Below, piece after piece: positions 1 to 49,935 of a stretch of DNA of 49,935 bases. Position numbers and translations under genes: made by a program. Where the stretch lies: contig CADAYJ010000043.1 in the NCBI GenBank assembly GCA_902792115.1, positions 1-49,935 of the forward strand, written 5' to 3'. The notes beneath the pieces are model-generated. The model was not told the origin of the DNA and searched no databases. It saw only the letters and a list, made by a program, of their open reading frames with translations. The first letter of the stretch is position 1, and each line of letters opens with the position of its first letter. The DNA comes from an uncultured Ruminococcus sp. GTDB taxonomy: Bacteria > Bacillota > Clostridia > Oscillospirales > Acutalibacteraceae.

Positions 1-14
1 GAAAAGATGCGCCA

Positions 15-157
15 GTAACACACCAAGAGGGCAAGCCGCAAGGCGCAGACCGATTGGTATGTGTTACAAGTGCCCTTGGGGTGCAAGCAAGATGAGTGCA
101 CCACAGGCACTTCCTTCGGTCGCTCAGTCCGCAGGACGTGATTTAATCAGTGGCTCC
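15..157. repeat. Multi-hairpin non-coding element at the left edge
   Basis: No convincing gene is seen here. The stretch is densely self-complementary. GTAACACACCAA at 15-26 pairs imperfectly with 54-67. AAGTGCC at 68-74 pairs with 106-112 and encloses GGTGCA (80-85) pairing with 97-102. GTCC at 127-130 pairs with 134-137. Its right edge (141-157) is the reverse complement of the leading edge of the interspersed repeat found at 1326, 26717 and 39532. It lies beyond the tatD terminator. It could be a longer member of that repeat family or a small structured RNA; I do not recognise a known RNA class. Confidence 0.4.
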
Positions 158-182
158 ATTATATATTCAGATATATATTCCG

Positions 183-264
183 GAAAAAAGAAGCCGCAGA
201 AGCGCCCCGTCGAATCATTTCCGCCCTTGCCGGAATCCGTGAACGGGGCAGCCTTCCGCAGCCT
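183..264 (-). terminator. Intrinsic terminator of the tatD unit
   Basis: On the minus strand, directly after the TatD stop, the arms 244-264 and 191-209 form a long G/C-rich stem including a GCCCCG/CGGGGC core with some G-U pairs. It is followed by a U-rich run (the A tract at 183-189 on the plus strand). Confidence 0.65.
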
Positions 265-267
265 CTG

Positions 268-1047
268 TCAAATCGCGTACATTCTCATCGCGTTTTCCTT
301 CGTGTATTTCAGAACGTCCTCCGTCGTCATGGAGCGTATCCCGGCGATGCGCTCCGCCGTGCAGGCTATGAGCGAGCTGTCGCAGCGCTTGCCGCGAAAC
401 GGTACGGGCGCGAGGTACGGGGCGTCCGTCTCAAGGAGCAGCCTGTCGATCGGAACCTCCTTCGCGACCTCGACAGGAACGCGCGCATTCTTGAAGGTGA
501 CCGTTCCGCCGAGCGAGATGTACATATCGCCGCAGCGAAGCACCTCGCGCAGCATTTCCGGGGAGCCGCTGTAACAGTGCAGCAGTCCGAACGGGGAATA
601 CCTTCTCAGGTAATCCATCGTGTCGCCGTGAGCCTCGCGGTCGTGAATAATTATCGGCTTTTTTACGTCGGCGGCGAGCCGCAGCTGCTTTTCAAATATA
701 ATATGCTGCTCCGCCTTCGGGATATCCCAGTAATAGTCAAGCCCGGTCTCTCCGAGCGCGACCGCCTTTTTGTGCGTAAGCAGCTTCGCGACCTTGTCAA
801 TATATTCGCCGATGCGTGAGACGTCCGTATCCGGCGCGCTCTCCGGGTGTATACCGACGGCGGCGTACACGAAATCGTACTTTTCCGCAAGTGCGAGCGC
901 TCTCTCGGACGTCTCGATATCGGTTCCGTTAGTCACAACGGCAAAAACGCCCTTTTCGGGCAGCGAAGAGAGCAGCTCGTCTCTGTCCTCGTCAAATTTT
1001 TCATCATCATAGTGACAATGCGCGTCAAAGATCAGTCGTTCTGTCAT
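268..1047 (-). CDS. TatD family metal-dependent hydrolase/DNase
   Basis: The 259-residue product is a full-length TatD family enzyme, a TIM-barrel metallohydrolase whose characterised members act as 3'-5' DNases in the cytoplasm. The metal-ligand set is visible in order: the HxH motif (H10, H12), E100 in GETGLDYY, H135 in IIIHDR, H157 in LLHCYSG and D208 in LETDAP. The ATG start has a good AAGGAGA Shine-Dalgarno sequence. A small membrane-protein gene lies 15 bp upstream on the same strand, so they may be cotranscribed. The family call is secure; the physiological substrate (DNA repair, RNA or D-aminoacyl chemistry) cannot be told from sequence. Confidence 0.93.
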   Translation of the reverse strand: MTERLIFDAHCHYDDEKFDEDRDELLSSLPEKGVFAVVTNGTDIETSERALALAEKYDFVYAAVGIHPESAPDTDVSRIGEYIDKVAKLLTHKKAVALGETGLDYYWDIPKAEQHIIFEKQLRLAADVKKPIIIHDREAHGDTMDYLRRYSPFGLLHCYSGSPEMLREVLRCGDMYISLGGTVTFKNARVPVEVAKEVPIDRLLLETDAPYLAPVPFRGKRCDSSLIACTAERIAGIRSMTTEDVLKYTKENAMRMYAI

Positions 1048-1062
1048 AAAGCACGTCTCCTT

Positions 1063-1257
1063 CTACAAATAATCAACGCGAAACGGCGACACATCGGTCT
1101 GCGCCGCTATTGAAACATACATTGCGGTAAACATTATAAAAACAAATCCTGCAAGCAGCAGCACGATACCTGCCGCGACGCCCGGCGAAAAACCGCAGCC
1201 GAGCGCTGTCCTGTTTTCCCTGTACTCGTCGTTTTTTATATTACACTTCGTATCCAT
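1063..1257 (-). CDS. Small single-pass membrane protein, unknown
   Basis: This predicted 64-residue protein has a polar N terminus of about 27 residues and one clear hydrophobic segment (about residues 28-52). I do not recognise a family. It ends 15 bp before tatD. Doubts: the Shine-Dalgarno match is weak, and the S41 terminator ends only 20 bp upstream of its start, leaving no room for an obvious promoter. Expression would need read-through or a promoter overlapping the terminator. Keep as a plausible small gene. Confidence 0.45.
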   Translation of the reverse strand: MDTKCNIKNDEYRENRTALGCGFSPGVAAGIVLLLAGFVFIMFTAMYVSIAAQTDVSPFRVDYL

Positions 1258-1277
1258 ACCGCATCATATTCCGCAAA

Positions 1278-1317
1278 AAACACCGGCTCAGCGATACAGC
1301 GCTCGGAACCGGTGTTT
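1278..1317 (-). terminator. Intrinsic terminator after the S41-like gene
   Basis: AAACACCGG (1278-1286) pairs perfectly with CCGGTGTTT (1309-1317). On the minus strand the stem is followed by a T run (A tract at 1275-1280). It begins 4 bp after the stop codon of the S41-like gene. Confidence 0.85.
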
Positions 1318-1321
1318 AAAT

Positions 1322-2623
1322 TCAGCTATGGAAGCACTGATTAAATCGAGTGCCCATATCGCACAGGGATTTTTCAGGCAAATTGATTGAAAAATCCGCA
1401 GGAATACTGTCGTATTTCAAGGATTTTGCGTAGTACGTCTCGTCGTCATCGTCGTTGGAACGGCCGCCGCTGTGGCTTGCCCAGTACTCGTCGTCGTCCC
1501 AGTGCGGATCGAGACCGTCGTCGGAATCGGAGCTGTCCTTGTCGGAATCGGAGGAATCGGAGTCGGAGGAACGCTGCCTCGTGTCGGAATCGGAGGAATC
1601 CTTGTCGGAGTCGCTGCCGTCCTTGTCGGAATCGCTGCTCTTCTTGTCGGAATCCGTCGTCTTAGCCGTCGCGGGCATGATGATATCGTTTACGCCGAGA
1701 GCCTTGACAGCCGCCAGGAACTGCGGATCGGAGGCGAGGTCGAGCGTCCCGGAATCGTAAGCCTTCTGGTCGGAGGCGCTAAGCTCTACGACGTTCGTCG
1801 GAACAACGCCCGTCGTGGAGTACGTCTGCTGTCCCTTCGTAACGTAGTAAAGATTCGGGATAAGAATGTAATCGCCGGTGGAGAGCTGAATTGCGTCCGT
1901 CTGAGCGCAGTCGCCTGCCGTCGTTGTGCCGACGATGATGCCCTTGCCGTATGCGTTGAGCGTTGAAGCGAAGATCTCCGCCACACCGGAGGTATTGCCG
2001 TTTACGAGGACAGCGATATCGTAGTTGATCTCGCTCTGGTCGGAGGTGTAAAGCACGGTGCGCTTGCCGTTCTTGTCAACGCCCGCGATCGTCTCGCCCT
2101 CGGGGAGGAGCATATCGAGAAGCTGCGCCGCAACCTCGATGTTGCCGGAGGAGCAGTTTCTGAGGTCAAGCACGAGCATATCCACCTTCGAGATGGAAGC
2201 GCCGCTGAAATCGTTGAGCGCGTCGGAGAAGGACTTCTTCGTCGAATCCTCAAAGCCGAGGAACTGCATATAGCCGACGCCCTTGCCGAAATTCTTGTAG
2301 ATGATCGTCTCACCCTGAGTCGGCTTGTTCTGAGCCTCATACTCGGCAGCCGTGAGATATTTGACAGAGCTGTCGCCAAGACCTTCAACGTATCCCTTGC
2401 ACATACCGGTCACAAGATCGTTTTCGTTGATCGTACCGAGGTAATTGTCGTGAACTACCTTTTCAACCTCGCTCACGCGGTCATTCACGCTTCCGACCGA
2501 ACCGGTCTCCGTGATCTTCTTGACCTTATTGCCTGCGATAAGATAGCCTACGGCAAATGCGATAGCCGCTGCCACAAGCACACAGGCAAGCGCGAAGCCG
2601 AATGTTGTCTTCTTCTTCATCAT
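1322..2623 (-). CDS. S41 (CtpA/CtpB-like) family pseudoprotease with Ser-Asp repeat tail
   Basis: The 433-residue product has an N-terminal membrane anchor (about 9-30) and then an S41 tail-specific protease fold. The usual PDZ domain between the YLTAAEYE segment (about 90-96) and the core beta-sheet is absent. The segment matching the catalytic Ser motif reads NGNTSGVAE (208-216): the Ser position (three before Glu) is Gly213. The Lys expected 25 residues later is Asp238, in TTTAGDC. Both members of the Ser/Lys dyad are therefore missing, and the protein is probably a binding or scaffold relative. Residues ~323-370 are Ser-Asp repeats, then an Asp-rich segment. The last ~37 residues are encoded by an interspersed repeat. 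It lies beside the ftsE-ftsX-M23 cluster, a common place for CtpB-type proteases, but has its own promoter and terminator. Confidence 0.85.
   Translation of the reverse strand: MMKKKTTFGFALACVLVAAAIAFAVGYLIAGNKVKKITETGSVGSVNDRVSEVEKVVHDNYLGTINENDLVTGMCKGYVEGLGDSSVKYLTAAEYEAQNKPTQGETIIYKNFGKGVGYMQFLGFEDSTKKSFSDALNDFSGASISKVDMLVLDLRNCSSGNIEVAAQLLDMLLPEGETIAGVDKNGKRTVLYTSDQSEINYDIAVLVNGNTSGVAEIFASTLNAYGKGIIVGTTTAGDCAQTDAIQLSTGDYILIPNLYYVTKGQQTYSTTGVVPTNVVELSASDQKAYDSGTLDLASDPQFLAAVKALGVNDIIMPATAKTTDSDKKSSDSDKDGSDSDKDSSDSDTRQRSSDSDSSDSDKDSSDSDDGLDPHWDDDEYWASHSGGRSNDDDDETYYAKSLKYDSIPADFSINLPEKSLCDMGTRFNQCFHS
1326..1420 (+). repeat. Interspersed repeat family A, copy inside the S41-like coding end
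   Basis: A ~95-bp element begins GAAGCACTGATTAAATCGAG. Its first part can fold as CACT/AGTG, and its far end contains a second hairpin around AATACTGTCGTATT. It aligns along its length with 39532-39627, and in part with 26717-26790 and 15586-15668. Here it is read antisense as the final codons of the minus-strand S41-like gene. Confidence 0.75.
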
Positions 2624-2690
2624 CTCGAAAATTCACTCCTTGATCTTTTCTTCGTTGTCGCATAATAGTATAATTGCATATCAAAACTAT

Positions 2691-2718
2691 TTTATACCAT
2701 TACAAGGCCGGTTGTCAA
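2691..2718 (-). promoter_or_regulatory. Sigma-A promoter of the S41-like gene
   Basis: On the minus strand TTGACA (2713-2718) and TATAAA (2691-2696) are separated by 16 bp, a near-consensus housekeeping promoter about 70 bp upstream of the ATG. This makes the S41-like gene its own transcription unit. Apart from it, the 307-bp gap between the M23 and S41 genes shows only a weak GCTCC/GGAGC hairpin. Confidence 0.8.
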
Positions 2719-2930
2719 CATAAAAATCCTTGTTCCGGCAATATTCGGATATATTTGGTAAAATTGGACAGTTAGAAAGAATCGAACAATATGAATAACT
2801 AAAAGTTTGCCTCTGAAAGTGAAGTCTTTCGGAAGCATATCGGAATTTACACCTCATATGCTCCGTTTTATCCGGAATCAGGAGCGATCCGCCGACATAC
2901 TCGCCGCCGCACCGAACGCAATGCCTCCGG

Positions 2931-4421
2931 TCAGATATTCGGATACTCGTTCATCGGGTTGTATTTTTCGCCGTCGAGGCGCGTCTCGAAGTGGAGGTGA
3001 GGACCTGTTGACCAGCCGGTCGATCCGACGTAGCCTATAAGCTGCCCCTTCTGGACGTAGTCGCCCGAGCTTACAACGGCAGCCGTGAGGTGTCCGTAAA
3101 CGGTCGCCTTTCCGTTGCCGTGGTCTATCATTACCCATCTGCCGTAGCCGCCGCCGCAGCCGCAGCTTCCGTCCTTGCCGTAATTGTGGTCGCAGTCGTT
3201 CTCCGCGATAACGACGACGCCGCTGTCCGCCGCGACGACGTCCGCGTTCATTATGGAGCCGTCGGAAATGTCGATCGCGCCGTGGTTATACGTCGTTCTG
3301 TCCTCGTTCCATACGGAGGAAAGGATGTAATGCCCCGGAACAGGCCAGACGTAGCCGTCCGACGGATCGGAAACGACCTGCTGAGGCTTGCTCGGCTCAG
3401 CCTGCGAGCTTTCCTCTGCCTTGCTCTCCGGCGCACGGCTCTCTTCGGCTTTGCTCTCCGGCTCGCTGCTGCGCGGCTCTTCGTCGTCCGGATCGTAATA
3501 CTCCGGCTCCTCGTCCTCGGCGTCGCTGCTCTCGGCCTCGTGGCTCGTTGAGCTGCTCTTTGAGGACGCCTCGGGCTTTCCAAGCTCATACGTCTTCGTT
3601 GTGACGGCGGCCTTCGAGCTTGCCTGCTCGGCGAGCTTCTTCTGCGCCTCGCTCGCGATCCTTGCCGTCTCCTCCTGCGCCTTCTTGTCCTTGAAGTACG
3701 CCTGGATCTGCGCCTCTACCTTCTTCATCTCCTCGTTCGTTTCGTCGAGGTGATCCTGCGCGCCGGAGTTTTCTTTATAAAGGTCGGTGAGCAGCTTCTC
3801 GTTTTCGGCGATGAGCTTCTGCATCTCCTGCTGGCGCGAATCGAGATTCTTCTGCTCGTTCGCAAGCTCCGTTTTCATCGCCTTGAGATTGTCGCGCTTA
3901 CCGTTTATTACTTCAATGTCCGCCTGCAGGTCGCCGATCAGCGCCTGATCCGACTTGGAAATGTACGTCAAAAGCTCCAGCTTGTCAAGGAAATCGGAGA
4001 AATCCTTCGCGCCGAGAATTATCTCCAGGCTCGTCGCGTCGCCGGATATGTAAAGCGCCCTTACGCGCTGCTTGAGCTTGTCTATCCTGCCGGAGATGGC
4101 GCTCCTCGACTCGTCGATATCCGCCTGGAGTCCGGCGATCTCCGTATCGAGCGCTTCTATCTGCGCTCTGCCGTTGGCGATCTGCTCGTTGAGGACGGTG
4201 ATCTTGCTCTGCAGCGCCTTTTTGTAATCCTCGCGCTGCGCGATATCGCTCGCCGTGGAATCAATCTTCGCCTGGTACTGCGCCGCCTGCTCGTCAAGCT
4301 CCTTCTGGCGCTTCTGATAGTCGGAGAGCGTGTCCGCGGATGAAACGACAGCCGCTGCCGCACCGATCATGCTCAGGCAAAGCACGCCTGCCGCGAGCTT
4401 TAACATCAGTTTACCAGCCAA
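2931..4421 (-). CDS. Coiled-coil M23 peptidoglycan hydrolase (EnvC/PcsB-like FtsEX partner)
   Basis: The 496-residue product has a signal peptide (about 1-30), a long coiled coil (about 31-265), a low-complexity acidic Ser/Glu/Pro linker (about 280-350) and a C-terminal M23 domain (about 357-496). Zinc-site motifs look intact: HGAID (HxxxD) and GPHLHFE (HxH). An unusual Cys/Gly-rich insert containing CDHN and CGCGGGYG sits before the GRWVMIDHG strand. The start is a TTG just after GGAGGAGA and overlaps ftsX by 11 bp. The order ftsE-ftsX-hydrolase is that of systems where FtsEX, an ATP-driven membrane complex, pulls a coiled-coil partner to activate septal wall cleavage. Intact zinc residues suggest it is itself a hydrolase, unlike classical EnvC. 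The direct link to FtsEX is inference from operon order and architecture. Confidence 0.9.
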   Translation of the reverse strand: MAGKLMLKLAAGVLCLSMIGAAAAVVSSADTLSDYQKRQKELDEQAAQYQAKIDSTASDIAQREDYKKALQSKITVLNEQIANGRAQIEALDTEIAGLQADIDESRSAISGRIDKLKQRVRALYISGDATSLEIILGAKDFSDFLDKLELLTYISKSDQALIGDLQADIEVINGKRDNLKAMKTELANEQKNLDSRQQEMQKLIAENEKLLTDLYKENSGAQDHLDETNEEMKKVEAQIQAYFKDKKAQEETARIASEAQKKLAEQASSKAAVTTKTYELGKPEASSKSSSTSHEAESSDAEDEEPEYYDPDDEEPRSSEPESKAEESRAPESKAEESSQAEPSKPQQVVSDPSDGYVWPVPGHYILSSVWNEDRTTYNHGAIDISDGSIMNADVVAADSGVVVIAENDCDHNYGKDGSCGCGGGYGRWVMIDHGNGKATVYGHLTAAVVSSGDYVQKGQLIGYVGSTGWSTGPHLHFETRLDGEKYNPMNEYPNI

Positions 4422-5310
4422 GGATCTCTCCTCCCTCCATGTTGAGATATCTGCCGATCGAGATCAGGGCGCCGACTGCGCCGACGACCATGCCGAAGAG
4501 GATAAATCCGCCCGTCATCTCAACGGCGAGCTGATCGTACGGTATCTCCGTGATCGGAACTATATACTTGACCGCCGTCATCATCGCCTCGTAAAGGAAC
4601 GCGATAATACACGACGCAAGTACGCCGGAGATAAGCCCCAGAACGATACCCTCGATCACGAACGGCGTCCTTACGAAGTGATTCGTCGCGCCGACCGACT
4701 TCATTATGCTGATCTCGAAGCGGCGGGAATACATCGTCATTCTTACCGAGTTGCTTATAATGAAAAGTGAAACGATGCCGAGCGCGGCGACGAGCCACAG
4801 CCCGACCTGCGTGACGAGCCTGTTGAGATCCGTCAGGCGCTTCGCGACCTCGCTTCTGTCGCTTATCATGTCTACTCCCTCGACGGATTTGATCGACTTG
4901 ACCGTCTCGCCGTACTGCGAGAGGTCTACCATCGTCACGTGGAATGCGTTCGGGAGCGGATTTTCCTCGCCCTGCAGCTCGCCGAAGAGCGGTCCCAGCT
5001 CGCTCTCCCATTCCGTTATCGCCTGATCCTTTGAGTAGAATTCGCAGTCGCAGATATTGTCGAGGTGACGTATTTCGGGGCCGACCTTCTGGATCGCGGT
5101 CAGCTCGTCGATATCGTCCTTCAGAAACACGGTGATCTGGTTGTCCTTGCCGACCTGCTCGACGACATTGTTTACGTTGAGCGAGATAAGCATAGCGGCG
5201 CCCGTTATGAGCAGGCACGAAACGAGGACGCCGATCGAAGCCGCCGACATCATTCTGTTGTTCCAGACGCTGCGAACGCCTTCCTTCGATAAGTATCCGA
5301 AGCCTCTCAT
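4411..5310 (-). CDS. ftsX: Cell-division ABC transporter permease FtsX
   Basis: The 299-residue protein has the FtsX topology: a first membrane helix near residues 20-45, a large extracellular loop (about 46-165) and three C-terminal helices (about 170-195, 220-245, 265-290). The conserved segment around RRFEISIMKSVGATNHFVRTP precedes the penultimate helices. FtsX anchors FtsE and transmits ATP-driven motion to extracellular hydrolases. Start and stop codons overlap with ftsE (ATGA), so translation is coupled, and the M23 gene starts inside its 3' end. Confidence 0.95.
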   Translation of the reverse strand: MRGFGYLSKEGVRSVWNNRMMSAASIGVLVSCLLITGAAMLISLNVNNVVEQVGKDNQITVFLKDDIDELTAIQKVGPEIRHLDNICDCEFYSKDQAITEWESELGPLFGELQGEENPLPNAFHVTMVDLSQYGETVKSIKSVEGVDMISDRSEVAKRLTDLNRLVTQVGLWLVAALGIVSLFIISNSVRMTMYSRRFEISIMKSVGATNHFVRTPFVIEGIVLGLISGVLASCIIAFLYEAMMTAVKYIVPITEIPYDQLAVEMTGGFILFGMVVGAVGALISIGRYLNMEGGEILGW

Positions 5311-6125
5311 TCCTCTGCCGCCTCCCCGTCTGTTATCGCTTCAAGCGCCTCGCGGTTAAGCTCCTCCTCGGAGACGTCGGGGATCTCCTCCGCTATCTCC
5401 TCCGGGATCTCCGCCAGCTGCTCCTTCGAGATCTCGATCGGGATCTCTGCCTTTTCCGACGGTGCGCCTGTGTCTGAGATCACCCGTCCGCCCTGTATCT
5501 CGATCACTCTGTTCTTGAATTTCTGCACAAGGTCGTGCTCGTGAGTAACGACGATTATCGTCGTTCCCTGCTTATTGATCTCATTGAGCAGCTCAATGAT
5601 CTCGAACGACATTTCGGGATCTATGTTGCCCGTAGGCTCGTCCGCGATGATAAGCGACGGGTTGTTTACGAGCGCGCGCGCAAGGCTGACTCTCTGCTGC
5701 TCGCCGCCGGAAAGCTCCGCGGGACGGCTCTGAGCCTTGTCCTTGAGTCCGACAAGTCCGAGGATATAATGGACTCTCTTCTTAACGGCGCGCGGACGCG
5801 CTCCGATAACGCGCATTGCAAACGCGACGTTGTCGAAGACCGTCATCTTGTCTATCAGCCGGAAATCCTGGAAGACGATGCCCATCGTTCTGCGAAGGTA
5901 CGGCACCTTGCGGCGCTTCATATCCGTTGTATTTATGCCGTTGATGTAGATAGTGCCGGAGCTCGGCTGCTCCTCCTTCATAATGAGCTTTAAAAAGGTG
6001 CTCTTGCCCGCGCCGGAGGCACCGACGATAAAGACGAACTCGCCCTTCTCGATCGTGATATTCACATCGTCCAGCGCCTGCGTCCCGTTCGGGTACACCT
6101 TTGACACATTTTTGAATTGGATCAT
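5307..6125 (-). CDS. ftsE: Cell-division ATP-binding protein FtsE, with acidic C-terminal extension
   Basis: I place the start at the ATG at 6125 (MIQFKNVSKVYPNG), which has an AGAGGCGG ribosome site. An ATG 42 bp upstream lacks one. The resulting 272-residue ABC ATPase has Walker A GASGAGKST (35-43), signature LSGGEQQR, Walker B LIIADEPT and an H-loop THEHD. FtsE is the cytoplasmic ATPase of FtsEX. Known FtsE proteins are about 220-230 residues; this one carries about 45 extra residues of acidic sequence rich in EIPEEI-type repeats, whose role I cannot assign. It is the first gene of the ftsE-ftsX-M23 run; no clear promoter was found upstream. Confidence 0.94.
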   Translation of the reverse strand: MIQFKNVSKVYPNGTQALDDVNITIEKGEFVFIVGASGAGKSTFLKLIMKEEQPSSGTIYINGINTTDMKRRKVPYLRRTMGIVFQDFRLIDKMTVFDNVAFAMRVIGARPRAVKKRVHYILGLVGLKDKAQSRPAELSGGEQQRVSLARALVNNPSLIIADEPTGNIDPEMSFEIIELLNEINKQGTTIIVVTHEHDLVQKFKNRVIEIQGGRVISDTGAPSEKAEIPIEISKEQLAEIPEEIAEEIPDVSEEELNREALEAITDGEAAEE

Positions 6126-6204
6126 AAAATTAGCCGCCTCTCGCGAAATCAATAATTTTGTCATCATGTGCTTTGACAGCTGCGCACATTCCGCATTAAT
6201 AAAC

Positions 6205-6238
6205 GGGAATGTAATGAAGAAGGCTCAATTACATTCCC
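6205..6238. terminator. Perfect hairpin between the PucR-like gene and ftsE
   Basis: GGGAATGTAAT (6205-6215) pairs perfectly with ATTACATTCCC (6228-6238). It lies 30 bp beyond the stop of the PucR-like gene. On the minus strand it is followed by GTTTATT, a weak U run. It probably terminates or stabilises the regulator transcript. Confidence 0.6.
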
Positions 6239-6267
6239 TTGCTTTTTCAATGATTCTTTGTTTGGTA

Positions 6268-7353
6268 TCAGTACTTGACCGGGTTAGCGGTGAGGTACTT
6301 CTTGACCATCAATGCTACCTTAAAGACGATCGCGTCTTCAAACTCTCTGAGGTCGAGACCTGTGAGCTTCTTGATCTTCTCAAGCCTGTACACGAGCGTG
6401 TTGCGGTGTACGAAGAGCTTTCTTGAAGTCTCGGAGACGTTGAGGTTGTTCTCGAAGAACTTCTGGATCGTGAAGAGAGTCTCCTGGTCGAGCGAATCTA
6501 TCGAGCCCTTCTTGAAGACCTCGTTGAGGAACATCTCGCACAGCGTCGTCGGAAGCTGATAAACAAGGCGCGCGATGCCGAGGTTGTCGTAGCTTGCGAT
6601 GGTGCGCTCGGTGTCGAACACCTTGCTGACCTCGAGAGCCACCTGAGCCTCCTTGAACGAATGAGCCAGCTCCTTCACGCCGACAACAGCCGTGCCGATG
6701 CCGATGATGCAGTGTGTGTAGAACTCGCTGGAGAGCGTGTCCACGATAGAGCTTGCCAGCTTTTCAAGGTCGCGCGAGTCGATGCCGGACTTGACCTCCT
6801 TAACGAGCGCGATGTCGGTCTCGTTGATATTGATAACAAAGTCCTTGCTCTTGTCCGGGAAAAGGTTCTGGATAACATCATAAGCGGAGATGTCCGTCTT
6901 GGAGGTGATCTTGATGAGCATACATACTCTCGTTACCTCGTTATTGAAGCGAAGCTCTCTCGCCTTGATGTAAATATCGCCGGGAAGAATATTGTCAAGA
7001 ATTACGTTCTTGATGAAGTTGCCTCTGTCATACTTCTCGTCGTAATACTGCTTGATGCTGCTGAGCGAAACGGCAAGAAGCTGAGCGTACTTCTGAGCCG
7101 CATCGTCGCTGCCCTGTACGAATACAGCGTATTCCGACCTGGAGTTGCAGCTGAAGCTCTTGAAGGTCTGCCCGTTTATTACGAACGGCGCCGATGAACT
7201 GAGCGTTTCCGACGTGATACTGTCGTTTACCTCTCCGATCCTGCCAAGCTCACTGCAGGCGATGACCACCGATGTTTCGTCGATAACGCCGATCGTTCTG
7301 TCGATCGCATCTCTCATCTGGTGAATGACGCCCTGGAACAATCTGTTGGACAT
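6268..7353 (-). CDS. PucR/CdaR-type transcriptional regulator
   Basis: The 361-residue protein ends in a PucR C-terminal helix-turn-helix (about residues 290-355), recognised from the NVSETSRKLFVHRNTLVYRL segment followed by KKLTG and the EFEDAIVFKVAL helix. The middle (about 130-260) resembles the GGDEF-like regulatory fold of CdaR-family proteins, including GIGTAV and SFKEAQVALEV. Family members respond to small molecules such as sugar diacids or purine metabolites; the ligand and targets here are unknown. It is upstream of ftsE on the same strand but separated by a perfect hairpin, so it is probably monocistronic, with its own promoter upstream. Confidence 0.85.
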   Translation of the reverse strand: MSNRLFQGVIHQMRDAIDRTIGVIDETSVVIACSELGRIGEVNDSITSETLSSSAPFVINGQTFKSFSCNSRSEYAVFVQGSDDAAQKYAQLLAVSLSSIKQYYDEKYDRGNFIKNVILDNILPGDIYIKARELRFNNEVTRVCMLIKITSKTDISAYDVIQNLFPDKSKDFVININETDIALVKEVKSGIDSRDLEKLASSIVDTLSSEFYTHCIIGIGTAVVGVKELAHSFKEAQVALEVSKVFDTERTIASYDNLGIARLVYQLPTTLCEMFLNEVFKKGSIDSLDQETLFTIQKFFENNLNVSETSRKLFVHRNTLVYRLEKIKKLTGLDLREFEDAIVFKVALMVKKYLTANPVKY

Positions 7354-7447
7354 AGTAATGATCCCTCTCTTTTTATTTGAATTTAGTTTGTTCGTTAATG
7401 TCCGGCATTTGTTTCAATATTGTAACCAACATTGTGCAAAAAAGCCT

Positions 7448-7477
7448 ATTATCATATTAATGATACACAATTTTCAA
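7448..7477 (-). promoter_or_regulatory. Probable promoter of the PucR-like gene
   Basis: On the minus strand TTGAAA (7472-7477) and GATAAT (7448-7453) are 18 bp apart, in the AT-rich gap upstream of the regulator. The rest of 7354-7603 is A/T-rich with no other site I can support. Confidence 0.5.
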
Positions 7478-7603
7478 ACAAAAAGCAACCTTTTAAAGTC
7501 AAAAATATAAAAAAATCTTAAAAAATTTCTCCCAAATTGCAAAAAAAGACGATTTTTTTCTCGTTTTTTCTATTTTGACCATAAAAAAGCCGTTCCGGGC
7601 GCA

Positions 7604-7759
7604 TTATTTTACCTTGATCGACTCAACGAGCGAAATAAACTTTCCTGGATCTTTTATTATAAAAATGTACACAAGATACGCCACGCCGAAAACAACGGCA
7701 AGCGTGATCACCAGGCTTATCAAAGTTTTGAGTGTTTCCTTCCATTTTGAGCTGTCCAT
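7604..7759 (-). CDS. 51-residue single-pass membrane peptide
   Basis: This short open frame begins MDSSKWKETLKTLIS and contains one strong hydrophobic helix (about residues 12-36), ending with a charged tail SIKVK. Its ATG follows a perfect GGGAGG ribosome site eight bases away, and the frame is free of stops throughout. This supports a real small gene although it is easily missed at this length. No family is recognised. It lies between the PucR-like regulator and the DUF3783 gene, all on the minus strand, with a weak CCG/CGG hairpin plus T6 just after its stop. Confidence 0.65.
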   Translation of the reverse strand: MDSSKWKETLKTLISLVITLAVVFGVAYLVYIFIIKDPGKFISLVESIKVK

Positions 7760-7910
7760 AAACAAACCTCCCGTCAAACGGCATTCAAAACCTGCGAACG
7801 GTTTGATTTTACACCGAAAATATTATCAAAATTTGAATTTTTGTCGTCCATTTTGAAAACTGCGTCGTTCCGGCGCTCACAGATGTGCAGACGCCTCCCC
7901 TTCGGCAGCC

Positions 7911-8291
7911 TTATCCGGCGCCCTTCATCGCCTCGTGCTCTGCTTTAATCTCTCCGAAGAGGCGTGCAGGAGTCCAGCAGGCGTTCGTTTCCGTCACAAC
8001 AGCCTTATAAGGTATCCTTCCGACGCCGCCGCGATACAGCGCGCCGATGAGAATGTCTATCCCCTCTCCGGAGAACCCGTTTATCACGAGCATCTCGCAG
8101 CCGAAGTCTCCGCCGTCCGGCTGCTTTAAATGCGGAATGCCGGGAACGCCGGCGAGCGCTCCGACGGGCAGCGCGTACTCCTTTTTTGAAACGGTCCTAA
8201 CGGTGCAGCCGAGCGGCGCCACGGCGTTTTTAACGAGCGCCGCACGCTCGCTCCCGAAATTATAGAGCAGAAGTATTTTGTTTGTTTTCAT
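7911..8291 (-). CDS. DUF3783 family protein
   Basis: I place the start at the ATG at 8291 (MKTNKILLLYNF), which has a GGAAGGAG ribosome site. The upstream extension in the same frame is Arg-rich and lies inside the neighbouring gene. The 126-residue protein resembles the DUF3783 family: an N-terminal beta strand LLLYNF, a central conserved region and the C-terminal motif PYKAVVTETNACWTPARLF. The function is unknown. It overlaps the 3' end of the EamA transporter gene by 32 bp, implying cotranscription. Confidence 0.75.
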   Translation of the reverse strand: MKTNKILLLYNFGSERAALVKNAVAPLGCTVRTVSKKEYALPVGALAGVPGIPHLKQPDGGDFGCEMLVINGFSGEGIDILIGALYRGGVGRIPYKAVVTETNACWTPARLFGEIKAEHEAMKGAG

Positions 8292-9315
8292 TTTCTTTCT
8301 CCTTCCCCGTGTGGCGGCGGTTAATGACGAATATTCCCGCCGCAACGAGCGCGCCGGCGGCGGCATAATTCGGGCGAAGCGGCTCTCCCAGCAGCAGGCA
8401 CGAGAACGTAACGCCGAGAATCGGTATAAGCGAATTGAATATCGCGATCTCTCCGACGGGATTGCAGCTTATCAGCTTATTGTACACGGAAAAGCCGTAC
8501 GTCGATATCGCGACAAGGCAGCAGAGAACGAATGCGCCGAACGCACCGGGCGCCCGGAGACGTCCGCCCATCAGAAGACCTGCCGCGATGAGAATCACTC
8601 CGCCGAAGCCGAGGCTGACTCCCGTTGCCGCTCCTGCCATAACGCCGGCGCCTCTCCCGGAGCGCGACGTAACGACACGTGTGAGTATTCCGCCGCACGC
8701 CGAAAAGCAGGCGCTCAGAAGCAGCATACCGTCGCCCATGAACGACAGCTCCGACGACGCGCCCCCGGCGTTCACGAGCAGTATCCCGGCAAAGCCGAGC
8801 ACGCAGCCTGCCGCCTTCCTCACCGTGAGGCGCTCGTCACGGAAAACGGCGCACGCGGCAAGTATCAGCAGAAAGCTGGAGAGCGAATCTATGACGGCGG
8901 AGCGCGAGCCGGTGAGATTTGAAAGACCGATATAGTAGCAGAAGTAGTGCAGCGCCGTATTGACAAGCCCGAGCAGCAGCGCAAGGAGAACGCCGCGCCG
9001 CGCATTCTCTCCGAAGGGGCGGGCAGCGCCCTTCCTGTCCGCGCCCGGACGGCTCTGCGTATTATGTATTGTCCGATTTGCCTCTGCCCGACGCGCGATC
9101 GTCGGGAGAACGACCGAGATGAAAGAGACAAGCAGCCCTGCCGCCGCAAAGCGCACGCCTGCAAACAGCGTTTTCGAGCCGGTATCGTCCGGCGCGATCC
9201 CGAATGCGGGGATCCCGAGTTTTATCAGCGGAAACGCGAACGCCCACACAACGGAGGTCGAAGCCGCCAGCACCATCGCAGGCAGCTTCCTTTCAAACAA
9301 GCTACGATTATCCAA
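8260..9315 (-). CDS. EamA/DMT superfamily transporter
   Basis: The 351-residue protein has about ten hydrophobic helices arranged as two EamA repeats, with the typical ends GLVNTALHYFCYYIGLSNLTGSR in abbreviated form and a second repeat finishing FSCLLLGEPLRP. This is the drug/metabolite transporter superfamily, usually small-molecule exporters in the cytoplasmic membrane; the substrate is unknown. The start appears to be a TTG at 9315, about 23 bases after the predicted transcription start of a strong promoter. A low-complexity charged stretch (about residues 70-105) interrupts the first repeat and is longer than usual. The downstream DUF3783 gene overlaps its end. Confidence 0.88.
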   Translation of the reverse strand: MDNRSLFERKLPAMVLAASTSVVWAFAFPLIKLGIPAFGIAPDDTGSKTLFAGVRFAAAGLLVSFISVVLPTIARRAEANRTIHNTQSRPGADRKGAARPFGENARRGVLLALLLGLVNTALHYFCYYIGLSNLTGSRSAVIDSLSSFLLILAACAVFRDERLTVRKAAGCVLGFAGILLVNAGGASSELSFMGDGMLLLSACFSACGGILTRVVTSRSGRGAGVMAGAATGVSLGFGGVILIAAGLLMGGRLRAPGAFGAFVLCCLVAISTYGFSVYNKLISCNPVGEIAIFNSLIPILGVTFSCLLLGEPLRPNYAAAGALVAAGIFVINRRHTGKEKENENKQNTSAL

Positions 9316-9344
9316 GCTATCGCCTCTGAAATCATGATACGTCC

Positions 9345-9373
9345 ATTATACCACAACACCCCCTCACACGCAA
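9345..9373 (-). promoter_or_regulatory. Promoter of the EamA/DUF3783 unit
   Basis: Minus-strand TTGCGT (9368-9373) and TATAAT (9345-9350) have a 17-bp spacer and a TGG extended -10. The predicted transcript begins near 9338, close to the TTG start. Confidence 0.75.
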
Positions 9374-9377
9374 CCTG

Positions 9378-9625
9378 CGGCGTGTCACCGGCGGCGTGTC
9401 GCCGCTCACAGTTCCGGGCGGCGTGTCGCCGCTCACAGTTCCGGCGGAAGAATTTATAAATCAAAACCCGTCTCCGCGTCTGACACATCTTGCGGCGTGT
9501 AACTCACGGTTTTCAGCGGAAGTATTTTATAATTCAAAACCCGTCTCCGCGTCTGACACATCTTGCGGCGTGTAACTCACGCTTTCCGGCGGAAGTATTT
9601 TTAAATTAAAAATCCGTCCGGGCGT
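9378..9625. repeat. 73/74-bp tandem repeat block beside the DnaA-box array
   Basis: Units starting with CGGCGTGT occur at 9378, 9392, 9419, 9493 and 9566. The full units at 9419 and 9493 are 74 and 73 bp and share long runs such as CAAAACCCGTCTCCGCGTCTG. The first two are truncated (14 and 27 bp) and the last decays near 9625. No coding frame spans the block. Confidence 0.85.
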
Positions 9626-9717
9626 CCGTAAATACCCGTATAGCCTTTACACCGGGGGGCGGCAAAAAACGCGAATACGCATCCGGGAGCGTCCTATGTA
9701 ACACCATGCGGGGATAA

Positions 9718-10070
9718 TTATTTCACGTTTGTAATAATTAATACATATTTGTAATTTCATTTCTCTAAAAGCATTAAAAGTTAAAAAATTTACAATAAAA
9801 CGCCGAAATTAATTAAAATTTGAATTCTTATTGACACGGCTTCTATTACCTGTTGTTATAATCTTTTTCTAACATTCCACTTACTTTTCCACATATGAAA
9901 TGTTGATGAAGATTATCCACACCGTTGAAACCGTAACAATTCGACGTCTATCGCAAATCTTTCATGGGTTATCAACTCTTTCCACAGAGTTTTCCACATT
10001 ATCAACAGCGTTTTCCACTTTACAAATAGTAATATCATGGAGAATCTGCGCGCTTTTCCACATCGGTGTT
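9718..10070. other. Candidate replication origin / DnaA-box cluster with AT-rich tract
   Basis: An A/T-rich tract (about 9718-9850) is followed by nine DnaA-box-like 9-mers, all on the plus strand. They are TTTTCCACA at 9885, the perfect TTATCCACA at 9913, TTATCAACT at 9969, CTTTCCACA at 9978, TTTTCCACA at 9990, TTATCAACA at 9999, TTTTCCACT at 10011 and TTTTCCACA at 10054, plus a weak CATTCCACT near 9873. Every gene to the left reads leftward, and the first genes to the right read rightward. No gene overlaps it credibly. This layout (AT-rich unwinding element plus phased boxes) matches bacterial oriC. However, dnaA, dnaN and rpmH are not in the window, so a secondary DnaA-binding locus is the main alternative. 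Confidence 0.6.
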
Positions 10071-10201
10071 TTTTGACCATATTTCCGAGGTGATTTTTGG
10101 CGCACAACAACATTTAGTTGTAAAAAAAAGGAATGAACACAACACGTACGGGGCATACTATCTTTGCAAAAGAAACAAAATTGTTACAAAGGAGAAACAT
10201 T

Positions 10202-10465
10202 ATGATAAAAGCGATCAGCAGGCAAATCCTCGAGGTCTCCGACACGGGCAGCATATATTTTGCGAAGGCGTGGCTGATGATAAGCCCCGAATACGCCGAC
10301 GAGGACGAGCAAAAGCTCGAGGGCGAAGCGGAGAGATACCTTTGCTCGATCGACGCGCCCGGCGCCGTAAAGAGCCGAAGCCGCACCCTTCGCCGCGTTA
10401 TGCGCTTCCTCGCTTCCGCTGCCTGCGGCGGGCTTGTCACGGCGATGTTCCTTAAAGTATACTGA
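10202..10465 (+). CDS. Small C-terminally anchored protein next to the DnaA-box cluster
   Basis: The start is the ATG after AAAGGAGAAACATT, giving 87 residues. The N-terminal two thirds is polar (EVSDTGSIYFAKAWLMISPEY, acidic 36-45), followed by an Arg-rich stretch (about 58-67) and a hydrophobic C-terminal helix (about 68-84). I do not recognise the family and claim no function. It is the first rightward gene after the candidate origin. A terminator-like hairpin lies 190 bp downstream. Confidence 0.65.
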   Translation: MIKAISRQILEVSDTGSIYFAKAWLMISPEYADEDEQKLEGEAERYLCSIDAPGAVKSRSRTLRRVMRFLASAACGGLVTAMFLKVY

Positions 10466-10656
10466 CGGCGGCGCGGAAAAATGCAGGCTCCTTTGGGAGT
10501 CTCCCTCTTCCGGGCTGCCGCTCCAATGAACCGGCACCGCGAAAAGCAGCGCAGCCGGACTTTTGTCCGTTTTGCTCAAGCGGATCGCCGTCCGAAGCGA
10601 GCGTCCGAAGATAAGATATCTTACGCTCCGAATATTCTGTCAAAAGCTGAGAAAAA

Positions 10657-10700
10657 AGCGCCGAAAGCAGGCAGATCAAGCGGCTTTCGGCGACTTTTTT
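10657..10700 (+). terminator. Intrinsic terminator before the c-di-GMP gene
   Basis: GCCGAAAGC (10660-10668) pairs with GCTTTCGGC (10683-10691), followed closely by T6 (10695-10700). The remaining gap 10466-10942 also holds an AGCGT/ACGCT inverted repeat around a TAAGATATCTTA palindrome (about 10590-10630), and ATCATGTTGT near 10771 complementary to sequence near 10868. No known riboswitch was recognised. Confidence 0.8.
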
Positions 10701-10942
10701 GGAGAAAAATTTCATTTTTTTGCTTTTGGGGATATAAATTTTTAGGAAAATATGATATAATAATATGGATTATCATGTTGTGCTGACGCCGTGGGTTTTT
10801 GCATCTCTCAGATACGTATTTTTTGCCTGAGCCTGCGGCAATTACTGCAAAAGATACATCTTAAATACAACATGAATTTCTTGCGCTTTTACTGCTTCGA
10901 TATATTACTGACTGATCGTTTTTGAATAGGAGGGACCGCTTC

Positions 10943-13900
10943 ATGGGAAGAGATCTTGATACATTCATTATACAGAATTATAAAAAAGCGATGGAGTATC
11001 ACGAGATACAGACATTTTATCAGCCGGTTATCCGCACGTCCTCGGGGCAGCTTTGCAGCTTTGAGGCGCTTGCGCGTTGGATCGATCCGAAGATCGGCAC
11101 GATCTACCCGAATGAGTTTATCCCCGTTCTTGAACGCGAAGGGCTTATCCATCTGTTCGACCTCACGATCATCAGGCAGGTCTGCGCCCGTCTTCGCGCC
11201 TCGCTTGCGAACGGAGAGCCGCCTATTCCTGTCTCAGTCAACCTGTCACGGCTCGATTTTACGCTCTGCGACATCTTTACCGCCGCAGACGATATAGTCA
11301 GCGACTATCAGATCCCTCATGACTTCATTTATTTTGAGATCACAGAAAGCGTCATAGCAGAGGAAAAGGAGCTGATGAAGGGGATCGTGGAGCAGTTCCG
11401 CTGTGCAGGGTATCAGATATGGATGGACGATTTCGGAAGCGCCTATTCGTCGCTGAACGTCCTGAAGGAGTTCTCCTTTGACGAGCTCAAGCTGGACATG
11501 AGCTTCCTGCGCCCGTTCAACCTGCGCTCCAGGCGCATCGTGACCGCAATGATCAGAATGGCGAAGGATATCAATATCCACACGCTGGCGGAGGGCGTTG
11601 AAACGGAGGAGCAGTTTGTTTTTTTAAGGGATATCGGCTGTGAAAAGGTTCAGGGCTATTATTTCGGCAAGCCTATGCCCTTTGAAGACGCCGTTGCCGG
11701 CCTCGGCAAAAAGGAGATAGAGATCGAGGCTCCGCAGGACAGAACGTATTACGACGACATCGGAACGATAAATTTTCTAAGCGCCGTTCCGTTCATGACG
11801 CGCGAGGAGAAGGATTCTCTCTATTCGGCAAGGCAGCTCAACAGTATTCCCCTGATGCTCGCGGAGTTCTCCGCCGACTTCTTCAAGGTGCTTTTCTACA
11901 ACACGGAATTTGAAAAGATGACCAACAATTCCGGTATGTTCAACAGCGTGTTCACGCAGGAAACGCTCTGTAAGCCGCAGCCTTACCGCAAGATTTCAAA
12001 AAACATCATTAACCTCATGGACGCTGTCAGAGCCGCCGGAGAAGTCAAAAAGCTCTTTGCGATACACGACAAGTATTTTGAGATCACGGCGCGCTGTATG
12101 ACGCAGACGAAGGAAAAATACTGCGTGCTGGTGCGCGTCACAAATCTCACGAACGAGAAGAAATCGGACAAGACGGGATTCCTCGACGATTCTGTCCGTC
12201 AGATCTACGCTCTGTATGACCGCGTCACCGTTATGAATTATGCCGAGGACAGTATCACTCCTTTGTATACAGACAAATCGGCAAACATGATCTCCGGCAG
12301 GCAGGGCATCAAGCAGCTTGTGGAGGAATACGCGGAGAAATTTATTTTCCCTGAGGACAAAGACAGATTTGCCCATGTTTTCGATCCGAAAACGGCGGTA
12401 AAACGCCTTACGGAAAGCGCGAGCATCAGCTTTTCCGAAGTGTTCCGAACGGGCGTCGGTCACGGAAATTACGCCTGGTTCGAGTACACTCTGCTTCATG
12501 TCAGCAACGACGACTATTTCCTGCTTGTCCGAAATATCCACGACATCGCAAAGGATTTTATAAAGAATAACGCGCAGCGGCTCACAAGCTCAGGTCCGTA
12601 TTCACCGGAGCAGCTCTGGAGCAACCTGACGCGCTCCTCGATAATCCGCGTTTTTTGGAAGGATCAGGACCGAAGATTCCTCGGCGCGTCGAAGGGCTTT
12701 CTGGACTTTTACGGTTTCTCGTCCGCGAACGAGATCATCGGCAGGAACGACGAGGAGCTGGGCTGGCACGTACATCCCGACCTCTACATGAACGACGAAT
12801 ACAAGGTCATAAACGAGGGCGTGACGATACAGAATATCCCCGGAAAATGTATCAGCCACGGTGAAAACATAGATATCCTCGCAAGCAAAACTCCTTTGTA
12901 CGACGAGAACGGAAAGATCACGGGGCTGCTCGGCTGCTTCATTGACAAGGAGTCGCTCAGCGCAAACGATCAGGCAGGGCGCGACTACTCCCGCAGAGAG
13001 CTTCTCACAGGTCTGCTCAACTCACGCGGCATCTCGGAGCAGTCAGAGGCATTTTACGACGAATACTATCTGCGCGGCACAGACTTCGTGCGCTTTCACA
13101 TCGGCATCAACGACTTCAGCACGATCAACGAACAGTACGGCTTCGATTTCGGAGACAAGGTGCTTTACACCTTCGGCAGCGCGCTCAGCCGGGACTTCGG
13201 TCTTAACAGCGCGATCGGACGGTATGCAGGGCGCAAGTTCATTATACTCCAGCAGGTCGGGAGCAGAGAGGAAGCGCGTGAGCTCTGCAAAAGGATAAAA
13301 TCAATCGCCGACTCTATCCGCCACGTTGACGGGAAGCCGATCACGCTCTACCTTTCCGTCGGGTATGCGCTCTTTTCGGAATCTCTCGATCTGAACGAGC
13401 AGGCAAAGAGCGCCGAGATGCGGCTTCACGCCGATCACGATAAAAACATTTCGGCGGAAAACAGGATCGAACACGCCTCCGAGCTTTTCTCTCTGTTTGA
13501 CGATCTCCCTGTCATATACTCCGTGTATCACGTTACTCACGCAGAGCACAGCGGACAATACGACGCCGTTTTCTTCTACGTCAACCGCAAATACGAGGAT
13601 TTCGCCCGTCTTCCGGCGAAGGCGCTGGTTGGTCATACGGTCAGGGATATCTTCCCATTCTTCGGGGAAGACTGGTACTTTGACGTCAAAAGCGCCGCGC
13701 TAGACGGCAAGATCGTAGAGGGTGAATTCGACGGCCCGTTGAAGGAACAGCGTTTTCGCTTCACAGCGCGACAGATACTCTACCCCGGCTACTGCGCGAT
13801 CACCTGCACGGAGCTGCCTGTGATAAAGAGGCGCAGATACCTTCTGATAGCAGACGACGCCGAAAGCAACCGCAGGATACTCGGCAGCCTGCTTTGCGAC

Positions 13901-14620
13901 GAGTATGAGATCTATTATGCCTGCGACGGCGTCGAGACGATGGAGCTGCTTCAAAAGCACAAGGACGAGATCGCGCTGGTTATTCTCGACCTGTATATGC
14001 CGAATATGTCCGGGCAGGAGGTCCTTGCCCGTATGAAGCACGACGACGACCTGATGTTTATTCCGACGATCGTTCTGACCGACGATCAGGACGCGGAGCT
14101 TGACTGCCTGAAAATGGGCGCGATGGACTTTATCCCGAAGCCTTATCCCGATATCAAGATCGTCAAAGCGAGTATTGCAAAATGTATCGAAATGTCGGAA
14201 AACCGTGAGCTGATACGAAACACATATTACGATAAGCTGACAGGTCTTCTCAACGCCGATCACTTTATGCAGTATGTCACTCAGTACGATCATCACGAAA
14301 AAGGGACAGCCTTTGACGCCTATTTCTGCGATGTAAACCGGTTCTCCGAAATGACAAAACTGCACGGACAGGATTTCTCCGACCGCGTACTTCACTGCGT
14401 CGGCGCAGGGATCAATGATACGGAAAACGGGCGGCATCGGCTGCAGAAAAGAGGGAGACACATTTCTCTTTTACTGTCCTCATCAGAACGACCACGAGAG
14501 GCTGCTCAGGGAGCTTCTGGACAGCGTTTCTTCCGACGGGGAGACGGCAGGCAAATTCAGCCTGAGACTCGGAGTTTACTTAAATGCTCAGCAGGAGCCG
14601 GATATCGACGAGCGCTTTGA
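10943..14620 (+). CDS. EAL-PAS-GGDEF-like-PAS-REC c-di-GMP signalling protein (frameshifted near its end)
   Basis: The ATG at 10943 follows AGGAGGG. The frame codes for about 1225 residues. The order is: an EAL domain (about 18-255) with intact motifs (EALAR at 41-45, SVNLS, FEITES, MDDFG, ELKLD, AEGVETEEQ, VQGYYFGKP), so c-di-GMP phosphodiesterase activity is plausible; a middle region; PAS (about 559-670); a GGDEF-like domain (about 682-845) whose signature reads YAGRKF and is probably inactive; a second PAS-like region (about 850-952); a REC domain (about 966-1090) with ADD, phospho-acceptor D1016 in LDLYMP and a PKP lysine; and a second degenerate GGDEF-like domain from about 1096. From about 14405 the reading frame departs from the domain, which resumes in the +1 frame. 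No cognate kinase is adjacent. It appears cytoplasmic, with no membrane helix seen. Confidence 0.88.
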   Translation: MGRDLDTFIIQNYKKAMEYHEIQTFYQPVIRTSSGQLCSFEALARWIDPKIGTIYPNEFIPVLEREGLIHLFDLTIIRQVCARLRASLANGEPPIPVSVNLSRLDFTLCDIFTAADDIVSDYQIPHDFIYFEITESVIAEEKELMKGIVEQFRCAGYQIWMDDFGSAYSSLNVLKEFSFDELKLDMSFLRPFNLRSRRIVTAMIRMAKDINIHTLAEGVETEEQFVFLRDIGCEKVQGYYFGKPMPFEDAVAGLGKKEIEIEAPQDRTYYDDIGTINFLSAVPFMTREEKDSLYSARQLNSIPLMLAEFSADFFKVLFYNTEFEKMTNNSGMFNSVFTQETLCKPQPYRKISKNIINLMDAVRAAGEVKKLFAIHDKYFEITARCMTQTKEKYCVLVRVTNLTNEKKSDKTGFLDDSVRQIYALYDRVTVMNYAEDSITPLYTDKSANMISGRQGIKQLVEEYAEKFIFPEDKDRFAHVFDPKTAVKRLTESASISFSEVFRTGVGHGNYAWFEYTLLHVSNDDYFLLVRNIHDIAKDFIKNNAQRLTSSGPYSPEQLWSNLTRSSIIRVFWKDQDRRFLGASKGFLDFYGFSSANEIIGRNDEELGWHVHPDLYMNDEYKVINEGVTIQNIPGKCISHGENIDILASKTPLYDENGKITGLLGCFIDKESLSANDQAGRDYSRRELLTGLLNSRGISEQSEAFYDEYYLRGTDFVRFHIGINDFSTINEQYGFDFGDKVLYTFGSALSRDFGLNSAIGRYAGRKFIILQQVGSREEARELCKRIKSIADSIRHVDGKPITLYLSVGYALFSESLDLNEQAKSAEMRLHADHDKNISAENRIEHASELFSLFDDLPVIYSVYHVTHAEHSGQYDAVFFYVNRKYEDFARLPAKALVGHTVRDIFPFFGEDWYFDVKSAALDGKIVEGEFDGPLKEQRFRFTARQILYPGYCAITCTELPVIKRRRYLLIADDAESNRRILGSLLCDEYEIYYACDGVETMELLQKHKDEIALVILDLYMPNMSGQEVLARMKHDDDLMFIPTIVLTDDQDAELDCLKMGAMDFIPKPYPDIKIVKASIAKCIEMSENRELIRNTYYDKLTGLLNADHFMQYVTQYDHHEKGTAFDAYFCDVNRFSEMTKLHGQDFSDRVLHCVGAGINDTENGRHRLQKRGRHISLLLSSSERPREAAQGASGQRFFRRGDGRQIQPETRSLLKCSAGAGYRRAL

Positions 14621-14693
14621 CCGCGCGAAAGCCGCCGCAGACAGTGTGAGGGACGATCCGCAGAAGCTGTGCGGCTTCTGGGAAGAGACGTAG
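14415..14693 (+). pseudogene. Out-of-frame tail of the second GGDEF-like domain
   Basis: This frame, shifted by one base from the large gene, reads IRKTGGIGCRKEGDTFLFYCP and ends KLCGFWEET, the expected continuation of a GGDEF fold (KEGDTF occupies the GGDEF signature position). Removing one G in the GGG near 14409-14411 would join the frames into an approximately 1250-residue protein. Either the gene carries a one-base insertion or the assembly has an error. Confidence 0.7.
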
Positions 14694-14770
14694 CGGCAAC
14701 GCCGAAGACGCGCCGCCTGCATTCGCAAGCGTTCCCCGGAAGACCTCGCGCAAATAAAAACACACAAAAG

Positions 14771-14888
14771 CCCCGGCTTGCCGCATCTGTTTGCAGCGAG
14801 CCGGGGCAGCGCCGTTTGGAGGGCGCGACACTTCGTTTTGCCGCTCGTCAGCTCCGAAAAAGAAGCGCTCCCCATCCCGGAGAGCGCT
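14771..14888 (-). terminator. Tandem intrinsic terminators of the PAP2 gene
   Basis: On the minus strand, AGCGCTC/GAGCGCT (14864-14870 with 14882-14888) is followed by TTCTTTTT. A second stem CCCCGGCT/AGCCGGGG (14771-14778 with 14799-14806) is followed by TTTTGTGTGTTTTT. The first begins 10 bp after the PAP2 stop. Confidence 0.85.
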
Positions 14889-14897
14889 GAACAGTTA

Positions 14898-15455
14898 TCA
14901 TTTGATCATTGAGGGATCGACGGCGAGGAAGACGGCTTCTATGATCTTGTACATCGCAAATGAGAATGTAATCCCGATCAGAATACCGCACACAACGTCG
15001 GTCAGGTAGTGCGCCTGAAGATAGAAGCGCGAGAAGGAGATGCCGATCGCCAGGATCAGCACTATGATCGTCAGCCAAAGCTCGCAGTGAAGCATTATAA
15101 GCGTCAGCATCGCGAACGACGTCGCGGAGTGGCTCGACGGAAACGAGAAATACTTCGGTATCCTCTTTAAAACGAGATTTTCCTCGTCGATCTTGTGGCA
15201 CGGTCTGACTCTGCCGACGATACGCTTTATGATTACCTCCGAATTCACAAACGCAAAAAGCACGCTGATGAGTACCGAAAGTGCGACGTAAAGCGAGCGC
15301 GTGGTAAAGATAACGAACGCCCAGACCACGATCCATATCTTGCCCTGGTCGCCCAGAAATGTCAGAAATCTCATAAGGCTGTTCAAATACGGGCGGTGCA
15401 GCACCGCGACCTTTTCGATCAGCCTGTCGTCGGCTGCCTTGATCTTTTCCAGCAT
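14898..15455 (-). CDS. PAP2-family membrane phosphatase
   Basis: I prefer the start MLEKIKAADDRLIEK at 15455, giving 185 residues. A longer frame to 15569 adds a basic stretch without a clear ribosome site. About five hydrophobic helices carry the three PAP2 signature motifs: KRIVGRVRP (KX6RP), FPSSHS (PSGH-like) and SRFYLQAHYLTD (SRX5HX3D). Such enzymes dephosphorylate lipid phosphates, including undecaprenyl or phosphatidyl-glycerol phosphate, at the membrane; the substrate here is not determinable. Monocistronic, with paired terminators and a family A repeat 130 bp upstream. Confidence 0.9.
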   Translation of the reverse strand: MLEKIKAADDRLIEKVAVLHRPYLNSLMRFLTFLGDQGKIWIVVWAFVIFTTRSLYVALSVLISVLFAFVNSEVIIKRIVGRVRPCHKIDEENLVLKRIPKYFSFPSSHSATSFAMLTLIMLHCELWLTIIVLILAIGISFSRFYLQAHYLTDVVCGILIGITFSFAMYKIIEAVFLAVDPSMIK

Positions 15456-15585
15456 ATTATCACCGTTATTCGTTACAATTCCCTTGCTCCGGCCCTTGCT
15501 GAACCGGCGTCGAAAAAAGTGCTTCAACGGTCTAATTATATCACAACTGCGGAAATAAAACAAGGGCAATACCGCACAAAGGAAG

Positions 15586-15668
15586 CGCCAACAAATGCGC
15601 TGCCGGATTTTTCGTCAGATTGTACTAAACAACCGTCAAATTCCCGTGATATTTCAAGGGAGTTGAAT
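15586..15668 (+). repeat. Interspersed repeat family A, diverged copy
   Basis: The stretch shares TCAGATTG, then a spacer, and the end segment ATATTTCAAGGGAGTT with the copy at 39532-39627, but the leading CACTGATTAAA edge has decayed. It lies between the PAP2 start and the SpoVAD stop. Confidence 0.55.
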
Positions 15669-15773
15669 CCATATCACGCACGCAGCTGAGGAGAGGCGCG
15701 CTGTTCAGTCGATTGTACCGAAGCGCCCGGAGATCAGGGCGCATCAAGGCACGGCGACGCCTCCTTATTTTCG

Positions 15774-16847
15774 TCAGTCTGCACAATTTACAAGGTGAAC
15801 AATGTGCGAAATGCCGGGTATACTCTCGCCCTGCTGCACTATCGTAGGACTCATAAGCGCGCCCGTCGCGGCGAAAAGGACGTTTGAAAGCTCGCGCTTC
15901 CTCATTTTTTTCAGTATATACGAGCAGAGGACGGAGGCGCTGCAGCCGCAGCCCGAGCCGCCGGCGTGAACGTCCTGCGCCTCAAGGTCGAAGATCATCA
16001 GTCCGCAGTCGTTGTGGCGCGGCCGCAGATCGACGCCTTCCTTTTCCGTAAGCTCGTAAAGAAGCTGTGAGCCGACCTTTCCAAGATCTCCCGTGACGAT
16101 CAGATCGTAGTCCTCCGGCTTCGTGCCGGTATCCTCGAGATATCGGTAGATGGTGTCGGCTGCAGCGCCTGCCATCGCGGCGCCCATGTTGTTCGCGTCG
16201 GTGACGCCCATATCGACGATCCTGCCGCAGCAGACGTGTGCAACGCCGATCTGCCGGGCGATGTGAGCGCCGATCTTCGACAGACTCTCGTTCTCGGCAA
16301 GAAACGCGCCGTTTTCGTAAGCCGCGACGAGAACGCAGCCCGAGCCTGTCACGGTCCACTGAGCCGTCGGAGTGCGCTGTCCGCCGTATTGCAGAGGGTA
16401 CCGGAACTGTCGCTCCGCCGAGCAGAAGTGAGACGACGTAACCGCCGCCGCGATATCGGCAGCGCCGCTCTCCGTAACGACGGACGCAAGCGCGAGAGTC
16501 TGCGCCATCGTCGAACACGCGCCGTACTGACCGATAAAAGGAATACCAAGCTCGCGCAGACCGTAGCTCGACGAGATGCACTGATTGAGCAGATCGCCGG
16601 CGAAAACGCAGTTTACGGCGCTGCTCTCAATGTGGGCGCTCTCCAGCGCAAGACCGACCGCCTTCCTCTGCAAAGCCGCCTCCGCCTTCTCCCACGTCTC
16701 GCCGCCCATCGTCGTATCAGTGAAAATTTTATCGAACCACGACGCAAGCGGCCCCTCGCCCTCTTTTTTGCCGACAGCCGAGCCGAATCCCACGACGCGC
16801 GGCATTCCCGTAAGCTCCAGCGTCCTTTCTCCCATTCGTTTTATCAT
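15774..16847 (-). CDS. spoVAD: Stage V sporulation protein AD (SpoVAD)
   Basis: From the ATG at 16847 (MIKRMGERTLELTGMPRVVG) the product is 357 residues, near the usual ~340. It has the thiolase-like fold of SpoVAD, including YGACSTMAQTLALAS, the ERQFRYPLQYGGQR segment, TGDLGKVG and GGSGCGCSASV. In Bacillus, SpoVAD binds dipicolinic acid and works with SpoVAC/SpoVAE in moving it into the forespore. Here spoVAC and spoVAE are not adjacent: the gene is flanked by a PAP2 gene and a divergent helical-bundle gene. No clear sigma-G promoter was found in the gap 16848-17104. Confidence 0.92.
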   Translation of the reverse strand: MIKRMGERTLELTGMPRVVGFGSAVGKKEGEGPLASWFDKIFTDTTMGGETWEKAEAALQRKAVGLALESAHIESSAVNCVFAGDLLNQCISSSYGLRELGIPFIGQYGACSTMAQTLALASVVTESGAADIAAAVTSSHFCSAERQFRYPLQYGGQRTPTAQWTVTGSGCVLVAAYENGAFLAENESLSKIGAHIARQIGVAHVCCGRIVDMGVTDANNMGAAMAGAAADTIYRYLEDTGTKPEDYDLIVTGDLGKVGSQLLYELTEKEGVDLRPRHNDCGLMIFDLEAQDVHAGGSGCGCSASVLCSYILKKMRKRELSNVLFAATGALMSPTIVQQGESIPGISHIVHLVNCAD

Positions 16848-17104
16848 AAAAACCAGCCTTTCTGTTTTTCCGTTATTATTTAACAGCTTCGCCGGTAAAT
16901 GCAAGGAAAAAGGTGGAAGGAATACTTTCACCGCTGCCGGGTACAATAATTCCACCATCAGTCACTATTCGGCATCCTCCGCTTAAAAACAAAAATCAAA
17001 TATTTTCATTACGATTTTTTCCTCTCAGCGGTATCCGAAGGGTGCTAAGGGGCTGCCGAACAGTTACCGTCATAAAAAAAACCGCCCAAACGGCGGAGGA
17101 AAGG

Positions 17105-17560
17105 GTGTTAGCTTTGGCACAAAAGATCATCAACAGCGATACGATTAAGCTGCTGCGCGAGTGCAGCGCCGGAATACAGATGGGCATAGAGTCGATCAAA
17201 GAGGTGCTGCCGGACGTCAAAAGCGACGAGCTGCGCGGTATCCTGGAGGACTGCAAGCGCAAGCACGAGGAGCTTTGGCAGGATACGACCGATATTCTGA
17301 ACGACTACGGAGACAGCGGCAAGGAGCCTCCGGCGGTCGCTTCCGGTATGTCGTGGCTCAAAACGACGTTCAGGCTGACTGTCGATCCGTCTGATTCAAC
17401 CGTCGCCGACCTCATGACGGACGGCTGCGATATGGGCGTGAAGTCGATCAGGCGCTATCTGAATCAGTACGCAGCCGCCGAGGACAAGGTGAAGCAGCTT
17501 GCCGAGAGACTCATCGTGATCGAGGAATCCGCAGCCGATGAGATCAAGAAGTTCCTGTAA
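17105..17560 (+). CDS. Helical-bundle protein, possibly ferritin-like/DUF2383-like
   Basis: I choose the GTG at 17105, four bases after GGAGGA; a TTG at 17114 is the alternative. The ~151-residue product is almost entirely amphipathic helix with four predictable helices (about 6-40, 45-75, 98-125, 128-150) joined by short loops. The third includes TVADLMTDGCDMGVKSIRRYL. This layout resembles small ferritin-like or DUF2383 proteins, but no metal-binding Glu/His pattern is certain. It is divergent from spoVAD, and a CCGCC/GGCGG hairpin overlaps its ribosome site. The function is unknown. Confidence 0.75.
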   Translation: MLALAQKIINSDTIKLLRECSAGIQMGIESIKEVLPDVKSDELRGILEDCKRKHEELWQDTTDILNDYGDSGKEPPAVASGMSWLKTTFRLTVDPSDSTVADLMTDGCDMGVKSIRRYLNQYAAAEDKVKQLAERLIVIEESAADEIKKFL

Positions 17561-17579
17561 CAAAAAGATTTCTTTTTCA

Positions 17580-17625
17580 CACCGAGTTTTCAACAAGCCA
17601 ACGTGTCATTGTTGAAAACTCGGTG
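17580..17625. repeat. Perfect 17-bp inverted repeat in a convergent gap
   Basis: CACCGAGTTTTCAACAA (17580-17596) is perfectly complementary to 17609-17625 with a 12-base loop. It begins 19 bp after the helical-bundle gene's stop and is not followed by a T run. The arms contain TTTTCAACA, and TGTTGAAAA and TGTGGAAAA occur at 17731 and 17749, all resembling weak DnaA boxes. It may be a terminator or a protein-binding palindrome. Confidence 0.7.
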
Positions 17626-17759
17626 GAAACTGTTAATAAGTCTGTGAAATTATTATAATTGTTACAGAAAGATTACATATTATGTGGCATTATCGACTCT
17701 TTATTACAAAAGAATTACACAAATTTTGCGTGTTGAAAACTTTCCCTATGTGGAAAACA

Positions 17760-19364
17760 TCAGCTTTTGAGTTGTTTGTTCGCTTCGATATACTCATCAT
17801 AGCTCGATGTGATATCCTTGATGCCCTCTTTTTCTATGACGATAATGCGGTTTGCAACCGTCTGGATAAACTCGTGGTCATGCGAAGCGAAGAGCACGAT
17901 CCCCTTGAACGCGCAGAGACCGTTGTTGACGGCGGTGATCGACTCGAGGTCGAGGTGGTTCGTCGGCTGATCGAGAACGAGGACATTTGAGCCGAAGAGC
18001 ATCATGCGCGAGAGCATACAGCGGACGCGCTCGCCGCCGGAAAGAACATTGACAGGCTTGAAAACGTCCTCGCCGGAAAAGAGCATCTTTCCGAGGAAGC
18101 CGCGCAGATACGTCTCCGTGCGGTCGTTTGAGTTGTTGTACTGAGAGAGCCAGTCGAGAAGCGTCATGTCGCAGCCGTCGAAGAACTCGCTGTTATCCTT
18201 CGGAAAGTACGACTGAGTCGTCGTGCCGCCCCACTTGAACGTGCCCTCGTCCGGCTCGGAGCGCTCCATGAGGATCTCGAAAAGCGCCGTTACAGCGTTC
18301 TCGTTCTCGCAGAGGAACGCGACCTTGTCGCCCTTCTCGAGGCGGAACGTCACGTTATTGAGCAGCTTTTCGCCGTCGATCGTCTTGGAAATTCCCTCCA
18401 CCTCGAGGATCTCCTTGCCCGGCTCTCTGTCCATGTTGAAGCCCACCCACGGATAGCGGCGCGAGGAAGCCGGAAGCTCCTCGACGGTCAGCTTGTCGAG
18501 CAGCTTCTTTCTCGAAGTAGCCTGCTTCGACTTCGACTTGTTCGCGGAGAAGCGCGCAATAAAGCTCTGCAGCTCCTTGATCTTCTCCTCGTTCTTCTTG
18601 TTCTGCTGCTTGATCATCTGCTGGATAAGCTGCGACGACTCGTACCAGAATTCGTAGTTGCCGACGTACATCTTGACCTTGCCGTAGTCGATATCAACGA
18701 TGTGCGTGCAGACGGTGTTGAGGAAATGACGGTCATGCGACACGACAATGACGGTTCCCTCGTAATCGAGGAGAAAATCCTCCAGCCACGATACGGCTTC
18801 AACGTCGAGGTTGTTCGTCGGCTCGTCGAGAAGAATGATGTCGGGGTTTCCGAAAAGCGCCTGAGCGAGAAGCACCTTGACCTTCTCGTTACCGGTGAGG
18901 TAGCTCATCTGCGTGTAGAGAACGCTGTCGTCGAGGCCAAGCCCCTGAATGAGCTTCGAGGCGTCGCTCTCCGCCTCCCAGCCGCCAAGCTCCGCAAATT
19001 CCGCTTCAAGCTCGCAGACGCGGATACCCTCCTCGTCCGTCATTTCGCCCTTCGCGTAAAGCTCGTCCTTTTCCTTCATGATGTCGTAGAGCTTCTTATT
19101 GCCGATGATCACGGTATCGAGTACCGTAAAGTCGTCGTAGGCGAAGTGATCCTGCTTCAAAACGGACATTCTCGTATCCTTTTTGATAACGACCTCGCCC
19201 GTCGTTGAGTCAAGCTCGCCGGAGAGGATCTTCAGAAATGTAGATTTGCCTGCGCCGTTCGCGCCGATAACGCCGTAGCAGTTTCCCTCGGTGAATTTGA
19301 GGTCAACGTCCTTGTAAAGAGGCGTACCGCTGAAATTCAGGCTTACGTTTGATACGGTTATCAT
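17760..19364 (-). CDS. ABC-F family ATPase (YkpA/YbiT type)
   Basis: The 534-residue soluble protein has two ABC domains and no membrane helices. The first has Walker A GANGAGKST, signature LTGNEKVK and Walker B LLDEPTNNLD, a pattern typical of the YkpA/YbiT subgroup. An interdomain linker (about 240-310) is charged and helical. The second has a Walker A-like region, signature LSGGERVR and Walker B LVLDQPTNHLD, with Gln in place of the usual catalytic Glu. ABC-F proteins act at the ribosomal E site in translation or antibiotic protection; no evidence separates these roles here. The ATG follows GAAGGGA. Confidence 0.93.
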   Translation of the reverse strand: MITVSNVSLNFSGTPLYKDVDLKFTEGNCYGVIGANGAGKSTFLKILSGELDSTTGEVVIKKDTRMSVLKQDHFAYDDFTVLDTVIIGNKKLYDIMKEKDELYAKGEMTDEEGIRVCELEAEFAELGGWEAESDASKLIQGLGLDDSVLYTQMSYLTGNEKVKVLLAQALFGNPDIILLDEPTNNLDVEAVSWLEDFLLDYEGTVIVVSHDRHFLNTVCTHIVDIDYGKVKMYVGNYEFWYESSQLIQQMIKQQNKKNEEKIKELQSFIARFSANKSKSKQATSRKKLLDKLTVEELPASSRRYPWVGFNMDREPGKEILEVEGISKTIDGEKLLNNVTFRLEKGDKVAFLCENENAVTALFEILMERSEPDEGTFKWGGTTTQSYFPKDNSEFFDGCDMTLLDWLSQYNNSNDRTETYLRGFLGKMLFSGEDVFKPVNVLSGGERVRCMLSRMMLFGSNVLVLDQPTNHLDLESITAVNNGLCAFKGIVLFASHDHEFIQTVANRIIVIEKEGIKDITSSYDEYIEANKQLKS

Positions 19365-19458
19365 ATTATCTTTCCCTTCTTAGCTTATAGATCGTCACGC
19401 AAAAAACGTCTCCGCTCTTTGCTGTCCGCACTAGGTTTCTATTATATCAACTTCCCGC

Positions 19459-19496
19459 AAAAAAAGCAACCCTCCGCATTCGCGAAGAGCTGCTTT
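19459..19496 (-). terminator. Terminator of the GTPase/GAP1-like operon
   Basis: Minus-strand AAAGCAGCTC pairs with GAGGGTTGCTTT around a GCG/CGC loop stem, followed by T7 (A tract at 19459-19465). It starts just after the stop codon at 19506. Confidence 0.7.
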
Positions 19497-19505
19497 GCAT
19501 TGTCA

Positions 19506-22500
19506 TTATTTTTTGAAGCGTCCGAACAAACCGCCGCTGCCCTTCTGGCGTTCCTTCGTGACGTTGATCTCGAACATCGCCATAAGGTCGGGGTTGCCGG
19601 TGCCGGAAGCCGCCTTGTGGAGCTTCTTCTGCTGATCCTGATAGAGATGCGGCTGAATGAAGCTGTGGTATGTATCCTGACACTCGACGGAGAGCAGCGT
19701 GTTTCTGCCTGCGCCGGAGGCGTTCAGAATGAGCTTCCAGAGCGTGTTGAGGAAGTCCTCAACGACTGCCGACTCATCATGCTCAAAGACGTAGACGTAT
19801 TTAAGTCCCATAAGCACGTAAAGAGACGCGATCCAGTGGTCGTCGCCCTCGCAGATGCTCTTGAGGTAGAAGAGCGAATGCGACTCGTCATGCTTCTGAG
19901 CGTACATTCTCGCAAGCGCAAGGATCGTGATCCTCTCATGATCGATCGTGGCATGACCGTCCATGATCTTTCTGCGGTTGTTGTTGAGATAGCGGTTGAT
20001 CCTCTTTGTGCAGTAAAGCAGGTTCTCCGCCGTAGCCGGAACGTAGCCCGTGCCGGCGCTGACAAGCTGACCGATGCGCTCGATGAAGTAATCGACCGTC
20101 TCCTCGGTGCCGCCGTTGTCGATAAGGTAGCACATCTCAACGATGTCGCTCTGCGGCTCGGTGAGCTTTAGCGGCAGCGCCCAGCCGTAATCTATGATGC
20201 CTCTGTAAAGAAGGGCGATATATTCCTCCTTTACCTCGGGAACACGTGTGATATCTTCAAATACGATCGTAAAGTACTCGGCGAACTGAGACATGATCTC
20301 GTCGCAGTACGGCTTTTCGATGATCTTGCTCTCCGTGTCGAGAATACCGATCCAGCAGTTCTCGATCATCTGATCGGCGAACGCCGAATAAACGCTCGTC
20401 CAGACGTATACGTAAGCCATCGGGAGCTTCCTTACGAAGCCCTCGCTCTCTGCCGCTGCGATGAGCATATCGAAGGCGTTCATATCCTGCATGATATACT
20501 CGAGCAGGTAATTCGACTTGTCGCTGTCCGGCGCGTAGAGCGCGAGGAAAAGACCGTACATTCTGATCGTTCCGATGATCTCGGAAAGGAGCTGCATTCT
20601 GTTCTCCTCGTCGTTCATGTCGATAATATCCTGAATGTGCTCGTATGCCTTCTGCGGATCTGTCTCCATCTGCGGCGCAACGATCGCCTCGATAACCTCC
20701 CACGTCGATTTATATCCGACGTTGGCTCTGATCCTTGCGACCTCAATTATATACAGTGAATCTGCATACCCTTCAAGTGTGGGATCGCCGAGATACATCT
20801 CCGGGAAGAGATATTCCTCTCCGTTGGTGTTCTGAATGACGAAAATATACTGCTCGATCCAGACTGTTTCTATGTACTCTCTGTCTGCAATGAGACCGTG
20901 GCGCAGCACCTTCATGAAGAGCGGGAAGAAATCGGGATAAGCCGCGATGTCGCACTCCGTCTCAAGGCCGAAGATAGCCTTGCCCATGCTGACGATCGTG
21001 TCGTCATACTGCTCGAAGCGATCCATCTGCTCGCCGATAGCGACGACAAGCTCGGCCGCCGTTTCGGGTGAACAGTAGTCCGTAAGCTCGACAACGCGCT
21101 TGCAGATATCCATGACATTGTCGGGCGGAGCCTCCTTGCGAAGCTGCTTCGTCGACATTCTCGTGCAAAGCTCGAAGTCCTGAGCCGCGAGAGCGTTGCC
21201 GTAACACTTGTCGATAATAGCCGTGATATCTTCACGCTGCTGGCGAAGCATCGGAATATCCTCCGCGTCGAGAAGCAGGCTGATCATCGAATAAGAAGGC
21301 TTCGTCTCGGGATCGTTCTTCATCTGCTCGAGATACTTCGTAAACTGGTCGCGGTATTCGTCCACATCGCGGTCGTCCAGCTTCTCGGCGATCATCGCGA
21401 CCGTCTTTTCCTTAGCTGTGCCGACGTCTACGGAGTGCATGAGAAGCGTTATCATGTTCTCGTAGCAGACCTTCAGCTTTTTCGTGTCCGGATTTTTGAG
21501 GAGCGTCATAATAACACTCTCCAGCTTGTCGGAGCACGGCTCCCCGCTCTCTCTGATCGAGAAAATGAGCATCGCTACGCCCTTGTAGATCGCGGGGAAC
21601 ATCGGGATCGACGTACCGATCGAAAGAAGGAATGCGGCAAGCGCGCCCTGCTCGTCGATCGTCTCACCCTCGGTAAATTTATACAGCTCCGTAAGCGCGT
21701 CCATGATCGCAGGGAGCTTTGCTATCTTGTCTACGTTCTTGCCGAACGCGATCGTCATGAAGTTGTGGAACTTCTCGATCGCCTCGGCGTCGTCCTTTAT
21801 CTGCCAGAGGTAACGCCCGAAAGAGCCTGCCTGAGCGTCGGTATTGATGATGCCGTGCTGCAGGTCAAAGAGCGATATCTCGCCCTCCGTAAGCCCGTCC
21901 GTGTATTTTCCGGAAAGGATACGGAACTTGTAGTCGTTAAGAAGCTCGTTCTTCGGGTTATCGTTCCAGTACGAAACGGCGCTGAAGAAACGTGTGATAC
22001 AGTCGGGAAGCAGCGCGAGAAGTGCCGCGATCAGCTTTTCGCCATCGGGGCTGCCGCCGTGCTCGTTCCACGAATCCTCCGTGATGTTCGGAGTCATGAG
22101 GGCTACCCAGCCCTTTGAAGAAACGCGGATACAGATCGCCGAAACGATCCGCGCGAACGTCTCCTCGTCTATGAAGCACTGCTCGAATATCGTATCGTCA
22201 AATTTGGGCAGCTCCTTATCCGGCATTTTCAGCGAGTCCTCAACAGTTACGGGATTGCCGCTGTTGAGACCGCCGTCTGTACGCTCGGCGACCTTCTGAT
22301 AATTGTCGAAGCACGAAAGCGTGCAGAGGCTTTCGGGGTGAGCGAGCAGATACCGTCTGTCCTGCCCCTTGTCGTCGTCCGCGATCATGTATGTGTGTGT
22401 GAACGATACAGTGCCGCGGTTATCGCAGAGATCCGTAACGCGGAAGGTCCTCATCGCCATGAGAACTCCCCTGTATTCAAACATTCGCAGAACGCCTCTG

Positions 22501-22694
22501 TTCTCTGCGGCGCCGCTCTTTACCGCCGCGTCGGGAAACGCAGCGTGCTCGGAGATAACCTTGTTTAACTCCTGCTGGCGTGCCGAAGAAAGGCTCCCGA
22601 TCACTTCGGAAACAGCCGCCGTTTTAAGCCCGGCAGCATTCGCGTGATCGTAAACGCCCTTTGCACAGCGAAGGATCAAATGCTGTCCTATCAT
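19506..22694 (-). CDS. GAP1-like large helical partner of the adjacent GTPase
   Basis: This 1062-residue protein has no signal peptide or membrane helix. The N terminus (about 1-150: MIGQHLILRCAKGVYD, then FRVTDLCDNRGTVSFTHTYM) resembles the N-terminal domain of GTPase-associated protein 1 (GAP1-N2-like), a family described with TRAFAC-type GTPases in bacterial conflict systems. The remaining ~900 residues are mostly helical and repeat-like. The C terminus ends in a basic, amphipathic GGLFGRFKK. Its ATG overlaps the stop of the GTPase gene (ATGA), so the two are translationally coupled and a stoichiometric complex is likely. The GAP1 name rests on recognition of the N-terminal pattern and the gene pair, not on a search. 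No effector or nuclease domain was seen. Confidence 0.72.
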   Translation of the reverse strand: MIGQHLILRCAKGVYDHANAAGLKTAAVSEVIGSLSSARQQELNKVISEHAAFPDAAVKSGAAENRGVLRMFEYRGVLMAMRTFRVTDLCDNRGTVSFTHTYMIADDDKGQDRRYLLAHPESLCTLSCFDNYQKVAERTDGGLNSGNPVTVEDSLKMPDKELPKFDDTIFEQCFIDEETFARIVSAICIRVSSKGWVALMTPNITEDSWNEHGGSPDGEKLIAALLALLPDCITRFFSAVSYWNDNPKNELLNDYKFRILSGKYTDGLTEGEISLFDLQHGIINTDAQAGSFGRYLWQIKDDAEAIEKFHNFMTIAFGKNVDKIAKLPAIMDALTELYKFTEGETIDEQGALAAFLLSIGTSIPMFPAIYKGVAMLIFSIRESGEPCSDKLESVIMTLLKNPDTKKLKVCYENMITLLMHSVDVGTAKEKTVAMIAEKLDDRDVDEYRDQFTKYLEQMKNDPETKPSYSMISLLLDAEDIPMLRQQREDITAIIDKCYGNALAAQDFELCTRMSTKQLRKEAPPDNVMDICKRVVELTDYCSPETAAELVVAIGEQMDRFEQYDDTIVSMGKAIFGLETECDIAAYPDFFPLFMKVLRHGLIADREYIETVWIEQYIFVIQNTNGEEYLFPEMYLGDPTLEGYADSLYIIEVARIRANVGYKSTWEVIEAIVAPQMETDPQKAYEHIQDIIDMNDEENRMQLLSEIIGTIRMYGLFLALYAPDSDKSNYLLEYIMQDMNAFDMLIAAAESEGFVRKLPMAYVYVWTSVYSAFADQMIENCWIGILDTESKIIEKPYCDEIMSQFAEYFTIVFEDITRVPEVKEEYIALLYRGIIDYGWALPLKLTEPQSDIVEMCYLIDNGGTEETVDYFIERIGQLVSAGTGYVPATAENLLYCTKRINRYLNNNRRKIMDGHATIDHERITILALARMYAQKHDESHSLFYLKSICEGDDHWIASLYVLMGLKYVYVFEHDESAVVEDFLNTLWKLILNASGAGRNTLLSVECQDTYHSFIQPHLYQDQQKKLHKAASGTGNPDLMAMFEINVTKERQKGSGGLFGRFKK

Positions 22695-24430
22695 TTCTTA
22701 GCTCCACCACCTGTTTTGAACAGTCGTGTAAATACGTTGTCTTTCTTGACCTTGAGGACATACTCCGGACGCTCCTGACTGATCGCGCCTTCCTTCTCGT
22801 TGAAGGTCATAGCGCAGTTCTTGAGCCAGATATCGTAGTTCGCGTCGGGCTGGACGTTGTATGTCTCGTCGTCCATCGGCGGGATCATATCGAACTTCAT
22901 GAGGAACGTCAGGATCGGAAGCTCGAGGAATCTCGGCTGAACGTCGTCCGCAGGTACGGGGGAGGCTACGATCTCGCGGGCGTAATCGAGCTTCTGCTGA
23001 TCCGTCGCGAGCTTGTTGTACTCCTCATACTGCTTGATAGTAACGATCCTCTTGATCGTTCTTGTGCCTGCGCCGTCGTCCGTCGGAACGTCGAGGTCAA
23101 GGATCTTGACGTTGGAGCCTACGGAGGACACCGGAATGTGAGCCGCGTTCGTAAAGAACTGGTCGATCGTGCTCATCCAGTTGCCGCCCTGGTCGAGCTT
23201 CTGGAGCACGCTCTTCGTGTTGACCATCAGCGGATTATATACGTCCTTCGCCCAGTTCCTGCCCTGGATACCGGAGAAGTACTTGACATTGTAATTGTGC
23301 GCCACAACGGGGCTGTTCGGGTTGATGCCGAGCTTGTCGCCGTATGTGATCAGCTCGTCGCTCTTCGTCATAAGGCAGACCGTCGGCTTCTTGACTGCCG
23401 CGTTCTCGGCGAGGATATTAAAGATCTTCTGCACCGTCTGGGACATTGCGACCTGAGCCGTCATATCCTTCGAGGTTCCTGTGATCTCCGGGAGCTGCTT
23501 TCTTACGAAGCTCAGAGCGAACGGATCGTTGAGCACCATAAGTCCGTCTACTCTCTGGCAGATCTGAACCGTTCTCTGGTACGCCTCGCTGCTCGTCTGC
23601 TCACCGGTCTGTGTGAAAAGCTCGCCGACGGCGTCGCGGAAGCAGAGAATACACGTTGTCGTGTTGGCGTCGCCTACCTTGCCGTTTTCAACGGGGCGGT
23701 AGCTGACTTTAAGGCAGTGCGGCGGCGGAATGACCTGTGTTGTGGACGGGAACTCGCCCGTCTCCGCGAACTTAGCCGCAGTCTGATATATAACGTCCGT
23801 TTCGTTGGAATCGAGGTGAGAATCCACCCAGTTTACAAGGATCTTGCCCTTGTGAACGTTCGTATCGTAGTTGCCGTGGATATACTCAAACGCCTGCATT
23901 GTAAGGAAAACCGTCTTGCCTGCCGTTGAGTTGCCTATCATAGCAACAGTGAACGTCGGGATCGTGCCGGCCTCGGCAAGAAGACGCTTCTTGCAGTAGG
24001 GGCAGTATTTCCTTGTGAGTCTGCCGTCATACAGCTTGCTGCCGATCTTCAGGCCTCTTACCTCGTAGCCCATTACGAGAGCGCCCTTCTCGACGCAGTC
24101 CTCGTTGCCTACGTAGCGGGGGAGCTTCAGACCTCTTGCGTTGATGACCTTAACAGCCTCCGCGTGCTTCTGAAGCTCGTTGCCCGTAACGAACTGAGCC
24201 TCGGACGAGGAGTCGGAGCCGGAGCTGAACATATCGTTTCCTCCGCCCATACCGGTCATAGCGTTTCCGAAGAAGCTGTCGTCAAGGTCAAGATCCTCGC
24301 CGACGTTGTAATCGTCCGCGTCACGCTCGGTATAACCGAACTCAAGGTCGTTTGCGTTGAGTCTGAACACTGCCGCATAGGAGGGCACGTTCTGCAGGCA
24401 GTAAACGCATTTTATCTTGTAGTAACTCAT
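22691..24430 (-). CDS. Zinc-ribbon TRAFAC-like GTPase (DO-GTPase2-like)
   Basis: The 579-residue protein opens with CVYC (C8, C11). After an acidic, Gly/Ser-rich insert (about 30-90), a second CPYC (C143, C146) completes what looks like a split zinc ribbon. A P-loop GTPase follows: GNSTAGKT at 166-173, a G3-like DAVGE near 266-270, and LMTKSDE as the base-specificity (NKxD-like) motif. The C terminus is basic (FTRLFKTGGGAKK). It is the first gene of a two-gene operon with the GAP1-like gene, transcribed from an extended -10 promoter after a ~285-nt leader. Similar GTPases in Kaur/Aravind-type conflict systems are thought to act as switches for immune complexes. That role here is inference. 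Confidence 0.8.
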   Translation of the reverse strand: MSYYKIKCVYCLQNVPSYAAVFRLNANDLEFGYTERDADDYNVGEDLDLDDSFFGNAMTGMGGGNDMFSSGSDSSSEAQFVTGNELQKHAEAVKVINARGLKLPRYVGNEDCVEKGALVMGYEVRGLKIGSKLYDGRLTRKYCPYCKKRLLAEAGTIPTFTVAMIGNSTAGKTVFLTMQAFEYIHGNYDTNVHKGKILVNWVDSHLDSNETDVIYQTAAKFAETGEFPSTTQVIPPPHCLKVSYRPVENGKVGDANTTTCILCFRDAVGELFTQTGEQTSSEAYQRTVQICQRVDGLMVLNDPFALSFVRKQLPEITGTSKDMTAQVAMSQTVQKIFNILAENAAVKKPTVCLMTKSDELITYGDKLGINPNSPVVAHNYNVKYFSGIQGRNWAKDVYNPLMVNTKSVLQKLDQGGNWMSTIDQFFTNAAHIPVSSVGSNVKILDLDVPTDDGAGTRTIKRIVTIKQYEEYNKLATDQQKLDYAREIVASPVPADDVQPRFLELPILTFLMKFDMIPPMDDETYNVQPDANYDIWLKNCAMTFNEKEGAISQERPEYVLKVKKDNVFTRLFKTGGGAKK

Positions 24431-24715
24431 GTGATAAAATCATCCTTTCGTAAAAGACGTTCGTAAGAAGCCTCATTGGCTCTGACAACATACATAATCT
24501 ATCTCAGACGGCTGCGGATCGCTCCGTTCCGCCCTGAATTAACGAGATCACCTCACAGCGCCGCCGCATTTTTTCACCTTGACGGGGAGAAACACAAGCG
24601 GCCGCACCGTGAAGCTGCGTCGGCATATTGCATGAAAGATAAGCTGCCGTTCGCCGCTCCGGGGTACATTTAACAGACCGCTCCGTCTGCACTTCGTAAA
24701 AAATCCCGAAATTCA
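24431..24715 (-). promoter_or_regulatory. ~285-nt untranslated leader of the GTPase operon
   Basis: The stretch between the predicted transcription start (~24715) and the GTPase ATG holds no convincing open frame on the minus strand. It is more G/C-rich than the flanking AT-rich promoter zone and contains several short complementary segments such as GCGGCGAACGGCAGC and GCGGCGGCGC. No riboswitch consensus was recognised. The AAAGGA ribosome site is 12 bases before the ATG, farther than usual. Confidence 0.4.
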
Positions 24716-24721
24716 CTAATT

Positions 24722-24750
24722 ATTGTAGCATATTTATATTGAAAATTCAA
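24722..24750 (-). promoter_or_regulatory. Extended -10 promoter of the GTPase/GAP1-like operon
   Basis: Minus-strand TTGAAT (24745-24750), a 17-bp spacer and TGC-TACAAT (-10 at 24722-24727) make a strong sigma-A promoter. The region 24760-24945 upstream is AT-rich with no gene. Confidence 0.78.
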
Positions 24751-24945
24751 TATTCCTCTCGAATAAAGTTTTCGTCTTCCTTACAAATTGTTTGCCTTTT
24801 TTTAGTGCAAATTGATCATATATCAAAAAAACATTAACTATTTTGGTACACAAATAGTTAATTCATTCAAAAAAGCGTTCAAAGCGTGCCTCGCAGCTCT
24901 GCCGCGCCAAGGACGCTGCCGCCGCATTTTTCATACAAAAATGTA

Positions 24946-24979
24946 CAAAAATAAGCGCCCCGCCGTTGAGCGGAACGCT
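24946..24979 (-). terminator. Terminator of the VanW gene
   Basis: Minus-strand AGCGTTCCGC pairs with GCGGGGCGCT (24954-24979), followed by TATTTTT (24946-24952). It starts 11 bp after the VanW stop. Confidence 0.75.
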
Positions 24980-24989
24980 TTGACCGTTA

Positions 24990-26672
24990 TTATTCTTCTT
25001 CGCCGGGATCCTCTTCCGAGTAATCCTCCGTGATGTCCCCGGCGTCGTTGCCGCCGTCCTCCGGGAGCGCTTCGTCCTCTTCGCCCTCCGTGCTTTCGCC
25101 GGCCTCGTCGCCGCTTTCGTCGCTGTCCTTGGGCTTCTCGGCAGGAGCGGGTGCTGTCGTTCCGTCCTCCGCCTGCTTGTCCGTAAAGACGCGCTTGAAG
25201 ACGTAGCCGCTCGGCATCTCCTCGTAGTTGTAGCTCGTGCCGCCGCCGTTGGAGTAGAAGGACGCCGGCAGATCCTCCGTCTTGACGATCTTGCCGCCCT
25301 TGTAGTAGTTTCTCTCGGCAGCCGCGCCGAAGCCGTTTCCGGACGCGCCGGTGTACCACGACGTTGTGCATATCTCGTCATACTCCGTCGGGCGGTAGCC
25401 GTAAATAAACGCATTGAGCGCCGCGCCGTCCATATAGCAGATGAGGTAGATCTCATGCTGCGTGTCGTTGCGGAACTTCATGTCGATGTTGCCGTAGTCG
25501 ATCGCGGAGTCGATACCGATCGGAACGTATACGGAAGGCCATGTGTGAGGCTCGCGCTCAACGACCGTCATGTCGGCTCTGATCGCCGCGTTGTAGATCG
25601 TCGTCGCCGCCTGGCAGATACCGCCGCCGATACCGTCCGCGGAGCGCCCGTTGACGATAACGCCGGCCGCGTAGTAGCCGTTCTCGGCAAGGTTGGAGTT
25701 TCCGGTGTGCTCGTTGAAGGAGAACACCTCGCCGGGGCGGACGATAGTTCCGTTCATCGTCTCCATCGCGGTCATCATGTTCATGTTGCCTGCCCACGTA
25801 TTGCCGGAGTATGTCACGTACTGCGAGATCAGCACGAGGTTCTTTTTGAGGTCTGTAAGCGTGATGGTCGGCTCGACGTTCGTCATTTCGCCGATCAGAT
25901 CCGCCGTATACTGCTCGTTGTTGATGAGCGTCGAAAGCTGCGTCGTGAGGTCGTCCTCGTCAAGCTGCTCGCCCATAACGCCGTCGGCAAAGGTGAACAT
26001 ATCCGCCGTGTTCTCTCGCTCGGGATCAATGCTCAGAACGTGAGCGTCCTGCATCGGAACATTTACCTTTTCCGCAACAGCCTTGCTCGCCGCCCTGACG
26101 GAATCCTCTCCGAACGTCATTGTGATCGGATAATCCTTCTTCTCGGAGCTTTTGAGCTTCGTTCTGTTGTCGCTCGTAAGAATACCGCGAAGATACTCGC
26201 TGTATTCGTAAGCCTCATTGAGCGCCTCGATCGTATTGAAGCCAAAATCGAAGTCGTCCTCGGTGAGGTAGACGATCTTGTCGTTGCATTTTAACGTGTA
26301 GCTCATCGAGGGTATCATCTCGGATTCCTCGATCATGAGCATATCGCGCGCAGCCTTCATCGTCTGTCCGCCGAGATCAACGCCTGCGACCGATATGCCC
26401 TCCAGAAAGATACCCTGCGGCGCCGCAAGCTCCTTTTCGCTTTGCTTCGTGGCGATGAACGCCTCGTGGGTATCATTTTCAAAAAGCCCCATGCTCGCAG
26501 AAGACACGATAACTCCTATGACGAGTATCGCCGCCGCTGCCATCAAAGGCAAGCCAACGCCGAAGCGCCTGCGCCTGACGGGAGACTGCTCTTCGGCCGC
26601 GTGGCGCGCGCCTGAGCCGGCACGTTCCGAAACTTCTGTTTCGGGAGCGTTCCCTTTCATTTCGTTATTCAT
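24990..26672 (-). CDS. VanW family cell-surface protein (YoaR-like)
   Basis: I start at the ATG at 26672 (MNNEMKGN), which follows AGAAGGA; an upstream TTG is weaker. The ~560-residue protein has a cytoplasmic N-terminal tail, one membrane helix (about 38-62) and a large extracellular part. The first half (about 90-280) resembles the putative peptidoglycan-binding repeat of YoaR-like proteins. The VanW domain (about 290-440) is recognised by RPGEVFSFNEHTG, the GGGICQAATTIYNAA segment and NDTQHEIYL. The last ~75 residues are acidic and repetitive, ending DPGEEE. VanW occurs in vancomycin-resistance clusters but its chemistry is unresolved; no van genes are nearby, so resistance should not be assumed. 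Confidence 0.88.
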   Translation of the reverse strand: MNNEMKGNAPETEVSERAGSGARHAAEEQSPVRRRRFGVGLPLMAAAAILVIGVIVSSASMGLFENDTHEAFIATKQSEKELAAPQGIFLEGISVAGVDLGGQTMKAARDMLMIEESEMIPSMSYTLKCNDKIVYLTEDDFDFGFNTIEALNEAYEYSEYLRGILTSDNRTKLKSSEKKDYPITMTFGEDSVRAASKAVAEKVNVPMQDAHVLSIDPERENTADMFTFADGVMGEQLDEDDLTTQLSTLINNEQYTADLIGEMTNVEPTITLTDLKKNLVLISQYVTYSGNTWAGNMNMMTAMETMNGTIVRPGEVFSFNEHTGNSNLAENGYYAAGVIVNGRSADGIGGGICQAATTIYNAAIRADMTVVEREPHTWPSVYVPIGIDSAIDYGNIDMKFRNDTQHEIYLICYMDGAALNAFIYGYRPTEYDEICTTSWYTGASGNGFGAAAERNYYKGGKIVKTEDLPASFYSNGGGTSYNYEEMPSGYVFKRVFTDKQAEDGTTAPAPAEKPKDSDESGDEAGESTEGEEDEALPEDGGNDAGDITEDYSEEDPGEEE

Positions 26673-26716
26673 ACTTTTTCCTTCTTTTCTTCTCTCTTTT
26701 TCTGTCAAAAAACTTT

Positions 26717-26790
26717 AGGAGACACTGATTAAATCGAGTGCCAAAATTGCGCCGTCAGATTTCGCGGCAAATTGGACGAAAGAGCCGCCG
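26717..26790 (+). repeat. Interspersed repeat family A, copy upstream of vanW-like gene
   Basis: GGAGACACTGATTAAATCGA followed by GTGCCAAAATTGCGCCGTCAGATTT in part, then CAAATTGGACGAAA, matches the other copies for about 70 bp before diverging into a GGTCTCC/GGAGACC hairpin. It lies in the 530-bp divergent gap 26673-27203, which otherwise holds only the promoter at 27076 and no gene. Confidence 0.7.
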
Positions 26791-27075
26791 GGTGCGGGTC
26801 TCCGGGGGAGACCTCTCAGCGTATTCAGACACATAATAATAATACTCTATCTGTCAGCCTTTGTAAAGCGATTTCGAGATTACAAATTTGTCATTTTTTG
26901 TCGAAAAAGAACCGATCCGAACCTCCCCGACAATAGTCTTCCCCGAAACAATACAAATCCTCGCGGAAGGCTCAGCCTTTTTTTCACACGGTCACGCTGC
27001 GTTCGGCGTTTTTTACAGTGAAACTCACCGCGCGGAGTAAAATAAAAGCTAAATCATAAAAAACAAAAATATGTG

Positions 27076-27104
27076 TTGAAATGTTTGCAAAAATTCAGTA
27101 TAAT
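27076..27104 (+). promoter_or_regulatory. Sigma-A promoter of the ABC transporter operon
   Basis: TTGAAA (27076-27081) and a perfect TATAAT (27099-27104) are separated by exactly 17 bp. The predicted start is near 27111, leaving a ~93-nt leader before the TTG start codon. Confidence 0.85.
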
Positions 27105-27203
27105 CTAATGTGGAAGAATTTTCCGTTCCCGGCAGGCGGTCTGTTCCGCCCTGCAGAAGGTTTTGACTTGAAAAGAAAAGCAATGTAAAGGAGAGTTTCC
27201 GAT

Positions 27204-28109
27204 TTGGCTATCATCACATTGGACAAGGTTTCCAAGTATTACACAAAAAGGCCGGCGCTCGGTGACACGACCTTTGTAGTTAATGAAGGCGATTTCTTCG
27301 GTATCGCAGGTCCGAAAAAGAGCGGCAAGAGTACGATCATCAACCTTGTTATGGATTTCGTAAGGCCGACGAGCGGCGCGATCACCGTTATGGGGCAGAG
27401 ATCCACTCGGCTTTCCGTCGATCGCAAGCAGAGCATCGGCTTCATGCCCTCAAATCCGACGTACTGTGAGACGATGAAGGCGATCGACGTCGTAAAGACG
27501 GCGGCTAAGATCAAGGGCGTCACGGACAGCGAAGCGGTGATGTCGCTGTGCAAGCATTTCAACGTAGACAGGAACAAGCGCGTCGGCAGCCTGCCGCTTT
27601 CGTGCAGAAAGAAGATCGCGATCGTTATCGCGCTGATGGGCAGCCCGAAGCTGGTTATAATGGACAACGCCTTCGTCGCGCTCGACAAGGATACTAAAAA
27701 CAAGCTCGCGCATTACCTGCTCGACCTCAACAAGGAGGGCGTTACCGTCGTGATAAGCGACCGCAATATCGACCTGCTCCAGCAGATCTGCTCGCGCATC
27801 GCCATCATGAGAAAAGGCTCGCTGCTTGAGATCTCCGAAAAGAAGGTGCTTCTCAAGAGCGACACAAGACGAGTAAGCGTCAAGACGAGCGAGGATCTCT
27901 CCGCGCTCTACACGCTCTTCCGCATAACGGAGGTCACGGAGGACAACGGCTACATCTCGTTCCTCTACAAAAAGGATATCAACGATCTTATCGGCGCGCT
28001 CGCGCATTATCGTCTCGACGACCTCCAGATCACGCTGCCGTCGCTCGGCGACGCTCTCGTAAGGTATTACGAGAAAAAGCTGGAGCAGGAAAACGGAGGT
28101 GAAAACTGA
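27204..28109 (+). CDS. ABC transporter ATP-binding protein with degenerate catalytic motifs
   Basis: Translation starts at a TTG ten bases after AAAGGAG and gives 301 residues. Walker A is acceptable (GPKKSGKST), but the signature reads LPLSCRKK instead of LSGGQ, the Walker B segment reads LVIMDNAFVALD so the catalytic Glu is Asn, and the H-loop His is replaced in VVISDRNIDLL. Nucleotide binding may survive, but normal hydrolysis is doubtful. The C-terminal ~90 residues are a helper domain typical of ABC-2 exporter ATPases. It overlaps the permease start by one base, so they form one transporter or a signalling derivative. The substrate is unknown. Confidence 0.88.
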   Translation: MAIITLDKVSKYYTKRPALGDTTFVVNEGDFFGIAGPKKSGKSTIINLVMDFVRPTSGAITVMGQRSTRLSVDRKQSIGFMPSNPTYCETMKAIDVVKTAAKIKGVTDSEAVMSLCKHFNVDRNKRVGSLPLSCRKKIAIVIALMGSPKLVIMDNAFVALDKDTKNKLAHYLLDLNKEGVTVVISDRNIDLLQQICSRIAIMRKGSLLEISEKKVLLKSDTRRVSVKTSEDLSALYTLFRITEVTEDNGYISFLYKKDINDLIGALAHYRLDDLQITLPSLGDALVRYYEKKLEQENGGEN

Positions 28110-28936
28110 TGAACGATTACTTTTCCATGCCGCTTCTCGGCTACAAGATCAAGGGCAGAACGAAGAATATCATCATCTGGTCAACGATCTCGCTGTGCCT
28201 TTTCATTCTTATCATAGTCATGTTTTCAAATATGCTCAGCGCAGGTCTGCCGGACTTCATCAGCGATATGCTCGCGTCCGTACCCGGCTCCGTTTCCGGC
28301 AGCTCAGGCCCCGTTGAAACGCCCGACTTCAAGGACTTCGGCGTAAACTTCGGCCTCTGTATGCAGCTAATGCTGATCGTCGGCTGCATCTACGCAAGCT
28401 ACCTCGGCGCCTCGGCGCACACGAACGGCCGCGGAGACAGCGACGTCACGTTCGTCTTCTCCCTCCCCGTTTCAAGGATCTGCGCCGTTCTCACGAGCTA
28501 CGCCGCTCAGCTTGCGACGCTCTTCTTCTACAACGTCGTGACGGCTCTCGTTTCCGTCGCGGTGCTTTACGCAAACAACAAGATGTCGTACCTCGGCAGA
28601 GTTTTCCTCGCCGTCGGCGCGTTCTTCCTGATCGAGATCATCTACCTTTCGATCTCCTTCCTGCTTGCGACGTTCATGAACAGCGGCTCGCAGGCTTCCT
28701 CGATCTCCGCCGTCGTCGTTACGGTGACGGTGCTGCTCGGCATTCTCGGCTCCACTGCAAAGGCGCTCTCCGTTCTGAAGCTCCTTTCGCCGTACACCTA
28801 CGTCAGCATCTTCGGCATCATCACCGGAGAGAGCAGAATGTACGTCGTCGGGATCGCGGCAGGCATTCTGATAGTCGTTGTGAGCCTCGTTATCAGCTGC
28901 GCGCGCTACGACAGGATCGACCTTATTCTCGACTGA
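28109..28936 (+). CDS. ABC-2 type transporter permease
   Basis: The 275-residue protein has six likely membrane helices (about 27-47, 85-105, 125-150, 155-180, 190-225, 245-268), the ABC-2 permease layout seen in bacitracin/lantibiotic exporters and membrane-stress transporters. The segment GRGDSDVTFVFSLPVSR between helices two and three is the usual coupling region. It is translationally coupled to the degenerate ATPase. The substrate cannot be inferred. Confidence 0.85.
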   Translation: MNDYFSMPLLGYKIKGRTKNIIIWSTISLCLFILIIVMFSNMLSAGLPDFISDMLASVPGSVSGSSGPVETPDFKDFGVNFGLCMQLMLIVGCIYASYLGASAHTNGRGDSDVTFVFSLPVSRICAVLTSYAAQLATLFFYNVVTALVSVAVLYANNKMSYLGRVFLAVGAFFLIEIIYLSISFLLATFMNSGSQASSISAVVVTVTVLLGILGSTAKALSVLKLLSPYTYVSIFGIITGESRMYVVGIAAGILIVVVSLVISCARYDRIDLILD

Positions 28937-29006
28937 TATCAAGCCCTTCGCTCGGCGGAGGGCTGTTTCAATAGTAATCATCAATATTTTTTGGAGGTAC
29001 AAAGCA

Positions 29007-29435
29007 ATGAACACTGCACGCAGAAATGCTCTGATAGTAAAGATCATACTTTTTATCACCTTCGGAATTCTCGGCAGCGCCTTTGCCTTCGGCGCACCGG
29101 CTATCCTCCACGCCCTTACTTCCGGCTACACGGAGGAGGTGAGCGCACTGATCACCGACTGCACCGCTCACGACGACGACGGCACAACGATGTACTCCGC
29201 CGTATACGAATTTGAATACGACGGCAAGACGTACACCGTAACGTCAAGCACCTCTACGAGCTGGGAGCCGAAGATCGGCGATACGGTGGAGCTAAAGATC
29301 AACCCCGACGATCCGAACAAAACGTACGAGCCGAAGGTCGGCAATATTATCGTGAGGATCTTCTGCATAGTCGGCTGCGTATTCATCGCGATCGGCGTGA
29401 TCGCGCTCCTTATCCCGTTCCACAAGTGGGCGTGA
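29007..29435 (+). CDS. DUF3592 membrane protein
   Basis: The 142-residue protein has an N-terminal membrane helix (about 9-36), an extracytoplasmic beta-rich domain (about 40-110: TAHDDDGTTMYSAVYEFEYDG, GDTVELKINPDDP) and a C-terminal helix (about 112-136). This is the DUF3592 pattern; the function is unknown. A GGAGG ribosome site precedes the ATG. It is 70 bp downstream of the ABC permease on the same strand and may share its transcript. Confidence 0.8.
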   Translation: MNTARRNALIVKIILFITFGILGSAFAFGAPAILHALTSGYTEEVSALITDCTAHDDDGTTMYSAVYEFEYDGKTYTVTSSTSTSWEPKIGDTVELKINPDDPNKTYEPKVGNIIVRIFCIVGCVFIAIGVIALLIPFHKWA

Positions 29436-29478
29436 TACAGCTTAACAGATCACATTTTCACAAGCAGAGGTGGGCAGC

Positions 29479-30702
29479 GTGCGCGTAACGGGCATCGTTT
29501 CGGAATTCAACCCGTTCCACAACGGGCACAAATATCTTGTGGAGCGCGCAAGAGCGAACGGCGCGACTCATATCGTCACCGTCATGGGCGGCGATTTTCT
29601 CCAGCGCGGCAACTGCGCCGTACTCGGCAAATACCGCCGCGCGGAGGCAGCCGTCGCAGGCGGCGTCGATCTTGTGCTGGAGCTGCCTGCCGTGTTCGCC
29701 TGCGCGAGCGCCGAGAGGTTCGCAAGGGGCGCTGTATCCACTCTGCGCGCCTGCGGCTGCGTGGACGAGATCTGCTGCGGCTCGGAGAATATGCCGCCGA
29801 TGCAAAGTATGCTGCGTGCGGCGGAGCTGCTAAAAAGCGCGGATCTTTCGGAATACCTGAAAAAGGGCTTCAGCTACCCGCGCGCCGTCTCTGCGGTGTT
29901 TGAGAAATCGGGCGACGAACAGGCGGCCGGGATACTCCGATACCCGAACGACGTTCTGGCATTTGAATATTTCAGGGAGGGCATGGACGATTTTGATTTC
30001 CTTCGTATCCGCCGCACCGCGCCTCACGACGGGGATATTTCGGAGGAAGACCGGGACGCAAACTGCGCATACCACGATTTCTCGGGCGCAGATGAAAAAT
30101 ATATCTCCGCCTCAGCAATACGAAAAATGATCGCAAGCGGAGGCGACTGGCGCGCCTACGTCCCCGAAACTACCGCGAGAATAATCGACAGCGCCGTCCG
30201 CGAGGGCTTATGCCCTGCCGGCTACGAAAACAACGAGCGCGGCGTCGTCTCCGTTCTTCGCCGCATGACTTCCGACGAGCTGCGCGCCCTGCCCGACGTT
30301 TCGGAGGGGCTTGAAAACAGGCTTTACCGCGCGGCTCACGAGAACGACACGCTCGGCTCCATCATCGCGGCGGTCAAGTGCAAGCGGTACACTCACGCGC
30401 GCATCTGCCGCATCATCGCGTGCGCCTACATCGGAATAACGGCAGTAGCGGCGCAGAGCGAGCCGGAATATATCCGCGTCCTCGCGTTCGGCAGGCGCGG
30501 CACCGAAATTCTGAAGCAGATGAAAAGCACGGCGAAGCTGCCCGTGCTTATGACGGCGCGCGATTTCGCAAGGCTCCCCCCTTCCGCGCGGAGAATGCTC
30601 GATACCGACCTTCGGGCAGCCGACCTCTTCGGACTCTGCACCCCTGCGGTGCAGCCTTGCGGAGAGGACTACTATCGGGGAGCGGTAAATCTCGACGCAT
30701 AA
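29479..30702 (+). CDS. tmcAL: tRNA(Met) cytidine acetate ligase TmcAL
   Basis: I start at the GTG at 29479 (VRVTGIVSEFNPFHNGH), spaced eight bases from AGAGG; the family begins at this point. The 407-residue protein has the nucleotidyltransferase HxGH-like motif FNPFHNGH, then MGGDFLQRG and the LELPAVFACASAERFA segment, all typical of TmcAL/YlbM. The enzyme activates acetate with ATP to form N4-acetylcytidine at the wobble position of elongator tRNA-Met. It heads a run of translation-related genes (hflX, prfA, threonylcarbamoyl synthase). Confidence 0.93.
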   Translation: MRVTGIVSEFNPFHNGHKYLVERARANGATHIVTVMGGDFLQRGNCAVLGKYRRAEAAVAGGVDLVLELPAVFACASAERFARGAVSTLRACGCVDEICCGSENMPPMQSMLRAAELLKSADLSEYLKKGFSYPRAVSAVFEKSGDEQAAGILRYPNDVLAFEYFREGMDDFDFLRIRRTAPHDGDISEEDRDANCAYHDFSGADEKYISASAIRKMIASGGDWRAYVPETTARIIDSAVREGLCPAGYENNERGVVSVLRRMTSDELRALPDVSEGLENRLYRAAHENDTLGSIIAAVKCKRYTHARICRIIACAYIGITAVAAQSEPEYIRVLAFGRRGTEILKQMKSTAKLPVLMTARDFARLPPSARRMLDTDLRAADLFGLCTPAVQPCGEDYYRGAVNLDA

Positions 30703-30778
30703 ACAAGGGAGCAGCCCAACAGATAACGCCCCGCGGGATCTGATCAGCGCTTTCCAAAAAACGATCCGGGAGGTATAT

Positions 30779-32041
30779 ATGGAACTTCACGAAAATGAAC
30801 AGAAGCCGCAGAGAGCGCTTCTGATAAGCGTAGACTACGGGACATTTGACGCCGAGGCGTCTATGGAGGAGCTTTACGCCCTCGCAGAGAGCGCCGGAGC
30901 GGAGGTCGCCGGATCTATGATACAAAAGCTCGACAAGCCGGTCGCCGCGTCCTACGTCGGAACCGGCAGACTTGAGGAGATAGCGCAGCTGTGCGAGGGC
31001 GGCGGCATTGACCTGATAATCGCCGACGACGAGCTGTCGCCCGTTCAGATAAGGACGATCGAGGACGCGACGGACGTCCGCGTTATCGACCGCACGATGC
31101 TCATTCTCGATATCTTCGCCCTGCGCGCCAACTCCAAGGAGGGCAAGCTGCAGGTAGAGACGGCGCAGCTTCGCTATATGCTGCCAAGACTTACGGGCAA
31201 GGGCGTCCAGATGTCGCGCCTCGGCGGCGGCATCGGCACGAGAGGCCCCGGCGAGACGAAGCTCGAGACGGACCGCCGCCACATCAGGCGAAAGCTGGAG
31301 GCTCTCGAGGAAAAGCTCGACGAGATCGAGAAGCGCCGCGAGCAGCTTCGCAAAAGGCGCAAAAAGGACGGCGTTATCACGGCGGCTATCGTCGGCTACA
31401 CGAATGCCGGCAAATCGACGCTGATGAACTATCTCACCGACGCCGGCGTTCTGGAGAAGGATCAGCTCTTCGCAACGCTCGATCCGACGTCGCGCGCATT
31501 GAAGCTGCCGAACGGCGTAACGGTCATGCTTATAGACACCGTAGGCTTCGTGCGCCGTCTGCCCCACCACCTTGTAAAGGCTTTCCGCTCGACGCTCGAG
31601 GAAGCCGTAGCCGCCGACATCATCATAAACGTCTGCGATGCGTCCAGCGAGGAGGCTCTCCTTCACCTCGACGTAACGAGAAAGCTGCTGGAGGATCTCG
31701 GCTGCGCCGACACACCGATCATCACCGTGTTCAACAAGAGCGACCTCGTTCACGGCTCCGGCGCAATAACGGGCATCTCGGACGGCGTCCGCATCAGCGC
31801 GAAGAAGGGAACGGGCATCGAAGCGCTGCTGACGGCGATCGAGGACAACCTCCCCGTGAGAATGCACCGCGTGAAGGCGCTCCTGCCGTTCCGGAGTGCC
31901 GGACTTACGGCGGAGATACGAAAAACAGGCACGCTCTTCTCGGAGGAGTACACCGCCGACGGCATTGAGATCGACGCTCTCGTTGACGACAGAATGTACT
32001 CCCGGCTTGAAGAATTCGACCGGGCAGGCAGCGCTCGGTAA
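30779..32041 (+). CDS. hflX: GTPase HflX
   Basis: The 420-residue protein has the N-terminal HflX subdomain (about 10-180) with the conserved GGGIGTRGPGETKLETDRR segment, then a coiled region, and a G domain with GYTNAGKST, DTVGFVRRLPHHLV and NKSD. HflX binds 50S/70S ribosomes and splits stalled or heat-damaged ribosomes. A GGGAGG site precedes the ATG. It fits the translational theme of the operon. Confidence 0.96.
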   Translation: MELHENEQKPQRALLISVDYGTFDAEASMEELYALAESAGAEVAGSMIQKLDKPVAASYVGTGRLEEIAQLCEGGGIDLIIADDELSPVQIRTIEDATDVRVIDRTMLILDIFALRANSKEGKLQVETAQLRYMLPRLTGKGVQMSRLGGGIGTRGPGETKLETDRRHIRRKLEALEEKLDEIEKRREQLRKRRKKDGVITAAIVGYTNAGKSTLMNYLTDAGVLEKDQLFATLDPTSRALKLPNGVTVMLIDTVGFVRRLPHHLVKAFRSTLEEAVAADIIINVCDASSEEALLHLDVTRKLLEDLGCADTPIITVFNKSDLVHGSGAITGISDGVRISAKKGTGIEALLTAIEDNLPVRMHRVKALLPFRSAGLTAEIRKTGTLFSEEYTADGIEIDALVDDRMYSRLEEFDRAGSAR

Positions 32042-32054
32042 GGGAGGGATCGCC

Positions 32055-32249
32055 GTGGATATTCGCGTCGGCGACGTGATTACACTGAAAAAGAACCACC
32101 CGTGCGGAGAGAAGCAGTTTCTCGTCACGAGAGCGGGTATGGATTTTAAGATCAAATGCCTGGGCTGCGGCAGAGAGGTCATGGTGCCGCGGTCAAAAAT
32201 AGAAAAAAATATCAAGAAAATTCTTCACCAAGGAGAAGGCAATGTTTGA
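32055..32249 (+). CDS. DUF951 family small protein
   Basis: The GTG at 32055 follows GGAGGGA and gives 64 residues ([18 protein letters not shown]). The protein has the DUF951 pattern KKNHPCG, then [15 protein letters not shown]. The conserved Cys residues suggest a small OB-like or zinc-binding fold; no activity is established. It is tightly packed between hflX (14 bp) and prfA, whose start it overlaps by 8 bp. Confidence 0.88.
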
Positions 32250-33318
32250 AAAGGTAGACGTTTTTGAAAAGCGGTACGAGGAGCTGAACGTCAGGCTCTA
32301 CGATCCCGAGGTCGCTTCAAGCGCGGACGAGTACGCCGCGATAATGAAGGAGCTTTCGGAGATAACGCCGATCGTCGAAAAGTACGGCGAATACAAAAAT
32401 GCCGCAAAGACGGCGGAGGACGCGAAGCAGATGCTGTCCTCCGAGACGGACGCCGAGATGCGCGAGCTTCTCAGCGAGGAATTAAAGGAATCCGAAAGCC
32501 TTGCGGCAAGCTGCGCCGAGGAGCTGAAAATACTCCTCCTGCCGAAGGATCCGAACGACGACAGGAACGTCATCGTCGAGATACGCGCCGGGGCAGGCGG
32601 CGAGGAAGCGGCTCTTTTCGTCGCGTCCCTGTTCAGAATGTACTCGATGTACGCCGAGAAACGCGGCTATAAGACGGAGCTTATAAACGCGAACGAAACG
32701 GAGCTTGGCGGCTTCCGCGAGATCTCCTTCATGGTGCAGGGCAGCGGCGCATATTCGCGTCTCAAATTTGAAAGCGGCGTTCACCGCGTTCAGCGCGTTC
32801 CCGACACCGAAAGCCAGGGGCGCATACACACCTCGACGGTAACCGTCGCTGTTCTGCCCGAAGCGGAGGAGGTCGAGCTTGATATCAACCCTGCCGACCT
32901 TAAAATCGACACGTTCCGCTCCAGCGGCGCCGGAGGTCAGCACATCAACAAAACGTCCTCCGCGATCCGCATCACTCACCTGCCTACGGGAATGGTCGTG
33001 GAGTGCCAGGACGAGCGAAGCCAGTTCAAGAACCGCGACAAGGCGATGAAGGTTCTGAAAAGCCGTTTGCTCAATGAAAAGCGCGAGGCGCAGTCGTCGG
33101 CGATAGCGGCAGAACGCAGGGCGCAGGTCGGCACAGGCGACAGAAACGAGCGCATCCGCACCTACAATTTTCCGCAGTCGAGAGTCACCGATCACCGCAT
33201 CGGGCTTACGCTCTACAAGATCGACCAGATAATCAGCGGCGACCTCGACGAGATCATCGACGCGCTTATCACAGCCGACCGGGCGGCTAAGCTCGAAAGC
33301 GAACAGCCTGCACCCTAA
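32242..33318 (+). CDS. prfA: Peptide chain release factor 1
   Basis: The 358-residue protein is full-length class I RF. The GGQ tripeptide that triggers peptidyl-tRNA hydrolysis is at 231-233 ([14 protein letters not shown]), and the anticodon-like recognition loop reads RVPDTESQG, matching the PxT pattern of RF1 (UAA/UAG) and not the SPF of RF2. The ATG follows AAGGAGAAGGC and overlaps the DUF951 stop. The methylase gene prmC, often adjacent, is not in the window. Confidence 0.97.
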
Positions 33319-33363
33319 GTTCACGATTCTTTTACAGAATTACAACACGGGGTAAATAAAGAA

Positions 33364-34518
33364 ATGGTTAAATACAAGGGTGTGAAATGTGAGCTTTTCA
33401 AGCATTATTTCACATCAGACGACAAAACGCATCAGAAGCTGACGTCTTCGCAGGACATTGAAAAGACACGCAAGGAGCCTTTCAATGCGCCGGATACCAC
33501 ACCGGGCGATGAAAAAGATCACCCAAAGAATATAGAAACGGTCGGCGCGGCGCTTAAAGGCGGCGCGCTTGTCGGCATACCTACGGAGACGGTCTACGGT
33601 CTCGCCGCGAACGCGCTTGACGGCGCAGCCGTGAAGAACATCTTCGCCGCAAAGGGCAGACCGGCAGACAATCCGCTGATCGTCCACATCTCGGATATCT
33701 CGCAGATCGCCCGGTTTTCGCTCGTCAGGGAGATACCCGAAAGCGCGAAGAAGCTCATGGAGGCGTACTGGCCGGGCCCTCTCACGATCATCATGAAAAA
33801 GGGCGTCGTTCCCGACGAGGTGACGGCAGGACTTGACACCGTCGCGGTGCGCTTTCCGTCGCACCCCGTCACGAAACGGATCATAACGGCCGCCTCTGTT
33901 CCGCTCGCGGCGCCCAGCGCCAACACGTCGGGAAAGCCAAGCCCGACTACTGCTTACCACGTTTTCCACGATCTCAGCGGCAAAATACCGTACATCATCG
34001 ACGGCGGCGCGTGCGAGGTCGGCGTCGAGTCAACCGTTATCACAGTGGCAGGCGATACGCCTACGCTGCTGCGTCCGGGCGGCATAACGCTGCCGCAGCT
34101 CGAAGCGGCGGTCGGTCACGTTGACGTCGCGGACGCCGTGCTGAACAAGCTCAGGGACGGCGAGACGGCGGCAAGCCCCGGAATGAAATACAAGCACTAC
34201 GCGCCGAGCGCCCGTATCGTTCTGATACGCTCGGGCGACGAGGCATATATAAATTACGTAAACGAACGCGCCGCAAAGGGTACGGCGGCTCTCTGCTACG
34301 ACGAGGACGCCCCGAGGCTTCGCGTCAAAACGTACACATACGGCGCGAAGAACGATTACGCCGCACAGTCGAACAGACTCTTCACCGTTCTCCGCGCGAT
34401 AGACAGCGACGGCGTAAAGACTGTCTACGGCCGCTGCCCCGAAACGACAGGGCTTGCAATGGCCGTCTACAACAGGCTGATACGCGCCGCGGGATTCGAG
34501 GTGATCGAGCTTGCGTAA
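33364..34518 (+). CDS. L-threonylcarbamoyladenylate synthase (Sua5/YwlC type)
   Basis: The 384-residue protein has an N-terminal polar extension (about 1-55) that is unusual, then the YrdC domain (about 56-240: GALVGIPTETVYGLAANA, KGRPADNPLIVHI, VPLAAPSANTSGKPSPT, VESTV) and a C-terminal Sua5 domain (about 270-384). It makes threonylcarbamoyl-AMP from Thr, bicarbonate and ATP for the universal t6A37 tRNA modification. The ribosome site near the ATG at 33364 is weak, so a later start cannot be excluded. Its stop overlaps coaE. Confidence 0.92.
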   Translation: MVKYKGVKCELFKHYFTSDDKTHQKLTSSQDIEKTRKEPFNAPDTTPGDEKDHPKNIETVGAALKGGALVGIPTETVYGLAANALDGAAVKNIFAAKGRPADNPLIVHISDISQIARFSLVREIPESAKKLMEAYWPGPLTIIMKKGVVPDEVTAGLDTVAVRFPSHPVTKRIITAASVPLAAPSANTSGKPSPTTAYHVFHDLSGKIPYIIDGGACEVGVESTVITVAGDTPTLLRPGGITLPQLEAAVGHVDVADAVLNKLRDGETAASPGMKYKHYAPSARIVLIRSGDEAYINYVNERAAKGTAALCYDEDAPRLRVKTYTYGAKNDYAAQSNRLFTVLRAIDSDGVKTVYGRCPETTGLAMAVYNRLIRAAGFEVIELA

Positions 34519-35155
34519 ATTCTTCATCGTCGGGCTTACAGGACCGACGGGCGCCGGAAAAAGCACCGTATCGAAGGTGTTTGCGCGCTCCGGCTACGCC
34601 GTGATAAACGCCGACGAGATCGCAAAGAAGGTCATCGCGCCGGGCAGCGTCTGCGTCACGCAGCTTGTTCTGGCGTTCGGGCGGTACATCATGAACCCGA
34701 ACGGCACGATAAACAGAAAGCGGCTCGCGGAGAAGGCGTTCGCCTCGCCGAGCGCAACACAGCTTCTCAACGACATCACGCACCCTCAGATCTTCCTCAT
34801 GACTATGCGCCGCTGCCGCGAAGCGATCGACTCCGGCTCTCCGATGATACTCTTCGACGCCCCGGTGCTGTTTGAAAGCGGCTCCGAGGTCATGTGCGAC
34901 GCGGTAGTTTCCGTCGTAGCGCCGAAGGAGCTGCGGATCGAACGGCTTACGGCGCGCGACTCCCTGCCGCGTGAGGCGATCGAGAAAAGAATGTCGGCTC
35001 AGCACCCCGATCAGTTTTACACAGACCGTTCCGACTACGTTATAAACGGCGGAGCAGACTTTTCGGAGGTCAAGTCGCAGACAGAGGAGATAATAAAGCT
35101 GCTCGCGGAGGAATACGCCGCGCGCTTACGGACTTTCAGCACCCCGAACACATAA
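34511..35155 (+). CDS. coaE: Dephospho-CoA kinase
   Basis: The start is a TTG at 34511 following GAGGTGAT and overlapping the previous gene by 8 bp. The 214-residue protein begins LRKFFIVGLTGPTGAGKST with a classical P-loop, followed by the INADEIAK acceptor-binding motif, DAPVLFESG and the LID region RLTARD. It phosphorylates the ribose 3'-OH of dephospho-CoA in the last step of CoA synthesis. The first step, pantothenate kinase (coaX), is also in this window near 46 kb. Confidence 0.95.
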   Translation: MRKFFIVGLTGPTGAGKSTVSKVFARSGYAVINADEIAKKVIAPGSVCVTQLVLAFGRYIMNPNGTINRKRLAEKAFASPSATQLLNDITHPQIFLMTMRRCREAIDSGSPMILFDAPVLFESGSEVMCDAVVSVVAPKELRIERLTARDSLPREAIEKRMSAQHPDQFYTDRSDYVINGGADFSEVKSQTEEIIKLLAEEYAARLRTFSTPNT

Positions 35156-35179
35156 AACCGACAAAAGGAAGGTGACGGC

Positions 35180-36043
35180 ATGGCAGGCAAAGGCAATTCG
35201 ACAGAAAGCAAAAAAAAGGCATCGTTCGCGGTCGCAGCAATACTTCTCGGCGTTGTGCTTATCGTTCCGATACTGCTCCTCGCCGTTTCGTCGATCTTTC
35301 ACGGGCAATCGGCAAAGGAGTTCACAAAGAGCCTTTACCCGATAAAATACGAGTATTACGTCGAATCCAACGCGAAGAAATTTGGCGTTGACGTGTGCCT
35401 TGTGTACGGCGTCATACGCACGGAGAGCGGCTTCGATCCGAACGCCGTATCTCAGGCCGGCGCGATCGGGCTTATGCAGCTTATGCCCGACACGTTCACA
35501 TGGCTGCAAAACTACCGGACGGACTTCATGCCCGAAAAGCTGCTCGATTCGAGCGAGCTTTACAAGCCGGACGTCAACATAGAGTACGGAACGTATCTGC
35601 TGCGATACCTGCTTGACAGGTACGACGGAGACGTCTCCCTGGCGATCATCGCGTACAACGCCGGCTACGGCAATGTTGACAACTGGCTCGCCGACGGCAC
35701 TATCCCGAAAAGCGGCGTTACAAGCGAGCAGATACCGTTCACGGAGACGGCAAATTATCTGACGCGCGTAACGGAGGCGATGGAGAATTACCGTGAGCTG
35801 TACTACGACGAGCTTGTTCTCGGCTTTGAAAGCGGCGCATCATCAGATACCTCCCCGGAGGATTCCGATACGGACACCGCGGAGCCTTCTCAGGTCGAAG
35901 CGCCCGAAAGCAGTCTGCCGGAGGACGGCGCCGCATACGAATATGACGACGGCACGAGCGAATACTACAACGAAGAGGATTACCAGCCCTACGCCTACGA
36001 GGGCGACGGAACGGGCGCGGAATACAACGATTACTACGATTAA
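35180..36043 (+). CDS. Membrane-anchored lytic transglycosylase (SLT family)
   Basis: The 287-residue protein has an N-terminal membrane helix (about 14-40) and an SLT domain (about 55-190). The catalytic Glu is E82 in VIRTESGFDP, followed by AGAIGLMQLMPDT and the IIAYNAGYGNV signature. It cleaves peptidoglycan glycan strands with formation of 1,6-anhydro ends. The last ~70 residues are acidic and rich in Tyr/Asp/Glu (YEYDDGTSEYYNEED), an unusual tail. A strong hairpin follows the gene. Confidence 0.92.
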   Translation: MAGKGNSTESKKKASFAVAAILLGVVLIVPILLLAVSSIFHGQSAKEFTKSLYPIKYEYYVESNAKKFGVDVCLVYGVIRTESGFDPNAVSQAGAIGLMQLMPDTFTWLQNYRTDFMPEKLLDSSELYKPDVNIEYGTYLLRYLLDRYDGDVSLAIIAYNAGYGNVDNWLADGTIPKSGVTSEQIPFTETANYLTRVTEAMENYRELYYDELVLGFESGASSDTSPEDSDTDTAEPSQVEAPESSLPEDGAAYEYDDGTSEYYNEEDYQPYAYEGDGTGAEYNDYYD

Positions 36044-36051
36044 TTTAGGAT

Positions 36052-36101
36052 CCGCTGAATAAATCACGGCCTGCGAACCGGCCACTCTATTTACTCAGCG
36101 G
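36052..36101 (+). terminator. Hairpin terminator after the lytic transglycosylase
   Basis: CCGCTGAATAAA (36052-36063) pairs with TTTACTCAGCGG (36090-36101) with one mismatch, and GGCC elements pair inside. A T-rich CTTCTTGTT follows. The first 14 bases resemble the leading edge of repeat family A. Confidence 0.6.
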
Positions 36102-36139
36102 CTTCTTGTTATAAACTACTATCAACAGGTGGTGTTTTC

Positions 36140-37417
36140 TTGGAAAGATTCAAAAGAGAAAAGATCGCGGACGGCGTTCACTTCAATGCTATCTACGACG
36201 ACAGATTCAAAACAAGCCGCATTCTCGTCTCAATGATGACAGACATCAGCAGCGAACGGTGCGCGGCATATTCGGCTGTGGCAGGGCTTCTGGTTCACTC
36301 GTGCAAAGCGTTCCCGTCGTTCCTTTCGCTCAGCCGCGAGCTTGACAGGCTGTACGGAGCGACTCTTTCCGGCTCAAGCGGCAAGCGCGGCGACTCTCAG
36401 CTCATCAATATCTCCGCACACGGCATCAGCGACGCTTACAGCATCGGCGGAGAATCTGTGTATGAGGAGCTTGCGCAGCTGCTCTGCGGCGCGCTCTTCG
36501 AGCCTAACGCAGCGGACGGCGCGTTCTCCCGTGAGGATTTCCTCCAGGAGCAGCGCCAGCTCATAGACTCCATCGACGCGCAGTTCAACGACAAGCGGGC
36601 GTACGCTCGCAAGCGCTTTCTGGAGGTAATGTGCAAGGGCGACAAGTACGGCGTGAACCTTCTCGGCACTAAGGAGCAGGTAAACGCTCTGACTCCCTCC
36701 GCCGTTTACGAAGCGTACTGCGAGCTTATCCGCACGGCAAGGGTGGAGATCGTCTGCCTCACCTCAAACGACACGGAGAACGTCAAGCGCATATTTACGG
36801 AGCGCTTCGCCGGAATAGACAGAGCGCCCCGGACCACGAAGACGATCGTCGTTCCGAGTGCCGACAAGGTAACCGAGCACACAGACAGGCTCGACGTCGT
36901 GCAGTCAAAGCTGATGCTCGGCTTCCGAACGGCGTGTGCCGAGCCGGACGAGGACGCGGACGCCGTAAAGCTGATGTGCGCCGTACTCGGCGGAACGGCT
37001 CATTCAAAGCTCTTCAACAACGTCCGCGAGAAGCTCAGCCTCTGCTACTACTGCGTATCCTCGTACGACGCCAACAAGGGTGTAATGACGGTCGAGAGCG
37101 GCGTTGAGAATGAGAATATCGGGAAGACGAAAAACGCCGTGCTCGCGGAGCTTGAGGATATCAAAAACGGAAAGGTCACGGACGAGGAGATCGAAAGCGC
37201 AAAGCTCAGCATGACGAACTCGTACCTGACGAGCGTCGATTCCTCGGCAGGCACTCAGGCGTGGTACCTCGCGCAGGTATTCAAGGGCAAGTCTCTCACG
37301 CCGCAGGAGCAGGCGGAGCGCATTTGCAGGGTAAGCAAGGAGCAGATCGTCGAGGCGGCAAAGCGCCTCACGCTCGACACTGTATACGTGCTGACCTCAG
37401 ACAAGGAGGGCGAATGA
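36140..37417 (+). CDS. yfmF: M16-family protein YfmF (inactive subunit type)
   Basis: Translation starts at a TTG (36140) and gives 425 residues of M16 insulinase-like fold. No HxxEH zinc motif exists in the N-terminal half: the expected place reads AGLLVHSCKAFPSF. This is normal for the YfmF partner, which pairs with the zinc-bearing YmfH. In Bacillus this pair is linked to elongation factor P aminopentanol modification and to processing; efp genes are not in the window. It ends one base before the ymfH ATG. Confidence 0.9.
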   Translation: MERFKREKIADGVHFNAIYDDRFKTSRILVSMMTDISSERCAAYSAVAGLLVHSCKAFPSFLSLSRELDRLYGATLSGSSGKRGDSQLINISAHGISDAYSIGGESVYEELAQLLCGALFEPNAADGAFSREDFLQEQRQLIDSIDAQFNDKRAYARKRFLEVMCKGDKYGVNLLGTKEQVNALTPSAVYEAYCELIRTARVEIVCLTSNDTENVKRIFTERFAGIDRAPRTTKTIVVPSADKVTEHTDRLDVVQSKLMLGFRTACAEPDEDADAVKLMCAVLGGTAHSKLFNNVREKLSLCYYCVSSYDANKGVMTVESGVENENIGKTKNAVLAELEDIKNGKVTDEEIESAKLSMTNSYLTSVDSSAGTQAWYLAQVFKGKSLTPQEQAERICRVSKEQIVEAAKRLTLDTVYVLTSDKEGE

Positions 37418-37418
37418 G

Positions 37419-38696
37419 ATGGATATAAAAACTGTCAGCAGCAGCCTTGTAAAGGACAGCTACTACGTCACAAAGCACCCCTCGGGGCTTACGATCTTCG
37501 TTTACCCGAAGTCAGGGTACAAATCGACGTACGCGATAATCGGCACGAACTTCGGCTCCGTAAACACACGCTTCCGTGTAAACGGCGGCGATGAGATCAC
37601 CGTACCTGACGGTATCGCCCACTACCTCGAGCACAAGCTGTTTGAAAGCGAGGACGGCGACGCATTCGCACGCTACGCGAAGACGGGCGCGAACGCCAAC
37701 GCATACACCTCCTTTGAAAAAACGTGCTACCTCTTCTCGTGTACCGACCATTTTGAGGAGTCTCTCGAAATACTTCTCGACTTCGTTCAGTCTCCGTACT
37801 TCACGCCGCAGACGGTCGCGAAGGAACAGGGGATCATCGGTCAGGAGATCAAGATGTACGACGATTCCCCCGGCTGGCGCGTGATGTTCAACACGCTCGT
37901 CGGAATGTATCAGAAGCATCCCGTGAGGATTGACATCGCCGGCACTGTCGAGTCGATCGCGGAGATCACCGCAGAAAAGCTCTACGACTGCTACAACAGC
38001 TTCTATAACCTCCACAACATGGTTCTCTGCGTCGCAGGCAACGCCACGATGGAGCAGGTATTGAAGGTCGCCGACAGAATGCTCAAGCCGTGCGAGGAGC
38101 AGACGGTCGAGAGCATTTTCGAAGACGAGCCTTACGAGGTCGGGCAGAGCTATATCGAGCAGACATTCCCCGTGACAATACCGATGTTCCATCTCGGCTT
38201 CAAGGAAAACGTCCGCAGCGAGCCGATCAGCAGCGCCGAGGCTGCGTACACCGATATCCTGCTTTACGCGCTCGCCTCTCAGTCAAGCCCTCTTTACAAC
38301 AAGCTGCTTGACGAGCGCCTCATCAACGACTCCTTCGACTTCGAGCGCATGGAGGGGCCGAACTACGCCGCTATCCTCTTCGGCGGAGAATCACGCGACC
38401 CGCAGCGCGCCGCGTCGATAATCAAGGAGGCTATCGCGCAGGCGAAGCGCGACGGAATCCCACGGGAGGAATTTGAACGCGCGAAGAAAGCCATTTACGG
38501 CAACATCATAGCCGACTTCAACTCAAACGATAATATCGCGAACGTCATTGTCGATATGTACTTTGAAAACCGCGAGCTTTTTGCGTACGTTGACGCCGCA
38601 GCAAACGCGACGCTTGAGGACGTGACCTCGCGCCTCTCCGATATCCTCGACACAGACAACTGCACGCTCTCCGTCGTCAAGGGAGAGGACAAGTAA
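37419..38696 (+). CDS. ymfH: M16-family zinc peptidase YmfH
   Basis: The 425-residue protein has an intact HxxEH zinc motif (H68-Y-L-E71-H72) in PDGIAHYLEHKLFE, with the downstream Glu ligand in the helix after QEIKMYDDSPG. It is the catalytic partner of the preceding YfmF-like protein. Start and previous stop are separated by one base, with AAGGAGGG upstream. A terminator follows. Confidence 0.92.
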   Translation: MDIKTVSSSLVKDSYYVTKHPSGLTIFVYPKSGYKSTYAIIGTNFGSVNTRFRVNGGDEITVPDGIAHYLEHKLFESEDGDAFARYAKTGANANAYTSFEKTCYLFSCTDHFEESLEILLDFVQSPYFTPQTVAKEQGIIGQEIKMYDDSPGWRVMFNTLVGMYQKHPVRIDIAGTVESIAEITAEKLYDCYNSFYNLHNMVLCVAGNATMEQVLKVADRMLKPCEEQTVESIFEDEPYEVGQSYIEQTFPVTIPMFHLGFKENVRSEPISSAEAAYTDILLYALASQSSPLYNKLLDERLINDSFDFERMEGPNYAAILFGGESRDPQRAASIIKEAIAQAKRDGIPREEFERAKKAIYGNIIADFNSNDNIANVIVDMYFENRELFAYVDAAANATLEDVTSRLSDILDTDNCTLSVVKGEDK

Positions 38697-38715
38697 ATCC
38701 CGGTAAAGATAAAAT

Positions 38716-38744
38716 AAAGGACGCCCGCTTTGGACGTCCTTTTT
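38716..38744. terminator. Bidirectional terminator between ymfH and rpe
   Basis: AAAGGACG (38716-38723) pairs with CGTCCTTT (38735-38742), with T5 on the plus strand and the A-rich partner serving the minus strand. It sits between two convergent genes. Confidence 0.85.
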
Positions 38745-38773
38745 ATGCTGTAAATCAGGATCGGAGGGGCGCT

Positions 38774-39421
38774 TTACGCAAGCTCCTTTAGCTGCGCGAT
38801 AGCCTTCGCCGCGTCGGGAGCCTTGAAAACGCCTGTACCGGAAACGCTGATGTCGATTCCGGCAGCGGCGCACTCTGCGATCGTCTGCTCGTTGATGCCG
38901 CCGTCCGCTTCGATCAGTATGTCGTGACCGTGCTCCCTTGCGTACCGCTTGATCTCCCCCACCTTCGGCAGCATATCTGCCATGAACGACTGCCCTCCGA
39001 AGCCCGGCTCCACCGTCATGACGAGTACCATGTACAGCTTGTCGAGATACGGGAAGACTGCGCTCGCCGGCGTGTTCGGCTTAACGGAAAGAGCCGCCTT
39101 TACGCCGAAGGAGTTTATGAGGTCGAGCGTCGCGCCGATGTCGCTGTCGCATTCGACGTGGATCGTGATTATGTCTGCGCCCGCCTCGGCAAAATCCTTG
39201 ATGTAGCGGTGCGGCTCGCTGATCATGAGATGAACGTCGAACGGCAGCTTCGTGTACGGTCTGCCCCACTTGATAACGGGCGCGCCGAAGGTGATGTTCG
39301 GGACGAAATGACCGTCCATCACATCAAGGTGAATGAGGTCTGCCCCTGCTTTCTCCATTCTTTCAAGCTCCTCTCCGAGCTTCGAGAAATCACATGATAA
39401 AAACGACGGTGCGATCTGCAT
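38774..39421 (-). CDS. rpe: Ribulose-phosphate 3-epimerase
   Basis: The 215-residue TIM-barrel protein begins MQIAPSFLSCDFSKLGEEL and carries the signatures LIHLDVMDGHFVPN, DVHLMI and MTVEPGFGGQ. It interconverts ribulose 5-phosphate and xylulose 5-phosphate in the pentose phosphate pathway. A TTGGAGGC-type ribosome site precedes the ATG. It is convergent with ymfH and separated from the upstream large gene by a hairpin and a repeat. Confidence 0.95.
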   Translation of the reverse strand: MQIAPSFLSCDFSKLGEELERMEKAGADLIHLDVMDGHFVPNITFGAPVIKWGRPYTKLPFDVHLMISEPHRYIKDFAEAGADIITIHVECDSDIGATLDLINSFGVKAALSVKPNTPASAVFPYLDKLYMVLVMTVEPGFGGQSFMADMLPKVGEIKRYAREHGHDILIEADGGINEQTIAECAAAGIDISVSGTGVFKAPDAAKAIAQLKELA

Positions 39422-39489
39422 AATAAAGCCTCCAATGCTGCATGAAATAAATAGAAAAGGTACAGCGGAACTGACGCTGTTGATAAGTA

Positions 39490-39522
39490 CCGGGGCAGAC
39501 AGCGCTGCCCCGGGAATTTTTT
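39490..39522. terminator. GC hairpin with T6 between rpe and the large gene
   Basis: CCGGGGCA (39490-39497) pairs with TGCCCCGG (39506-39513), and T6 follows on the plus strand (39517-39522). No plus-strand gene ends here, and the minus strand lacks a U run, so its use is unclear. The sequence TGTTGATAA, a DnaA-box variant, lies just before it. Confidence 0.5.
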
Positions 39523-39531
39523 AAAGCTAGG

Positions 39532-39627
39532 GAGGCACTGATTAAAGCGAGTGCTCAGATTGCGCCGCCAGATTTTCAGGCAGATTGCACGAAACGACCG
39601 CAGGAATACTGACGTATTTCAAGGGAG
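39532..39627 (+). repeat. Interspersed repeat family A, best-preserved copy
   Basis: GGAGGCACTGATTAAAGCGA opens the element, and GCAGGAATACTGACG with GTATTTCAAGGGAGTTA closes it. CACT/AGTG and AATAC/GTATT hairpins mark the two ends. It directly abuts the stop of the large minus-strand gene (39628), the same position relative to a gene end as the copy at 1326. Confidence 0.78.
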
Positions 39628-42600
39628 TTAGAGAACTGCGGCAACCCAGAAGATCGAGAACAGGAAGAGCTGAATTGCTCCTACATGGTGTATGCCTGCG
39701 AAAAGCACGATCGCCGTTACGACGAGTATCTTCAGCAGTGCGCCGACGATCTCGACAGCAAGCGAAAGAGATATATTGCGCTTCGTCTGTATGCACTCGC
39801 TTACCGCAAGCCCGAACGACGTTACGCCGCCCTTCGTCGCTATGAATGCAGGAGAAGCCTTCTCCTTGCCGACCATCTCGTCGCGTATCACATTCGAGCC
39901 CTTCTGCTCAAGCACCTTGATACTCTTGATACCGATGCCGAAGTCGCGCGCGATGCGCTCCGCCGTTATATTTACGTCCGTTGTGCGGACGAGCATACTC
40001 ATGTCACTCGCTTCCATGCGCTTGAGCACGTCTGAAACGCGGTGATTCGCCGTGTAGCTTACGAGCAGGATACCGACGAGCTGCCCGGACATTGCTATGT
40101 ACAGAGGCTCGCTGCCGCCGGTGCGAAGCACCTCCTCCTCCTCCCTCGCGGGAGCAAGGATTCCGTGTGCCTTCATCAGCGTGCGGTTGCCCACGCAGAT
40201 TCGCTCGTTGTTTACCCAGCCGATCAGGCCCTTGCCGTCCTCGTACATAACGCCATCAGCCGAGGGAAGACTCTCTCTCGTCTTCTTGTCGATCATGCCG
40301 TCGAACATTCCTGCCATTGCGCCGCCGGCTGCGATCGTCACAGCTGCCGCCGCGTAGATACCGTCCTGCCAGCGATATGTGTCAATCGCCTTGAAGTCGT
40401 TCATCTGGATCGAGCCTGCCGGGTAGAGATCCTTTGAGTCTATCATTACAGCAGCGCTGTCGGAGAACGTTTCTACCGCCGAATAGCCGACAATCATAGA
40501 CTTGTTCACGAGCGCCTTCTTCGAGAGTCTGTGGAGCGGAACAGCCGCAAGCGCTCTCGAGCTGATCGGGATACCGGCGCAAAGCATAACGCAGAGCACC
40601 GACCATGCGTCGAGGAAGCTCTTTGAAGCGATACCGGCTATAAGCGCCACGAACAGCGAAAGGATCAGCGCCGGGAGAGCAAACGTCGCAGCGAGCTTGT
40701 CTCCGGGATCCTCCGCGCGCGAGAGCCTCATAAAGTGCTTCAGGAATGATGTCTTCTTCTGGAACGAAAGCTCTGTTTTGTCGTTCTTAGTGCCGCTGAG
40801 GAGCTTCGCGACCATGCGCTGGTCGGGGAAGAACTTTCCTGCGTACTTCTGCACCGTATCGGAGACGAAGCGGAAGTTTGCGGATATCCTGTCGGCGTTC
40901 ATATATCTGCCTGCACAGCAGACCGAAAGCGTGAGCATAACGATCAGCGTGTAGACACCCTGCCCCTGCCCGAGGAACGCCGTCGGCAGGATAACTGCGA
41001 GCAGCGCCTGGAATGCCGCTGCGGCAGCAGCCAGCGCGACACCGGTGTCGGGGTTAGCCTTGAAGCGTTTGAGCGGCTTCAGACCGTTGATAATTATATT
41101 CCTGCAGCAGAACAGAATGCCTGCGTACATAAGAAGATTTACGACCGCGTATATTCTCTGGAGCGCCGCCGTCGAATCCGCACCCTTGCCGACGGTGAAC
41201 CTGCCGGCAAAGCAGGAGAATATGAACGACGCGAGCGTTATGCCGAGAGCCGCGCCGCACACCCACGATTCGCGCCTGCGAACGGCGGTGACGTGCTTGC
41301 GGACAGCATTCGCGTCCTCCTCGCAGCGGTACTCGACCGGCTCGGGATCGCGCTCGTCCTGGTAGTCGAGCTTCTTGCAGATGCTGTCTACCTTGTCGTG
41401 ATTTCTCTCGAAATCGCGCGCTTCCTTGAATTCGGGAATGCTGCTCTGACTGATATCGGGGAGCGGAGTTTCCTTCGCCGCCGGGCTTGCCGGGGCAGCG
41501 CTTACGGGAGCCGCCTCCGTGATGAGAGCCGCCTTTGTGGAGACGCTTCTCATGCGCTTGTAGTTTACGATGCAGTCATACTCGCTGCGTACTGAATCGG
41601 TGAACCTTCCGGCGGAGAACTTGACCGTCTCGCCGCGCGCCGGGCGGTAATCTGTGACCTCAAGCTCCGTGACAACAGCCGCGGCCGCCTCCTTCGCCTC
41701 GCGCTCGACAGCCTCACGGCGAAGCTCCTCGCGTGCCTGTGCCGTTTCCTGCTCAAGCGCCTGTACCCTTTCGAGCACCTTTTTATTCGTTTCAAGAGCC
41801 TTTTTCTGCTCCTCGGTAAGTACGTCCGTGTCGTCGCGCTCTATGACGTTGAGACTCTCTCTGAGCTTGTCCTCGTCTACGCGCGACGCCGCAGCGTTGT
41901 CGTTTTTGATGATCGAGATAACGGGAGTTTTTGGCTTCGGCGTTTCCTCCGCGCTCTCCTTCTGCTCCGCCTTTTCCTCGGCAGTCTTCTCCGGAGTCTC
42001 CTCGGAGACCTTCTCCGTTTTCTCCTCCGCCTTGGGAGCCTCCGGCTTCGGCGCCGTCTCAGGCTCCTTCTTTTCGGGCTGCTTAGCCTCGGAATTCTCC
42101 TTGTGAGTGAGTCCGCCCGTTACCCAGCCGTCCTCCTGCGGAGCCTCCGGAATAACAGCTTTTTCGCCGCCGGTAATCCAGCCGTCGTTCTCGTCCTCCT
42201 CCGCTTCTTCAAGCACATCGGAGACGGGAGCCGTCTGCGGAGCCTTCGCTGCCTCGTCGTCCTCCTTGGTGTTCCAAAGCTCGATCAGCTTATCCTTCGT
42301 CCTTGCAAAGAAGCTCTTTGAGCCGTCCGCTTCGGAAACGGCGCTCTGCGGCTTCTCGTCGTCGGTTTTGCCGCTCTGAGCCGGCTTCTTTTCGATGCCG
42401 CTCTTTGCCCTCGCGAGCAAGCTCTTCACCGACGCAAGCGCGCCGCCCTTCTCCTGCTCTGCGCCGACAGCCTTTTCGGCGTCGTTTTCATCCGTCTTTT
42501 CCGGCAGTTCCGTCTGCGCGGGCACGGCTTCGGGAGCGGTCTGTTCGCCGTTGTTACCCTCCGCCTTATCGTCTGTCTGCGCCGTCTCGCTTTTAGTCTC

Positions 42601-44037
42601 TTCTCCGGCGACGGCGTCATTATTATCGTTTGCTTCTTTATTATCGCTGTTTTCGGTGTTGCCGGCATTTTCGGTGTTCTCGGCATTTTCGGGGGTGATC
42701 TCCGCCGGAGCGCCGCTTTCCTGCTTATCCTGCGCCCGGTCGTCCTGCGAGGGCGCTTCCTCCGCCTTCGGCTCCTCCTTATCGAGCGGCTCGGAGCTGT
42801 GCTCTTCACCGTACTCCTTCGTATCGGGGATCTTATCGGCAGGCGCTGACTCTGCATCGTCCTCGCCGAAGAGTGCCGTCAGCTCTCCGAAATCCTCAAG
42901 TCCGTCAACAGAGGCGAGGTCGGAAAGCTCTTCGTCCGTTTCGTCGAAAAGAAGCTCCTCCTCTGGTGCAAACGCCTCGTCATCGTCGTCCTCGAGAGAC
43001 TCCGTCAGATGTCCTTTCTCAGGCTCTGCGCCGTCTCCTTCACCATTTGCAGCCGCTTCTCCGTTTTCGCAGGGAGCGTCGCCGTCAGCAGCAGCGTTGA
43101 CGTCAGCGGCAGCCTGAACGCCCTCAGAAGCCGGAGCTTCCTCCTGTCCTTCGAGCGTATCAGCAGCTTTGTCCTCTGCCGATCCCGGAGCGTCAGCCGC
43201 AGCGACGCCGCTTTCGCCGTCACTCTCGCGACCTTCGCCGCCTTCGGAAGCCTTACTCTCGCTATTATCAGCCTCTTGCCTGTCAGAGGCAGCCTCAGCG
43301 ACGCTATCAGCCTCACCGGAAGCAGCAGCTTCACCGCCTTCGGATGCGTCCGCACCGCTGTTTTCAGCAGCGTCGGCAGTTTTTTCGCCGGTCTCGGGAG
43401 CATCGCTCTTCGCCTCCTCCGTATGATCCGAGCCGTCATGTGCGTCCCCGAGCACCGTCAGCTCCGTATTTTCTTCATTATAGGCAGCGACGTCTTCATT
43501 CTCGTCATCGACCTCAAACACCGCTTCCTCGTCCTCGAGCGCACTGTGCGCGTCAAAAGCGCTGTCCGCGGGCGTATACTCCTCGCCCTCCAGGAATGCG
43601 CTTATCATGAGGAACTCCTCCTCTTCGGCGGGATCCTCTTCCTTTACTTGCTTTTCGGGTATCTCGGCTGCAGCCGCATTTTCTGCGTTCTGCTCTGCCT
43701 CCACGGGGGCTTCGCCCTCGCTGCTGTCTGTATTCTCCTCTGCGGAAGAAGGCTCGCTCTCGTCCGCGCTCTTTTTCTTAAAGCGCCCGAAAAGGCTGCC
43801 GATAAGACCTTCGTCTTCGTCGAGCGGATCGCTGCCGCCGTTTTCCTGCTGCGGATCGTCCTCCGTGGAGAACGCCTTTTTCAGCCTGTTAAGGAAACCC
43901 GGCTTTGCCTTCGCCTCGTCTGCGGGGGTATCCTGACGGATAGTAATGTCATTGCTGCCCGCGCTTACAGCGGGAGAGTTAGCTGCGGATCTGTTCTCCG
44001 CCTTCTCAACTACATCAATATCGTCACGTTCAGACAC
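39628..44037 (-). CDS. P-type-ATPase-like pseudoenzyme with giant acidic disordered N terminus
   Basis: I start at the GTG at 44037 (SERDDIDVVEKAENR), six bases after AAAGGGG; a GTG nine bases upstream overlaps that site. The ~1469-residue product has ~760 residues of acidic Glu/Asp/Ala/Ser low-complexity sequence with short basic amphipathic helices (PGFLNRLKKAF, LIGSLFGRFKK), a coiled coil (about 760-830), then a membrane core (about 920 to the end) with helices arranged like a heavy-metal P-type ATPase. Segment GIPISSRALAAVPLHRLSKK then AVMIDSKDLYP aligns with the M4-to-phosphorylation stretch. The Asp is present but DKTGT is lost, as are a TGES-like and a GDGxND motif. Relics VGNRTLMKAHGI and YIAMSGQLVGI support homology. 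Transport is unlikely. rlmB lies 44 bp upstream. Confidence 0.78.
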   Translation of the reverse strand: MSERDDIDVVEKAENRSAANSPAVSAGSNDITIRQDTPADEAKAKPGFLNRLKKAFSTEDDPQQENGGSDPLDEDEGLIGSLFGRFKKKSADESEPSSAEENTDSSEGEAPVEAEQNAENAAAAEIPEKQVKEEDPAEEEEFLMISAFLEGEEYTPADSAFDAHSALEDEEAVFEVDDENEDVAAYNEENTELTVLGDAHDGSDHTEEAKSDAPETGEKTADAAENSGADASEGGEAAASGEADSVAEAASDRQEADNSESKASEGGEGRESDGESGVAAADAPGSAEDKAADTLEGQEEAPASEGVQAAADVNAAADGDAPCENGEAAANGEGDGAEPEKGHLTESLEDDDDEAFAPEEELLFDETDEELSDLASVDGLEDFGELTALFGEDDAESAPADKIPDTKEYGEEHSSEPLDKEEPKAEEAPSQDDRAQDKQESGAPAEITPENAENTENAGNTENSDNKEANDNNDAVAGEETKSETAQTDDKAEGNNGEQTAPEAVPAQTELPEKTDENDAEKAVGAEQEKGGALASVKSLLARAKSGIEKKPAQSGKTDDEKPQSAVSEADGSKSFFARTKDKLIELWNTKEDDEAAKAPQTAPVSDVLEEAEEDENDGWITGGEKAVIPEAPQEDGWVTGGLTHKENSEAKQPEKKEPETAPKPEAPKAEEKTEKVSEETPEKTAEEKAEQKESAEETPKPKTPVISIIKNDNAAASRVDEDKLRESLNVIERDDTDVLTEEQKKALETNKKVLERVQALEQETAQAREELRREAVEREAKEAAAAVVTELEVTDYRPARGETVKFSAGRFTDSVRSEYDCIVNYKRMRSVSTKAALITEAAPVSAAPASPAAKETPLPDISQSSIPEFKEARDFERNHDKVDSICKKLDYQDERDPEPVEYRCEEDANAVRKHVTAVRRRESWVCGAALGITLASFIFSCFAGRFTVGKGADSTAALQRIYAVVNLLMYAGILFCCRNIIINGLKPLKRFKANPDTGVALAAAAAAFQALLAVILPTAFLGQGQGVYTLIVMLTLSVCCAGRYMNADRISANFRFVSDTVQKYAGKFFPDQRMVAKLLSGTKNDKTELSFQKKTSFLKHFMRLSRAEDPGDKLAATFALPALILSLFVALIAGIASKSFLDAWSVLCVMLCAGIPISSRALAAVPLHRLSKKALVNKSMIVGYSAVETFSDSAAVMIDSKDLYPAGSIQMNDFKAIDTYRWQDGIYAAAAVTIAAGGAMAGMFDGMIDKKTRESLPSADGVMYEDGKGLIGWVNNERICVGNRTLMKAHGILAPAREEEEVLRTGGSEPLYIAMSGQLVGILLVSYTANHRVSDVLKRMEASDMSMLVRTTDVNITAERIARDFGIGIKSIKVLEQKGSNVIRDEMVGKEKASPAFIATKGGVTSFGLAVSECIQTKRNISLSLAVEIVGALLKILVVTAIVLFAGIHHVGAIQLFLFSIFWVAAVL

Positions 44038-44081
44038 ACACTTCACCCCTTTCTTACTCGCGTATGTATTGCATTATTCGT

Positions 44082-44843
44082 TCATTTCTTCTTTGCAGCT
44101 CTCTGACGCAGCACCTCATAGGCGAGAACGCCTGCGGCAACCGACGCATTGAGAGAATTGATCCTGCCGAGCATCGGCAGAGACACGGCCGCGTCGCACT
44201 TCCTGCGGACGAGGGGGCTGACGCCCTTCCCTTCGTTGCCGATAACGACGGCAACAGGTCCCGTGAGGTCGGCGGACGTATACAGTCCTCCGTCCATATC
44301 TGCGGCGTACACCCATACGCCTCGTTTTTTCAAAAGCTCGATCGTATTCGGGATATTCACGACTCTTGCGACCTTCTCGTATTCGACCGCGCCTGCGGAC
44401 GCCTTACCTGCGGCGTACGTCAGCCCGGCGCTTCTTCTCTGCGAGATGATAACGCCGTGAGCGCCAACGCACTCTGCGGTACGGATCACCGCGCCGAGAT
44501 TATGAGGGTCCTCAAGCTCGTCGAGAATAATGATAAACGGATCCTCTCCGCGTTCCTCGGCCAGTGCGAGTATGTCCTCGACCGTAGAATACTCCTTGAC
44601 GGCCGCGACAGCCGCGATGCCCTGATGAGCAGCGCCGCCGCACATAAAGTCCAGCTTGCGCGGATTGACCTCCTTAATGACGACGCCCTGCTCCTTTGCT
44701 TTCGCGAGGATCACGGAAACCGTGCCGCCCTTTGAGCCGGAAGCGACGAGTATAGAATCGATCGCCCTGCCGCTTTTCACTGCCTCAAAGACCGGATTCC
44801 TTCCGAAAATGACGTCGCCCTGCTTCTTATTTTTCTCGTCCAT
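44082..44843 (-). CDS. rlmB: 23S rRNA (guanosine-2'-O)-methyltransferase RlmB (TrmH family)
   Basis: The start is the ATG at 44843 (MDEKNKKQGDVIFGRNPVFEA), giving 253 residues; the in-frame TTG two codons earlier is less likely. The N-terminal substrate-binding subdomain includes GRNPVFEAV. The SPOUT knot shows ILDELEDPHNLGAVIRTAE, VVIGNEGKGVSPLV and INSLNASVAAGVLAYE, the three SpoU motifs. It probably methylates a 23S rRNA guanosine; a tRNA target is an alternative within the family. The large pseudo-ATPase gene follows closely and may be cotranscribed. Confidence 0.93.
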   Translation of the reverse strand: MDEKNKKQGDVIFGRNPVFEAVKSGRAIDSILVASGSKGGTVSVILAKAKEQGVVIKEVNPRKLDFMCGGAAHQGIAAVAAVKEYSTVEDILALAEERGEDPFIIILDELEDPHNLGAVIRTAECVGAHGVIISQRRSAGLTYAAGKASAGAVEYEKVARVVNIPNTIELLKKRGVWVYAADMDGGLYTSADLTGPVAVVIGNEGKGVSPLVRRKCDAAVSLPMLGRINSLNASVAAGVLAYEVLRQRAAKKK

Positions 44844-44936
44844 AAACAAAATAACCCCATATTTGCGCGGCGTTTTCCGCCGCCGAAATCTTTACATAAT
44901 ACACCATAGTAATCTACATACGGTTAATTATACCAT

Positions 44937-44965
44937 AAAAATCTTAATAATAAAAGCAAATTGAA
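44937..44965 (-). promoter_or_regulatory. Promoter of the rlmB unit
   Basis: Minus-strand TATAAT (44937-44942) has a TGG extended -10, and a weak T-rich -35 about 17 bp upstream. A GGCGGC/GCCGCG-type hairpin lies in the ~85-nt leader. Confidence 0.6.
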
Positions 44966-45273
44966 AAATATGACAAAAGTTTCATCTCGGGTGATTCTGC
45001 TGTTATATTTTTGCAGTTTATTCGGCAAAATGATAAAAGCAATGTTATTTCTATTATAGAATTTTCATTGATTTATGCCGCAATTAACGATTTATGACCA
45101 TCATATTTCGAGTGAAAAATTATTTCAGAATCGCACCCAAAGCACCGTGCAGCTCATGAAAAACTCATAAATATCCGTCAGAGATATGCTTTTTATATTC
45201 TTTATTCCGCGCGCTCCGAACTTTATCATGCGCCTTGGAGCGGCGCGGGCAGCTTTACCTCGATCCGTCAGAA

Positions 45274-45405
45274 GGGACGCTTTCTGCCAAAGCGTCCCTC
45301 TTTCCCGGACAGTCCACCGGACTGTCCGGGAAATTCACCCTTGCAAAGGGCTTCCCGCGTTTGCCTCCGGCGGCCGGCTTTTTTGAAAAAAAGCCGGGCA
45401 AAAAA
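45274..45405 (+). repeat. Interspersed repeat family B: tandem hairpin element
   Basis: Three successive hairpins occur: GGGACGCTTT/AAAGCGTCCC (45274-45298), a 15-bp perfect stem TTTCCCGGACAGTCC with a 3-base loop (45301-45333), and GCCGGCTTTTTT with AAAAAGCCGGGC (about 45372-45400). The stretch AAATTCACCCTTGCAAAGGG and onward recurs, inverted, at 49851-49935. It lies in the ~820-bp gap 44844-45662, whose AT-rich left part (about 44970-45180) shows nothing else I can support. Confidence 0.75.
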
Positions 45406-45459
45406 CTTTTTGATGTGTGATTCGTGTCGCTGTAAAGCCAGGTGCGGAGGTCTTTGGTT

Positions 45460-45609
45460 GGTGATTGGGCGGTTGTGTGGTTATGGGTTGAAATTTTTGA
45501 TGGGTGATTGAGCGGTTATGTGGTTATGGGTAGAAGTTTTTGATGGGTAATCGGGCGGTTGTGTGGTTATGGGCGAAAGTCTTTGATAGGTAATTGAGCG
45601 GTTGTGTGG
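45460..45609. repeat. 43-bp tandem repeat, about 3.5 copies
   Basis: Units starting GGTGATTG or GGTAATTG occur at 45460, 45503, 45546 and 45589, exactly 43 bp apart. They share GGCGGTTGTGTGGTTATGGG-like sequence with a few substitutions; the fourth is partial. There is no open frame. It sits just downstream of the coaX terminator. Confidence 0.88.
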
Positions 45610-45612
45610 CAT

Positions 45613-45656
45613 AAAAAAAGCCCTCGAAGGGGAGCGCTTATCTCTCCTTCGGGGGC
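45613..45656 (-). terminator. Intrinsic terminator of coaX
   Basis: Minus-strand GCCCCCGAAGGAGAG pairs with CTCCCCTTCGAGGGC across a short loop, followed by T7 (A tract at 45613-45619). It begins 6 bp after the coaX stop. Confidence 0.9.
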
Positions 45657-45662
45657 AACGTA

Positions 45663-46430
45663 TTATTTCTGATTCTTTTTATAAATTATCATCAGGCCTT
45701 TCAGCAGAAGCTGATCGTCGATGATGATATCGCGCTTGCAGTGCGGTATGATCTTCGCGGCGAGTCCGCCCGTCGAAACAACGGTGCAGCGGCTGCCGAG
45801 AGACTCCTCAACGCGCTCTATCACTCCGTCAATCCCGGCTGCGGAGTAGTAGATTATTCCGCTTTTCATACATTCGACGGTGTTTGCGCCGATAACGCGC
45901 TTCGGCGGCTCGATACCGATCTTCGGGAGCTGAGACGTGCGCATCGTCAGCGAATCGAGCGAGACGCGAAGCCCCGGGATTATCATTCCGCCGAGGTAGT
46001 TTTTCTCCGCGTCGATAACGGAGACCGTCGTCGCCGTACCCATGTCGATTATTATGAGGGGCGCCTCGTAGAGGTTGACCGCCGCCACAGCGTCCGCCAC
46101 TCTGTCGGAGCCAAGCTGAACGGGGTTGTCAAGAAGGATGCGAAGACCCGTCTTGATCCCCGGGCCGACCGTCATTACGCGCGTATGCGTAAGCCGTTCG
46201 AGCGCGGACTTGACCGTTTCCGTTACGCTCGGCACGACGGACGATATAATACAACCGCTGATCGCGCCCACGTTCATGCTGTTCAGCTCCAGTATATTCT
46301 TGACGGCAATGACGTATTCGAGGTCGGTATACTGATGATTCGTCGAAAGACGCTCCACAAACAGCACCCTGTCGTCGTCAAAGCAGCCGAGCACAATATT
46401 GGAGTTACCGATATCTACCGCTAAGATCAT
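45663..46430 (-). CDS. coaX: Type III pantothenate kinase
   Basis: The 255-residue protein has the ASKHA-fold motifs of CoaX: AVDIGNSNIVLG at the N terminus, GSDRVADAVAA and IIDMGTATTVSVI, then GLRVSLDSLTMRTSQLP and STGGLA. It phosphorylates pantothenate, the first step of CoA synthesis, and as type III is not feedback-inhibited by CoA in characterised members. It lies 15 bp after an ECF S-component gene, so uptake and first phosphorylation are probably co-expressed. An AGGTGG site precedes the ATG. Confidence 0.95.
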   Translation of the reverse strand: MILAVDIGNSNIVLGCFDDDRVLFVERLSTNHQYTDLEYVIAVKNILELNSMNVGAISGCIISSVVPSVTETVKSALERLTHTRVMTVGPGIKTGLRILLDNPVQLGSDRVADAVAAVNLYEAPLIIIDMGTATTVSVIDAEKNYLGGMIIPGLRVSLDSLTMRTSQLPKIGIEPPKRVIGANTVECMKSGIIYYSAAGIDGVIERVEESLGSRCTVVSTGGLAAKIIPHCKRDIIIDDQLLLKGLMIIYKKNQK

Positions 46431-46445
46431 AATCCACCTGTCGTA

Positions 46446-47126
46446 TTACGCGGAAACTTCCGCAGTCTCTTCCTTTGTGCCCTTCGAGCCCTTCTTCTCC
46501 GGCATGATGCGGGGGAGCGCCTTGAGAAGAGCAAAGCCGATCGCGCTGACGAGGATCGCCGCAGCGATAGCCTCCGGGATTCCGGCAGCCGTGACCGTTC
46601 CCATAACGAGACCGAACACAGCCGACACAGCGACCTCCTTAGCCTCCGCATACTGCTGAGCGAAGAGGAAGTAGATGCTGCCCATAACGCAGACTGTATT
46701 TACCATTGATCCGAGGAAACCCGTGATCGCGAGCCCTGCCGGTGCAGGAACCTTGATCTTCTTGAGAAGGATCCAGATCCAGCCTGCCGCAACGCCGATC
46801 AGGATACGGCAGCCGACAGCGATCCAGATCGCCTTGACTGCGCCTGCCGCGCCCGTCGTGCTGAGAAACGGCGAAAACGCGAACGAAAGCAGCGTCGGCG
46901 TCATAGTATTGCTCACGATCGAGCAGACGCCGAATGTCGCGCCGAGTATCGCGCCGGCGAGGGGGCCGAGAAGAACCGCGCCGATGATGACGGGAATGTG
47001 TACCGTCGTCGCCTTGATTATCGGAAGCTGTATCATGCCGAGAGGCGTATTCGCCAAAAGCACGACGATAGCCGCCATAAGAGCGACGCTTACTGTCCAA
47101 CGGATGTCTTTTTTCTTGCTGTACAA
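46446..47126 (-). CDS. ECF transporter S component, probably pantothenate-specific
   Basis: A TTG at 47126 eight bases after AAGGAGG is the best start, giving 226 residues; the longer in-frame extension (Cys/Arg-rich) lies in the leader. Six hydrophobic helices and the segment TVHIPVIIGAVLLGPLAGAI, then GATFGVCSI, are typical of energy-coupling-factor substrate-binding subunits, which bind a vitamin and use a shared EcfA/A'/T module encoded elsewhere. Specificity for pantothenate (PanT-like) is inferred from the adjoining coaX. The C terminus is a charged tail. Confidence 0.88.
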   Translation of the reverse strand: MYSKKKDIRWTVSVALMAAIVVLLANTPLGMIQLPIIKATTVHIPVIIGAVLLGPLAGAILGATFGVCSIVSNTMTPTLLSFAFSPFLSTTGAAGAVKAIWIAVGCRILIGVAAGWIWILLKKIKVPAPAGLAITGFLGSMVNTVCVMGSIYFLFAQQYAEAKEVAVSAVFGLVMGTVTAAGIPEAIAAAILVSAIGFALLKALPRIMPEKKGSKGTKEETAEVSA

Positions 47127-47325
47127 AATATTTTCCTCCTTGTTATCGTTCCGGGTATCCCGGATACAACACATTTTTGCCGGCAAAGCGCGAGCTGCTT
47201 TTTTGGCGGAGCTTTCGCCGCATCACCTTGACCGCGTATGTCTGCCCGCTCGGGATCGCGCGTGGCGCATACACAAAGGCTGTCCGAAGCACCTGTACGC
47301 AGGAACGCTTCTCCGGTACGGGTTT

Positions 47326-47353
47326 ATTATACCACAAATCACGCGGAATGCAA
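47326..47353 (-). promoter_or_regulatory. Promoter of the ECF S component-coaX operon
   Basis: Minus-strand TTGCAT (47348-47353), a 16-bp spacer and TGG-TATAAT (-10 at 47326-47331). The predicted start near 47319 leaves a ~190-nt leader with several hairpins before the TTG. Confidence 0.78.
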
Positions 47354-47406
47354 GAGGAAGTTTTCGTTTGTGCCAAACATCGGTCACACGCCGCGCTTGT
47401 GCATTT

Positions 47407-48750
47407 TCAGTTTCCGGCTTTTGCGCCCGACAGCTTATCGAGCGTTTCCGAATTGCCGTCGGCAGCGCTTACTGAGACGTAATCCTCCGCGTTGACAGTG
47501 CTTCCGTGACCTTCGTCCTTATGATCTTTAAGAAGCAGCTTCAGGAAGATCGGGCAAAGGATAGACGTCATAATAATGAGCATGATCGTGGCGAACAGCG
47601 GATCAATGCCGACGAGCGCTCCGTTTTCAAAGTAAATGAGCCAGGCGGCTGTCGAGTAGACGGCGAGAGCTACCTCGCCGCGCGCGATCATACCGCAGCC
47701 GACGGCAAGCGACTCCTTGCCCTTAAAGCCCATGATGCGCGCAATTCCGCCGCAGCCGATGATCTTCGCCACGATACCGACCGTCACGAACACGAGCGCA
47801 AAGAGAATATCGTGGACGCGGAAATTGCTGAAATCCGCGCTGATTCCGATGAAAGCGAAGAAGATCGGCGAGAAGATCATATAACCGTTGACGAGCACCT
47901 TTTTATCGACAAATTTCGTGTCACTCAGTCCGCTGAGAACGACTCCTGCCATATACGCGCCGGTGATCGCCGCGATGCCGAAAAACGTCTCGGCGCAGTA
48001 TGCGTAAATGAAGCAGAGTGAAAGCGCGAATATGCCCGTTCTGCGCTTGTGGGGGTACTTCCCCTCGATCCACTTGAAGAGTATGCGCATCAATGCTCCG
48101 AGACCGATCGAGAAGGCGAAGAAGAGCGCCGCTTTAAGCAGCGTAAACGCGGGATTTCCGCCGCCCTTGAGCGAGGTGATAAGGCTGAGCACGATGATTC
48201 CCATAACGTCGTCAATGATAGCGGCGCTGAGGATTGTCGTACCGAGCTTTGTATTCAGCTTTCCAAGCTCGCGCAGCGTCTCGACCGTGATCCCGACGCT
48301 GGTCGCGGTAAGTATGCAGCCGACGAACAGCGCGTTCATCAGCTTATCGCCGTTGTGAAGGACTTCCGGAATACCGCCCATGAAGAGCGCGGCGGCGAGC
48401 GTGCCGAGCGCGAGCGGAACGATGACGCCGAGCAGCGCGATCATCGTTGAGGCAAAGCCGCTTGTTTTGAGGTCCTTCAGATCGGTCTCAAGCCCGCTGG
48501 AGAAGAGTATCAGGATAACTCCGATCTGCGAAAACGTCCGAAGCACGTCCATCTCGATCTCCGTAGGTGCGATGATGCCGTTGAAGCTGCCGGGAAGCTG
48601 CGAAAAAATTGCCGGACCTATGAGAAGTCCTGCGACGACCATGCCGACGACCTGCGGCAGACCGAGCTTCCGTGTACCCATACCGAGCAGCTTCGTGGCG
48701 AAAAGTATCACCGCGAGGTAATAAATAATCCTAGTAACTTCAAAATCCAT
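47407..48750 (-). CDS. CPA2 family cation:proton antiporter
   Basis: The 447-residue protein has about 12 membrane helices. The CPA2/KefB-like signatures are GLPQVVGMVVAGLLIGPAI in helix two, SSGLETDL, the antiporter core ILTATSVGITVETLRELG followed by AIIDDVMGIIVLS with a conserved DD-type motif, and GMIARGEVAL. It exchanges Na+ or K+ for protons at the cytoplasmic membrane. There is no TrkA-N regulatory domain; the tail is short and polar. Monocistronic, with its own promoter. Confidence 0.93.
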   Translation of the reverse strand: MDFEVTRIIYYLAVILFATKLLGMGTRKLGLPQVVGMVVAGLLIGPAIFSQLPGSFNGIIAPTEIEMDVLRTFSQIGVILILFSSGLETDLKDLKTSGFASTMIALLGVIVPLALGTLAAALFMGGIPEVLHNGDKLMNALFVGCILTATSVGITVETLRELGKLNTKLGTTILSAAIIDDVMGIIVLSLITSLKGGGNPAFTLLKAALFFAFSIGLGALMRILFKWIEGKYPHKRRTGIFALSLCFIYAYCAETFFGIAAITGAYMAGVVLSGLSDTKFVDKKVLVNGYMIFSPIFFAFIGISADFSNFRVHDILFALVFVTVGIVAKIIGCGGIARIMGFKGKESLAVGCGMIARGEVALAVYSTAAWLIYFENGALVGIDPLFATIMLIIMTSILCPIFLKLLLKDHKDEGHGSTVNAEDYVSVSAADGNSETLDKLSGAKAGN

Positions 48751-48798
48751 AATACAATATCTCTTTTCTTCGGGCTTCGCCCTCTTTTTGCAATAACA

Positions 48799-48827
48799 AT
48801 TATACTACTTGCTTTGACGTAAGTAAA
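48799..48827 (-). promoter_or_regulatory. Promoter of the antiporter gene
   Basis: Minus-strand TTTACT (48822-48827), a 17-bp spacer and TATAAT (48799-48804). A GGGC/GCCC hairpin sits in the short leader before the ATG. Confidence 0.7.
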
Positions 48828-48954
48828 TGTAAAAGAATGATGAAGAATCCTGAAAAATCGGGTAAATTTGTGGTATAACAGCGGCGGTTCCCCTTCAAGA
48901 ACGCCCGAATTGTGAACCTTAAATTAATTATTTCGAAAATTTGTTCTAAAAGCC

Positions 48955-48982
48955 TTGATTTTTTTCCGAAATATGGTAGAAT
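48955..48982 (+). promoter_or_regulatory. Promoter of the small-gene/sigma-like pair
   Basis: TTGATT (48955-48960), a 16-bp spacer and TGG-TAGAAT (48977-48982). The gap 48751-49085 otherwise holds only the divergent antiporter promoter and the leader hairpin below. Confidence 0.6.
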
Positions 48983-49023
48983 ATAATTAAAGGCAATCGA
49001 ACATATGTTTGCAAATTATTAAA

Positions 49024-49058
49024 GCCCGCCGCGCAGAGGATAACTTTACGCGGCGGGC
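49024..49058 (+). promoter_or_regulatory. Leader hairpin of the small-gene/sigma-like pair
   Basis: GCCCGCCGCG (49024-49033) pairs perfectly with CGCGGCGGGC (49049-49058) and leaves a 15-base loop. It lies in the predicted 5' leader, 27 bp before the ATG, and has no T run, so it is not a simple terminator. Confidence 0.6.
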
Positions 49059-49085
49059 GATCGACACAAGGGAGGAACGGAAGGA

Positions 49086-49352
49086 ATGGCCAAAGCAGAG
49101 GAACAGAAAATGACGTATCAGGACTATGAAAAAATGGCGGACGAATACCGCGCGCAGGCGGAGCTTCTCGGGAAGAAGCTCGAAACGCGGCGCAAAAGGC
49201 GCAGCTTCGCTTCTGCGGAGGAACGAAGCGAACACGAGACCGCCTTAAAGCTGTTGAACGAAATGAAGCTCGACTGCCGGGCAACCGAAACGAGGCTCAG
49301 GAACATTGCGGAATACATAAAGGAGGCTGATGATCACGAGGAGAGTCGTTAA
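49086..49352 (+). CDS. Small charged coiled-coil protein, unknown
   Basis: The 88-residue protein is mostly one or two amphipathic helices (about 8-45 and 46-82) rich in Lys, Glu and Arg. The context GGAGGAACGGAAGGA gives a good ribosome site. I do not recognise a family; the length and composition suit a small helical or DNA-associated protein. Its end overlaps the sigma-like gene by 23 bp, implying coupled expression. Confidence 0.65.
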   Translation: MAKAEEQKMTYQDYEKMADEYRAQAELLGKKLETRRKRRSFASAEERSEHETALKLLNEMKLDCRATETRLRNIAEYIKEADDHEESR

Positions 49353-49623
49353 GATCAGCGAAAGCATTGATTCGATAGATCCCGGCAGACTGCTCTGCGC
49401 CGGCAGCACAAACTACCGCGAACGCGAGGCGATGTCAAAAATTCTCAAACGCGCGCTTGACGTATCTCTCACCCAGCGCCAGCGCCTCTGCCTTACGATG
49501 TATTACAACGACGAAATGACGATGGGGCAGATCGCGCAGGAACTCGGCGTCACGGAATCGACCGTCTCGCGCCACATCAAGGCAGCGAGAAAAAGGCTGT
49601 TGATCGTGCGAAGACTGATGTAG
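49330..49623 (+). CDS. Sigma-70 region 4-like DNA-binding protein
   Basis: The 97-residue protein has a C-terminal helix-turn-helix (about 50-95): LTQRQRLCLTMYYNDEMTMG, then QIAQELGVTESTVSRHIKAARKRL, matching sigma-70 region 4. Region 2, needed for a complete sigma factor, is absent, so it could be a sigma-like activator or a phage/integrative-element-style regulator. It is translationally coupled to the preceding small gene. No mobile-element hallmark is seen within the window edge. Confidence 0.82.
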   Translation: MITRRVVKISESIDSIDPGRLLCAGSTNYREREAMSKILKRALDVSLTQRQRLCLTMYYNDEMTMGQIAQELGVTESTVSRHIKAARKRLLIVRRLM

Positions 49624-49735
49624 TAAGCAAAAAAGCCTATCTAAAAGTTTTTTCCGGCGGATGGTATCCGCAGACAGTTCCGGCGGCCAAGCGGCCGCAG
49701 GCAGTTCCGATGTTTGATTTTTCAGATAATAACAT

Positions 49736-49860
49736 TTTGCCGCGCTTGAAACAACGAACTATCGACCTTCTCGAAGCTGATTTACTAAAAGTTTTTTGCC
49801 GTGCCTGAAACAAAACACTTTCGACCTTCTCGAAGCCGATTATCTGAAAGTTTTTTGCCC
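49736..49860. repeat. 59-bp direct repeat, two copies
   Basis: TTTTGCCG...CGACCTTCTCGAAGC...AAAGTTTTTTGCC recurs with a 59-bp period: the CGACCTTCTCGAAGC core lies at 49763 and 49822. Upstream, 49660-49730 has short GCGGCC palindromes and CAGTTCCG repeats similar in style to 9392-9420. There is no gene from 49624 to the window end. Confidence 0.7.
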
Positions 49861-49935
49861 AGCTTTTTTACAAAAAAGCTGGCCGCCGGAGGCATAGACG
49901 CCAAGCCCTTTTAGGGGTGAATTTCAAAAACAGTC
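49851..49935 (-). repeat. Interspersed repeat family B, inverted copy at the right edge
   Basis: TTTTTTGCCCAGCTTTTTTA with its complementary partner AAAAAAGCTGG, then CCGCCGGAGGC and AGCCCTTTTAGGGGTGAATT, is the reverse complement of the right part of the element at 45330-45405, with substitutions that keep the hairpins. It runs off the window. Confidence 0.7.

Follow-up and report, generated by a model that had tools for sequence, protein, structure and literature searches.

A conserved DnaA-box cluster upstream of a small early-forespore-type gene in an uncultured Ruminococcus is probably a gene control region rather than a replication origin

The window analyzed here, i.e., the whole stretch of 49,935 nucleotides from an uncultured Ruminococcus sp. 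(contig CADAYJ010000043.1), contains a cluster of DnaA boxes flanked by a leftward-running EamA gene and a rightward-running one coding for an 87-aa protein, with an AT-rich tract preceding the boxes. This tract (9718-9870; 77-78% AT) shows conserved blocks and contains a promoter-like element (9831-9862). The earlier note had described it as about 130 bp long, which agrees with what we find: 9718-9850 is 78% AT and, of all 130-bp segments of the window, includes the one highest in AT, a tract at about 7440 being almost its equal. The note had also remarked on a switch in gene direction at this point, from nine leftward genes to rightward ones. The switch itself is there, with eight rather than nine Pfam-supported ORFs on the leftward side (268 to 9315). 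The first two genes past the cluster are rightward; since the genes for PAP2, spoVAD, and ABC-F at 14898-19364 run leftward again, the cluster marks a local divergence and not a switch between replication arms. Reading by eye shows imperfectly repeated units, GGCGTGTCGCCGCTCACAGTTCCGG and a longer one, in direct orientation at 9380-9600, between the EamA gene and the AT-rich tract. On the other side, a 1232-aa EAL-GGDEF-response-regulator protein (10922-14620) separates the small gene from PAP2, which directly follows the small gene in one relative (L037). Further along, where an ORF at 16913-17560 and the ABC-F gene at 17760-19364 converge, the intervening gap (17560-17760) holds inverted box-like repeats, GAGTTTTCAACA...TGTTGAAAACTC, followed by TTTTCCACA, and similar box-like words occur near ABC-F or spoVAD in three genus relatives (L037, 14513-14697; L038, 6804-6974; L040, 6604-6851); these repeats might form the hairpin of a terminator or serve as another site for DnaA. 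An Rfam search of 9300-11000 returned no match at the gathering score.

The cluster comprises five DnaA boxes with at most one mismatch, all on the + strand, within 9885-10062; with up to two mismatches allowed, there are eight boxes on the + strand (starting at 9885, 9913, 9969, 9978, 9990, 9999, 10011, and 10054) and one on the - strand (9901). The earlier note had counted one perfect box and eight near matches on a single strand: the total stands if the minus-strand site is included, and the count for the + strand was one too high. Reading from the AT-rich tract toward the gene, the row begins with TTTTCCACA (9885-9893, +), whose position is kept in the genus, and a weak box, TCATCAACA, with two mismatches (9901-9909, -), which lies near a Spo0A-box-like TGTCGAA in several genus relatives. 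There follow the perfect box TTATCCACA at 9913-9921 (+), exactly where the note had placed it, in the place of which most genus relatives have TTATCAACA, and a pair of abutting weak boxes, TTATCAACT and CTTTCCACA (9969-9986, +; two mismatches each), that is well conserved in the genus. Next come the abutting boxes TTTTCCACA and TTATCAACA (9990-10007, +), two words that also abut, in the reverse order, in the dnaA-dnaN gap, then a weak box, TTTTCCACT, with two mismatches (10011-10019, +), recognized by word match and in the genus alignment, and finally another TTTTCCACA (10054-10062, +), which is the box closest to a forespore-type promoter, its start lying 77 bp from the start of the -35 element. 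The Spo0A-box-like TGTCGAA gives nine hits at -350 to -100 in 16 genus loci and only 11 in 120 other loci, which we regard as a weak hint of Spo0A-box involvement.

Such a concentration of boxes is far from a chance expectation. Dinucleotide shuffles of the 201-bp segment yield a mean of 0.11 boxes and a maximum of two, so that five were reached in none of 3000 shuffles, and the window as a whole holds 16 sites with at most one mismatch against 4.98 expected (standard deviation 2.27, largest 12). Across the assembly (2.05 Mb in 114 contigs), the word TTWTCCACA occurs 61 times, as against 19 times for the reversed word; four of these lie within 178 bp at the cluster, which is thus the densest of the assembly, there being elsewhere never more than two within 250 bp. 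For the wider word TTWTCMACA (149 in the assembly against 30 reversed), the window cluster has five, and, among the matches listed (100 of the 149), contigs C25 and C27 each have three within 200 bp. Judged by these words and their retention in relatives, the box cluster is real and conserved.

The gene downstream of the boxes (10202-10465, +) codes for an 87-aa protein of an unnamed family, with a short β/α N-terminal part and a C-terminal hydrophobic helix that is a predicted tail anchor. The AlphaFold (AF2) model (mean pLDDT 82.9, pTM 0.49) displays three short strands, a helix at residues 36-49, and a long C-terminal helix at 58-86. The family fits none of the Pfam or NCBIfam models, the searches giving scattered weak matches (best E 0.002); a fold search recovered no match at E ≤0.001, and a search of PDB sequences no relative. 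The earlier note had set this small membrane protein aside as an unusual neighbor for an origin; in our analysis, it is the key gene of the locus. Of 150 family genomes, 110 have it, always as a single copy, and a profile search found it in 78 of 147 genomes of the order. Named relatives with the gene include Pseudoruminococcus massiliensis, Anaeromassilibacillus, Faecalispora jeddahensis, and Clostridium sporosphaeroides; in the NCBI taxonomy, Pseudoruminococcus and Anaeromassilibacillus belong to Acutalibacteraceae and Faecalispora to Oscillospiraceae, which makes the family name of the window's group a presumptive one. Among cultured relatives, F. jeddahensis and P. massiliensis each carry two boxes in the 400 bp preceding the gene. 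The gene tends to co-occur with spoIVA: in genomes with ≥90% completeness and ≤5% contamination, counted by hand with one genome placed by elimination, it is present in 79 of 105 with spoIVA and in 3 of 10 without (Fisher p=0.0057, a statistic that ignores kinship). The exceptions are the 26 spoIVA-bearing genomes of good quality that have no detectable version of the gene and the three spoIVA-less genomes that have it. A 257-aa membrane protein adjoins the gene in 52 of the 79 loci with flanks, being downstream in 51 of the 52. Searches for it in the window and in L037, L038, L040, and L189 gave no convincing match (best E 0.92), and as the boxes are present in these loci, the neighbor changes while the boxes stay.

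The boxes follow this gene across its relatives. We collected 159 loci, removed 20 duplicates with identical 120-bp upstream sequences, and, of the remaining 139, set aside three whose upstream sequence was shorter than 400 bp. From the 110 gene-bearing genomes of the family, 30 loci were obtained directly, together with 40 of the other 80, taken down the list with skips and so not at random; a DNA search supplied 16 genus loci; and the named genome records were picked by protein similarity alone. All these loci are related by descent and were counted without tree weighting. In the resulting 136 distinct loci, searched for five box words in the 400 bp upstream, at least one box is found in 112, at least two in 93, and at least three in 55, with 276 boxes on the strand of the gene against 59 on the other. 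The boxes mostly lie close upstream of the gene: 148 fall at -400 to -200 and 189 at -200 to 0, while -800 to -600 and -600 to -400 hold 18 and 13, and every other bin from -2000 to +2000 holds zero to five. Broken down by source (duplicates between sources being kept in), a box is seen in 17 of 17 loci from the genus, 45 of 59 from other genera of the family, and 70 of 80 from named genome records; two boxes are seen in 31 of the 59 and 61 of the 80. Within the genus, the region was recovered by DNA search from 18 of 21 relatives (the three without a match being G005, G008, and G009); the spacing of its boxes is fixed, and about 200 bp are conserved as a block. Seven of 86 loci that were unplaced by tblastn were read by coordinate, and five of these seven have a box. 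Outside the family, where 46 placed loci (12 with a box) were reduced to 44 by removing one family member and one duplicate, a box within 450 bp is seen in 10 of the 44 distinct loci, four of them with two or more. Because 24 of the 136 loci lack all five box words in the 400 bp upstream, 14 of the 59 loci from other family genera have no box, and so few loci outside the family have one, the gene does not need boxes everywhere. A dense array was noted in the relative L068 (G068:C2, about 34,600-35,260), with 18 boxes in the 600 bp upstream of the gene; the same genome has a second dense box array on another contig (G068:C19:28935-29205).

Between the last box and the gene lies a forespore-type promoter, GAATG-N18-CATACTA (10131-10160, +). 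Taken as a strict sigma-G pattern, this string recurs in only 6 of 78 loci (the window and five genus relatives), and we replaced it with a learned matrix, on which the site of the window scores 12.1. The motif so obtained from the 130 bp upstream of the gene is a two-block one, G[TA]ATAA-N14-GNCAANAMTA, with 13 or 14 nt between the blocks in 131 of 138 loci and a mean score of 15.4, as against 7.9-8.3 for eight shuffled sets and 11.3 for a null region that was refitted. A G precedes the -10 element in 88% of the motif loci (n=138), a feature also described for the sigma-F promoters of Clostridioides difficile (PMC3789822). The training loci reach a matrix score of 10 in 128 of 138 cases by construction; the sigma-F gene spoIIR, which was absent from the training, scores at least 10 in 27 of 30 loci from the genus, family, and order. 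Random 340-bp windows of the same genome, which are mostly coding DNA, attain this in 15 of 600 cases, and the harder control of natural 340-bp stretches with 66% AT gives 13 of 133 at -540 to -200 and 3 of 129 at -1140 to -800. SASP genes failed as a positive control, with scores of at least 10 in 3 of 20 loci with a short window and 3 of 18 with a longer one. By its motif, the promoter of the 87-aa gene is thus of the sigma-F type, i.e., an early-forespore promoter. In the species of the window, recognition by sigma-G is also possible, with CATACTA as the -10 element; its GAATG-N18-CATACTA is nearer to the sigma-G consensus. As CATACTA is sigma-G-like and yet the matrix finds only 3 of 18 SASP promoters, either factor may act in this species. 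Among 24 gene starts of the same genome, the sole one with a matrix score above 7 (14.9) lies at 2624-2753, upstream of an S41 peptidase ORF (1322-2623), the product of which may be a CtpB-like forespore protease.

A shared promoter type does not bring the boxes with it. spoIIR has the same promoter motif as the 87-aa gene but no box array: a single box is seen upstream of it in 2 of 20 loci and two boxes in none of the 20, and SASP genes have a box in none of 12 (the 20 of 30 and 12 of 20 loci from the genus and family with enough upstream sequence). At the level of box words, the array is therefore specific to the 87-aa gene among the forespore genes compared. The distance from the start of the nearest same-strand box to the -35 element ranges from 22 to 230 bp in 85 loci outside the genus, often being 45-48, 67-71, or 104-110 bp, and is mostly 75-77 bp within the genus; given this variation, one fixed activator geometry does not fit. 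Upstream of all the boxes, the window has a further element, TTGACA-N20-TATAAT (9831-9862, +), which resembles a vegetative promoter with a long spacer and whose columns are nearly invariant in the genus, so that here the boxes sit between a vegetative-like and a forespore-type promoter. The corresponding pattern TTGAC[AT]-N16-21-TAnnnT occurs in 13 of 15 genus loci, in 11 of these at -370 or -371; it is found within 600 bp in 34 of 118 other loci and is thus not general. A spacer of 20 bp is unusual for a promoter, and so long a spacer can mean that the promoter is bent by an activator.

The earlier note had proposed that the cluster is the chromosomal oriC, displaced from dnaA in a rearranged context. 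In favor of such a proposal, the boxes adjoin the AT-rich tract and the region is retained in most of the genus relatives; the note had named a lack of boxes in relatives as one sign against an origin, and the relatives keep them. The box words and the AT-rich neighbor are also what the window shares with the bipartite oriC of clostridia, spread over the rpmH-dnaA and dnaA-dnaN gaps (PMC7561715), but the canonical layout with its skew change and DnaA-trios is elsewhere in this genome and the window has neither. On contig C6, dnaA shares its strand with dnaN, recF, and gyrB, with yidC, jag, mnmE, and mnmG diverging from them and, as read from the contig sequence, rpmH and rnpA between the two groups. 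The GC-skew check that the note had proposed goes against it: the skew changes sign at the start of dnaA (-0.048 to the left, +0.090 to the right), whereas at the window cluster it is negative on both sides (-0.058 left, -0.025 right), and there is no sign change in the window. In the dnaA-dnaN gap, TTATCAACA abuts TTTTCCACA; beyond this pair come the box-like TTTCCAC, a spacer rich in C, and CTACTACTACTACTATTT, a run of CTA-type trios with a best DnaA-trio score of 15, as against 5 in the window, which has no comparable run. It is this gap, and not the window, that matches the layout of the basal unwinding system, namely DnaA boxes, a spacer, and then DnaA-trios, as set out in PMC8287927. The genus relative G003 likewise has a skew sign change at dnaA and a CTA run in the dnaA region, and dnaA and the cluster are on different contigs in all 18 genomes with both (this genome and 17 genus relatives). 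In the single-contig family genome G028, the orthologous gene lies in mid-arm, 146 kb from dnaA: the skew is positive in nine of nine sampled stretches from dnaA to 220 kb, which places the gene within one skew arm, and negative in the four readable of five sampled stretches from 2.2 Mb to the end, the other samples, from 300 kb on, being of mixed signs (e.g., at 300 kb it is -0.031, at 900 kb +0.063). A box pair near 12.5 kb of this genome, matched in the DNA search, does not adjoin the orthologous gene and was dropped. As skew, trios, and relatives all contradict it, we reject an origin in a rearranged context as extremely improbable; the cluster very probably is not the start point of chromosome replication.

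Another possibility is that the boxes form a DnaA reservoir near the origin, which soaks up or inactivates DnaA and delays re-initiation, with gene control being secondary. That the cluster is the densest of the assembly would suit this, as would its five consensus boxes, compared with two and one in the two gaps beside dnaA on C6, the 18 boxes of L068, and the proximity of the gene to dnaA in the three single-contig genomes that have it (146 kb of 2.54 Mb in G028, 181 kb of 3.01 Mb in G044, and 3 kb of 2.69 Mb in G273). It resembles datA, other DnaA-titration regions, and the box clusters of Bacillus in being a dense set of boxes outside oriC that is origin-near in these three genomes, but differs from datA-type regions in its association with a particular gene and promoter. 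Nothing would require a reservoir to keep to the upstream side of a single gene, mostly on one strand, and by its promoter; many loci have only one or two boxes; and three genomes are few, their origin-near position being one that may come from synteny. Hence, a regulatory array fits better than a titration site, and we consider a reservoir as the primary role unlikely. The origin-near part of the chromosome enters the forespore first in Bacillus, and a gene near dnaA would lie in that part; this is only a hint from three cases, and one that is also in keeping with a reservoir. In G273, a single-contig genome from another family of the order, several TTTTCAACA words are found upstream of the gene, which precedes dnaA by the said 3 kb (L243; G273:C1:2691562).

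Alternatively, the boxes might tether the origin-near part of the chromosome or load partners of DnaA during spore septation, with transcription not being the target. The forespore-type gene, the roughly 200-bp block that the genus conserves, reminiscent of a nucleoprotein site, and the origin-near position in the three single-contig genomes are all compatible with this, but tethering does not require a tie to the promoter of one gene and we know of no partner protein; we hold it to be very unlikely. It is also hardly probable that the words are bound by a protein other than DnaA or reflect a sequence preference of promoter regions. Binding by DnaA is predicted from the words, which leaves room for another protein, but identical words are found in the dnaA-dnaN gap, and reversed words are rare at the places where the boxes concentrate (3 and 5 against 148 and 189). 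A mere sequence preference is at odds with the regions upstream of spoIIR and SASP genes in the same organisms, which are nearly devoid of these words.

We therefore favor, as the probable explanation, that the cluster serves to control the 87-aa early-forespore gene through the binding of DnaA, in a way similar to sda, and is not a replication origin. From the boxes, their conservation and tie to the gene, the type of the promoter, and the canonical origin features elsewhere, all of which are read from sequence, we infer the binding by DnaA, the sign of the control, and a sporulation function of the protein. As is typical of a DnaA-regulated promoter, the array lies within a few hundred bp upstream of the promoter and is conserved with the gene. 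We propose that DnaA, whose binding is predicted, would coat the row of mostly same-strand boxes upstream of the sigma-F-type promoter, such that the forespore expression of the small membrane-anchored protein would vary with the level of DnaA or with its ATP state and thereby, by analogy with sda, with the replication state of the chromosome. Since the array is upstream of the -35 element, our guess, with a slight leaning, is that the bound DnaA would help the forespore promoter, as at the Bacillus sda, rather than act by simple steric repression. In the genus of the window, DnaA bound downstream of the vegetative-like promoter would also block read-through in growing cells.

In B. subtilis, DnaA is an activator of sda and an apparent repressor of several operons, and at low concentration in vitro about 50-fold more DNA of the sda region was recovered with ATP-DnaA than with ADP-DnaA (PMC4447404). 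The sda gene, as described in PMC4447404 and PMC8203912, resembles the 87-aa gene in having a cluster of DnaA boxes upstream of a small sporulation-related gene, but its product inhibits the phosphorelay before the onset of sporulation, while the 87-aa protein is predicted to be membrane-anchored and has a forespore-type promoter. The latter is not a member of the Sda family (PF08970), having no Pfam match, and the Sda model finds nothing above its cut-off in 60 family genomes, with one weak match below it. The best reading of these similarities and differences is that the 87-aa gene works like sda and is unrelated to it.

To our knowledge, how sporulating clostridia, many of them uncultured species of the gut and rumen, ensure that the forespore receives a properly replicated chromosome is poorly understood. 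The open-licence literature that we searched for DnaA together with Acutalibacteraceae, box clusters in Clostridia, the forespore, sigma-F, or checkpoints showed no description of the present arrangement. For programs that locate origins, the locus is a caution, as the densest box cluster of an assembly is here not oriC. More tentatively, and with more doubt than confidence, one might see in it a forespore replication checkpoint of an Acutalibacteraceae-type family, in which DnaA at a sigma-F-type promoter would switch a small tail-anchored protein and so couple the replication state of the origin-near region to the next step of spore formation; if true, the role that Sda and SirA have in Bacillus would here have been invented independently. 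A box array on one early-forespore-type gene in most of the sampled genera of a large family offers a concrete and testable connection of this kind, and the cluster with its promoter suggests that spore formation is linked with DNA replication in these gut and rumen bacteria.
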